From Hyphomicrobiales bacterium (GTDB lineage: Bacteria > Pseudomonadota > Alphaproteobacteria > Rhizobiales > Beijerinckiaceae): a stretch of DNA of 45,849 nucleotides. The stretch's first letter is position 1. Each line of letters opens with the position of its first letter. The position numbers and the translations under genes are program-made. A model generated the notes under the pieces. It had not been told where the DNA came from. It made no database searches and saw only the letters and a list, made by a program, of their open reading frames with translations. Shown here piece after piece: positions 1 through 45,849 of the stretch. The stretch covers positions 1 through 45,849 of the forward strand of contig JAIXSM010000066.1 of NCBI GenBank assembly GCA_027484655.1. The letters run 5' to 3'.

Positions 1-3000
1 CGCGTTCGCCGACGAACGGCTGGCGTCCGCGCCGATCGACCAGCCGCCCTGCTGAATGCCGATGGACGCGCCCCACGAGGAGGAGCGCGAGCGGCTGCTG
101 TCCGCCACGGCGGCGAGCCCGAGGTTGTTGCCTGCGATGATGGTCGCGTCGCGACCGGCAGACGCCACCGTACCGCCCACCAGCGCCACGTCGCGCCCGG
201 CGGAAACCGTGAGGTCTCGCGCCACGAGCAGGCGTGAGACGGTCGATTCCGTCCATTCCTTTTGCGACTTCCACGTCGAGAAGCGCAGGGAGACGCCCGC
301 CAGGAAGGAGCAATGCTGAATGTTCCATCCGCATTGCGACGCGGCCGTGGAGAGGCTGGCGCCCCCCGAATTGTAGATCGCGAACGGATCAAGCGCGTTG
401 CCCGCGAGGGGATTGAACTGGGACACCAACGCCCCGACCAAATCCCCATCCGGACCACGCGCCTGAATGTTGGCCTGGGACATCATCCGCGCGCTGGCGG
501 TGACGACCGCCAGCGTGTTGGAAAGGGTTCCAAAACCCTTGCCCGTGGCGAGCTGATGAACCGCCGCAAGCAACGGATTCTGGTTCACATATTGCTGCAG
601 CTCCGCCTTGCCGTCCCCGCGCAGGGCGGCGGCGGCGATTGAGAACGCTGGCGCGGTGAAGCCGATGGACCAGCCGCTGGAGCGGAGATAGAAATTGTTT
701 TGTTGCGCGTCGAACGTGAGGTTGTTTCCCGCGGAGAGACGCGCGTCTTCTCCCGAAACAAGCTTGACGCCGACGCCAGAAAGATTGCGCCCTGCGTCAA
801 TCGAAACGGATCCCCCCTCGATTTTCGAAAAGGCGTTTACGAAGCCGTTCCAGTATTGCTTGTTGGACGCATAGCCAAACCCGCTGAAGCCGGACTTCTT
901 GTAGACATCCTGCATCTCCTCGCTCTTCGCATCGAGGAGCACGTCGTTCCTGGCGATGAGGTCAACGGCGCCGCCGGCGCTCCAGACCGATCCGATATTG
1001 ACAATGTCGCGGCCCGCCTGCGCCGTGATGGAGCCGAACTCGGCGACGACGTTGGACTCCTGGACGACGCCCTGGTTCTGGACGATCGTCGTGCTCCTCC
1101 ACCAGTTCTTTTTGTTCCGGAAATAATTGATCAGGAATTGCGACGAGACGGCGTTGTTCTGAATATCGCGCCCGGCGCTGAGAAGCATCGACCCGGCCGC
1201 TGCGATGGATGAGCCGGTGTTCATGATATCCTGACCGGCGGACACAAGGAGGCCGGACCCGGCGAGGAACTCCCCGCCCTTGTAGCGATGGCCCTGCATG
1301 CCGCAGGCCCAGTTCTGGCAGCCGTCCTTCTCTGTCAAAGTGTAATAGACCCGGACTGCATCATTGTGCACGTCACGGCCTGCCGCCAGCACAATGGAGC
1401 CCGCCGAGGCCGCAGAGGCTCCGTAGTTATGAATGTCCCGGCCAGCGGAGATCGTCATGTCCCCGCCAGCCATAACCGCGGTGGGCGTGAGACCCTTGAT
1501 CTCAACCGCCTCCGAAGGCGTTTTCCAGAAGACGCCGGCGAGAAAGTCTGATTGGCGATCAAGAAGATCCGAGCCGTCCGCAAGACCTGTCCCGCGCAAA
1601 GCGAGCAGAACGAAATCGCGTCCGGCGTTGACGAGAACATTGCGGCCCGCGTTCACCACGGAGCCGCCGGTCACAATTGCGTCGTTGCCGGTTTGCACGC
1701 GAAGGTCGCGCCCGGCGTGAACAACGCCGCGCGTGGTTTGGTCCAGAGATGCCGAGGCCCGGCTGACGGCATAGTCGTAGGCCGTCGCCTCGATAACTGC
1801 ATCACCGGCTAAACCGCGTGACCCCGGCGGACCTGCCAAGGCCTCGGACAACGTGCTGAACCCTTGCGCCAGGTTGAGCTTTGCGTGCTCGGTCGTCGTC
1901 GTAACCGGAAACCACCTACGGCCCGACCGATACCAAGCGACCGTCGTGTTGAGGAATGTTGAAACATCAAATCCGGTGCCGACCTTCCGGGCGGCGTCGC
2001 CGATCAGTAACCCGCCGGAAGCGCCGTTGAGCGCAACCAGACTTTCGATAATCGGATCCGATGATAAATACGCGCGATAGCTGGCGAGAGACTTTGCGTC
2101 GCCGCCGCGCAGGGATGCCGCTAGTCCTGCAACGTCAGGCAGCTCTGCCTTGAGCTCCCCCTTATCAGAACCAAGCGGATCCGCCCCGGCATCCAGAACA
2201 AGGCGCCCTGTCGCCCTGATAACCAAGTCGCCTGCGGCAAAGATACGCGCCCCTGTCGATACAATATCGCGCGCCGAAACATTCACATTCCGCGCGATAA
2301 TCTCGGACGGCGAGGCCAAGATTTCGCCGCTCCAGGTTTCGCTAGCGTAGCTGTTCGATTCATACCATTGACGCTCACCGTTATCATAAAATGTTGTATA
2401 ATAGAAATGTCGGATATCCGATTTGGATTTGACAGCCGCTTCAGTTGCGAGGCGCATGGCGCCCGCCGCAGTAACATTTACATCGCGACCGGCCGCAACA
2501 GTTGACCCGAGAAAAAACACGTCGCGACCAGCAGACAGGTTCGCCGAACCCGTGAGCGACCGAATGATCCCCGCGGTGAAGTCAACATCGACGGCTCTGT
2601 TCTGTCGCGTGTGATGCGACCATTCGCTGTCACTAAGCGTTTCGAACGACCTGATAACGAAATCCGACGAAAGCACATAATTCCGGATCGTGCCCTTAGC
2701 GTTCAAAATTACGTCGCCATAGGCTGCAATCGTCGAGGCGGTATTGGTCAAGTCACGACCGGCGCCGATGGTGATCGCCCTGCCGGCAAGAACCTCGGCT
2801 TCATGAAAGTTCGTACGCTGGCCACATTCGGCGCCCGCCGCAGTACAACCATCGGCGGCGGTCACGCGGTTGAGTGTCGACTTTGATGTATTGATGAAAT
2901 CGAGCCCGGCGCTGATTGACACGTTGCGCGATCCGGCGATCTTGCCGGCAATGTTGCTGACGCTCTGCCCTGCCACGACACTGACGTCACCGCCGATAAT

Positions 3001-4353
3001 CGAGCCACCCGTCAGCAGGTACTCATCGGATATCGACGTCTGCATCCACTTGAGATACTCGTTGCCCCAGTACACTTGCGTTGGGTTCGAGCTTTGCGTC
3101 CATTGCTGGAAAAGTTCCTGATAGCTTTTCAGCCACGCATCGGCCCACGCCTGCCCCTCGTAGACGGTGAACTTGTCGCGCGTGTTGACGACGCCGCCCC
3201 CGGCGCTGACCGACACATTCACGTCGCCAATCAGCAGTCCGGTGTTTGTAGTGTCCGCGCCGGACGTCACAGCCACCGTGCGGCCGACGACCTCCCCGCC
3301 GATGGTCGCGGACTGGACCGCGTTCACATGCGCCCCTGCGTCTCCCTGCAGCGCGCGCCCGCCGGGAATGAACACGTCCCGGCCCAAAACCTGCGCGACG
3401 CCTTTCGCCTGAACAGATCCGTACTGCCTGACAGACCCCGTTGCTTGAGCTGACAAGTTCCCGCCCGCCCGAGCGTGATTGAAAAACAGGTCGCCATTGG
3501 AGCGCAGCTCGACGCCCCCTCTTGCGGTCGCTGTCCCAAGCACGCGGACGCCCAGACCGGCCTCGTTGCCAATAATCCGGATTGAGCCTCCAGACATCGC
3601 TCCAAAAGCTGTCGCATCGACCGCATAGGGAAGCGTGCGGCTAGTAGAGATCGGCTGCGGTACTGGATTGCCGGTCACCCGGTCGATCGAGTGGGCGCCG
3701 CCAAAAAGGCTAAGGGCCCCGCTGGCCGCACTCGGGCCATCGACGAGCACATGCCGCCCAGAGACAGTAAGGTCGCCATCGGATGAAACGCCATTGCGGC
3801 CGACCGAAACAACGCCGTCGAAAACGGATATGCCCACCTGACCGCCGCTGACAGAAACCGCCCCGGTGGTCAGAGTCGAGGAGCGCGCGCCAGTGAACGA
3901 ACAGCCATCGCATTCGATACCGTTAGGGTTTGCGACAATCACGTTCGCGGTTGTGCCAAGCAACTCAAGGTCGCCCTTGAGCGAGGACGCGGCGCCGTTG
4001 ACCTCATTCACAATCGTGTTGGCCGGCCCTCCTGTGCGGAGGGAAGGATTCGCCCGCACGGTTCCACCTTTTCGGGCGGCCGTATCCACTGTCGAGTTGT
4101 TGAGAATGACGCCGTTGGGCCCAACGCTGAAGGTCGAATAACGGTTGTGCGACACACCCGCATTGGGCGCGACGATATTCACCACCGTCCTCCCGCCGCT
4201 CGACGCCTCGATAGCCGGACGGTTCGCCGCAGGCGCAGTCGGGCTGGCGGTGATCTGTTGGGCGAACGCGACCTGATTGAGATGAGCCGCGATGACAAGC
4301 AACGCAACGCCGCTGTTCAACACCCTACGCCCCGAGTTCCGCAATTTCGCCAT
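1..4353 (-). CDS. FhaB-type TPS exoprotein (filamentous haemagglutinin family), 3' end outside window
   Basis: The frame is open for 1451 codons from ATG 4353 to the window edge, so the C-terminus is not visible. A Shine-Dalgarno AGGTG lies 4 nt before the ATG. Residues 1-31 form a signal peptide ending AFA-QQ. Residues about 55-200 are a TPS secretion domain with SHNRY, a NEVNG-like segment and NPNGI followed by a Cys148-x2-Cys151 pair, as in FHA proteins. The rest is rich in haemagglutinin repeats of the form SAGRD-x-N-x3-S-x-I, the beta-helix rungs of this family. Residues 1012-1017 and 1341-1348 hold further close cysteine pairs. The role by family is a secreted surface adhesin, or a carrier of a C-terminal toxin as in contact-dependent inhibition. 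The toxin question cannot be settled because the end is missing. It lies 73 nt downstream of the Sel1 gene and probably shares the operon with the TpsB at 5399-7123. Confidence 0.9.
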   Translation of the reverse strand, partial: MAKLRNSGRRVLNSGVALLVIAAHLNQVAFAQQITASPTAPAANRPAIEASSGGRTVVNIVAPNAGVSHNRYSTFSVGPNGVILNNSTVDTAARKGGTVRANPSLRTGGPANTIVNEVNGAASSLKGDLELLGTTANVIVANPNGIECDGCSFTGARSSTLTTGAVSVSGGQVGISVFDGVVSVGRNGVSSDGDLTVSGRHVLVDGPSAASGALSLFGGAHSIDRVTGNPVPQPISTSRTLPYAVDATAFGAMSGGSIRIIGNEAGLGVRVLGTATARGGVELRSNGDLFFNHARAGGNLSAQATGSVRQYGSVQAKGVAQVLGRDVFIPGGRALQGDAGAHVNAVQSATIGGEVVGRTVAVTSGADTTNTGLLIGDVNVSVSAGGGVVNTRDKFTVYEGQAWADAWLKSYQELFQQWTQSSNPTQVYWGNEYLKWMQTSISDEYLLTGGSIIGGDVSVVAGQSVSNIAGKIAGSRNVSISAGLDFINTSKSTLNRVTAADGCTAAGAECGQRTNFHEAEVLAGRAITIGAGRDLTNTASTIAAYGDVILNAKGTIRNYVLSSDFVIRSFETLSDSEWSHHTRQNRAVDVDFTAGIIRSLTGSANLSAGRDVFFLGSTVAAGRDVNVTAAGAMRLATEAAVKSKSDIRHFYYTTFYDNGERQWYESNSYASETWSGEILASPSEIIARNVNVSARDIVSTGARIFAAGDLVIRATGRLVLDAGADPLGSDKGELKAELPDVAGLAASLRGGDAKSLASYRAYLSSDPIIESLVALNGASGGLLIGDAARKVGTGFDVSTFLNTTVAWYRSGRRWFPVTTTTEHAKLNLAQGFSTLSEALAGPPGSRGLAGDAVIEATAYDYAVSRASASLDQTTRGVVHAGRDLRVQTGNDAIVTGGSVVNAGRNVLVNAGRDFVLLALRGTGLADGSDLLDRQSDFLAGVFWKTPSEAVEIKGLTPTAVMAGGDMTISAGRDIHNYGASAASAGSIVLAAGRDVHNDAVRVYYTLTEKDGCQNWACGMQGHRYKGGEFLAGSGLLVSAGQDIMNTGSSIAAAGSMLLSAGRDIQNNAVSSQFLINYFRNKKNWWRSTTIVQNQGVVQESNVVAEFGSITAQAGRDIVNIGSVWSAGGAVDLIARNDVLLDAKSEEMQDVYKKSGFSGFGYASNKQYWNGFVNAFSKIEGGSVSIDAGRNLSGVGVKLVSGEDARLSAGNNLTFDAQQNNFYLRSSGWSIGFTAPAFSIAAAALRGDGKAELQQYVNQNPLLAAVHQLATGKGFGTLSNTLAVVTASARMMSQANIQARGPDGDLVGALVSQFNPLAGNALDPFAIYNSGGASLSTAASQCGWNIQHCSFLAGVSLRFSTWKSQKEWTESTVSRLLVARDLTVSAGRDVALVGGTVASAGRDATIIAGNNLGLAAVADSSRSRSSSWGASIGIQQGGWSIGADASRSSANA

Positions 4354-4426
4354 GGCGCACCTGATTTAGAAAGGGTTCAAGAAATTGGCTTCAGGCAATC
4401 GCATAATTGACAAGAAAGAAGGACCG

Positions 4427-5368
4427 TTACTGCCCTTGCGGTTTCGTTGCAGGCGCCGGCTTTTGCGGCGCAGGAGCCCGCGGCGCCGCTCCCGGCTTTG
4501 CGGCGGTCGGAGGGGGTGACGCCGAGGACGGCGAAACAGGGCTTACCTGACTTGCCGCTCCCGGCGTTTCAGCAACCGGGGACGGACGCCACGCGCGCGC
4601 AAATTGTTGAGCCTGCATGATCTGTTCGGACGTCATTTGCGCCTCAACTGAGGCCCGGGCCTCAACAGCTTCGGCCATCTGTCGCGACGACGCCAGATTG
4701 AAATACCCATGAGCCTTCACGTAATCGCGCTCGACGCCGAGGCCCTTGAGATAAGCGTCACCCAACCGATAAAGTCCGACTGCGTTCCCCACAGCCGCAG
4801 TCTGCTGAAAGAGCCGGAAGGAGCGCCCAACATCCCGCGCAACATCCCTTCCCTCAAGAAATGCGATCCCAAGCGCGTTGCGCGCGGGCACGCTTCCCTG
4901 GTTTGCGGCCTTCTCGTACCACTCAAACGCCTTGGCGGGGGTTCTGTGGACCCCCCGTCCCTGGTCGAACAACGCACCGCAATTAAACTGAGCGTTCACT
5001 TCCCCGGCCGTCGCAGCCTCGCAAATCAATTCCGCGCCTCTCTCATAATCCTGCAAGACGCCAATACCTTCGAGGTGGAGAATCCCAAGACGGTTCTTCG
5101 CAAGCGCGCTTCCTCTCGCGCTCCCTGCGACATACATAGCCACCGCGGCGGGCAGATCCGGCGGACCGGACAGGCCCAACTCAATAACGCGCCCCATGTA
5201 GAATGCTGCGTCCGCCTCGCCCTTCTCGAAAGCCTCGGCCAGCAGCCTGGCCGCCTTCGGATAGTCGCGGGAATCGAGCGCCGCGAGCCCTTGAGACAGG
5301 TTTTCTGAAGCATGAGTCGACGCCAACATAGCGATCGCCCCAATCATCGAGATCGCAACAGCTTTCAT
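4427..5368 (-). CDS. Exported Sel1-like repeat protein
   Basis: A 313-aa protein with a signal peptide (residues 1-20, ending near STHAS) and about five Sel1/TPR-type helical repeats over residues 35-235. They are recognisable from A-x-Y/F-x-L-G-x-x-Y/F...G-x-G-V-x-x-D-x-x-K-A patterns such as YRLGDAYLKGLGVERDYVKA. The last 70 residues are Ala/Pro/Lys-rich and low in complexity. A GAGGA ribosome binding site precedes the ATG. Sel1 repeats mediate protein-protein contacts. The position between tpsB and the large FhaB-type gene suggests a periplasmic accessory or chaperone for the TPS substrates, which is inference. Sel1 proteins are not a canonical TPS component, so this linkage is notable. 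Family assignment is firm; specific function unknown. Confidence 0.88.
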   Translation of the reverse strand: MKAVAISMIGAIAMLASTHASENLSQGLAALDSRDYPKAARLLAEAFEKGEADAAFYMGRVIELGLSGPPDLPAAVAMYVAGSARGSALAKNRLGILHLEGIGVLQDYERGAELICEAATAGEVNAQFNCGALFDQGRGVHRTPAKAFEWYEKAANQGSVPARNALGIAFLEGRDVARDVGRSFRLFQQTAAVGNAVGLYRLGDAYLKGLGVERDYVKAHGYFNLASSRQMAEAVEARASVEAQMTSEQIMQAQQFARAWRPSPVAETPGAASQVSPVSPSSASPPPTAAKPGAAPRAPAPQKPAPATKPQGQ

Positions 5369-5398
5369 ATCTTCGTCCTCAAATTAACGGTCACGAAA

Positions 5399-7123
5399 TC
5401 ACCACAGCTTCACATTCAGAGACATTGATGCAGCGACGCCCCTGGATCGACCCGAGGGCGCTATCAATGGCGTTCCAACAGCAACATCAAACGACACCCG
5501 TTCACCGCCTGTGCGAACGCCAGCGCCGAGAGTCAAAAGCTTGTCTTCACCCTTTGATGCATTGCCGCGAATGACACCGCCATCCATGAAGGCGTAGGGA
5601 GAAACGCTTGTGACGATCTGGCGGCCGACACCAACCAGACTCAAATCACGCCAGACCGCAGAAGGCGGCTTTCCAAGCTGCGGATCACCAGGCTGCCTTG
5701 CCCAGGGCACCGCCGCCCCCCATTGCAACTCGGTGCGAAAAAAGGCGCCCGTATCGCCTGATATGCTGGCGCCTTGAATCCCGCGAACGCTGTCCCAGCC
5801 CCCAGCCGTGATCTGGTTGGCCGCATATAAAGAGTCGCCGCTGTATTGCCCGGTAACGTTGGCGACAAAAGACCAGCCGCTTCCAAGATGCGTGATATAG
5901 GTCGCCGAGATGTCGAACTTACGGAACCGGCTTGTCAGAGACTGAGCGACTTGAGCCGAAGACGCGCCCGCCCTCGCAAACTCCGGCAGCCCAAAACTGG
6001 CTCCCGCTTCCATCGAAATACGCGACTGCTGGAAATAGCGTTCAACCGCCAGCCCGGATCTCGACCATGCTATGAATTGTTCCTGCAGCGCTGTGGCGTT
6101 GATGAACCGGCGGCTCCAATACCACGCGAACGACTGGCTCACGCGGACCACATGATTGGCGTCCCGATAGATGACCCGGTCCAAAGCGGCCGCGTTGGTC
6201 ACGCTCTCGGTGACCATATCGGCCACCTGAGATAAGGCAGCGCTTTGCTGCGAATAAGACGCTGCATTGTGGAACGTCCAATATCCGTAGGGCAAAGACA
6301 CGGTGGTCGCGAGCGCATTCGAGGAGCGCGACCCGGCGTAACTGGCAGACCAACTGTCATTGAGCGTGAGGATGTTATCGAGTTCCAGATTTGCCCGGGC
6401 ACGGGTACGGCCTGTCGCCGCTTGCCCATGACTGTCAAAACCCATCGAGGCGCGCACTGCGCGCTGCCGTCTTTCAATTACGCGGACGATACTCGTCCCA
6501 GGCTCCTCCCCAGGAAGAATATCAACCGACGCCGCTGACGATGGAATTCTGTTGATCTGCGCGAGTCCCTGCTCAAGGTCGCGCAGGTTCAGCACCCGGC
6601 CGCTTACCCCCGGAAACGCGGTGATGCGCTTTCCCCATGGCGCTATTTCAGGAGCTTTGCCCTCCCGAAGCACGCCGTAGACAAGGCGGGAAACCCGCCC
6701 CTCGACGACGGTCAGGCGCAGGATGCCGCTTTTGAGATCCTGAGCCGGCACAACGACCTGGGTCGTGATGTACCCGCGTTCGATATACGTTTTACGGACG
6801 GCGTGGATGAGCTGTTCGATTTCACTCTGCCCAAGGCACCGGTCCGCAAAAGCGCTTGTCGCTTCGTGGAGGGAACCCTCCAACAATGACTCGACGCCGT
6901 CGACGTCAATCCGGACCACCGGAAAGCACACAGCGCTTGGCTTGGCGTCCCTGCTCTCAAGCTCCAGGCGACTGCCGACCGGAGCGTTCCCAAGGCTGCG
7001 CAGGCTTTCATTTCTCTGCCGCTCGCGCAGCAAATCAAGGCCGGGATCAACAGGCGCCTGCGCAAGCGCTGATGCGGCTACGAAAATGCAAGCCACCGCG
7101 AGGATCCATGCGAGGCGACTCAC
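5399..7123 (-). CDS. TpsB outer-membrane exporter, ShlB/FhaC/HecB family
   Basis: A 574-aa Omp85-superfamily two-partner secretion pore. Residues 1-22 are a signal peptide (ending ASALAQ). POTRA-type domain(s) occupy about residues 65-210, with conserved hydrophobic and Gly patterns (IERGYITTQVVVPAQDL). The rest is a beta-barrel with alternating aromatic and polar residues. Near residue 445 is a VRG motif (WDSVRGIQG), matching the conserved L6-loop VRGF/Y tip of FhaC. The protein ends in a C-terminal aromatic (NVKLW), typical of outer-membrane barrels. The start is GTG 7123, overlapping the tpsA2 stop (GTGA), so translational coupling is likely. It probably exports both flanking FhaB-type proteins (7120-9528 and 1-4353), as no second exporter is visible between them. 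Confidence 0.93.
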   Translation of the reverse strand: MSRLAWILAVACIFVAASALAQAPVDPGLDLLRERQRNESLRSLGNAPVGSRLELESRDAKPSAVCFPVVRIDVDGVESLLEGSLHEATSAFADRCLGQSEIEQLIHAVRKTYIERGYITTQVVVPAQDLKSGILRLTVVEGRVSRLVYGVLREGKAPEIAPWGKRITAFPGVSGRVLNLRDLEQGLAQINRIPSSAASVDILPGEEPGTSIVRVIERRQRAVRASMGFDSHGQAATGRTRARANLELDNILTLNDSWSASYAGSRSSNALATTVSLPYGYWTFHNAASYSQQSAALSQVADMVTESVTNAAALDRVIYRDANHVVRVSQSFAWYWSRRFINATALQEQFIAWSRSGLAVERYFQQSRISMEAGASFGLPEFARAGASSAQVAQSLTSRFRKFDISATYITHLGSGWSFVANVTGQYSGDSLYAANQITAGGWDSVRGIQGASISGDTGAFFRTELQWGAAVPWARQPGDPQLGKPPSAVWRDLSLVGVGRQIVTSVSPYAFMDGGVIRGNASKGEDKLLTLGAGVRTGGERVSFDVAVGTPLIAPSGRSRGVAASMSLNVKLW

Positions 7124-9528
7124 GGAAGCATCCCGCTCAGGATGCCGACACTATGACGGAAAGCTGGACCCACCCCCTTCGGAACAGCAGCAAGATCCGG
7201 CGTCGTAAGATAGCTGACGCCGTTGGCCGCGTTGATGATCAGACCCTCGACCTGAATTTCGTTCGCATTGACCCTTAACGCGCCATAGAAGGACGCGACG
7301 AGGCCGCCATTGTACCCATAGCCGAACCATCCATCCTGCCCCTGAAACAATCCGCCGAACCCTGACGGCCTGAGAGCAATCATCGGCATTAAAATACTCA
7401 GCGCCGAAAAGCGGGCGGTGTTGATCTCGACGTCGTTTGCGGCAACGAGTTGTGCGCCCGAAGTCTCTACCGTTCGAGCGGCCTTGATCATTACGGTCTC
7501 ACTTGCAGAAATACGCGACTCGACCAGGTTGACATTGAGGTGGCCGGTCGCGCGACAAAACACGAAGCAGGAACGCGAGAACGCCCCATACCCGGTGAGG
7601 AGACTGCGGTTCACCAGCGCGTCGCTGGCCTCTGCGCGGACGTCCTTGCCATGGATCACTGCGCCGAGGTTCTCTATGGTCCTAGCCGAAAGAAACGCCC
7701 TGCCCGCTGCAGTCATTCCGCCGCGCGCGTCACCTGCAACCGGCCGGCCGTAGTCGAAAGCCGCATTGGCCTCGCTGCGCAGACCCCCGAACGAACTACG
7801 CCGGTTCAGGACCGCGTCTGACCTCCCCACGATGCTGGTTTCGTTGATGATCGCCTCGCCGGCAACAATGCTGAGATCACCGCCGGAAACGATACTCCCC
7901 GATGCGTTATGGACCAGCCCCGACGCATTGAGCGAAAGTGTGTCCGCATCAGCGCGTAACGCTGCAGTACGCACCGCATCCAGCGACTTGTTGAGAATGT
8001 CGCCGCTGGCGATGAGCGTTGCGCCGCCGGCGCTGTCCGGGTCACCCTGCGTCTTTGAATATCCCTGAAGACGAACACCAAGGTTTCTGATGTCGCCGCC
8101 AAGCGCGACCGCGGTGATCCCAGCTTTGTTGGACTGCAAGAAGCCCTGCGCACCCGCCAATGAGTCGAAGCTTATTGAGGCGCCCTGCAACCGCAAGCCA
8201 TTCTCGCCCATTATTCGAGGAGCCGTCAAAGAGATTGCAGACATAGACAGAAAGCTGAATGCCGGTGACGTTGCGCTCAGATGTGTGAAGCGCAATTCGT
8301 CCCGCGCGCTCAGAATGGCCGTGCCTGCCGATGCAAGCTTGAGATTCTGCCCCCTGATTGCGCCCCTCGCTGTCAGTGCGACCCCATCGCCTGTGGCAGT
8401 GAGATTGACCGCCGAGCCTGACGACGACCCTCCGATTTCTATGTCTTTCTCTGCATCCAGCGCGACGCCTCCGAGGGGAGCGAAGCTAGAGGGATCGCGC
8501 GCGACAGCATTCAGGTCGGCCCCCGCAACGGCAATGCTGCCGGACGTCGCTCTCAGCAGAACGCCGCTCCGCGCAGAGGATACGGACGATTTCGCCCGTT
8601 CGGGCGTCAACGCGATGGTTGCTCCTGTGATGGAGACCGCGCCCGACGACTGAACCCCGGCGCCAGACATCTGGATATGCCCGTTGGACGTGATGCTGAA
8701 TCCGCCCGCCCCAGCCACGGTCGCTCCAGCAAGCCGGACGCCTGCGCCCGCATCGGTCACATGGAGGCGAACCGTCCCGCCGTTAATGACCGCCGGATTG
8801 GATACGTGGATAGCGAACTCCGACCGGGAGCGACCCGATGCGCCCGTGCGCTGAACGAGTCCGGAGGCGCTCTCGATCGGCGCTTGCGCGTTGACGTGGT
8901 GGACGGAATCGCCTGCCGTCAGCGACACCACGCCAGTTTGCACGTCGATTGCGCCGGCGACATCAATTTCCTTGGCAATGAGATCAAGGCGAGCGCCGTC
9001 GGTCGCAATGCCCGCGCCACCGATTTCGATTCGCCCCGAATGCGTTTTTATATCAACGTCGGATGCGTTAGCTTTGACTCTTCCGGTGGTAAGGATCACG
9101 CCACCTGTATTGACGAACGCGCCGCCATCGACGCTCACGCCATTAGGATTAGCGACGATGACGTGCGCCCGCGGACCCAGAACGCTTAAGGCGCCCCTCA
9201 GGTGGCTTGGTGCGGAACCAGTGACCTCGTTGACAATGAGTCTTGCATTGCTGATCGCGTTATCCAGATCGACGCCGGCACGCGAAACGCTGAACTGCTC
9301 ATAACGGTTGTGGCTCAATCCGGACGAATTTGCTGGTGCGATGGAGACTTTCGGCTTCCCACCCGGAGCCCCTGTAACCGTTGTCGCGGTTGTTCCATCG
9401 GGCTTGACGATCAGAGACACCGGAGCTGCCGGAATCAAAACCGTTGGCGACGAGGCGAACGCGGAGGCTGGCACGGCGACAAGGGCGGCCAACACAAATG
9501 TTCGTCTCGACGAGCAATAAAGCGCCAA
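7120..9528 (-). CDS. Short FhaB-type TPS exoprotein (TpsA2)
   Basis: An 802-aa protein starting at TTG 9528, supported by GGTGA 5 nt upstream (complementary to the 16S 3' end) and by the lack of a nearby ATG. The signal peptide ends about residue 26 (ASAFAS). The TPS domain follows: LSHNRYEQF near residue 70, IVNEVTG near 97, and VANPNGVSVDGGAFVNTGG near 125. The remainder is beta-helix-like with weak haemagglutinin repeats. It lacks the long repetitive shaft of FhaB and ends cleanly at LSGMLP. It could be a small secreted effector, haem-binding protein or adhesin, or a degraded descendant of a longer exoprotein. The coupled tpsB directly downstream argues that it is an intact, cognate substrate. 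N-terminal residues differ clearly from the HMW1-type giant at 13949-26614. Confidence 0.9.
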   Translation of the reverse strand: MALYCSSRRTFVLAALVAVPASAFASSPTVLIPAAPVSLIVKPDGTTATTVTGAPGGKPKVSIAPANSSGLSHNRYEQFSVSRAGVDLDNAISNARLIVNEVTGSAPSHLRGALSVLGPRAHVIVANPNGVSVDGGAFVNTGGVILTTGRVKANASDVDIKTHSGRIEIGGAGIATDGARLDLIAKEIDVAGAIDVQTGVVSLTAGDSVHHVNAQAPIESASGLVQRTGASGRSRSEFAIHVSNPAVINGGTVRLHVTDAGAGVRLAGATVAGAGGFSITSNGHIQMSGAGVQSSGAVSITGATIALTPERAKSSVSSARSGVLLRATSGSIAVAGADLNAVARDPSSFAPLGGVALDAEKDIEIGGSSSGSAVNLTATGDGVALTARGAIRGQNLKLASAGTAILSARDELRFTHLSATSPAFSFLSMSAISLTAPRIMGENGLRLQGASISFDSLAGAQGFLQSNKAGITAVALGGDIRNLGVRLQGYSKTQGDPDSAGGATLIASGDILNKSLDAVRTAALRADADTLSLNASGLVHNASGSIVSGGDLSIVAGEAIINETSIVGRSDAVLNRRSSFGGLRSEANAAFDYGRPVAGDARGGMTAAGRAFLSARTIENLGAVIHGKDVRAEASDALVNRSLLTGYGAFSRSCFVFCRATGHLNVNLVESRISASETVMIKAARTVETSGAQLVAANDVEINTARFSALSILMPMIALRPSGFGGLFQGQDGWFGYGYNGGLVASFYGALRVNANEIQVEGLIINAANGVSYLTTPDLAAVPKGVGPAFRHSVGILSGMLP

Positions 9529-9673
9529 AAGATCACCCGCTTGATAAAAAAGAGAAAAATGAGAAACGAATTTACCTTGAAAACAGATTTAGTATTCTGT
9601 TAATCCCGAGGGCAATAGCCCGTCAAGCTCGCTTCCACACGTCTCTTGATCTTCAATTTCGGAAAACTTGAAA
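9529..9673. promoter_or_regulatory. AT-rich divergent promoter region between tpsA2 and the ChaN-like gene
   Basis: A 145-bp gap of much lower GC than its flanks, containing A/T runs (for example AAAAAAGAGAAAAATGAG near 9546). It must hold the promoters of the minus-strand TPS operon and the plus-strand ChaN-like gene. I see no convincing operator such as a Fur box. Confidence 0.5.
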
Positions 9674-10561
9674 ATGTCTACTCGCCATATTGCTAAGATC
9701 ATATTTTCAATCATTTTTTTCGACTTACATCCGGGACATGCAAATCCGGACAGTCTCGAAAATCGGATATGGCGCGAGCGAGATGGAGCGTTCATGTCTC
9801 CACGTGAGCTTACAAATGATATTTTTTACTCGCGTTTTGTTGTACTTGGCGAGACGCACGGATTTAGCGCCCATCAGGGAAGAATTGCGTTTCTCATTGC
9901 AGCACTTGCCGATAGGGGCCGCTACCCGGCGCTGGTTCTGGAAATGATCGATCCGGAAGGTGCGGAAAAAATTACTGAATATCGACGTGCTCAGCCAGAG
10001 GACGCCTCAGATCTGGCGATGGCGCTCAACTGGGGCGGCAGCGGCTGGCCTTCGTTTCAATACTACAAGCCGATTTTCGAGATAGCGTTGCACGCAAAGT
10101 TGGAAATCGCTGGTGGTGAACTCCCGGCGCACGCCAACAGGCGACAAGGCTCCACTGATGCCGACAGGATCGACCCAAGGCGTCTCGCATCATGGCAAGA
10201 TACAATGAGCAAAGCCCACTGTGACCTGATCAGCGCCGCTGATCTTGACGCGGCGGCCCGATTGCAGATCGCACGAGATGACTCAATGTTGCAGACCGCG
10301 TCGCAGGTCGCGGGCGAGCACGGGACGATTGTTGTTGCGGGGCGATCCCATGTGCGCCGCGACCGCAACCTGCCGGGGTCCATCCATCCGGACGAGATTC
10401 GCTACATCGCGCTCATTGAAGCTGACACGCGGTCGGAGCCGCGAACGTACCTGCCACCCTCGATCAATGGCGCACCGCCTTTCGATTACATCTGGTTCAC
10501 GCCGGCCAAAGGCGGCGAGACCGCTTGCGAGCGGCTTCGCCGGCGTGGGCTAATACCCTGA
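9674..10561 (+). CDS. ChaN family (PF04187-type) haem-binding-like exported protein
   Basis: 295 aa from ATG 9674, chosen over the TTG at 9668 because GGAAA lies about 8 nt upstream of the ATG and only 2 nt from the TTG. Residues 1-24 form a signal peptide (IIFSIIFFDLHPGHAN). The core matches the ChaN/Cofac_haem_bdg family: FVVLGETHGFSAHQ near residue 55, LVLEMIDPEGAEKI near 90, a DLAMALNWGGSGWPSFQYYKPIFE segment near 120 and a late IVVAGRSHVRRD near 220. ChaN proteins bind cofacial haem and are linked to iron or haem handling. No lipobox cysteine is obvious in this signal peptide. It is divergent from the locus A TPS operon, which fits a haem or iron theme but does not prove it. The AT-richer 5' end resembles the adjacent intergenic DNA. 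Confidence 0.85.
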   Translation: MSTRHIAKIIFSIIFFDLHPGHANPDSLENRIWRERDGAFMSPRELTNDIFYSRFVVLGETHGFSAHQGRIAFLIAALADRGRYPALVLEMIDPEGAEKITEYRRAQPEDASDLAMALNWGGSGWPSFQYYKPIFEIALHAKLEIAGGELPAHANRRQGSTDADRIDPRRLASWQDTMSKAHCDLISAADLDAAARLQIARDDSMLQTASQVAGEHGTIVVAGRSHVRRDRNLPGSIHPDEIRYIALIEADTRSEPRTYLPPSINGAPPFDYIWFTPAKGGETACERLRRRGLIP

Positions 10562-10821
10562 AATTGGGTCTTTGTGCTTGGATCAGACTGACAACAATTG
10601 CGTCCGAGCCTGCAGAGCGGTTGCGTCTTCGCCAAGCGCTCACGTTGGAGTGGGCGGGATTGACCCGGCGCCGAGAGTGTCGGCCGGGGAAGGCTCCCAT
10701 TCGCACGTATCCGTACAGCGTTTCGGCCCCCGCGTGACGGGCGACAAAGACCACCGCAGCAGGAGCATGACGCCCCCTCGCGGCGGCCCCTTCCGTGGCG
10801 AACTGGCTGACCGGCAGCGCG

Positions 10822-11562
10822 TCAGGCTGCGGCGCCCCCCTCGCCGCCTTGCTCACGCGTACGGCGCGCCTCCGCGTCCTTGAGAGCGCGGAACGCGCGC
10901 AGGCTCAGAAGATGGCTGTAGATCGCCGCCAGATACCCGTTGCGCGCGAGCGACAGAAGGTCTTCGTCGCCCAGGCTGTTGAGCTTGGCTTCATTGACCG
11001 CATGGAGATCGGTCCAGCCATAAGTCCGCCCCTCATCGCTCACCTCCACGGTGATGGGGTGGAAGAGGTCCAGTTCGGACAGGCGCGCCACAAAGGCGTC
11101 GCTCGCCTTCGCGTCGATCGCGTAAGCTTCGGCGACGCCCAACATGCGGTTGAGAAAAGCAGACGGCTCGCCTGTCTCCTCAAACAACGCAGCGCCGTCG
11201 CCCGCCTCACGCGCGGAGGCGTCGATGCCAAGGATCATCTGCGAGCCGGGCGTCTCAGCGATGATGAAAGGGAAGCGCGCAAGATAACGTGGAAGATACG
11301 CGCCAAGCCACGCGCCGTCCGGCGTTGTCATCAGGTTCTGGCCAGGGCGCAAGCCGAACAGAAAGACAGGTGTGTGCCGTTCGTTCTCCTTGAGGAAGAC
11401 AATAGGATACTCGCGAGCCCCTGCCGCGAACTCATCGGCAAGACAGGGGCAGAGATGCGACGCCGCGCAAAAGCCGAAACGCCGGTCGCCGAAGTCAATC
11501 TTGCGCGCACGATCACGATCACGCTCAATGGCGGCGACGTCGGTATAGAATACGGGAAGCAT
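10822..11562 (-). CDS. SapC family protein
   Basis: A 246-aa protein with no signal peptide. It shows the SapC family (PF07277-type) pattern: an N-terminal FGFCAASHLCPCLADEF, EYPIVFLKENERHTPVFLFGL near residue 50, GAWLGAYLPRYLARFPFII near residue 80, and a C-terminal GWTDLHAVNEAKLNSLGDEDLLSLARNGYL segment. A strong ribosome binding site AAGGA lies 6 nt upstream of the ATG. SapC is named from the Campylobacter surface-array (S-layer) locus; its biochemical role is unknown. It is the last gene of the giant-TpsA / TpsB / IalB / SapC cluster, 23 nt after ialB, so a role in assembling or modifying the surface exoprotein is a reasonable inference. Confidence 0.88.
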   Translation of the reverse strand: MLPVFYTDVAAIERDRDRARKIDFGDRRFGFCAASHLCPCLADEFAAGAREYPIVFLKENERHTPVFLFGLRPGQNLMTTPDGAWLGAYLPRYLARFPFIIAETPGSQMILGIDASAREAGDGAALFEETGEPSAFLNRMLGVAEAYAIDAKASDAFVARLSELDLFHPITVEVSDEGRTYGWTDLHAVNEAKLNSLGDEDLLSLARNGYLAAIYSHLLSLRAFRALKDAEARRTREQGGEGGAAA

Positions 11563-11585
11563 CAGAAGTCCTTTCCGGTCGCCGT

Positions 11586-12152
11586 TCAGTTGCGCTTCTC
11601 AAGCGCCGACAGCGCGTCCGCAAATCCCTTGGAGGAAAGGGAGAGCCTCGCCTTCGAGCGGCTCGCATCCGAAAACTCGATGGCGGTCGCCGTACCGTTG
11701 CGCAGGGCGTCGAGAAGTTCCTTGCGCGCATCGGCCTCGGCGATGCACATCTGGGGCGTGCATCGCACGAAACGAGCCGTGACGGACGCCTTCTCCGCCG
11801 TGACAATCACACCGTCCGGCAGCCAAACGCCGATGGGCGCCTGAACCACGATCTTGCGCTCGGACTTGGGATCCACCCGACCAATGGCGATGGTGGCGAT
11901 CACCTGATTGTTGGTTCGGTTCCGGAAAGTCTGAACGATCTCGCAGATGGGCCTCGCGCCCGCGTCCCTCGGCTTTTCGCCTTCCGGCGCATTGGGGCGC
12001 TGCACGGCGCAATTCAGAATCCAGTCCTGATAGACGTCGGTCGAACGGTCGGGCGTCTGCGCCAGCGCCGGCGCCGGCGTGAGAGATGCGGCGACGACCA
12101 GGAGCGCCGCCGGGATGAAGCCCCGGCGGATGCGGAAAAGACTTTTCAACAT
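11586..12152 (-). CDS. Invasion-associated locus B (IalB) family periplasmic protein
   Basis: 188 aa from ATG 12152, preferred over an upstream GTG because AAGGAG sits 3 nt before the ATG. The signal peptide runs to about residue 32 (TPAPALAQ). The mature part carries IalB features: W-x-L-x-C near residue 45, PICEIVQTFRN near 70, APIGVWLPDGVIV near 105, and RCTPQMCIAEAD near 130, with four cysteines likely forming two disulfides. IalB was first linked to erythrocyte invasion in Bartonella; most alphaproteobacterial homologues are of unknown function. It begins 25 nt downstream of the TpsB stop and 23 nt upstream of sapC, so it is almost certainly co-transcribed with them. Confidence 0.9.
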   Translation of the reverse strand: MLKSLFRIRRGFIPAALLVVAASLTPAPALAQTPDRSTDVYQDWILNCAVQRPNAPEGEKPRDAGARPICEIVQTFRNRTNNQVIATIAIGRVDPKSERKIVVQAPIGVWLPDGVIVTAEKASVTARFVRCTPQMCIAEADARKELLDALRNGTATAIEFSDASRSKARLSLSSKGFADALSALEKRN

Positions 12153-12177
12153 GGTCTCCTTGAGACTTGCCACAACG

Positions 12178-13905
12178 TCAGTAGCGAACCGTCAGACGAA
12201 AATGCACCGCGCCGTTATCCTTCGGCGTGTTGGCCGTCTGCTCGACGCGCCAGCCATATCCGACGTCCAGCGACGCGTGGGGCGCCAGATCGTACGAGAT
12301 ACCGACGCCGACGCCCGCGAGCTTCACTTTCTGCATATCAACCGCGGTCGGCGACTGGTTGCGACCGAACGCTGCGTCGTAGAACGCATAGAAGCGTAGT
12401 TGGTCGTTGAAGCCGCCGGCGCCTTGCAGAAGGCTGAGCGCCGGCGTGTAAATCGTCGTGTTGGAGACGATGCCGGAGTCCGCGCGCTGCTTGCCGAAGG
12501 TGAAGCCGCGCACCGAGCCGACGCCGCCAAGAAGCAGCGTTTCCGACGGCAGGAGCGTCTGATCGGACGCCTGCCCCGTGAGCGTTTGAACGAGACGCCA
12601 ACCGCTGCTGAAATCATAACGATGGTCAATGGTGGCGCGGGCGTAAACATAATTTGATTTCGCGCCGGCCCGCAGCGCATTGAACGCTGTGTCGTTATTT
12701 CCGCTGCCCAGATCACCCGGCGAGAAATAGGCGTTGGCGTCGAACCGCGTGACGCCCCATCCGGAAATCAGCTCGCCGGAGTAGCCGACAACGCCATGGA
12801 TGGCGACAGCCTTCGTGTCGGTGACGTTGTTGCCGCCAAAATCGAGGTTGTTGTTGCTCGCCTTGTACTCGGCGCCGAAGCGGAGGTCATGGGACAGGCG
12901 TCCCCAATGGCGCAGCGGCGCCGTCAGATACGCGCCCGCAACATCGCTCACACCCTTCTGGATCAGCGGATTGGGCAGATTGCTCGTTGAATCCGAACGA
13001 CCATAGGTGAGCAGCAGGTGATAGCGGGACATCAGCGGGAGGTTCAGCGACACCACATGAGAGCGCAGGCTCTCCAGATCCTCGCCCATGGTGAACTGGT
13101 AGCCGAACACCTCGTCAAGCCCGAGGGTGTTGTGCAGCATGAAGCCGGCGAACGGACGCCAGACGCCGAGCGGGCCCCTGTCGCCCTTGGTTTCGACGCC
13201 GCCGTAGACGATCCACGGCTTCTGCTGGTTCACATTGAAGACGACCTCCGTCTCGCCAAAGCGCTTGCCCGGCTGATAGAGCGCGCTGACCGCGCGGAAC
13301 GGATTGCGGTTGAGATATCGCAGCGTGTCGAGCACCGCGCCCTCATCGACCGGTTCATCGACGGCGAGCGTCGCCTCCCGCGCGAAAAACGGAACATCCT
13401 CCGCGCGGGCGCCCTCGATACGCACAGCGGAGAGGCGACCGACGACCACAAGGATCTGCAGCGTGCCGTTCGTGACATCCTGCTCAGGCGCCACCACGTT
13501 GACCACGGGACGGTTTTCAGCGCGGAACGCAAGCACAAGATCGCGTGTGAGCTGATCGAGGTCGCCGAACGTCAGGGGCTTGCCAAGATAAGCCTCTGCG
13601 ACCGCCGTCACCCGGGCGGGAAAGACTTCGGGATCGCCCGAGACGCCCTCCACGCTCGCGCCCCGCTTGCGAACCATTGTCGGCTTGTCGACGAGCGCCA
13701 CGCCGCGCAGGTTCTTGATGACGACCTGCTGCTTTTGCGCTTCCGGGCGCGTCGCCGTGCTGTCGGTCGAAACAGGCGCGGGCGTCGAAGAGGCGTTGCT
13801 CAACGGCGGCGCATAGCGCGTCAGCCACTGCTCGCTCATGGCGGCGGCGGGAGCGTTCGCGGCGATAACGGCGACCGCAGTCAGCAGGTAAAGCGATTTT
13901 TTCAT
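12178..13905 (-). CDS. TpsB outer-membrane exporter of the giant exoprotein (ShlB/FhaC family)
   Basis: A 575-aa protein with a signal peptide (residues 1-22, NAPAAAMS) and a linker of Pro/Ser/Thr. POTRA-type domain(s) occupy about residues 60-210, with LTRDLVLAFRAENRPVVNVV and GRLSAVRIEG. A beta-barrel runs to the C-terminal LTVRY. The L6-loop signature is a full VRGF near residue 465 (GGVGSVRGFTFGK). It starts 43 nt after the stop of the 4221-aa TpsA, the classical A-then-B order. This exporter and the one at 5399-7123 are clearly diverged, matching the different TPS-domain types of their substrates (HMW1-like here, FHA-like there). Confidence 0.93.
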   Translation of the reverse strand: MKKSLYLLTAVAVIAANAPAAAMSEQWLTRYAPPLSNASSTPAPVSTDSTATRPEAQKQQVVIKNLRGVALVDKPTMVRKRGASVEGVSGDPEVFPARVTAVAEAYLGKPLTFGDLDQLTRDLVLAFRAENRPVVNVVAPEQDVTNGTLQILVVVGRLSAVRIEGARAEDVPFFAREATLAVDEPVDEGAVLDTLRYLNRNPFRAVSALYQPGKRFGETEVVFNVNQQKPWIVYGGVETKGDRGPLGVWRPFAGFMLHNTLGLDEVFGYQFTMGEDLESLRSHVVSLNLPLMSRYHLLLTYGRSDSTSNLPNPLIQKGVSDVAGAYLTAPLRHWGRLSHDLRFGAEYKASNNNLDFGGNNVTDTKAVAIHGVVGYSGELISGWGVTRFDANAYFSPGDLGSGNNDTAFNALRAGAKSNYVYARATIDHRYDFSSGWRLVQTLTGQASDQTLLPSETLLLGGVGSVRGFTFGKQRADSGIVSNTTIYTPALSLLQGAGGFNDQLRFYAFYDAAFGRNQSPTAVDMQKVKLAGVGVGISYDLAPHASLDVGYGWRVEQTANTPKDNGAVHFRLTVRY

Positions 13906-13948
13906 GATCTGCTCACTTGAAAAAATTCAGGAAAATGCGCCGTACGGC

Positions 13949-16900
13949 CTATCGGGGACTAATCCTCGCAACCAGGTTGGCGCCAGATGAAGAGAAGCTC
14001 AGGACGCGCTCGCCCGAAACGCGCACCGCCTGCAGCGGAATCGGGCGCGGCGTCGCGGGCGCATGGACGTCCGGTGAGCCGAAGGTCACTGGAGCTGCGA
14101 GCGGCGCCGGAGCTGCGGTGCGGATCACGATTGTTTCACCGACGCGGGGCTCGCCAGCGATGATGGGAGCCGCCGCCGGCGGAAGATCCGCGCGAGGCCC
14201 GGGCTGGCCGCCTCCGGTCAGCATGCGCGCCGGGATGAACGCATTGCCGGATTCAGCTCTTCCCGCCGGCGCCTGCGCACCGCAACCTTCGCCATCATCC
14301 CCGCCCGATAGCGGGCCGGACCAGGCAAGCGCATTCCGCGGCCTTGCCGCGACTGCGGCGCCGATGTTGACCCCGCCCCCGCGCACATTGATACACGAGC
14401 CGCCGGGCCGGTCGATGCGGTGGGTGTAATCCCACGGGCCTGCGATGTAGACGGGACCAACGTCTTCCCCGCCGAAGTAGAAGGCGAAGTTGCCTGGGCC
14501 GGTGTCCACATAGCGCGCGGCTGCCGACATGGTCGTGAACCCGTTTTCATGGGTCACGGCGCCCTGGACAATGTCTGTGCTGTCGGACCGCGCCGGGATC
14601 GCATCGGTCTTCGAGGCCGAGTCGTTGAATTGCGTGACAGGGATCTTGTCGCCCGCGACAATCGTCAGGTTCCGCCGCGAGGGCATGAAGAACCGCAGCT
14701 CGCCGCCATTCTCTCCGTACCCGGAGTTGATGTTGGCGCCAGCGAACAGCATCAGATCCTTCTCGGTGGTCGCGTCCTCCGGCGAAGGCGTGTTCTGGCC
14801 GGCGCCGATGGTGGTCAGGCCGGCGATACGGTTGCGCGTCGCGCCGGCGCCCATCACCGCGTTGTTCTTCGACACGCTCGCCGCCGCGAAGTCGTAAGGC
14901 CCGTGGCCCATGTTCGCGGTCTTGGCGTGCAGGTGCGCGCCGACCTCGACCCAGATGTCGCCCGAGGCGGTCTGAACCTCGTTGAGCGCGGCGCCCTCCA
15001 CCGGCGCGAACTTATGGCCGATGCGGACTTCGCCGCCCGCCGTGCCGTCGAGCAACGCGTTGTTCGTGCCCAGCGCGCCGGGAGCCGGCGCCTGGCCTAC
15101 GACGGTCGGGGTGGCGTTGAGGCCCACCTTCACAGTGATGTCGCCGCCGATCTTCTGGGGCGTCACCACGCGGCCGCCGGTGACCTGCCATTCGTTCGAC
15201 GGCGGGCTGTAATGGCCGATCTGCGCCGTCCCGCTGTCCGTCACCATGCCGAGGCTGTTGCCAGCCGTCACCGCGATGTCGCTGTCGATCGACTGCGCCA
15301 CCGTGCTCGGATCGGCTGACGACGTTTTCACCGCGTCCGTCTTGCTGAGCGCGCCCGTCTCCACAATCGTGTGGCCAATGCGCGCCACACCGCCGTCCCC
15401 CTCGCGAACTTCAATGTTGCGCAGCGACGCCACGGTGATGGCGTCGACGATGTTCTGCGATGTGACGAAGACGCCGGTCGGCTGATAGGCGGCAGGGTTG
15501 TGGCTGACCTTGCTGGTGGAGGAATGCCCCACCTGCGCCGCGCCCGCCTTCGAGGGCGTCAGCACCCGAATGTCGCCGTTGACGGGCGTCGTCACGATGC
15601 TGCTCTGCTGAGGAAGCGCGGCGACCGTCGTCAGGCCGATATTGCCGCCGAGCGTCTGGTTTGAGCTGACGCGCCCGCCGCCGTGGGTATCGACGACGAC
15701 GCTCGCGGTGTTGCCGAGGCGCACGCCTTCCGGCAGTCCGTTGAGGGACTGGACCAGAATCTCGCCCGAGGACACCGACAGGTTCGCCTGAACGGTCTGC
15801 CTGGCGACCACGTTGAAGCCCGGGGCCGCGACCAGCGGATAATCCTCCGGGGTGAGGCCCAGACGCCGGTCGGCGGAGCGCGCCGTCTGCACGCCACTGT
15901 GGCCGATGTGATTAAGGCCCGTCGCGGTCGCGTCGGTCTGCTGCGTGAAGCTGCGCGAGGACTGCAGCGTGATCGCGCCGCTGACGTTCTGCGTCGCGGT
16001 GGTGATCCCGCCATCCTGCGGCGTTTCTCCAGCCGTTTCGCCGGAGTCGGCAGTCTGGACGACCGCGTGCCCCAAGTGAACGGTGGCGGAGCCCAGTCCG
16101 TTGTTCTCGACCACGAGATCCTCAAGACCGGAGGTCAGGAAATCGCCCGCCACCGTCTGCGTCGCCGTGACGTTGGAGCCGTCGTCCACCGGATGGCCAG
16201 ACCGCGAGGTCTGCGTGACCCGCGCGCCGATCTCGACCGACTTGGCGCCCTCGCCGACCGACCGGATGATCAGGTCGGCGCGGTTGCTGGACCCGTTGAG
16301 ATCGAGGTTGATGTTGAACGCCGAGGTCACCGTTTGCGCCGTGGTGATCGCGCCGCCCCGGTTGTTGTCGGGGCCGCCCTTGCCAGCGATCATCTCGTCG
16401 GAGCCGGACGCATTCGTGACGTCAGCCGTAATCCCGATGTGCAGGCGCGACGCTCCCTTCCCACCGTCCGCCATGAGCAGACCGTCGGCCGCGCCCGTCG
16501 GCGACGAGGAGATCTCGTTGGCGCGGATGTGCGCGGTCCCGGTGGCCGTCTGCGTCGCGTCGATGGCGCCGCCGCGTCCGAGCAAATCCTCGATGTCGGC
16601 CTTGCCGGCCGTGTTGGTCATGGCGACCGTGTGCAGCAGGTGCACCACGGACGCGCCGTCGCCGCTGGTGGGGTTGACCACCACGCGGTTGGCGATGAGC
16701 GACACATCGCCCGTCGTCGTCTGGCTGACCTTGATGGAGCCGCCGTCGCCGGCCACGCCGCCATCGAGCGGCCCGCCCGTCGTCAAGCCAGCGCCGACAC
16801 CGGTGGCGTTCGTCATCTTGTGGCGATGGCCGAGTTCCACGAAGGACCGGGCGCCGTCGCCGTTCTCCGCCTGCACGGCCACCACGCCGCCGGCCAGATA

Positions 16901-19900
16901 CTTGCCGCCCTCTGTCGCCGGAACGCCAGCGCGCGCCGTGATATTGCCGGACACGGCCGCGTCGCCCCGGTAGACAATAGAACCGCCATCCGCCGCGTCG
17001 GCGATGCCGTTCGCGTTGCCGCCGGCGATGACCGTCGTATTGCCCAGCGCGAGAGCGGTCTTCGCCGCCGTCACTGCCGCCCGTACGCCGGCGATTGTCG
17101 TTGCGGCGCGCGCGTCGGCCAGCGCCTTGGTGGCGTCGGCCAGCGCCTTCGACAGGTTCGTGCGCTGCGTGGCCGAATAATGCTCCGCGTAGCGGTTGGC
17201 GATGGTGAGCGCCGCGACCACGTTCTCAAGATCGTGGATCACAACGGCCGAGTCGCGCGTGGTCGCCTGTCCGGCGCCCGAAGCGGGCAAGGCGAGGAAG
17301 TCGGCGAGCGCCGTGTCGAGCGCCGCGAACGCTGCGGCGCCATAGCCCGACCGCCCGGTGATGATTGCATATTCGACCGTGTGGCCGACGAGGACCTGCG
17401 CATCCGCGCCCAGGGCCGAGGTCGTCTTCACCGTCACGGTCCTGGCCGCCAGCGCCTGAATGAGGATGTCGCCGGAGACAGCCCCGCGCGTGATGTCAGC
17501 GCCGCCGCCTTCGCCGGGCGAGCGCGGTCCGCTCGGGCCGCCGGTGACGCCGCCCTGCCCGGTCAACGCCGTGACGAAGCGCTGATGGCCCACGGTGGTC
17601 GTCGTCTTGCCCGTGTTGCCGTTGGCGAGAACGTCCACATCGCCACGGCGCGACTGCAGCGTGATGTTCGCCGTCACCGCGCCCGCGTTGATGATGACGT
17701 TGCCGCCGTCAGCATCCTGCACGTGGTTGGCGTGGATCCCAATGGTGAAGTCCGGCGCGCCGTTGGCGACGTCGATGTCCTCGACGTCCTTCACGTCGGC
17801 GCCGGCGCCCGCGACCACTGTCCCCGTGCGCGTCCCGTAAACGGTGTCGGCGACGATCTGCTTGTGGCCAATCACGGTCGTGGCGCGACCGGAGGCCAAA
17901 GCTGTGACGGAGTTCACAAGCAGCTTGCCGTCAGCGTCCAGCATGATCGCATCGCTGATCGGACCCTGGGTGATGGAGACCGAACCGCCGTTGCCCTCGC
18001 GCACGCCGTAGAGGCTGGCGCGGGCGTCGGGACCGACCGTGTACGGAACCGCGTCGCCGGCCTTCACCGAGTCGATGACCAGCGCATGGCCGATGCTGGC
18101 CAGCGTTTCGCCGCTTGCCTGGGTGGCTGTGCTGAGCACCGTGATGGATGTCCCGCTCGGGCTCGGCCCTTCGGCGGTGAGCGTGATGGCGCCCGCCGCG
18201 CCATCTTGCGTGATGACCACGGCGCCGCCATTGCCGAGCTTGCCCTGGGACAGGGCGTTCCGGTCGCCGCCGCCGTCGCCAGCGCGCGCCACCGGCTGGG
18301 TGCGGAAGCCGGGATCGTCGCTGCCCACCGTCGCGCGATGGCCGATCAGCGAGCGCTGCCAGCCCGCCGTTTCCGTGCCGGACGCCTTCACCACGATGTC
18401 GCCGTAGGTCGCAAGCACGCTTGACCCGGCCGTGAGCGAGATCGCGCCCGAGACGAGCTGCTGGACGATCCGCACCTCGCCGCCGTCGCCGCCGATGCCC
18501 TCGGCGTTGGTCCCGCCCCGAACGTCCTGGCCCTTGCCGCCGGAGGCGTTCGACACCTCGGACTCGTGGCCGATGTGCGCGATTTGCGTGCCGCCGTTGA
18601 GAACGCCGGCGGTATTGACAAGAATCCCCCGCGCAGCGTCCGCCGTGTTGGCCGAGTTGGCGACCACCGAGACGTCGCCCGTGATCGCGCCTTGCGTCAC
18701 GTAGGCGCCGCCGCCGTGGCCCGACGCCATGGACAGCGCGACGAGCGTGTTCTTCTCGTTGTCGCTGACCTTCGGAACGCTGTTGTCCGTTCCGGCGATC
18801 GCGTCGTTGTCGCGCGCCAGCGGATAGGCGTTCGGCGTTCCCGCAACAAAGGCGGCGGGGCCGGCGAGAATGCGCGAAACGAAGCCGCCCGGCAGGCGCG
18901 ACGCTGCGGGCCCGGCGGAGCCGTCATACACAGCAGCCAGCTTGTAGTAGCGAAGGACCGGCGCCACGAGTTCCTTCTCGAGATCCGAGAGGTTCGAGAA
19001 GTCCTGACCGAGATCGACGAAACGCCGCAGGGCGGTCAGCATCGCCGCATCGTTGAAGCTTGCGGACAGGCCGCCGAACCCGCCAGCGCCAGCGAGAACC
19101 GAATTGGCGATGGCGTGGTGGCCTACGCCAGCCACGACCGTCGGCGACGAAACCTTGGGGTTCAGCGCTTCGATCAGCACGCTGTTCTCAGCCGTGATCG
19201 AAATGTTGCCGGTGATCGCAGCGGACGTGATCGTCGCCGCGCCGCCGAACCCGCCCTGCGCGGAGAGCGTGGCGCTGTACATGGGCCCGGGGGGCGGCAT
19301 CGCCGCGTTCCCGCCCGCGCCGCCAAACGCATCGCCCATGGTGCGGTGGCCCACCCGCGCCGTGGCGCGATGGTCGGCGCTGTCGGTCGCATCCTGATCG
19401 GAAGCAAGGATGCGGATGTTCTTGTCGAGCGCGCCGCCGGTCTTGTTGGCCTCGCCCGCGACCACGTTGGTGAGCGTGAGGTCGCCGCTGATCGCGCCGA
19501 ACACAACCTTGCCCGCGCCGCCGTCGCCGCCGTCGCCGCTGGTGACCGTCGCTGCGAGCGTGCTCGAGATGGACGAGCCGCCGGCCCCGCCCCTCGCCGA
19601 TGCGTTGTGGTTGTGGCCGACAATAGCGAGGTTGCCGAACAGCGAGGAGCCCGTGTTCGCCCCATCGCCAACAAGCGACGAGATCAAGATCCCATCCTTG
19701 CCGCCGCCCGAAAGGTCATGCGCCGTCAGGGTCACCGCGCCGCTGGTGTCGCCGATCTCGACAGTCCCCCAGCCGCCCGCGCCGCCGTCGCGCACGGTGC
19801 CGAACATGATCGGATTGCGATCCTTGAGCGCGGTTGAGCCCGCCGCGCCGGGAACGTCGAAGCCTTCATGGAACGCGGGATCCGCAGTCAGCGTCAGGCC

Positions 19901-22900
19901 GCCCTTCGCATCGCGCTGTCCGCTCGCGCCGCCGGAGCTGCCGATCGCCTGCACCCAGGCGCCATGGCCTGCGGCCGCGAGCAGGTAGTTGTTGGCGCCT
20001 GAGTTCACCGTGTTGTCGGACGACTTGATGACGATGGCGTCATCGCCGTTCTTGGCCGGGCCGGCGTCAATGACGATCGCGCCCGCGAAGCCGGCAAGCT
20101 TGATGGAGGCGAGGCCGCCGGCGCCGCCGTTCGCCTGCTGATTGAATTGCTCGGTGATCTCGGATTGGCCGGTCCCCGCGCCGCCAGAGCCGCCGTTGGC
20201 GTTCGCCCAGGCGTAGTGGCCCGCCTGCGCGCGCACCTTCTGCGCGCCGCCTTCCAATGTGGCCGCCTCGATGCGCACGCCGTTGCCAAAGGCCGCGTCA
20301 GCGTAGGTGAACGCATCCAGCGTGATGTCGCCACTCACCGCCGCCGTCTGGATGACCGCCGAACCGCCAGCGCCGCCATTCGCCTGATACTGGCCATCGT
20401 CGCCCGCGCCGCCGTTGCCGCCCGTGGCGTCAAGAAGGCCGCCGTGGCCGACGTTGGCGAACGTGATGTCGTCATCGTCGCCAATCGTCGTCGACCCGCG
20501 CTTGATCGCCTCGATCACGAGGGCGAAATCACCGCCCGCCTCGGCGCTGCCGGCGCGAACAGTGATGGCACCCTTGACCTCGCCAATCTGGATCAGCGCA
20601 TTGCCGCCGCGCCCGCCGTTGGCGGACTCGGTGATCAGGCTGCCGTTCCCGGAGTCGGATGCGCCCGACCCGCCGCCGTTCGCCGCTTTCGCGAACGACT
20701 GGCCGCCGTGGCCGATGGCGGCGATGGAGCGGTTGCCGGTCGTCACGTCGTCGGTGAAGGAGCTGACCTTGACGCCGCGCGTTTTCGGCGCGTCGAGGTT
20801 GATCGCGATGTCGCCCGCCACGCCGCCGGAAATGACCGTGGCGTCGCCGCCGCGCCCGCCATTGCCGTTCACCGCGTTGATCCCGGCGCCGCCGCCGTTC
20901 GCGCCGCCTTGGGCGCTGGCGTGCAGGGCCCCAGCGAGCTTCGCATTGTAGCTCGCGTCCGTGGCGGCGTAGAGATAATCGGTCACGCCGATGCGCGCGC
21001 TCGCCACGTTGTTCGGGCCTTTACTGTCTGGCGTCGCCTGCATCGTCGACGAGACCAGCAGCGAGAAGTTAGCATCCGCAGCGGGCGCGCCCGTGTTCGC
21101 CTTGCCCGCGTTCAGCGAGATCATCGGCGTCGAGGCGAGGCTCGTGCGCGTGAGGCCCGTGGCGATGCGCGCGTCGCCGCCTCGCCCGCCGTTGGCGGTG
21201 GAGAAGTCGGCGTACGTCCAATCGAGCTTGTTGCCGGCCACTGTGGCGGTGCGGCCGGTCGCGTAGACGTAATCGACAAGGGCAAGCGCAGCGAGGTCGC
21301 CGTCCGGCAAGCGCACGCGGCCCGCGATCTGGTCATAGACGTTGTTGTTGTCGGCGTCGATCAGCGTTAGGGCGGATGCCTTGCTCAACACGGCGGCGAC
21401 CACATCGGGGCGCCCATCGTTGTTGATGTCGACGTACTGGACGCGGGCCATATCAACGCCGTCGTTATATGCCCCGACAACCCGGCCGAAGCGGGCGACG
21501 TTGTTGGCCGCTGAGCGTAGGGCGGCGTTGGCGCCGGTGTTGGCGACCAGATTGTTGTTCGCGTCGAGAATGAACTCCGGATTGCCGTTCACGTCGAAGA
21601 ACGAGGGATTGGCTGTCGAGTTGTTGATCGGCGCAGCGGTGCGCCGCGCCGCGACCGACTGGATGGTGTCCGCGACGCCGTTCTTCGCGAGGCTCACGCC
21701 GCGCGTGCCGTCGCGATTGACGATGACCTGAATATCTCCCGCAGAGTCCTGAATGCCGTCGTTGGCGCCTGATTTCGTATCGGTTCCGCTGGTCCCGCGC
21801 AGCGATCCGCCGGCGCCGCCCCTGCTGGTGAGGGCGACGATGTCGTTGAGATGTCCGATGCCCGAATGGGCGCGGCTTTCCGTGCCGGGGCCCGCTGTGG
21901 ACGTCACCGCCACCTGCTCGTCCGCGTTGATCAGAATGCGGCCGATCACGAACGCTCCCGCCGGAGCGCCAGCTGAACCCGTCGGCGCGTCGCTGGCGTC
22001 GTGGCCGCCGGCGACGATGCGAATGTCGCCGCCGCGCCCGCCCGATGCGTCGTTCTGGATCGGCTGCGGCGTGGTCGCGTTGAGCGCCTGCGCGCCAAGG
22101 AGGCCCGCATCAAAGGAGGCGCGGCCAGGGCCGCCTGCAGCCCCGGCGCCGGCAAGCGCCAGAATGCGCGTGTTGTGGCCGATGTTGGCGATGACCTGAT
22201 CGCCCGGGCCGTTAGCTACGCCGGGCGCGATGCTGGAATTCACCGTCAGGCTGCGCCTGTTGGGGTTCGCGCCTGTGATTGTCAGTTCAATGTTGGCGTC
22301 GCCGTCATGGACGAATCCGCCCACCGCGCCGTTGCGCTCGGTGATGGCGCCGAGTTTGATCGAGATGTCGCCGCCATTGCCGCCGCGCGCCGCGCCCGAA
22401 CCGCTTTCGCCGCCGAACACGCCGAACGCGAGGAAGGCCTCGGCGGCAGCCTGGGCCTTCGCCACCGTTTCCCCGTTGGTGAGGTAGTTTCCGGACCCGC
22501 CCGCGCCGCCGTCGCCGGAAAGCGCCTGGATGCTGTCGCCGTGGCCGATGGCTGCCTCGGAAATGTTATTCGTCGATGGCGTGAGCGCGTTCGTGGTGGA
22601 GGCGTTGAGCTTGATCTCACCAACGACGGTCGCGACGATGGAGCTTTCGATCAGCCTGCGGCTCAGATCGATGTCGATATGCCCGCCGCGGCCGCCATGG
22701 GCCGTGGTGACGAACGTGTCGTTGGCGCGGGACCCCCCCGCGCCGCCATTGCCCGTCCGCGCGAAAATCTGGTCGCCATGGCCAACGCGCGAGGAAAGGG
22801 TGTTGCTGCGCGCAGGCGCCTGCCCGGCCGTCGCGGACGAGGTGATCTCGAGCGCCGGGGTCGCGGTGAGATCCCTGGCCTGCAGCGTGATCTGGCCGCG

Positions 22901-25900
22901 CAGGCCCCACGCGAGATCATCCGCCGCGCCGTTGATCCCATAGTCGCGGCCGGGCGTCTGCTGCTCAATGCGGATATCGCCGCCGCGCCCGCCGTTGGCG
23001 CCCGTGCCGCCGGCGCCGCCGTCGCCGGTCGCCAGCGCGATCACCGCGCCGTGGCCGATGCGGGCGAGCAGCGCGTTCTCCGCCGTCTCGGCCAATCCAG
23101 CCGTCGCGGACGTCGAGAACTTGATGTTGTTCTGAGAGGCGATGGTGATCGTGGTGTCGTAGCCGTCGTCACCGGTCAGGTTGGTCGAAGACGTCGGATA
23201 AGCGCCGTCCCACACCGTGCCGCGCTTGAAGAGGATGTCGCCGCCCCGCGCGCCGGAGAAGGCGCTGACGCCAGTTTCGCCGATGCCCGTGCCGCCCTTG
23301 CCCGTGGTGAGGAACGCCTCGTTGCCCGAGCCGATCGCGGCGCCAACGATATTGCCCGAGACCAAACCCTTGCCAGCGGTCGCCGACACGTTGGCCGTCA
23401 CGTCGTCGTTGTTGTTGGTCTCGACGCGGATGGTCGAATACAGGACGTTCGCTTCCGTGAAGGTGATGTCGCCGCCGCGCACGGGCCCTGTCATCAGCGC
23501 GTTCTGGGTAGCCGCAGCGCCGTTGGCGCCATTGGCCGTCTCGAGTTGGATAAACCCGCCGTGACCGATGCGCGACAGGGCGAAGTTGTCCACAACCTCA
23601 ACATCGCCAGCCGTGATGATGGACGAGAGCGTCACGCCCTTGCCCGTTCCAGCGTTAGTGCTCACAAGCACGTTGCCGGAGAGGTCGCCTTCCGTCAGCA
23701 CGACGCTTGATTGCTGGGTCGTGGTTGCGGCTGTCGTAGAGGCCACCAACGTCGTGTTGGCGACGATGAGCGCGTCGAGCTTGGCGCGGACCTGCGCCCG
23801 CGCTTCGGTCGACAGGCTCGAGAGGTCAACAGCGAGCGCCTGTGCAAGCGTCTTGTCGTCCACCAGCGGATCAACGCCATCGACAATCACAGATGTGTCT
23901 GTCGACGCGAGGTTGATCAGCTGGCCCGCCTGCAGGCGCACATAGTTGCCGTTGCCGATGGAGGCGCGCTGGATGTTGGCGACCCCGTTCAACGGCGACG
24001 CAAGAATGGAGTTGAGCAAGATCTCGTCGGCCCGGATGGCGATGTCCGGACGCGTCGTCAGATTGCCGTTGATATCCGCGTAGGAGCGGATTGCCCCCGT
24101 GTCGACGCTGAAATTGCCGCCGGCGCTGGTTGTGTTGATGAGGCGCGCCTGCGTCCCATGGCCGATCTGCGAGAAGACCTCGCGGCCATCGTCCTCTTCG
24201 CCCGGCGAAATCGCGGAGCCGAGTTGGACCTTCTCGAGACGGGTCGCGGGCCTGACCTTGGCGCCCTCGTGGAATCCGACAGTGATCGCGCCGGCGATGT
24301 CGCCAGTGACGAGCGTTCCCGCGCCGCTAAGCACGGCGTGGGAGCCGTGGCCGATACGGGCGAGGAACACGTCCGCGACGGCGTTTTCCGCGACGCGCTC
24401 AGCCGGCGAAACCGCACCGTTCAGCGTCACGGACTTCAGCGCGTCGACAAAAATATCGCCGGAGATCTGGCCGAGTGAGACGGACAACGCCTGCGAGGCG
24501 AAGAAGCTGCCGTGGCCGATCTTTGCGAAGGCGCTCTCCACGCCCTGCGTGTCGAGCGAAACCGAGCCGCCCGTCGACACGACGTGGATGTCCGAGCTCA
24601 GGATCGCCGCAGTGCCGCCTGTCGTCAGGCCGCCATGGCCGATCTGCGCGAAAGAGCCTTCGCCCGAGCCGCCAAGCAGCGCGATATCGCCGCCAGCGAA
24701 CACCTCGATCGTGCCGTTCTCCGCACGGAGCGAGGGCGCTGCGTAGTCCGCGCCAGTGTTATTGCCGCGCGCGCTCGTCTGTCGATAGCCAATCTGGACG
24801 CCCGAGTTCTCCGCGCCGCCGATGATCGAGACCTTGCCCACGCCTGCGGAATCCGGACGCGCGTTGAACTTCTTGTCGCCCGCGACAAGGCGCGTGACGC
24901 CGAACTCCGAGCCGATGCGGATCGCGCCGGCGCCGTTGACTGTGCCGATCTGGATGTTGCGCCCCGCGAGAAGCTCGACGCCGCCCGCATCCGTCAGCAC
25001 GAACGTATTGACCCCGTCGCCCGTCTGCGTGTTCGAGATGGTCACGTTGTTCTGGACAACAATGTCGTTGCCCGCTTGCAGCGACAGCATCGTCGCGCCG
25101 TTCCAGACGATGGAAACGCCGCTCTTGACGGTGATGTTCTCGGCGCCGCCGCCCGTCGCGGCGGACGTGGCGATGGTCAGGTTGCCGAGACCAAGCTGCG
25201 CAACGATGTAGTCGTCGTTGAACGTGTTCACATTGACGGCAGAGTTATCGCCATCCTGAATGGTGATGCTGCCGGGATCGATGAGGAACGTGCCGGCGGC
25301 GCCAAGCGGCGCGCGCAGGTCCGCATGGCCGGACACCAGAACGCTTTCCTTGCCGGAAACCTCCGCAAAGCCGCCGTTGCCGCCCTTGTCGCCGCCCCGG
25401 GCCGAGATCGCCCCGTGGAAAGTGGTGGAGCCGTCGGCCCAGATGGAAACCTTGCCACCGTCGCCCTTTTCCTTCGCGTCAGCGACGATCTGCGCGCCGG
25501 CCGCGACGGTCACGTCGTCCGCGTTGAGAATCGTCGCGTCCTTGCCCCGGAAGCCGCCGCCGATAGCGATGACGCCGCCGCCATTGGGGCCCGAGGCGGC
25601 AATGCGCGCGGTCGAGCCGAGCTTGATGGCCTCAGCCTCGATCACGACTGAGCCGCCTGCGCCTCTCTCGGCCGAAACGTCAACCGTCCCGGAGATATCG
25701 ACCACATTCTGCTGAGCGCTGGCGCGCCGGGCCGGAGCCGCCGCCGGGCGCGTCGCCGTGGCGACTCTCACCTTGCCGCCGGAGCCGTCCGCGTTGCGCG
25801 CAGCCACCGTACCCGACGACGCGACGTCGCCTGCATTCGCGGTGAGGAAGACGCGGCCATCGCGGGTCTGCACACCGGTCGCGCGCACAACGCCGGTGTT

Positions 25901-26614
25901 GTTCACAGCCAGCGCGTAGTGATTGCCGCCGGCCGCGCGCAGCTCCGCCGTCACCGCGGCGATGTCTCCAGCGTTCTTTACACTGCCGGGCCCCATGCGC
26001 ACCGCGATGCGCCCGTCCCCGGTGTCTGTGGAGCGAACCAGAACCTCGGAGCCGCCGGCGAGACCGACAGTCCCGCCCGGAGCGCTGATCGACCCCGCGT
26101 TCTCAACGTGCCGCGCAATCAGGAACACGTCCCCGCCGCCAGTGGCGCGGATCGTTCCCTGGTTGACGACCGCGGCCGCGGACGCGCCGCTGAAGGTCAT
26201 GTCCCGCCCTGCGAGGAACTCCGTGTCCCGCACCGAATGGGTGGAGAGCACAAGCCCCGCCGTGTCGATGACCCCGGTCGGGCCAACGACAATGCCGTTC
26301 GGGTTGATGAGGAACAGCCGCCCGTTCGACGTCAGCGAACCATAAATCGCGCTCGGGTCCGCGCCCGTCACGCGGTTCAGCGTCGCCCCGCCGGCCGGCG
26401 TCTGGAAACGCGCGCTCTCCCCCGCGGCGATGGAGAAGCCCTGCCAGTTGATGATCGCGTTCTGCGTGCTTTGCGTGACGGTCAGGGATTGCGGCCCCGG
26501 GGTCGCAATGACCGCCGCCCCGCTGACCACCGTACCACCCTGCGGCCCGGCGGAAACGGCGCTCGTGAACGCAACGACGGACATGGAGGCGAGCAGGCTG
26601 GCGCGAAACGGCAT
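13949..26614 (-). CDS. Giant HMW1/HxuA-type TPS exoprotein with IGH repeats
   Basis: About 4221 aa from ATG 26614, taken as start because a signal peptide (MPFRASLLAS...SAVSA) begins there; an in-frame GTG at 26662 would add 16 polar residues. Residues about 25-280 are a TPS domain of HMW1/HxuA type: NAIINWQGFSI, LNRVTG, SAIYGSLTSNGRLFLINPNG. Near residue 450 is GTFLIDPGSITI, a segment common after the secretion domain. Residues 658-3902 carry about 38 degenerate repeats centred on I/V-G-H, linked by GG-x-GG turns and SGDI-type strands. Inserts include three helical segments and an FG-GAP-like calcium-loop region (residues about 1672-1765). The tail is Pro/Ala-rich. Only Cys4074 and Cys4111 were found. 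No barrel is present, so export needs the adjacent TpsB. Likely role: a very long surface adhesin or fibre; the ligand is unknown. The frame is intact over 12.7 kb. Confidence 0.93.
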   Translation of the reverse strand: MPFRASLLASMSVVAFTSAVSAGPQGGTVVSGAAVIATPGPQSLTVTQSTQNAIINWQGFSIAAGESARFQTPAGGATLNRVTGADPSAIYGSLTSNGRLFLINPNGIVVGPTGVIDTAGLVLSTHSVRDTEFLAGRDMTFSGASAAAVVNQGTIRATGGGDVFLIARHVENAGSISAPGGTVGLAGGSEVLVRSTDTGDGRIAVRMGPGSVKNAGDIAAVTAELRAAGGNHYALAVNNTGVVRATGVQTRDGRVFLTANAGDVASSGTVAARNADGSGGKVRVATATRPAAAPARRASAQQNVVDISGTVDVSAERGAGGSVVIEAEAIKLGSTARIAASGPNGGGVIAIGGGFRGKDATILNADDVTVAAGAQIVADAKEKGDGGKVSIWADGSTTFHGAISARGGDKGGNGGFAEVSGKESVLVSGHADLRAPLGAAGTFLIDPGSITIQDGDNSAVNVNTFNDDYIVAQLGLGNLTIATSAATGGGAENITVKSGVSIVWNGATMLSLQAGNDIVVQNNVTISNTQTGDGVNTFVLTDAGGVELLAGRNIQIGTVNGAGAIRIGSEFGVTRLVAGDKKFNARPDSAGVGKVSIIGGAENSGVQIGYRQTSARGNNTGADYAAPSLRAENGTIEVFAGGDIALLGGSGEGSFAQIGHGGLTTGGTAAILSSDIHVVSTGGSVSLDTQGVESAFAKIGHGSFFASQALSVSLGQISGDIFVDALKSVTLNGAVSPAERVAENAVADVFLARIGHGSHAVLSGAGTLVTGDIAGAITVGFHEGAKVRPATRLEKVQLGSAISPGEEDDGREVFSQIGHGTQARLINTTSAGGNFSVDTGAIRSYADINGNLTTRPDIAIRADEILLNSILASPLNGVANIQRASIGNGNYVRLQAGQLINLASTDTSVIVDGVDPLVDDKTLAQALAVDLSSLSTEARAQVRAKLDALIVANTTLVASTTAATTTQQSSVVLTEGDLSGNVLVSTNAGTGKGVTLSSIITAGDVEVVDNFALSRIGHGGFIQLETANGANGAAATQNALMTGPVRGGDITFTEANVLYSTIRVETNNNDDVTANVSATAGKGLVSGNIVGAAIGSGNEAFLTTGKGGTGIGETGVSAFSGARGGDILFKRGTVWDGAYPTSSTNLTGDDGYDTTITIASQNNIKFSTSATAGLAETAENALLARIGHGAVIALATGDGGAGGTGANGGRGGDIRIEQQTPGRDYGINGAADDLAWGLRGQITLQARDLTATPALEITSSATAGQAPARSNTLSSRVGHGDQIFARTGNGGAGGSRANDTFVTTAHGGRGGHIDIDLSRRLIESSIVATVVGEIKLNASTTNALTPSTNNISEAAIGHGDSIQALSGDGGAGGSGNYLTNGETVAKAQAAAEAFLAFGVFGGESGSGAARGGNGGDISIKLGAITERNGAVGGFVHDGDANIELTITGANPNRRSLTVNSSIAPGVANGPGDQVIANIGHNTRILALAGAGAAGGPGRASFDAGLLGAQALNATTPQPIQNDASGGRGGDIRIVAGGHDASDAPTGSAGAPAGAFVIGRILINADEQVAVTSTAGPGTESRAHSGIGHLNDIVALTSRGGAGGSLRGTSGTDTKSGANDGIQDSAGDIQVIVNRDGTRGVSLAKNGVADTIQSVAARRTAAPINNSTANPSFFDVNGNPEFILDANNNLVANTGANAALRSAANNVARFGRVVGAYNDGVDMARVQYVDINNDGRPDVVAAVLSKASALTLIDADNNNVYDQIAGRVRLPDGDLAALALVDYVYATGRTATVAGNKLDWTYADFSTANGGRGGDARIATGLTRTSLASTPMISLNAGKANTGAPAADANFSLLVSSTMQATPDSKGPNNVASARIGVTDYLYAATDASYNAKLAGALHASAQGGANGGGAGINAVNGNGGRGGDATVISGGVAGDIAINLDAPKTRGVKVSSFTDDVTTGNRSIAAIGHGGQSFAKAANGGGSGASDSGNGSLITESANGGRGGNALIQIGEVKGAITVRAGSAEAGGDFALVIEAIKRGSTTIGDDDDITFANVGHGGLLDATGGNGGAGDDGQYQANGGAGGSAVIQTAAVSGDITLDAFTYADAAFGNGVRIEAATLEGGAQKVRAQAGHYAWANANGGSGGAGTGQSEITEQFNQQANGGAGGLASIKLAGFAGAIVIDAGPAKNGDDAIVIKSSDNTVNSGANNYLLAAAGHGAWVQAIGSSGGASGQRDAKGGLTLTADPAFHEGFDVPGAAGSTALKDRNPIMFGTVRDGGAGGWGTVEIGDTSGAVTLTAHDLSGGGKDGILISSLVGDGANTGSSLFGNLAIVGHNHNASARGGAGGSSISSTLAATVTSGDGGDGGAGKVVFGAISGDLTLTNVVAGEANKTGGALDKNIRILASDQDATDSADHRATARVGHRTMGDAFGGAGGNAAMPPPGPMYSATLSAQGGFGGAATITSAAITGNISITAENSVLIEALNPKVSSPTVVAGVGHHAIANSVLAGAGGFGGLSASFNDAAMLTALRRFVDLGQDFSNLSDLEKELVAPVLRYYKLAAVYDGSAGPAASRLPGGFVSRILAGPAAFVAGTPNAYPLARDNDAIAGTDNSVPKVSDNEKNTLVALSMASGHGGGAYVTQGAITGDVSVVANSANTADAARGILVNTAGVLNGGTQIAHIGHESEVSNASGGKGQDVRGGTNAEGIGGDGGEVRIVQQLVSGAISLTAGSSVLATYGDIVVKASGTETAGWQRSLIGHRATVGSDDPGFRTQPVARAGDGGGDRNALSQGKLGNGGAVVITQDGAAGAITLTAEGPSPSGTSITVLSTATQASGETLASIGHALVIDSVKAGDAVPYTVGPDARASLYGVREGNGGSVSITQGPISDAIMLDADGKLLVNSVTALASGRATTVIGHKQIVADTVYGTRTGTVVAGAGADVKDVEDIDVANGAPDFTIGIHANHVQDADGGNVIINAGAVTANITLQSRRGDVDVLANGNTGKTTTTVGHQRFVTALTGQGGVTGGPSGPRSPGEGGGADITRGAVSGDILIQALAARTVTVKTTSALGADAQVLVGHTVEYAIITGRSGYGAAAFAALDTALADFLALPASGAGQATTRDSAVVIHDLENVVAALTIANRYAEHYSATQRTNLSKALADATKALADARAATTIAGVRAAVTAAKTALALGNTTVIAGGNANGIADAADGGSIVYRGDAAVSGNITARAGVPATEGGKYLAGGVVAVQAENGDGARSFVELGHRHKMTNATGVGAGLTTGGPLDGGVAGDGGSIKVSQTTTGDVSLIANRVVVNPTSGDGASVVHLLHTVAMTNTAGKADIEDLLGRGGAIDATQTATGTAHIRANEISSSPTGAADGLLMADGGKGASRLHIGITADVTNASGSDEMIAGKGGPDNNRGGAITTAQTVTSAFNINLDLNGSSNRADLIIRSVGEGAKSVEIGARVTQTSRSGHPVDDGSNVTATQTVAGDFLTSGLEDLVVENNGLGSATVHLGHAVVQTADSGETAGETPQDGGITTATQNVSGAITLQSSRSFTQQTDATATGLNHIGHSGVQTARSADRRLGLTPEDYPLVAAPGFNVVARQTVQANLSVSSGEILVQSLNGLPEGVRLGNTASVVVDTHGGGRVSSNQTLGGNIGLTTVAALPQQSSIVTTPVNGDIRVLTPSKAGAAQVGHSSTSKVSHNPAAYQPTGVFVTSQNIVDAITVASLRNIEVREGDGGVARIGHTIVETGALSKTDAVKTSSADPSTVAQSIDSDIAVTAGNSLGMVTDSGTAQIGHYSPPSNEWQVTGGRVVTPQKIGGDITVKVGLNATPTVVGQAPAPGALGTNNALLDGTAGGEVRIGHKFAPVEGAALNEVQTASGDIWVEVGAHLHAKTANMGHGPYDFAAASVSKNNAVMGAGATRNRIAGLTTIGAGQNTPSPEDATTEKDLMLFAGANINSGYGENGGELRFFMPSRRNLTIVAGDKIPVTQFNDSASKTDAIPARSDSTDIVQGAVTHENGFTTMSAAARYVDTGPGNFAFYFGGEDVGPVYIAGPWDYTHRIDRPGGSCINVRGGGVNIGAAVAARPRNALAWSGPLSGGDDGEGCGAQAPAGRAESGNAFIPARMLTGGGQPGPRADLPPAAAPIIAGEPRVGETIVIRTAAPAPLAAPVTFGSPDVHAPATPRPIPLQAVRVSGERVLSFSSSGANLVARISPR
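14903..24643 (-). repeat. Tandem degenerate IGH-repeat array inside the giant exoprotein
   Basis: Within the 4221-aa protein a motif of the form A/S-x-I/V-G-H recurs about 38 times from codons at 24643 to 14903 (residues 658 to 3902), a mean spacing near 88 residues. Variants include ARIGHG, SRVGHG, ANIGHN, ARVGHR, AQVGHS, ANMGHG and decayed forms such as ASIGNG and ARIGVT. Each unit typically reads IGH, a loop with GG-x-GG, then GGRGGDI or GGAV-x-ITQ, then SGDI/GAITL-x-A, then a strand leading to the next IGH. Unit length varies, so the array is ancient and diverged rather than freshly duplicated. Confidence 0.85.
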
Positions 26615-27208
26615 GTCAATGACCCTGAGCGTTATCGATTCATCTGAAAAACCACGCCGCACGATATGGCCACGCTCATGTCATGTAAAGTATTTTGGCA
26701 CAACGCCGACCCATTTTATCAGCATTGCTGGTGAATTCGGCCTATCCTTCTGCAATAAATGGCGAATTATGAACCGGGAAAGACGCTTTCGCACTCATAA
26801 GGACATTCTATTTTTTTCATAATATTCAGATCTGAAACGTTTTTTTCGATTTCGGATGATTGAGGTGATTTTTCTACACGCGATTACAGGCTGAAAGAAG
26901 CTTTGCAATAAGATTAAAGAATATCGAGCTATTACATATCCATCCTGACCACCACTCCACCGCGGTCGCAGGTGTTGCTTTTCAGCCACGCCGCTGAAGG
27001 TTTTCGCAGGCGCTCGAGCGGAAACCGACCTGATTGCATCAGCTATTCCGCTCTAGCTTATTGTTTTTACGCATTTTCTTAAGTCCAACCGGCATCCGCT
27101 TGGACGGAAAATGCTCTCACGGGAACGGGAGCCAGCAGCGGGCGTTCGCCCTGTCAGTAACGCACGTGGGGCGTCGCCCCCGGTGGCGGGTATATGCAGG
27201 AGGCAGCC
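26615..27208. promoter_or_regulatory. Intergenic region with AT-rich core upstream of the giant TPS operon
   Basis: About 590 bp with no supportable gene. Positions about 26660-26960 are strikingly AT-rich compared with the surrounding 65%-type GC coding DNA and contain long T runs and a perfect 12-bp palindrome TTCAGATCTGAA (26825-26836). This is the expected site of the minus-strand promoter for the TpsA-TpsB-IalB-SapC operon. Nearer 27200 the GC is high again, with an inverted repeat GGGGCG-T-CGCCCC (27168-27180) 17 nt upstream of the ribosome binding site of the small ORF at 27209. Confidence 0.45.
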
Positions 27209-27409
27209 ATGATGGATCGATTTACAGCGCGGGCTCTCGTCGAGGCTGGGCGCTTGTCCCTGGCGGAGTATCTCCGGCTCTTCGGCGATGAGATCCGCGC
27301 CGCGCGCGAGGCCCACCGGGCGGGGGCGGCGGAGCGGTTGCCAACCAACGCGCCCACAGCGGAGCGAAACCTCAGTCAAGCTCCACCACCTGCCCCTCGC
27401 GCAAGGTGA
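27209..27409 (+). CDS. Small uncharacterised protein (66 aa) convergent with lolD
   Basis: A consensus ribosome binding site AGGAGG (27198-27203) stands 5 nt before ATG 27209, the best in the window, which is the main evidence that this is a real gene. The protein begins [20 protein letters not shown] and continues with [10 protein letters not shown], giving an amphipathic helical N-terminal half (residues 3-42), followed by a Pro/Ala/Arg-rich tail. No signal peptide or membrane segment is seen. Its last 38 nt overlap the 3' end of lolD on the opposite strand (27372-27409). I do not recognise a named family. The tail may be poorly conserved, the N-terminal half is the likely functional part. 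Confidence 0.6.
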
Positions 27410-28055
27410 CGCGGCGATCCATGCGTGCGGCAAGCTCGAGGTTGTGGGTGGCGACCAGAGCGGCGAGGCCGGTGACGCGAATGATGTGGGTCAGCGCGTC
27501 AAACACGTGGTCGGCCGTGCGCGGATCCAGGTTGCCTGTGGGCTCGTCCGCAAGCAGAAGCCGCGGCGAGTTGGCGATGGCGCGGGCGATGGCGACGCGC
27601 TGCTGCTCACCGCCGGAAAGCTCCGCCGGCCTGTGGGTGAGCCGGTCGCCGAGGCCAAGGTAAACGAGGACTTCGTCCGCCCGCTGATGCGCAACCTTGC
27701 GCGAGAGGCCGCGGATCATCTGCGGCAGCATCACGTTCTCGCGGGCGGAGAATTCTGGCAACAGATGATGAAACTGGTAGACGAACCCGATTTCGAGCCG
27801 CCGTAGCCGCGTGCGCTCCGCGTCGTCCAGGTTCGCGGTGGGCAGATCGCCGATGTAAATCTCGCCTTCGTCCGGGCGCTCCAGCAAACCCGCAAGGTGC
27901 AGCAGCGTCGACTTGCCCGCTCCTGACGGCGCGATCAGCGCCACGGATTCGCCCGGCCAGAGAGCAAGCTGCGCGCCGCTCAGCACGCGCAGCTCGGATT
28001 CGGCCTGGCGATAGGTCCGCCCGATATCGTGCATATGCAAAATGGGCTGGGACAC
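27372..28055 (-). CDS. lolD: Lipoprotein-releasing ABC transporter ATP-binding protein LolD
   Basis: A 227-aa ABC ATPase of the LolD/MacB group that powers release of outer-membrane lipoproteins from the inner membrane to LolA. Visible motifs are Walker [10 protein letters not shown] (near residue 43), a Q-loop region with [21 protein letters not shown] (near 92), the signature [14 protein letters not shown] (near 146), Walker [13 protein letters not shown] (near 166) and the H-loop VATH (near 201). The FHHLLPEF segment is typical of LolD. The start is GTG 28055, 5 nt after the permease stop, so the two genes are co-transcribed and follow proS. The 3' end overlaps the convergent small ORF. 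Confidence 0.95.
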
Positions 28056-28060
28056 GCGGG

Positions 28061-29362
28061 TTACTCGTAGCGAAGGGCTTCGACAGGATCGAGACGCGCG
28101 GCGCGGCGCGCGGGGAAGATCGTGGCGATGAGGGACAGCGAGAGCGTCAGCGCGACGATCATGATGACGTCGCTGGCGACCACCACGGATGGCAGCCTGC
28201 TGAGATAATAGAAGTTCGGATCAAAGAGGTTCAATCCCAGCAGCGCGTTCAACGTTTGCCGGATTGGCTCCAGGTTGTGCGCGACCACAAGCCCGAGAAC
28301 AAGGCCGAAGATCGTGCCCGCGACTCCGATGGCCGAGCCTGTAATGAGAAACACGCGCAAAATGGACCCGCGCGTGGCCCCCATGGTGCGCAGGATGGCG
28401 ATCGCCCTGCCCTTGTCCTTCACGAGCATGATGAGCCCGGAGATGATGTTGAGCGCGGCGACGAGCACGATCAGCGTGAGGATGAAGAACATCACCGTGC
28501 GCTCCACCTTCAGCGCCTCGAAGAACGAGCGGTTGCGCTGGCGCCAGTCGGTCATGATCATCGGCCGGCCGACAGCCGCATCCAGACGCTTGCGCATTTC
28601 GTCCATGCGTTCCGGCTCGTCAACGAACGCCTCTATCACCGTCGCCTCGTCCTCCTTGTTGAAGAACGCCTGCGCCTCCTCAAAGGGCATGTAGACGAAG
28701 ATGTTGTCGAACTCGGTGACGCCGATCTGGAATATCGCGACGACGGGATAGGACTTGATGCGCGGCGCGATCCCGAACGGGGTCGCTGCGCCCCGCGCGG
28801 TGAGGATCGTCACCCGGTCGCCCACGCGCACGGACAGATTTTCTGCGAGACGCTGGCCAATGGCCACCCCCTCCGCCGTGTCCCATCCATCGAGCGTGCC
28901 AAGGCGAATGTTGTCGGCGATCCCCGGCAGTCTCTTGATGTCTTTCTCGCGCACGCCCCGCACAAGCGCGCCTGCCTGCTGGTAGGGCGAAGACACGCCG
29001 GCAGGGCTTTCCACCATGGGCAGCGCGACCTTGAGACCACGCACCTTCGAGATGCGATCGATCACCTCGTCATAATCATTCAGCGGGCGTTCGACGCCCT
29101 GCAGGAAGACGTGCCCGTTGATGCCGATGATCTTGCTCATCAGCTCGATGTGGAAGCCGTTCATCACCGACATGACAACGATCAGCGTCGCCACGCCGAG
29201 AGAGATGCCGAGGAAGGAGAAGCCGGCGATGACCGAGACAAAACCGGAGGCGCGCCGCGCGCGCAGGTAGCGCAGGGCGATAATCCACTCGAAGCGCGCG
29301 AACGGCCGCGTGCCGGTGGGCTCGTCAACGCCTCCGTAGCCTTCGGCGCCGGCGCCCTTCAT
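28061..29362 (-). CDS. lolC: Lipoprotein-releasing ABC transporter permease (LolC/LolE family)
   Basis: 433 aa. The topology is the LolC/E type: a first transmembrane helix near residues 40-65 ([23 protein letters not shown]), a large periplasmic domain (about 66-290), then three C-terminal transmembrane segments (about 295-320, 340-365, 395-420). The cytoplasmic-facing tail ends [12 protein letters not shown], matching the [16 protein letters not shown] ending of the FtsX-like permeases. Only one permease gene is visible next to lolD, as expected when a single LolF-like subunit replaces separate LolC and LolE, so the symbol is provisional. The start overlaps the proS stop (ATGA at 29359-29362), indicating translational coupling. 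Confidence 0.93.
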
Positions 29363-30693
29363 GAATCCCCGCGCGCGGCGAGGCGGTTCAGCGCCTCCTC
29401 GGGCGACAGCGTTTCACGGGCGCCAGTCCGGCGATCCTTCACTTCCACCTTCCCCTCCGCGAGGCCCTTCGGTCCCACGATAAGTTGGTGCGGCAAGCCG
29501 ATAAGATCCAGTGTGGCGAACTTGGCGCCCGGGCGCTCGTCGCGGTCATCGTACAGGACATCAACGCCAGCGCTGGACAGCTTCTCGTAGAGATCCTGAC
29601 ACGCTGCGTCCGTCGCCGCATCGCCGACCTTCAGGTTCGCGAGGCCCACATCGAAGGGCGCGACAGACCGCGGCCAGACGATGCCGGCGTCATCGTGGTT
29701 CGCCTCGATCAGCGCAGCGACAAGACGCGACGGCCCGATGCCGTAAGAGCCCATGTGAACGAACGTCTCCTTGCCGTCCGGGCCGTTCACGACAGCCCGC
29801 ATGGGCTGGGAATACTTCGTGCCGAAGTAGAAAATATGGCCAACCTCGATCCCGCGCGCAGAGACACGCTCGCCTTCGGCAAGCGCCTCGAAGGCTGCCG
29901 CGTCGTGCATCTCGGAGGTGGCCGCGTAGCGGGATGTCCACTTGTCAACGACGGCGGCCATGGCGCGGGAATCGTCGAAATCGATATCGGCGGCGGGCGT
30001 GTCGAACTGCAGGAAATCCTTGTGGCAGAAGACCTCGCTCTCGCCGGTCGAGGCGAGAATGATGAACTCATGGCTCAGGTTGCCGCCGATTGGCCCCGTG
30101 TCGGCGCGCATCGGGATCGCCTTCAGGCCCATGCGCGCGAACGTGCGCAGGTAGGCAGTGAACATGCGCGCGTAGGAGTGCTCGGCGCCGGCCTGGTCGA
30201 GATCGAACGAGTACGCGTCCTTCATGAGGAACTCGCGCGAGCGCATCACGCCGAAGCGCGGGCGCACCTCGTCGCGGAACTTCCACTGGATGTGGTAGAG
30301 ATTGAGCGGCAGATCCTTGTAGGAGCGCACGTAGGCGCGGAAGATCTCCGTGACCATCTCCTCGTTCGTCGGACCAAACAGCATCTCGCGTTCGTGGCGG
30401 TCCTCGATTCGCAGCATCTCCTTGCCGTAATCGTCATAGCGACCGCTCTCGCGCCACAGGTCCGCAGGCTGGATCGTGGGCATGAGCATTTCGATCGCGC
30501 CGGCGCGATTCTGCTCTTCCCGGATAATGGCGTTGATCTTGTTGAGCACCCGCAGGCCCAGCGGCAGCCAGGCGTAAATGCCGGCCGTTTCCTGCCGCAG
30601 CATTCCCGCGCGGAGCATCAGACGGTGGGAGACAATTTCGGCCTCCTTCGGCGTTTCGCGCAGAATGGGCATGAAAAACCGGGATAGACGCAT
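29359..30693 (-). CDS. proS: Prolyl-tRNA synthetase, short bacterial form
   Basis: A 444-aa class II synthetase that charges tRNA-Pro. Motif 1 is seen in the N-terminal region ([17 protein letters not shown], residues 38-54), motif 2 near residues 140-160 ([20 protein letters not shown]) and motif 3 near residue 320 ([16 protein letters not shown]). The C-terminal anticodon-binding domain follows ([29 protein letters not shown]). The protein is about 130 residues shorter than E. coli ProS because the INS editing domain between motifs 2 and 3 is absent, the normal state in alphaproteobacteria. It heads the proS-lolC-lolD operon with an ATGA overlap at its end. Confidence 0.97.
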
Positions 30694-31028
30694 GGGAGCT
30701 GACCTGAACGACGGAGTGGCGACAGCGGAATCGCGCGCGAGCGCGCGAAAGAAGCACGCTTATGCCTTCCGGGCGTGCGAAACGCAAAGCGCCGGAGCGC
30801 CCGTCGACGGCCGAGTCGCTGGCGAACGTGATTCCCGAACCGGCCAACCTTAAGCATGAAACGGCAGCTTGGCGCCGCATAGCGGAACACGATCACGCTA
30901 AAGCGGCACACGCACCTTACGGAAACGGAACGAAAAAACACTCCAGCGCCGGAAACGACAGTTTATTCGAGAACGAAGAAAGAGACGTGACAGAGGTCAA
31001 AAAGTTGGCTAGCTTTCCCATGCCTTGA
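30694..31028. other. Intergenic region upstream of proS, no gene supported
   Basis: 335 bp between the proS start and the structured RNA candidate. Short frames exist on both strands but none has a convincing ribosome binding site together with protein-like composition. It must include the proS promoter on the minus strand and, if the RNA at 31029-31189 is real, that RNA's plus-strand promoter. Confidence 0.4.
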
Positions 31029-31189
31029 TCGAAAGGAGGCCGCCGCCGGAAACGGTGAGCGTTTTGTCCAAGTCGCGGGAGGAAAGTTTCGGACACCGTC
31101 GGGTCACCCGACACGCGACGTCCCGTTTGGGAAAGATCGCCGCCGGAATTTTGACGACTTTACTGAAGGGCGGGGGAACCCGCCTTTTT
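31029..31189 (+). ncRNA. Candidate structured RNA ending in an intrinsic terminator
   Basis: No plus-strand gene exists here, yet a plus-oriented intrinsic terminator closes the region. Upstream, GTCGCG (31072-31077) pairs perfectly with CGCGAC (31114-31119), enclosing a perfect hairpin GTCGGG-TCA-CCCGAC (31098-31112). TCCAA just outside the left arm can pair with TTGG(G)A after 31125. A GAAA tetraloop hairpin CCG-GAAA-CGG lies near 31047-31056. This nested pairing suggests a small RNA of about 150 nt. The family is unrecognised, and the 5' end is a guess. Confidence 0.35.
31166..31189 (+). terminator. Rho-independent terminator, plus strand
   Basis: GGCGGG (31169-31174), loop GGAA, CCCGCC (31179-31184), then TTTTTC. 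The stem extends by A-U and G-U pairs to about 9 bp. The U tract exists only on the plus strand, opposite to all flanking genes. Confidence 0.8.
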
Positions 31190-31278
31190 CTTTGCCCTTT
31201 TTCACCCGAACGCGTTTGGCCCCTTCACCGGAGCCATGAACCGTCGTTGCCTGTTACGATCCCGACCCGAATCAAGCC

Positions 31279-31304
31279 CACTTGACACTTCCGAGTGTCA
31301 AGTG
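31279..31304. repeat. Perfect 11-bp inverted repeat downstream of tgt
   Basis: Arms CACTTGACACT (31279-31289) and its exact complement (31294-31304) are separated by TCCG. There is no T run on either side, so it is not a canonical intrinsic terminator. It may be a factor-binding site, a processing hairpin for the tgt mRNA 3' end, or a repeat element. Confidence 0.7.
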
Positions 31305-31355
31305 AGTAGCACACGCCTTACAGAATGCCAAGCAGGATGCGTGCCATCCGTCCGA

Positions 31356-32507
31356 TCAGGTAGGAGCCGGATCGTCCTGCTCCCCGCGCGCCCACCCTTC
31401 CTTGGTGGCGGCGTAGAAATCCTCGAAACGGCCTTCGCGGATTGCGCGACGCATCCCCGCCATGAGCTCCTGGTAATAGGCAAGGTTCGCCCAGGTCAGC
31501 AGCATCATGCCTAAAATTTCGCCAGATTTCACCAGATGGTGCAGGTAAGCCCGGGAGTAGTCCGTGGCGGCGGCGCACTTGGAGGCCGTGTCGAGCGGGC
31601 GCGAATCCCCCGCCCACCGGGCGTTGCGCAGGTTCACCCTGCCATATCGCGTGTAGGCGAGACCGTGGCGGCCCGCGCGCGTCGGCATGACGCAATCGAA
31701 CATATCGACGCCGCGACGCACGCTTTCGAGCAAGTCGTCCGGCGAGCCCACGCCCATCAGGTAGCGCGGGGCGTCGCCGGGCAGGTGCGGAACCGTCGTC
31801 TCGATCATGTCGAGCATGACATCCTGCGGCTCGCCCACCGCCAGACCGCCCAGCGCGTAGCCCTTGAACCCCATGGCGACAAGCGCGCGGGCGCTCTGCA
31901 CCCGCAGCCCGTGGTTGCCGCCGCCCTGCACGATGCCAAATAGCGCCCGCCCCGGCGCCGGGCGAAACGCTTTCTGTGAGCGCTCCGCCCACCGCAGCGA
32001 CAGGCGCATGGCCCGCTCCACCTCCGCGTCGGAGGCCGGGAGCCGCACGCATTCGTCGAACTGCATCTGGATGTCGGAGCCGAGCAGCGCCTGAATCTCC
32101 ATGGAGCGCTCGGGCGTCAGGACGTGCTTCGATCCATCGATGTGCGACTGGAACGTGACGCCGTTCTCATCAAGCTTGCGCAGCTTGGCCAGCGACATCA
32201 CCTGAAACCCGCCGGAATCCGTGAGGATCGGATATGGCCAGTTCATGAACCGGTGCAGGCCGCCAAGCGCCGCGACCCGCTCAGCTCCGGGGCGCAGCAT
32301 CAGGTGATAGACATTGCCGAGCACCACATCGGCGCCGAGCGATTTCACCTGCTCCGGGTACATCGCCTTGACGGTGGCGGCGGTTCCCACCGGCATGAAC
32401 GCCGGCGTGCGGATCGCGCCCCGCGGCATGGAGATCATGCCCGTGCGCGCGGCGCCGTCCGTGTTCTGCACCGTGAAGGTGAATTCGTCGCTGGTTATCG
32501 CGCTCAT
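31356..32507 (-). CDS. tgt: tRNA-guanine transglycosylase Tgt, zinc ligands mostly lost
   Basis: 383 aa from ATG 32507, which overlaps the queA stop (ATGA). The enzyme swaps guanine-34 for preQ1 in GUN tRNAs. Seen: [10 protein letters not shown] near residue 90 (catalytic Asp), GIVQGG near 190, GGLAVGEP near 220 (substrate loop), MGVGSP near 255 and the nucleophile-region [18 protein letters not shown] near 270. The C-terminal zinc site, normally C-x-C-x2-C plus a His 31 residues after the first Cys (Cys318, Cys320, Cys323 and His349 in Zymomonas), reads Ser309, Cys311, Ala314 and Ala340 here with identical spacing. Three of four ligands are gone. The catalytic core looks intact, so an active but zinc-free enzyme is likely. 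Confidence 0.95.
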
Positions 32508-33610
32508 GGAGCCATCCGTTTCGCAGACGCAGCCAGGGAGAGCAGGCACGCGTCGCCGTAGGAGTAGAACCTGTATCCCCCCATGATCGCGTGGGCGTAG
32601 GCCTCGCGCATCACATCGAGCCCGCTGAACGCGGACACCAGCATGAAAAGGGTCGATTTGGGCAAATGGAAGTTCGTCAGCAGGACGTCGACGCCGCGGA
32701 AGCGATAGCCCGGCGTAATGAAGATCGACGTGTCGCTGGCGATGGGATGGATCACGCCATGCTCGTCCGCCGCGGTCTCAAGGATGCGCAGGCTCGTGGT
32801 GCCGGTGGCGATGATCCGCCCGCCCCTCGCCCGCGCCGCGTTGAGCGCCGCCGCAGTCTCGGGGGTGATCACGCCGAACTCCGCGTGCATCTTATGATCG
32901 GCGGTGTCCTGCGCCTTCACGGGCAGGAACGTCCCCGCCCCCACGTGCAGCGTCACCGTGCGGAAACTCGCGCCCATGGCCTGAATGCGCGCGACGAGAT
33001 CAGGCGTGTAGTGCAGGCCCGCTGTGGGCGCCGCCACCGCGCCGGGCTTTTCTGCAAACAGCGTCTGGTAGTCGTCGGCGTCCTTTTCATCCTCCCCGCG
33101 CTTGGAGGCGATGTAGGGGGGCAGCGGCATCCGGCCGAACGCGGCGATAGCGTCGTCCAGCGCGGGGCCAGCGAGCGAGAAGGCGAGCACAACCTCGCCC
33201 TCCTCCCCCTTCTCGATCACCTCCGCGTCGAGAGAGCCGAGAGAACCGGCGGCGCTTTCGGACGCCTCTGCGAAGCGGATGCGCTCGCCGAGCTTTAACT
33301 TCTTGGCCGGACGCACGAACGCCCGCCAGCGATCGTCGCCCTCGCGCTTGTGCAGCGTCGCCTCAATGCGCGCGACCGCGTCGCCGCGCGCGCGCGTTCC
33401 CGCAAGCCGCGCGGGAATCACACGGGTGTCGTTGACCACCACAATATCGTTGGGGCCGAGCAGGTCTGGCAGATCGCGCACCACGCGATCGCTCAGCGTC
33501 GGAACGCCCTCGGGATTGACCATGAGCAGGCGGGCGCTGTCGCGCGGCTCCGCCGGGCGCAACGCGATGCGGTCTTCGGGCAATTCAAAGTCGAAGAGCG
33601 AGACGAGCAT
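32504..33610 (-). CDS. queA: tRNA preQ1-34 S-adenosylmethionine ribosyltransferase-isomerase QueA
   Basis: A 368-aa enzyme that transfers and isomerises the ribosyl group of S-adenosylmethionine onto preQ1 in tRNA, forming epoxyqueuosine. Family signatures are [19 protein letters not shown] near residue 7, the [10 protein letters not shown] block near 60, a [13 protein letters not shown] block near 190, the [11 protein letters not shown] block near 220, and [32 protein letters not shown] near 300. It is followed by tgt with an ATGA overlap, so the pair forms a queuosine mini-operon. A terminator at 33636-33664 separates it from the upstream cyclophilin operon, so queA should have its own promoter in the short gap. 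Confidence 0.97.
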
Positions 33611-33635
33611 GGAACCGATTTCTCATGATCTCAGC

Positions 33636-33664
33636 AAAAATCCGCCCGGAGGGAACCGGGCGGA
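33636..33664 (-). terminator. Rho-independent terminator of the cyclophilin operon
   Basis: Read on the minus strand: stem TCCGCCCGG, loop TTCCCT, stem CCGGGCGGA, then TTTTT. It lies 22 nt after the stop of the cytoplasmic cyclophilin and before queA. Confidence 0.88.
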
Positions 33665-33686
33665 CGCAAAAGCCTTACGACGAAAA

Positions 33687-34142
33687 TCAGCTCAGCGTGG
33701 CGGAGACGATCTTGTCGGGATTCTGCACGGGCTCGCCGCGCTTGATCTTGTCGACGTTCTCCATGCCCGACGTCACCTCGCCCCACACCGTGTACTGACG
33801 GTCGAGGAAGCGGGCGTCGGCGAAGCAGATGAAGAACTGCGAGTTCGCTGAATCAGGGTTCGCAGCGCGGGCCATGGAGAGCGTCCCGCGCACGTGCGGC
33901 GCCGCGTTGAACTCCTGCTTCAGGTTCGGATACTTCGACCCGCCCGTGCCCGTGCCATGCGGGCAGCCGGTCTGCGCCATGAAACCTTCGATCACGCGAT
34001 GGAAGACGATGCCGTCGTAAAAGCCCTCGCTGACGAGGCGCTTGATGTGCGCCACATGGTTCGGCGCGAGATCCGGACGCATCCGGATGACAACCGGGCC
34101 CTGCGTGGTCTCCAGCGTCAGCGTGTTGCCTTGATCGGACAT
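33687..34142 (-). CDS. Cytoplasmic cyclophilin-type peptidyl-prolyl isomerase
   Basis: 151 aa from ATG 34142, chosen because AAGGAG sits 5 nt upstream. No signal peptide. The core includes FHRVIEGFMAQTGCPHGTGTGG (active-site Arg, Phe, Gln near residues 43-60), LSMARAANPDSANSQFFICF near 86-105 and a Trp in YTVWGEV near 120, the cyclosporin-contact position. It catalyses cis-trans isomerisation of prolyl bonds. It is the last gene of a run periplasmic cyclophilin, TonB/TolA-like protein, cytoplasmic cyclophilin. Confidence 0.95.
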   Translation of the reverse strand: MSDQGNTLTLETTQGPVVIRMRPDLAPNHVAHIKRLVSEGFYDGIVFHRVIEGFMAQTGCPHGTGTGGSKYPNLKQEFNAAPHVRGTLSMARAANPDSANSQFFICFADARFLDRQYTVWGEVTSGMENVDKIKRGEPVQNPDKIVSATLS

Positions 34143-34168
34143 AAGAACTCCTTCGTGATATCGGCCGC

Positions 34169-34777
34169 TCAAGGCCGGTCGCCGTCCCCGGCGACGAGCC
34201 GGATCGTGAACGGTCGCCCGGCAATAGCCGACCCGAGGTCCGGGGTAAACTGCAGAGGGAGGCAGTGTTCGAGCGCGCGATCGACCGACGCCCGAATGGC
34301 CGCCCTGTCGGCGCCGGGGACTGGCTTGATATAGGTCACCTGCACCCCGCCGAGCAGGCGCCCGTGCCGGTCAAACGCCACGCGCACCGTAGCTTCGCTG
34401 CCCGAGGCGGGCGGGCTCCAGCAAGCCGCCAGCCGTTCGCCCACATCGCGGCCGCGGCGCAACGGACCCGCCACGGTCGGATGAGCCGAGCGGGGAACCG
34501 TCATGGTGAAGCCTTGCGGCAGTAACGGACTGCTCCGGGGGCCGGTCAGTTCCGGGTACGGCGGCGGTACGGGAACGGACCGGTCGGGCAAGGGCGCTGG
34601 CCGCAGCGGCGGGGGATAAAGCTGGTCCAGCGGCTCCGGCCCCGGCGGCAGGCTTGGCCGCGGAAAGATGGTGTCGACGTAGGGCGCGATCTGCCCCGGC
34701 GTGACGGGCTGCTGGGCGTGAGCGCCCGCCACGCTGGCGAGCGCCCCAAGCCAGAGGCCCGTCACGCGGGCGATCAT
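34169..34777 (-). CDS. Exported proline-rich protein with TonB/TolA-like C-terminal domain
   Basis: A 202-aa protein with a signal peptide (residues 1-21, VAGAHAQ), a proline-rich middle (residues about 25-100) and a C-terminal globular part (about 115-195). That part has VRVAFDRHGRLLGGVQVTYI, then RASVDRALEHCLPLQFTPDL and FTIRLVAGD, which resembles the strand-helix-strand fold of TonB/TolA C-terminal domains. It carries two cysteines (LAACW and EHCLP). The start overlaps the stop of the upstream periplasmic cyclophilin, indicating coupling. Function unknown; a periplasmic or cell-envelope role is inferred from the signal peptide and neighbours. Confidence 0.8.
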   Translation of the reverse strand: MIARVTGLWLGALASVAGAHAQQPVTPGQIAPYVDTIFPRPSLPPGPEPLDQLYPPPLRPAPLPDRSVPVPPPYPELTGPRSSPLLPQGFTMTVPRSAHPTVAGPLRRGRDVGERLAACWSPPASGSEATVRVAFDRHGRLLGGVQVTYIKPVPGADRAAIRASVDRALEHCLPLQFTPDLGSAIAGRPFTIRLVAGDGDRP

Positions 34778-35337
34778 TTGACGTCTGCAGCGATACGCAT
34801 GCTCACTATACGATCTGGGTTCGCGACGGTTCCATTGCGGGCCTTGTCGCCCTTCTTGATCTTGTCCACCACGTCCATGCCGGAGACGACCTCGCCAAAC
34901 ACCGTGTACTGGCGATTGAGGAAGCTCGCCTCATCGAAGCAGATGAAGAACTGCGAGTTGGCGGAGTTGGGATCCTGCGCGCGGGCCATGCCAAGCGTGC
35001 CGCGCCGAAACGGCTCAGCCGAAAACTCGGCGGGAATGTTCGGCAGGTCCGAACGCCCCGTCCCCGTGCCGGTGGGATCGCCGGTCTGGGCCATGAAGCC
35101 ATCGATCACGCGATGGAACACGATGCCGTCGTAAAAGCCGCGACGCACCAGCGTCTTGATCTGGGCCACATGGCGCGGCGCAAGATCGGGGCGCAGGCGA
35201 ATCACGATCCGGCCGTCCTTGGTATCGAGGAAGACGGTGTTCTCCGGATCCGGCTTTTGCTGGGCGTAACCAGCGCCAGGAACAGCAAGAGCAACGGCGG
35301 CGGCTGCGACTGCGAACGTGCGACGATCCATGTTCAT
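34774..35337 (-). CDS. Periplasmic cyclophilin-type peptidyl-prolyl isomerase
   Basis: 187 aa with an N-terminal twin-arginine-like or Sec signal (MNMDRRTFAVAAAAVALAV, ending AGYAQQ). The cyclophilin domain includes FHRVIDGFMAQTGDPTGTGTG near residue 75 and LGMARAQDPNSANSQFFICF near 118. The Trp of the cytoplasmic paralogue is replaced by Phe (YTVFGEV). The two paralogues are about half identical by eye, so an old tandem duplication with retargeting is likely. GGAG lies 9 nt upstream of the ATG. It folds exported proteins in the periplasm by family role. Confidence 0.93.
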   Translation of the reverse strand: MNMDRRTFAVAAAAVALAVPGAGYAQQKPDPENTVFLDTKDGRIVIRLRPDLAPRHVAQIKTLVRRGFYDGIVFHRVIDGFMAQTGDPTGTGTGRSDLPNIPAEFSAEPFRRGTLGMARAQDPNSANSQFFICFDEASFLNRQYTVFGEVVSGMDVVDKIKKGDKARNGTVANPDRIVSMRIAADVK

Positions 35338-35388
35338 TCAGAAAATCTCCAGAAAACGACGCGGGACTGGCGGCCCCACGCCCGGGGA

Positions 35389-35736
35389 TCAGGCGGCGTC
35401 GGCGACCGCTCCGAACCGGTTCTCGCCATCAGTGCCACGGGTGACGAGAAATACAAGAAGCACCACGAAGCCCACCAGCGGGACCAGCGAGATCAGGAAC
35501 CACCGTACCGAACGATCTGTATCGTGCAGGCGGCGCACGGTGACAGCAATCCCGGGCAGGATCAGTCCCAGAATCACCAGCGGCTGCAGGAAGCCGACGA
35601 AGATGTCGAGAAGGCCTGCGGCGACCACCGCGAGAGCCTGAAACAGCACAAACCACCAATACTCGGCGCGCGAGGCGCGCCCGTTGAAATCAACATACCT
35701 GGTGAGGCCGGTGCGAACGGCGGTCTGAAAATCCAT
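35389..35736 (-). CDS. DUF805 family inner-membrane protein
   Basis: 115 aa from ATG 35736, with GGGAG 9 nt upstream. The DUF805 pattern is clear: F-x-GRASRAEYWWFVLF near residue 20, a first transmembrane helix (about 27-47), a second (about 50-70), the LRRLHDTDRS-like signature (VRRLHDTDRSVRWFLI near 75), and a third helix (about 80-100) followed by a short soluble tail. Function of the family is unknown. It sits between the cyclophilin cluster and coaD on the same strand. Confidence 0.9.
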   Translation of the reverse strand: MDFQTAVRTGLTRYVDFNGRASRAEYWWFVLFQALAVVAAGLLDIFVGFLQPLVILGLILPGIAVTVRRLHDTDRSVRWFLISLVPLVGFVVLLVFLVTRGTDGENRFGAVADAA

Positions 35737-35828
35737 TGCGAATGCTCCCGAAATCAAGGCCGCTGCGCAAACGGACACAGCGTGAGCGGGACTTTACTTC
35801 AGGAACAGCACGGGGGTAAAGCAGCGCT

Positions 35829-36341
35829 TCAGCCTCGCGCGAACCGCTCTCCAAGCGCCAGCGCCGCGACGGCAGGAACGAACGGGCGCACGTCGCCGCC
35901 CATATTCGCAATCTGGCGCACGAGCGTTCCCGTGACGTGGCGCACTGGCGGCGAGGCTGGCAGAAAGACGGTTTGAACATCCGGCGCCATCACCGCGTTC
36001 ATGCCCGCCATCTGCATCTCGTAGTCAAAATCCGTTCCGTCGCGCAGCCCGCGCAGGAGAACGGTCGCGCCCTGCGCCCTCGCCGCCTCCACGGCCAGTC
36101 CATCGAAGGTGGCGACCTCCACCACACAGCCCGCGGCCGCGATATCGCGCGTGGCCGCAAGGATGAGCGCGGTCTTTTCCTGCGTGGAAAACAAGGGCGT
36201 CTTGCCCGGGTGCGTGCCGATCGCGACCACGATCCGCCCACAGAACGCGGCAGCGGCGCGCACCACATCGAGGTGCCCGTTGGTGATGGGATCAAAGGAT
36301 CCCGGATAAAGCGCCACGGCGCGCGAGGTCGGATCGTTCAT
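35829..36341 (-). CDS. coaD: Phosphopantetheine adenylyltransferase CoaD
   Basis: 170 aa from ATG 36341. It converts 4'-phosphopantetheine and ATP to dephospho-CoA. Motifs are [16 protein letters not shown] near residues 12-27 (nucleotidyltransferase T/H-x-G-H type site), [14 protein letters not shown] near 40-55, [20 protein letters not shown] near 90-110 and [13 protein letters not shown] near 128-140, the counterpart of the usual ISSTLVREI block with one altered Ser. Length matches the family (about 160-170 aa). Confidence 0.96.
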
Positions 36342-36434
36342 CCTGCAAATGTAGCCCGCAGCGGCATGCGTTTCAAAGCGCAGGTCCGTTAACTCGACCT
36401 TCACCATAAAACTTTATCTTGATCGCGACAATAA

Positions 36435-36674
36435 ATGTTATGGAGTATCGCCTTGCGTTTCGCTGCCTTGCCACCCCGCCCGGTGTTCAAGCTTGCAAAA
36501 TCAGGTTCGCCGACAAGCCGACCGACGTTCACCCTGGACGCCTTTATCGACCGCCCGAGGGCGGACGCGCCCAAGACCGCAAACGACCCCGTGGTGCTGG
36601 GCGTGTTCGTCTGCACGTGCCTCGCCGCGCTCGTCCCCTCTATCGCGCTGATGGCGCGCCACTACGGGCTCTGA
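36435..36674 (+). CDS. Possible small tail-anchored membrane protein
   Basis: A 79-aa frame that fits the gap between the coaD start and the sbtA stop. The N-terminal 50 residues are polar and basic; residues about 52-72 (VVLGVFVCTCLAALVPSIAL) form a single C-terminal transmembrane helix ending MARHYGL. No good ribosome binding site is visible, and a competing minus-strand frame (36401-36616) exists. Kept because the composition of the membrane segment is protein-like. If it is not a gene, this 356-bp gap holds nothing else I can name. Confidence 0.42.
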   Translation: MLWSIALRFAALPPRPVFKLAKSGSPTSRPTFTLDAFIDRPRADAPKTANDPVVLGVFVCTCLAALVPSIALMARHYGL

Positions 36675-36697
36675 CCGCGAAGCGGCGCGCATCCTTT

Positions 36698-37669
36698 TCA
36701 ACCGTAAAGCCAGCTGCTCGCAGCAAAGAGCAAGGGCATGTTGAAAAGGAGATTGAACGGGAAGGTCACCCCAAGGGACGCCGTCAGATAGATGCCCGGG
36801 CTGGCGCTGGGCAATGCGGCGCGGCAGGCCGCCGGCGCGTCGATGTAGGAGGCGCTGGCGCAGATCGCCGCGAATACGAAGGCGCCGCCCTGCGAAAGCC
36901 CCGCGACCCAGCCCACAAGCAGCCCGGCGAGGCCGAAGGCCACCGGCCCCAGTATCGCGAACGCGGTCATGAAGCGCCCCACCTGCGCATACTCGCGGAT
37001 CTGCCGGGCGGCCGTCATCCCCATCTCGAGCAGGAACAGCATCAGGAAACCCCTGAAGAGATGCTCGTAGAACGGCGCAATCTTCGACCAGTCGGACTCA
37101 GTCGCCGTGTAGCCGATCAGCATCCCGCCCGAGAGCAGCAGGATGCCGCGTCCGCGCAGCGTATCCAGCAAAAGCCCCGAGATGCTGACTTTCCCGACAC
37201 TGCTGGCTTCGCCCCAGCGGCCAATCATCAGGGAGATGATGACGGCGAACTCCATCAGCGCCACAACGGCCGTCATGTAACCTTCCGCCGGCTTATCCAT
37301 CGCGCGTGCAAAGGCAATCGCAGCAAAGAACGTCACGCTCGACACCGACCCGTAGTGCGCGGCGACCGCGGCGGCGTTCGCAACATCGAAGCCCCCTGCC
37401 CGCCGCAACACCGCATATGTCGTGAGCGGGATCGCCACCGTCATGACGACCGCTGCGACAATAAGCGCGGACACCTCGCGGAATGAAACTTGCGCAAGTT
37501 CGCGCCCGCCCGTGAGCCCAATCGAAAAGAGCAAATAAATCGAAATGAGTTTCAGAACAGCCTCTGGCAGTTCAAGTTCCGAACGTATGAACCCCGCGAC
37601 GGCGCCAAGCGCGAACGCCAGCACAATGGGCGAGAGCAGATTCGTCATGAGCAACTCAAGGCCAGGCAC
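36698..37669 (-). CDS. SbtA-type sodium-dependent bicarbonate permease
   Basis: A 323-aa, roughly ten-helix membrane protein of the SbtA/DUF897 family (sodium-dependent bicarbonate uptake in cyanobacteria). Typical features are the N-terminal LLMTNLLSPIVLAFALG, LLFSIGLTGGRELA near residue 50, AAHYGSVSSVTFFAAIAFA near 110, and a repeat-like second half with GMTAARQIREYAQ and AICASASYIDAPAACRAALP near 285, ending PFNLLFNMPLLFAASSWLYG. The start is GTG 37669 with AGGGGGA 5 nt upstream; ATG 37648 is an alternative. Cyanobacterial SbtA is inhibited by SbtB; no SbtB gene is visible here. It is divergent from a LysR regulator, likely its activator. Confidence 0.88.
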   Translation of the reverse strand: MPGLELLMTNLLSPIVLAFALGAVAGFIRSELELPEAVLKLISIYLLFSIGLTGGRELAQVSFREVSALIVAAVVMTVAIPLTTYAVLRRAGGFDVANAAAVAAHYGSVSSVTFFAAIAFARAMDKPAEGYMTAVVALMEFAVIISLMIGRWGEASSVGKVSISGLLLDTLRGRGILLLSGGMLIGYTATESDWSKIAPFYEHLFRGFLMLFLLEMGMTAARQIREYAQVGRFMTAFAILGPVAFGLAGLLVGWVAGLSQGGAFVFAAICASASYIDAPAACRAALPSASPGIYLTASLGVTFPFNLLFNMPLLFAASSWLYG

Positions 37670-37718
37670 GTCGGTCCCCCTGAAGATGAAGCGGCCGGGT
37701 CTTAGCTTTCATTGAGCC

Positions 37719-37733
37719 ATGAATAAAATTCAT
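37719..37733. promoter_or_regulatory. Palindrome 1 in the sbtA/lysR divergent region
   Basis: Perfect inverted repeat ATGAAT-AAA-ATTCAT, about 50 bp upstream of the sbtA start. A candidate LysR-type regulator site. Confidence 0.6.
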
Positions 37734-37747
37734 TGTTTGAATGGATC

Positions 37748-37766
37748 TGTTCTATAAAATAGAACA
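37748..37766. promoter_or_regulatory. Palindrome 2 in the sbtA/lysR divergent region, LysR-box like
   Basis: Perfect 8-bp arms, TGTTCTAT-AAA-ATAGAACA, with a T-N11-A core typical of LysR-family binding sites. It ends 1 nt before ATG 37768, so a bound regulator would block lysR expression (autoregulation). The AAA spacer is shared with palindrome 1, 15 bp away. Confidence 0.65.
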
Positions 37767-37767
37767 T

Positions 37768-38658
37768 ATGAGCCAGCTCAACCTGCGACACCTCGGTTAC
37801 TTCCGCGCCGTCGCCCACGAGGGACACCTCACGCGCGCCGCCGAAAAACTCGGCCTCTCACAGTCAGCGCTTTCGGTGCAGATCCGCTCGCTTGAAAGCC
37901 GCTTGGGCCACGATCTGTTTGAGCGGGCCGGTCGGGGCCTCAAACTCACAGAGGCCGGCAGGATCGCGCTGGATCGCGCAGACGCCATTTTCGCAACCGG
38001 CGATGAGCTGATCGCCACCCTGAAAGATGCCGCCGCCGCGCGGACAATCCTGCGCGTCGGGGCGTTGTCCACCCTGTCGCGGAACTTCCAGCTCGCATTC
38101 ATGCGCCCGCTGCTCGACCGCAAGGATATCCAGCTGGTTCTCAGCTCAGGCGGCGCAGCCGATCTGCTGGAGGATCTGCGGATGCTTAACCTGGACATCG
38201 TTCTGCTGGACCGGCTGCCGGCCTCGGGTTCTGGCCCCGGGCTCGTCGCCCACAACGTGGCGCGCCAGCGGGTGGAGTTGTTCGGGACGCCCCGCCGCTT
38301 GCGCGACGGAGGGACTCTCTCCCAGCTTCTCGCGCGGCATCCGCTCATTGTGCCAGGGCCTCGCAGCGGCGTGCGCGCCGAGTTCGAGGCGCTCGTCAGC
38401 CGCCTGAACCTGGAGCCGCGGATCGTGGCCGAGGCGGACGACATGGCGATGATGCGGTTGCTGGCGCGGCAGGATATCGGCCTCGCGGTCCTGCCGGCTA
38501 TCGTCGTCAAGGATGAGGTGCGTACGGGAACGCTGGTGCGCGCGGCGCGCCTGCCGGGCCTTGTCGAGACGTTTTACGCGGTCACCGTGCCCCGGCGTTT
38601 CCCGAACGCGCTGATTGCTCCGTTGCTACGGGGCCGCAAGCGCGAGTTCGAGGGTTAG
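37768..38658 (+). CDS. LysR family transcriptional regulator, divergent from sbtA
   Basis: 296 aa from ATG 37768 (MSQLNLRHLGYF, the usual beginning of NhaR/CysB-like LysR proteins); an ATG at 37741 would read through palindrome 2. The helix-turn-helix spans residues about 3-60: HLTRAAEKLGLSQSALSVQI, LESRLGHDLFERAGRGLKLTEAG. A substrate-binding domain (about 88-290) has VGALSTLSRNFQLAFMRPLL and DIVLLDRLPASG, and near residue 230 DMAMMRLLARQDIGLAVLPAIVV. Likely regulates sbtA by analogy with CmpR/CcmR-type control of inorganic-carbon uptake; the ligand is unknown. No strong ribosome binding site is seen, so a leaderless or short-leader transcript is possible. Confidence 0.92.
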   Translation: MSQLNLRHLGYFRAVAHEGHLTRAAEKLGLSQSALSVQIRSLESRLGHDLFERAGRGLKLTEAGRIALDRADAIFATGDELIATLKDAAAARTILRVGALSTLSRNFQLAFMRPLLDRKDIQLVLSSGGAADLLEDLRMLNLDIVLLDRLPASGSGPGLVAHNVARQRVELFGTPRRLRDGGTLSQLLARHPLIVPGPRSGVRAEFEALVSRLNLEPRIVAEADDMAMMRLLARQDIGLAVLPAIVVKDEVRTGTLVRAARLPGLVETFYAVTVPRRFPNALIAPLLRGRKREFEG

Positions 38659-38725
38659 CCGGTCCCACACCGCGCGCGGGGGCGCAACGTCCCGCCGCGC
38701 CCTCTCGTGAACCGTGGACGACGCC

Positions 38726-41479
38726 TCAGGCGCCGTCGTCTCCATTGGCGGCCTCGTCGTCGCCAGTGGCCTCTTCGCCAATACGCTCGACGGAGACGAC
38801 CTTCTCGTCTTCAGCGGTGCGGAACACAATGACGCCCTGCGTTCCGCGACCGGCCACGCGAATACCCTCCACCGGGCAGCGGATGAGCTGCCCGCCGTCG
38901 GTCACCAGCATCAGCTGATCGGTTTCCTCGACCGGGAACGACGCCACGAGCTTGCCGTTGCGCACGTTCACCGCCATGGCGGTGATGCCCTTGCCGCCGC
39001 GACTTGTGACCCGGTACTCGTAGCTCGACGTGCGTTTGCCGTAGCCGCGTTCCGAGATCGTCAAAATCTCCTGCTCGGACGCGGAAAGCTCCGCATACCG
39101 CTCGGACGAGATGGTGGCGTCCGTGGACACGTCTTCAGCCCCGCTCTCTTGCGGCTCCGCAGCCCCCTCCGGCATCGGCTCGCCGGACACAGCGCGGCGG
39201 GCCTTCAGGAAGGCCGCGCGTTCGTCCGCCGTCGCCTCCACGTGACGCAGGATGGCCAGCGAAATCACGCGGTCGCCATCGGCAAGGTTCACACCGCGCA
39301 CTCCCATGGAGTCGCGGCCCTTGAACACGCGAACCTCATCGCGGATCTGGAAGCGGATGCACTGGCCGTTGGCGGTGGTCAGCAACACATCGTCGTTCTC
39401 GGTGCACATCTGCACATCGACAATGGACTCTCCCTCATCCAGCCGCATGGCGATCTTGCCGCTGCGGTTGACCTGAGTGAAGTCGGACAGCTTGTTGCGC
39501 CGCACGGTCCCGCGCGTCGTGCCAAACATCACGTCGAGGCCTTCCCACTGGGCCTCATCCTCAGGCAGCACGAGAATGCTGGTGATGCGCTCCCCATCCT
39601 CAAGGGTGGTGAGAATGTTCTTCAGATATTTCCCGAGCGCTTGCGGCGCCGCAAGCGGCAGACGCCACACCTTTTCCTTATAGACGTAGCCCCGTGACGT
39701 GAAGAACAGCAGCGGCTGATGCGTGCTCGCCACAAACAGCCGCGCCACAAAATCCTGCTCGCGCGTCTGCATCCCCGAGCGGCCCTTGCCGCCGCGACGC
39801 TGCGCCCGGTACGTGGAGAGCGGCACGCGCTTCACGTACCCGTTATGGGACACGGTGACGACCATATCCTCGCGGGCGATCAGATCCTCATCGTCGAGGT
39901 CCGCCTCGCTGTCGAGAATGACCGTGCGGCGGGGCGTGGCGAAGTTGGTCTTCACCTCCTCCAGCTCGCCGCGGATGATGCTGACGAGGCGCGCGCGCGA
40001 GCGCAGAATGTCGAGATAATCGGCGATCTCGGCCGCGAACTTGTTCAGGGCCTCGGAAATCTCATCGCGCCCGAGCGCAGTGAGCCGCTGCAGTCGCAGC
40101 TCAAGGATCGCGCGAGCCTGCGTTTCCGAAAGCCGGTAGGTGCCGTCGTCCTGCAGCTTGTGGCGCGGATCGTCGATCAGCGCGATCAGGGGCGCCATAT
40201 CGCGGGCGGGCCAGTCGCGATTCATGAGCGCCGCGCGGGCCGTCGCCGTGTCAGGCGAGGTGCGGATGAGGTGGATGACCTCGTCGATGTTGGCCACCGC
40301 AATAGCGAGGCCCACCTGCACGTGCGCGCTGTCGCGCGCCTTGCCGAGCAGGTACTTGGTCCGGCGGGTGACAACCTCCTCGCGGAAATCGAGGAAAGCG
40401 ACCAGGAAATCCTTGAGGTTCAGCGTCTCGGGACGCCCGCCGTTCAGCGCGATCATGTTCGCGCCAAACGTGGATTGAAGCTGCGTGTAACGCCACAACT
40501 GGTTCAGCACCACGTCGGCCACGGCGTCGCGCTTGATCTCGATGACGATCCGCATACCGTCGCGATCGCTCTCATCGCGCAGATCCGAGATGCCCTCGAC
40601 ACGCTTCTCGCGCACGAGTTCCGCAATCTTTTCAATCAGCGTCGACTTGTTGACCTGATACGGGATCTCCGTGACGATGATCGCCTCGCGATCACGGCGG
40701 ACCTGTTCGATCTCCACCTTCGCGCGCATGAGGATCGAGCCACGGCCCGTCCGGTAGGCGAGACGGATGCCGCCGCGTCCGAGAATCGAGCCGCCCGTGG
40801 GAAAGTCCGGCCCGGGCACGATCTCGGTCAGTTCCTCCACGCTCATGTCGGGGCGCTCCATCAGCGCCACCGCGGCATCGACGATCTCGCCGAGATTGTG
40901 CGGCGGAATGTTCGTCGCCATGCCGACGGCGATGCCGCCGGCTCCGTTCACGAGCAGGTTCGGATACTTCGCCGGGAGAACGGAGGGCTCTTCGAATTCG
41001 CCGGAGTAGTTGGCGACGAAATCGACCGTGTCCTTGTCCAGATCGTCGAGCAGCGGCAGCGCGGACCGCGCAAGGCGCGCCTCCGTGTAGCGCTCGGCCG
41101 CCGCCCGGTCGCCGTCCACCGAGCCGAAGTTGCCCTGCCCGTCCACCAGCGGCAGACGCATGGAGAACGGCTGGGCGAGGCGCACAAGCGCGTCGTAGAT
41201 CGCAAGGTTGCCGTGCGGGTGGTACTTACCCATCGTGTCGCCGGTGACACGGGCGGATTTCTTGTGCGCCTTGTCGGGCGTAAATCCGTTTTCGTACATC
41301 GTGTAAAGAATGCGCCGGTGCACGGGCTTCAGGCCGTCGCGCGCATCGGGCAAGGCGCGGCTCACGATCACGCTCATGGCGTAATCAAGATAGCTGCGCT
41401 TCATCTCGTCAACGATGGAGACCGGCCGGATTTCAGACCCGGGCTGATCCGGCGACGCGGGAGTTTTTTCGTCGGCCAA
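38726..41479 (-). CDS. gyrA: DNA gyrase subunit A
   Basis: A 917-aa type IIA topoisomerase subunit that cuts and reseals DNA to introduce negative supercoils with GyrB. The start is TTG 41479, with AAGGA about 10 nt upstream; the next ATG would remove the conserved [19 protein letters not shown] beginning. The catalytic Tyr lies in [10 protein letters not shown] near residue 130. The quinolone-resistance region reads [17 protein letters not shown], with Asn91 and Leu92 at the positions of E. coli Asp82 and Ser83. The GyrA box QRRGGKG is near residue 565, showing true gyrase rather than topoisomerase IV. The C-terminal wheel contains an acidic insert (about residues 765-800) and ends in a Asp/Glu-rich tail. 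Confidence 0.97.
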
Positions 41480-41666
41480 GTGGGCAAATTCCTTGGAGGA
41501 AAAACAGCTCGCGCCTGTGTATCCGATTCCCCGGCCCGACGCCAGCGCGCCGGGGGATCGCAGTCGCAGGAAAACTCATTGATTCAGAAGCATTTTCGTC
41601 CACCCACCCTCCAATGCGGAGGAGGCCGCCCTGTTGGGGGAGCGGGCGGACGACCCGCGCGCGGAC

Positions 41667-42158
41667 TCAGAACGGAATGTCGTCGTCGATCGGCGCGCCG
41701 CCGCGCCCGCCGCCAGCCGCAGCGGGACGCCGCTCCGTGGGCGCGGACCGGCTGATGCTCCCCCCGCCCTCTCCGCCGTAAGACATGTTGTCGTCACCGC
41801 CGCGGCCGCGGCTGTCCATCAGGGTGAGTTCGCCGCGATAGCGCTGCAGCACCACTTCCGTGGTCTTGCGCTGGTTGCCTTCCTTATCGGTGAACTCACG
41901 GGTCTGGAGCTGGCCTTCCAGGTAGACCTTGGAGCCCTTCTTGAGGAACTGCTCGGCGACGCGGCCAAGATTCTCGTTGAAGATCACCACATTGTGCCAC
42001 TCGGTGCGGTCGCGCCGCTCACCCGTGTTCTTGTCCTTCCACGATTCCGTGGTGGCGACGGAAAAGCTGACCACCGGCTCGCCGTTGCCCATGCGACGAA
42101 CCTCGGGATCCCGCCCCAGATTGCCAATGAGAATGACCTTGTTGACGCTGCCAGACAT
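41667..42158 (-). CDS. ssb: Single-stranded DNA-binding protein
   Basis: 163 aa. The OB-fold occupies residues 1-112 (SVNKVILIGNLGRDPEVR, VSFSVATTESWKDKNTGE, EWHNVVIFNENLGRVAEQFLKKGSKVYLEGQLQTREF). A glycine-rich linker follows, and the acidic tip is PIDDDIPF, the tail that recruits repair proteins. GGAG lies 8 nt before the ATG. It is divergent from uvrA; the shared 378-bp region carries a LexA box, so SOS control of ssb is also possible. Confidence 0.97.
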   Translation of the reverse strand: MSGSVNKVILIGNLGRDPEVRRMGNGEPVVSFSVATTESWKDKNTGERRDRTEWHNVVIFNENLGRVAEQFLKKGSKVYLEGQLQTREFTDKEGNQRKTTEVVLQRYRGELTLMDSRGRGGDDNMSYGGEGGGSISRSAPTERRPAAAGGGRGGAPIDDDIPF

Positions 42159-42536
42159 GTCCCGATCTCCAGAAAGGCCTTGAATCTCCCGCGCACCCTA
42201 CTCCGCACGCCGGGTATTGTGACCCGAAAACGCGTTGACGCGCCCCTTTTCCACACCGCTGTGCTCATGCGCGGCGAGCGCACAGGTCAACGACGGAACG
42301 CGCGCCCCGGCAGATTTGTTCTTTTTTTGTTCTTATCATGCGATCCGTGTGGTAGCAATACCCACGTTGTGACCGGTCCAGACGCGGGTCGCGGCCGTAA
42401 TATCCCGGCGTGACTTCGCTTGCCCTTTCGCAGGGGTTCGGACCCAACCTCGCAGCCTGCGGCGGTTCGGACCCTGTGATTCCGCGATCCGTAGCCTTAG
42501 GTTGCAGTCAACCCTTCCGAGCGAACCCTGACACAG
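42159..42536. promoter_or_regulatory. ssb/uvrA divergent promoter region
   Basis: A 378-bp gap holding the promoters of both repair genes. Apart from the LexA box at 42318-42332 I see no gene, terminator or RNA in it. The uvrA leader after the box is about 200 nt, unusually long. Confidence 0.6.
42318..42332 (+). promoter_or_regulatory. LexA (SOS) box, alphaproteobacterial type
   Basis: GTTCTTTTTTTGTTC is an exact GTTC-N7-GTTC direct repeat, the known LexA operator of Rhizobiales, where uvrA is a classical target. It lies 204 nt before uvrA and 159 nt before ssb, which are divergent. Confidence 0.85.
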
Positions 42537-45536
42537 ATGCCGTCCAAACCGAAAAAGGGCGCCGAGTCCGCCGCCACATCCCGCGCCGCCAAAGCTCGGG
42601 CCGCCAGTCCCGCGCCGCCGTCGCCCGTCGTGGACCAGCGGTCCATCGTGGTTCGCGGCGCCCGCGAGCACAACCTCAAGAACGTCGATCTCGCCATTCC
42701 GCGCGACAAGCTGGTGGTGTTCACCGGCCTGTCCGGCTCGGGCAAGTCGTCGCTGGCGTTCGATACGATCTACGCCGAGGGCCAGCGCCGCTACGTGGAA
42801 TCGCTGTCGGCGTACGCGCGGCAATTCCTTGAGATGATGCAGAAGCCTGACGTCGACCAGATCGATGGCCTGTCGCCCGCCATCTCCATCGAGCAGAAGA
42901 CGACGTCGAAAAACCCTCGCTCGACGGTCGGCACTGTGACCGAGATCTACGATTACATGCGCCTGCTGTGGGCGCGCGTCGGCGTGCCCTACTCACCGGC
43001 GACCGGTCTTCCCATCGAAAGCCAGACCGTCTCGCAGATGGTGGACCGCGTGCTCGCGCTGCCCGAGAAGACGCGGCTTTATTTGCTGGCGCCGGTCATC
43101 CGCGGACGCAAGGGCGAGTACCGCAAGGAAATCGCCGAATACATGAAGAAGGGTTTTCAGCGGCTCAGGATTGACGGAACCTACTACGAGATCGCCGACG
43201 CGCCCGCCCTGGACAAGAAGTTCAAGCATGACATCGACGTTGTCGTCGACCGCGTGGTGGTCCGGCCAGACGCTGCGGCGCGGCTGGCTGAATCGTTCGA
43301 GACCGCGCTCGATCTCGCCGATGGCATCGCCATCATCGAATACGCCGATGAGAAGGACGAGAAGGGCGAGGCGAAGCGCATCATGTTCTCGTCGCGCTTC
43401 GCGTGCCCTGTCTCGGGGTTCACCATCCCGGAGGTGGAGCCGCGCCTGTTCTCGTTCAACAATCCGTTCGGCGCGTGCCCGAAGTGCGGCGGCCTCGGCT
43501 TCGAGCAGAAGATCGACCCCGAACTCGTTATCCCGGACCCGAGAGCGACACTGCGCAAGGGCGCCGTGGCGCCGTGGGCCAAGTCATCTTCGCCTTATTA
43601 TATGCAAACGCTCGACGCCATGGCGAAGCACTACAAGTTTCGCCTTGATGACGCGTGGGCCGACCTGCCGAAGCGCGCCCGCGACGCCATTTTGTTCGGC
43701 TCCGGCGAGGAGGAAATCCGCTTCACCTATGACGACGGCATGCGCGCCTACCAGGTGAAGAAGCCGTTTGAGGGCGTGGTCCGCAATCTGGAGCGCCGCT
43801 ATCTCGAAACAGAGAGCGAGTGGGCGCGGGAGGAAATCTCGCGCTTCATGGCGGACACGCCGTGCGCCGGCTGCGGCGGCCACCGCCTGAAGCCCGAGGC
43901 GCTGGCGGTGAAGATCGACGGCCAGCACATCGGCGACATCGCGTGCATGTCCGTGAAGCACGCGGTGGACTGGGCAGGCGCCCTGCCCGCGCGGCTCGAC
44001 AAGAAGCGCAACGAGATCGCCGGGCGCATCCTCAAGGAGATCCGAGAACGTCTCGTCTTCCTTATGGACGTGGGGCTTGAGTATCTCACGCTGGCGCGTT
44101 CGGCGGGCACGCTTTCGGGCGGCGAGAGCCAGCGCATCCGTCTCGCCTCGCAGATCGGATCGGGACTCACCGGCGTGCTGTATGTGCTGGATGAGCCGTC
44201 CATCGGCCTGCACCAGCGTGACAACGCACGCCTGCTCGATACGCTGCGGCGCCTGCGCGATCTCGGCAACACCGTGATCGTGGTGGAGCACGATGAGGAC
44301 GCCATTCTCACCGCGGACTACGTGGTGGACGTGGGCCCCGGCGCCGGCATCCATGGCGGGCGCATCGTCTCGCAGGGCAAGCCGGCGGAAGTGATCGCTG
44401 ATCCTGCGTCTCTCACAGGAGACTATCTCTCCGGGCGCAAGGCGGTGGCGACCCCCGGCAAACGCCGTGCGGCGCAGCCCGGCCGCAAGCTGAAGATTGT
44501 CGGCGCGCGCAGCAACAACCTCAAAAACGTGACTGCGGAGATACCGCTGGGCACGTTCACCTGCGTGACAGGCGTATCCGGCGGCGGCAAGTCGACCCTC
44601 GTCATCGACACGCTCTACAAAGCGGTTGCGCGACGGCTGAACGGCGCCATGGAGATCCCCGCGTCGCATGATCGCCTCGAGGGACTTGAGCACCTCGACA
44701 AGGTGATCGACATCGATCAATCGCCCATCGGGCGCACGCCGAGGTCCAACCCGGCGACATACACCGGCGCGTTCACGCCCATCCGCGAGTGGTTCGCGCA
44801 ATTGCCGGAAGCGAAAGCGCGCGGCTACCTGCCCGGCCGCTTCTCCTTCAACGTGAAGGGCGGCCGCTGCGAGGCGTGCCAGGGCGACGGCGTCATCAAG
44901 ATCGAGATGCACTTCCTGCCGGACGTGTACGTCACCTGCGACGTGTGCAAGGGCAAGCGCTACGACCGTGAGACGCTGGAGGTGAAGTACCGCGACAAGT
45001 CCATCGCCGATGTGCTCGACATGACGGTGGAGGAGGCGCGCGACCTGTTCAAGGCCGTGCCCATCATCCGCGAAAAAATGGACACGCTGAAGCGCGTCGG
45101 CCTCGATTACGTGAAGGTCGGCCAGCAGGCGACCACGCTTTCGGGCGGCGAGGCGCAACGCGTCAAGCTCTCGAAAGAACTGTCGCGCCGCTCCACCGGG
45201 CGCACGCTCTACATCCTCGACGAGCCAACCACGGGCCTGCATTTCCACGATGTGAAAAAGCTACTGGAAGTGCTCCATGAGCTTGTCGACCAGGGCAACA
45301 GCGTGGTGGTGATCGAGCACAATCTCGAAGTCATCAAGACCGCGGACTGGATCATCGACATGGGGCCGGAAGGCGGCGACGGCGGCGGCGAGATCGTGGC
45401 GGCCGGCACGCCCGAGGATATCGTGAAGTCCCCGCGCTCGCACACGGGCCGTTTCCTCAAGGAAGTGATGCAGGGACGCCCACTGCCGTTGCAGGAGAAG
45501 CCATCTCGCGGCAAGGGAAAGGCGGCGGCGGAGTAA
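42537..45536 (+). CDS. uvrA: Excinuclease ABC subunit A (UvrA)
   Basis: A 999-aa damage sensor of nucleotide excision repair. It has an N-terminal Lys/Ala-rich extension of about 35 residues before [17 protein letters not shown]. Walker A1 is GLSGSGKSS near residue 64, signature 1 [19 protein letters not shown] near 525, and Walker B1 [15 protein letters not shown] near 546. The second half has Walker A2 GVSGGGKST near 680, zinc finger CEACQGDG...[10 protein letters not shown] near 780-810, signature 2 [15 protein letters not shown] and Walker B2 [12 protein letters not shown] near 900. The first zinc site is incomplete: [12 protein letters not shown] shows Cys-x2-Ser where Cys-x2-Cys is usual, although the partner pair ACPKCGGLG is present. 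A LexA box lies upstream, fitting damage induction. Confidence 0.98.
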
Positions 45537-45849
45537 GCGCTGCGGGCGGACGCGCGCCAGCTGGACCGCGCGCGTCCTCGCGCGCTTGCTCCTGCGGGCG
45601 AGGACGCCCGCGGTCCAATGGTCGATCCAGAAGGCGCCCATCTCTCCGCAGCGTCATGCCGACGAAGGTCGGCATCCACGACAGGCCAACGCTTCGGCCC
45701 TGCGGCCTACCGTGGATCCCGGCCTTCGCCGGGAGGACGGCAAGGTGGGCGCCAACTGGACCGCGCGCCACATCCCCGGACGCCGAAGGCGATCCGGGGC
45801 CTAGGGGCCGTGTTTCATGGCTGGGTCCCGGGTTCGGGCTGCGCCCGCC
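45537..45849. repeat. REP-like inverted repeats downstream of uvrA
   Basis: 313 bp without a gene. First inverted repeat: a 20-nt arm at 45562-45581 (TGGACCGCGCGCGTCCTCGC) and its near-exact complement at 45598-45617 (19 of 20 match), whose stem extends inward to about 24 bp; it may terminate uvrA. A second element has GTCATGCCGACGAAGG at 45653 and a facing GGATCCCGGCCTTCGCCGGG half at 45714-45733, the style of dispersed extragenic palindromes that carry GTC-ATGCC...GGATCC ends. CTGGACCGCGCGC also recurs in direct orientation at about 45561 and 45757. Confidence 0.6.

Follow-up and report, generated by a model that had tools for sequence, protein, structure and literature searches.

A giant two-partner-secretion exoprotein with an apparently undescribed Gly-His repeat unit and candidate polyglycine-II segments

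The window analysed here is the whole stretch of 45,849 nucleotides of contig JAIXSM010000066.1 from a Hyphomicrobiales bacterium. On its minus strand lies the gene for a giant exoprotein, which is followed by a transporter gene and by genes for an IalB-family and a SapC-family protein:

13949..26662, minus strand: TpsA-type giant exoprotein (ORF and translation; 4237 aa from GTG)
25805..26545, minus strand: TPS secretion domain with NPNG motif, residues 40–286 (PF05860, E=1.7e-32; TIGR01901, E=1.6e-19)
12178..13905, minus strand: TpsB outer-membrane transporter (PF03865, ShlB; PF08479, POTRA_2)
11586..12173, minus strand: IalB-family protein, next on the same strand (PF06776, E=4.9e-22)
10822..11562, minus strand: SapC-family protein, next on the same strand (PF07277, E=2.1e-54)

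The 4237-residue protein is a two-partner-secretion (TPS) exoprotein, with an N-terminal TPS domain and an adjoining TpsB gene. Translation from the upstream GTG gives the 4237 residues numbered here, and an in-frame ATG at residue 17 would give 4221. The TPS domain was placed identically by a genome search and its NPNG motif was read directly in the sequence. As a Pfam scan of the whole 4237-residue protein returned zero matches, missing even the TPS domain, the family assignments of the exoprotein rest on Pfam scans of pieces. The TPS domain is the sole Pfam match in the first 500 residues, where no PE domain is found. A search for a CdiA-type toxin domain in the last 598 residues matched no Pfam family, and the tail of this region is predicted to be disordered. 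An ShlB-family gene follows the exoprotein gene in all eight loci examined. The SapC gene is the single match of its kind in the genome, and SapC and IalB are probably helpers in export or surface assembly; no report tying SapC to such an exoprotein was found in the open-licence literature.

Between residues 674 and 3920 the exoprotein carries an array of Gly-His units:

14903..24643, minus strand: repeat array, residues 674–3920, 31 [IVLAM]GH units plus 5–7 degenerate (motif counts, unit HMM, family alignment)
21398..21547, minus strand: FG-GAP-like match in the first insertion, residues 1706–1755 (PF13517, E=8.5e-4)

The original prediction described about 38 degenerate I/V-G-H repeats over 24643–14903, which corresponds to the above residues in the 4237-residue numbering, and this count is borne out. 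The exact motif [IV]GH occurs 26 times in the exoprotein, against a mean of 1.5 and a maximum of 6 in 200 shuffles of the protein, and [AS]x[IV]GH occurs 21 times against 0.36 in shuffles; these controls rule out chance as the source of the motif count. Relaxing the motif to [IVLAM]GH gives 31 units. At five further positions (902, 1110, 1891, 3409 and 3649) the histidine is absent, yet GH is present in most of 14 aligned sequences, which brings the total to 36. Two looser candidates raise it to 38: LLH at 3342, which is conserved as LLH, and IGA at 3478, where one of five distant relatives has LGH. With a unit HMM derived from units of the family, 30 domains are recognised at E≤0.01 in the exoprotein and 15–33 at the same threshold in each of 30 family members. 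The family alignment of 14 sequences contains 36 GH columns with a mean spacing of 92.7 and a median of 78; the GH column at 1328 is GGH and no true motif. The array is broken by insertions, read from the sequence, at about residues 1620–1830, 2540–2640 and 3105–3205. The acidic loops of the FG-GAP-like stretch are conserved in relatives, with Asp columns invariant among three sequences.

The Gly-His unit had been proposed as an undescribed repeat family, and by sequence comparison it apparently is one. When the protein, cut into pieces, and 31 of its units, taken singly, were scanned with Pfam, no repeat family emerged and there were a few weak, chance-like single matches; the best among the repeat-zone pieces, FG-GAP_3, reaches 20.3 bits where the cut-off is 26.9 and lies inside an insertion. 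The 31 single units similarly gave chance-like matches and no repeat family in NCBIfam. No PDB chain matches the unit profile at E≤1, and what a single-sequence search of the PDB returned was at chance level (best E 0.086). On the Pfam, NCBIfam and unit-profile scans, the idea that the units belong to a known repeat family is rejected.

At least 29 relatives of the exoprotein were found, a lower bound because the protein searches scored just those candidates with the most words in common (1483, 1208 and 7993). Genome searches with 1000 residues, at order and class level, were limited to scoring two candidates in any one genome, and the order-level search missed G255 and G137, both of which were recovered by the unit profile. 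A contig scan with the C-terminal region of the exoprotein gave three loci, and one with two glycine-rich peptides confirmed no locus. Looking for the repeat in shorter proteins yielded a single one, of 2063 residues, and neither of the window's other two TpsA proteins has a unit above noise. Relatives that are 35–39% identical retain the motif histidine at 85–96% of compared sites. Two proteins have lost more: P0005 retains 14 of 26 motif histidines (12 lost) and P0006 retains 17 of 26 (9 lost), the substitutions being mainly D, N, S or Q. Recent tandem duplication is rejected, as the units are unlike one another and can be paired individually with their counterparts in distant relatives. Judged from these alignments the units are old and their order is fixed across relatives. 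As this order is kept at such low identity, each unit seems to matter.

Two stretches of the protein were modelled:

19577..20950, minus strand: modelled stretch 1, residues 1905–2362, five motifs (AlphaFold2, pTM 0.76)
13952..16165, minus strand: modelled stretch 2, residues 3500–4237, seven motifs and the C-terminus (AlphaFold2, pTM 0.73)

The Gly-His pairs were expected to hold the same position every time, and this is right because all 12 motifs in the two models form two-residue corners, breaks that directly follow a β-strand. In model 1 each unit contains five strands, read as two rungs, so that the histidines of successive motifs are probably two rungs apart in the modelled fold, about 9–10 Å given the rung height of a β-helix. 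Foldseek comparison of the models with the PDB and with viral models found no match at E≤0.001. In VIA-align, whose tables contain Foldseek-ranked chains only and leave room for families absent there, EtpA (8cpk) heads the list for model 2, in a tie with other β-helices. Several roles had been suggested for the histidines, of which locking the coils is the best, and a structural corner lock fits best.

The middle of the array is further distinguished by its glycine-rich segments:

18479..23020, minus strand: GGxGG part of the array, residues 1215–2728, 22 copies in 14 units; candidate polyglycine-II ridge

It had been suggested that the motif is followed by GGxGG turns and then by an SGDI/GAITL strand. 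Both elements are real, but within the array GGxGG is confined to these 14 units, eight of which have two copies; the unit profile shows two glycine segments. The 22 copies in the repeat zone compare with 4.0 in local shuffles, other spacings are not enriched, and the strict spacing agrees with the GGX repeats of glycine-rich PPII bundles. The best row for this part in the same Foldseek-ranked VIA-align tables is 7jjv, and no Foldseek match supports a PPII bundle. Some of the loops connecting the glycine segments are strongly conserved. What look like glycine-rich ‘turns’ may in fact be short helices of the polyglycine-II type; no report of polyglycine-II in two-partner secretion was found in the open-licence literature.

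Alternatively, the protein could be a generic FHA-type adhesin in which Gly-His and GGxGG are ordinary β-helix filler and form no extra ridge. Long imperfect repeats and β-helix folds are described as general in TpsA proteins (PMC5422565), glycine is common at β-helix corners, being present in 29 of the 36 two-residue breaks of the models, and the Foldseek result for the PPII bundle is consistent with such an adhesin. However, the strict GGx spacing, the one-to-one conservation of units across relatives, the 7jjv alignment and the fact that the units match no repeat family of Pfam or NCBIfam argue against this reading, which is considered unlikely.

A histidine ladder binding metal, haem or protons, as first proposed, would make one edge of the rod a surface collector of metal ions or haem. 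Among the polar residues of the unit the histidine is the best conserved, both in the distant relatives above and in the unit profile, where its 92% is inflated because the seed units were chosen by GH. HxuA, also a TPS protein, is described as acting on haem (PMC5422565), and a ChaN-family gene, of haem-binding type, is found at 9668–10561, albeit on the opposite strand. Each unit has, however, a single histidine and no second strongly conserved ligand, the next polar positions after glycine and the core hydrophobics being Asp (58%), Asp (50%) and Gln (49%). The motifs are also probably two rungs apart in the models, and the losses in P0005 and P0006 likewise argue against a ladder. The ladder is therefore not supported, and a metal or haem collector is very unlikely. 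Also very unlikely is a pH-responsive array in which protonation of about 30 buried histidines alters rod stability, since, although many histidines occupy equivalent and possibly inward-facing corners, the Asn, Ser and Asp found at the same corners in relatives argue against a need for titratable groups.

The protein ends in a long tail:

13952..14467, minus strand: predicted disordered C-terminal tail, residues 4066–4237 (pLDDT about 30)

The sole two cysteines of the exoprotein, Cys 4090 and Cys 4127, form a candidate disulfide anchor, and 26 of 30 family members have at least two cysteines within their last 230 residues. In HMW1 and HxuA a disulfide loop is described as locking the C-terminus in the TpsB pore (PMC5422565). 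The exoprotein similarly has a Cys pair near its C-terminus, although here the two cysteines are 148 and 111 residues short of the end, within the tail predicted to be disordered. By analogy, the Cys-pair tail probably holds the exoprotein in its own TpsB pore.

With moderate confidence, the exoprotein is proposed to form a long right-handed β-helix rod on the cell surface, with a possible adhesive or scaffold function. The rod would comprise about 36–38 units, probably of two rungs each, and in every unit Gly-His would form a two-residue corner after a strand, its histidine filling or capping the corner and helping to lock neighbouring rungs. In the 14 middle units GGxGG would form short polyglycine-II helices stacked as a ridge along the rod, displaying the conserved connecting loops, while the tail would probably be anchored as in HMW1 and HxuA and SapC and IalB would probably assist export or assembly. 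A more specific version, possible but tentative, is a hybrid rod in which a TPS β-helix with a second polyglycine-II spine of about 14 units is locked at alternate rungs by His-Gly contacts, the histidine at one corner stacking on the glycine of the intervening rung, and is exported with the aid of SapC and IalB. If true, such a hybrid surface rod has not been described before. This secretion class is usually viewed as rods of imperfect repeats, and a polyglycine-II ridge would represent a new combination of two repeat architectures within one fibre. Glycine-rich parts, easily dismissed as disordered, would then be structured display surfaces. The linkage to SapC hints that this two-partner system may have a further partner.

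The exoprotein shares with FHA, HMW1 and EtpA the TPS domain, the TpsB partner and, by prediction, the β-helix fold. It differs in its Gly-His-corner unit of about 80–90 residues, where EtpA is reported to have four 228-residue repeats (PMC10284417), in the GGxGG segments of its middle part, in a unit order that is kept across relatives, and in the SapC and IalB genes nearby. A SapC gene also adjoins a surface-protein export system in the sapCDEF locus of Campylobacter fetus, as described for its Sap S-layer transporter (PMC4943207, PMC3887049); the kinship is by Pfam name only, and the transporter here is of the two-partner type. The GGX motif reported for glycine-rich PPII or polyglycine-II bundles (PMC13243192, PMC8409303), together with the 7jjv row, likens the middle units to springtail antifreeze proteins, phage S16 gp38, Obg and acetophenone carboxylase. 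Those are compact bundles or tips, whereas the candidate helices of the exoprotein alternate with β-helix rungs along a rod. Finally, the PE_PGRS ‘sails’ of mycobacteria are described as surface proteins with predicted stacked antiparallel polyglycine-II helices and variable edge loops (PMC9436101), and the exoprotein is likewise a surface protein with candidate stacked helices and loops. In contrast to the ‘sails’, it has no PE domain, is secreted by the TPS route and has its candidate polyglycine-II segments interleaved with β-strands, and some of its connecting loops are strongly conserved where those of PE_PGRS proteins are polymorphic.

The giant open reading frame at window positions 13949–26662 (minus strand) encodes a two-partner-secretion exoprotein, as its product has a TPS secretion domain at the N-terminus (PF05860, E=1.7e-32; also TIGR01901) and a TpsB transporter gene lies directly next to it. 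Translation from the GTG start gives 4237 residues, the numbering used here, and from the ATG at residue 17 gives 4221. Long open frames also run antisense to this gene (window 15683–18424, plus strand, 913 aa, and others), probably owing to its high GC content.

The exoprotein contains 26 copies of [IV]GH, whereas 200 shuffled versions of it have 1.5 on average and never more than 6; for [AS]x[IV]GH the count is 21, compared with 0.36. The wider motif [IVLAM]GH occurs 31 times; five positions that lack GH but have it in most aligned relatives raise the total to 36, and two looser candidate motifs raise it to 38. The original prediction of about 38 degenerate repeats within 14903–24643 therefore holds in both number and coordinates. 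The approximate consensus of the unit reads A-x-A-[QR]-[IV]-G-H-x(8)-G-x-GG, followed after a gap by GG-[RDN]-GG-D-[AIV]-x-[IV]-x-Q-G-x-x-I-S-G-D-I-x-[VLI]-x-A ... [VI]-x-[VI]-x-[AS]. When the exoprotein is searched with a profile made from 150 units of the family, 30 domains score at E≤0.01.

The repeats had also been proposed as an undescribed family, and the searches with known libraries bear this out. No Pfam family covers them in scans of 500–600-aa pieces and of 31 single units, no NCBIfam family covers the 31 single units, and the unit profile has no match among PDB chains at E≤1. Single units do give weak matches (best E 0.0034), but each of these is confined to one unit of the 31 and looks like chance. 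Protein searches gave 29 relatives (P0002–P0030), some of them partial or near-duplicates, with lengths of 2063–6353 aa and 15–33 unit domains each. The family is rare and patchy, as few genomes are matched either by a 1000-aa piece of the exoprotein (2/51 in the genus, 1/149 in the family, 4/297 in the order and 1/385 in the class, the window's own genome included) or by the unit profile. The latter matches 6/297 genomes of the order sample, all in frames of 3949–5861 aa, and 3/398 of the phylum sample, namely the window's genome, G255 from the same family, and G886. In the sampled genomes the family is limited to the order except for the G886 match, which is marginal and partial (E 9.7e-4, in a 758-aa frame). 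The named records are MAGs labelled Cohaesibacter, Rhodobiaceae and Hyphomicrobiales; P0003 likewise carries the label Hyphomicrobiales. One source labels P0023 Verrucomicrobiae, possibly through misbinning or transfer.

The Gly-His pair, read as a corner of the modelled β-helix, is strongly conserved. Its glycine is identical at all 26 [IV]GH sites in every comparable relative. The histidine is kept at 25/26 sites in each of P0009, P0010 and locus L016, 23/24 in each of P0011 and L011, 23/26 in P0012, 22/26 in P0008, 21/22 in L012 and 15/16 in L013 (totals below 26 reflect gapped or partial relatives), although overall identity in these relatives is only 0.35–0.39. In the same comparison 31–48% of the other histidines of the repeat zone are kept. 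By contrast, the nearer relatives P0005 (0.58 identity) and P0006 (0.56) keep only 14/26 and 17/26, having lost 12 and 9 motif histidines while retaining every motif glycine. P0007 equals P0005 in sequence over the aligned part, and P0005–P0007 are 56–58% identical to the exoprotein. Across 36 GH columns of the alignment histidine fills 424/483 cells (88%), a figure inflated by choosing columns with histidine in at least half of the rows, a bias from which the 26-site comparison is free. Where another residue replaces histidine, it is N in 18 cells, S in 12, V in 7, A in 5, D in 5, Q in 3 and I in 3, with single occurrences of others.

In a 473-domain profile, small or hydrophobic residues prevail at positions 3, 5, 7, 13 and 15, and more polar ones at positions 4, 6, 14 and 16. 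The motif histidine (position 9) falls on the inward parity, although the alternation is broken at positions 11 and 12, and we lean towards an inward-facing side chain. Matching by inward residues pairs it with the corner glycine of the other rung, or helix turn (position 49, with Gly at 73%, Ala at 11% and Ser at 7%), a hint that the histidine of one rung packs on a glycine of the next. Aligning the model by DSSP breaks would instead pair it with Asp 50. A metal or haem site on this histidine would require a second ligand, and the best polar candidates of the unit are two Asp positions, at 58% and 50%, and a Gln at 49%, which makes such a site less likely.

Three insertions interrupt the array:
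21398–21547, minus strand: insertion at residues ~1690–1800, with an FG-GAP match below threshold
18743–19045, minus strand: insertion at residues ~2540–2640, Ala/Leu-rich and helical-looking as read from sequence
17048–17350, minus strand: insertion at residues ~3105–3205, Ala/Leu-rich and helical-looking as read from sequence
The first has conserved acidic loops (D-x-D/N-x-D/N-G) that might, as a guess, bind calcium. The two Ala/Leu-rich insertions are partly conserved among relatives.

Downstream of the exoprotein gene, on the same strand, lie genes for IalB and SapC. Eight loci were compared (the window, L011, L012, L013, L017 in genome G686, and those of G255, G137 and G086). A ShlB-family gene stands behind the exoprotein gene in 8/8, and SapC follows it shortly in 7/8, after one to three small genes or ~1 kb; the whole G086 genome has no SapC. 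IalB is confirmed in five (the window, L011, L012, L013 and L017), a count that leaves out G255 and G137. Matches to SapC occur in 5/51 genomes of the genus (one partial). A strict link is doubtful, because two of these five, G715 and G701, and the control genome Caulobacter vibrioides have SapC without a ShlB match. In Campylobacter fetus SapC is part of an S-layer export locus (PMC4943207, PMC3887049). In the window IalB begins directly after TpsB; in three other loci a DUF4177-like gene of ~180 aa lies between them:
L011, 13416–13952: DUF4177-like gene
L012, 13511–14071: DUF4177-like gene
L013, 11137–11673: DUF4177-like gene, match below cut-off
In L018, the G086 locus, a DUF4177 match below cut-off lies in a longer frame.

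The window also holds:
1–4353, 5399–7123 and 7120–9528, minus strand: two more TpsA-type genes, one running past the window edge, and a second TpsB
4427–5368, minus strand: Sel1-repeat protein, flanked by the second TpsB and the window-edge TpsA gene
9668–10561, plus strand: ChaN/Cofac_haem_bdg family protein (PF04187), on the opposite strand from the two TPS clusters that flank it
27372–30693, minus strand, upstream of the exoprotein gene: ABC transporter ATPase and FtsX-type permease, adjoining a class II tRNA synthetase
The genome has three TPS matches, every one of them in the window, and the other two TpsA proteins have no Gly-His unit above noise. The exoprotein belongs to a known class; across the libraries and literature searched, no description was seen of the unit, of its polyglycine-II-like segments or of the SapC/IalB neighbourhood, which thus appear to be new.

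Most likely the exoprotein serves as a long rod anchored at the surface, a scaffold or an adhesin. A binding scaffold fits better than a spacer with its size and fold, with the fixed order of its units and with the conserved loops. Its last 172 residues are predicted to be disordered and contain its sole two cysteines. At least two cysteines, spaced 5–61 residues apart, occur within the final 230 residues in 26/30 members, and in P0030 they lie within the final 15; P0023, P0024, P0027 and P0029 have no cysteine at all. In HMW1 and HxuA a C-terminal disulfide loop holds the protein in the TpsB pore (PMC5422565). The C-terminal cysteine pair of the exoprotein and most members resembles this arrangement, and by analogy the exoprotein would stay attached, as HMW1 and HxuA do.
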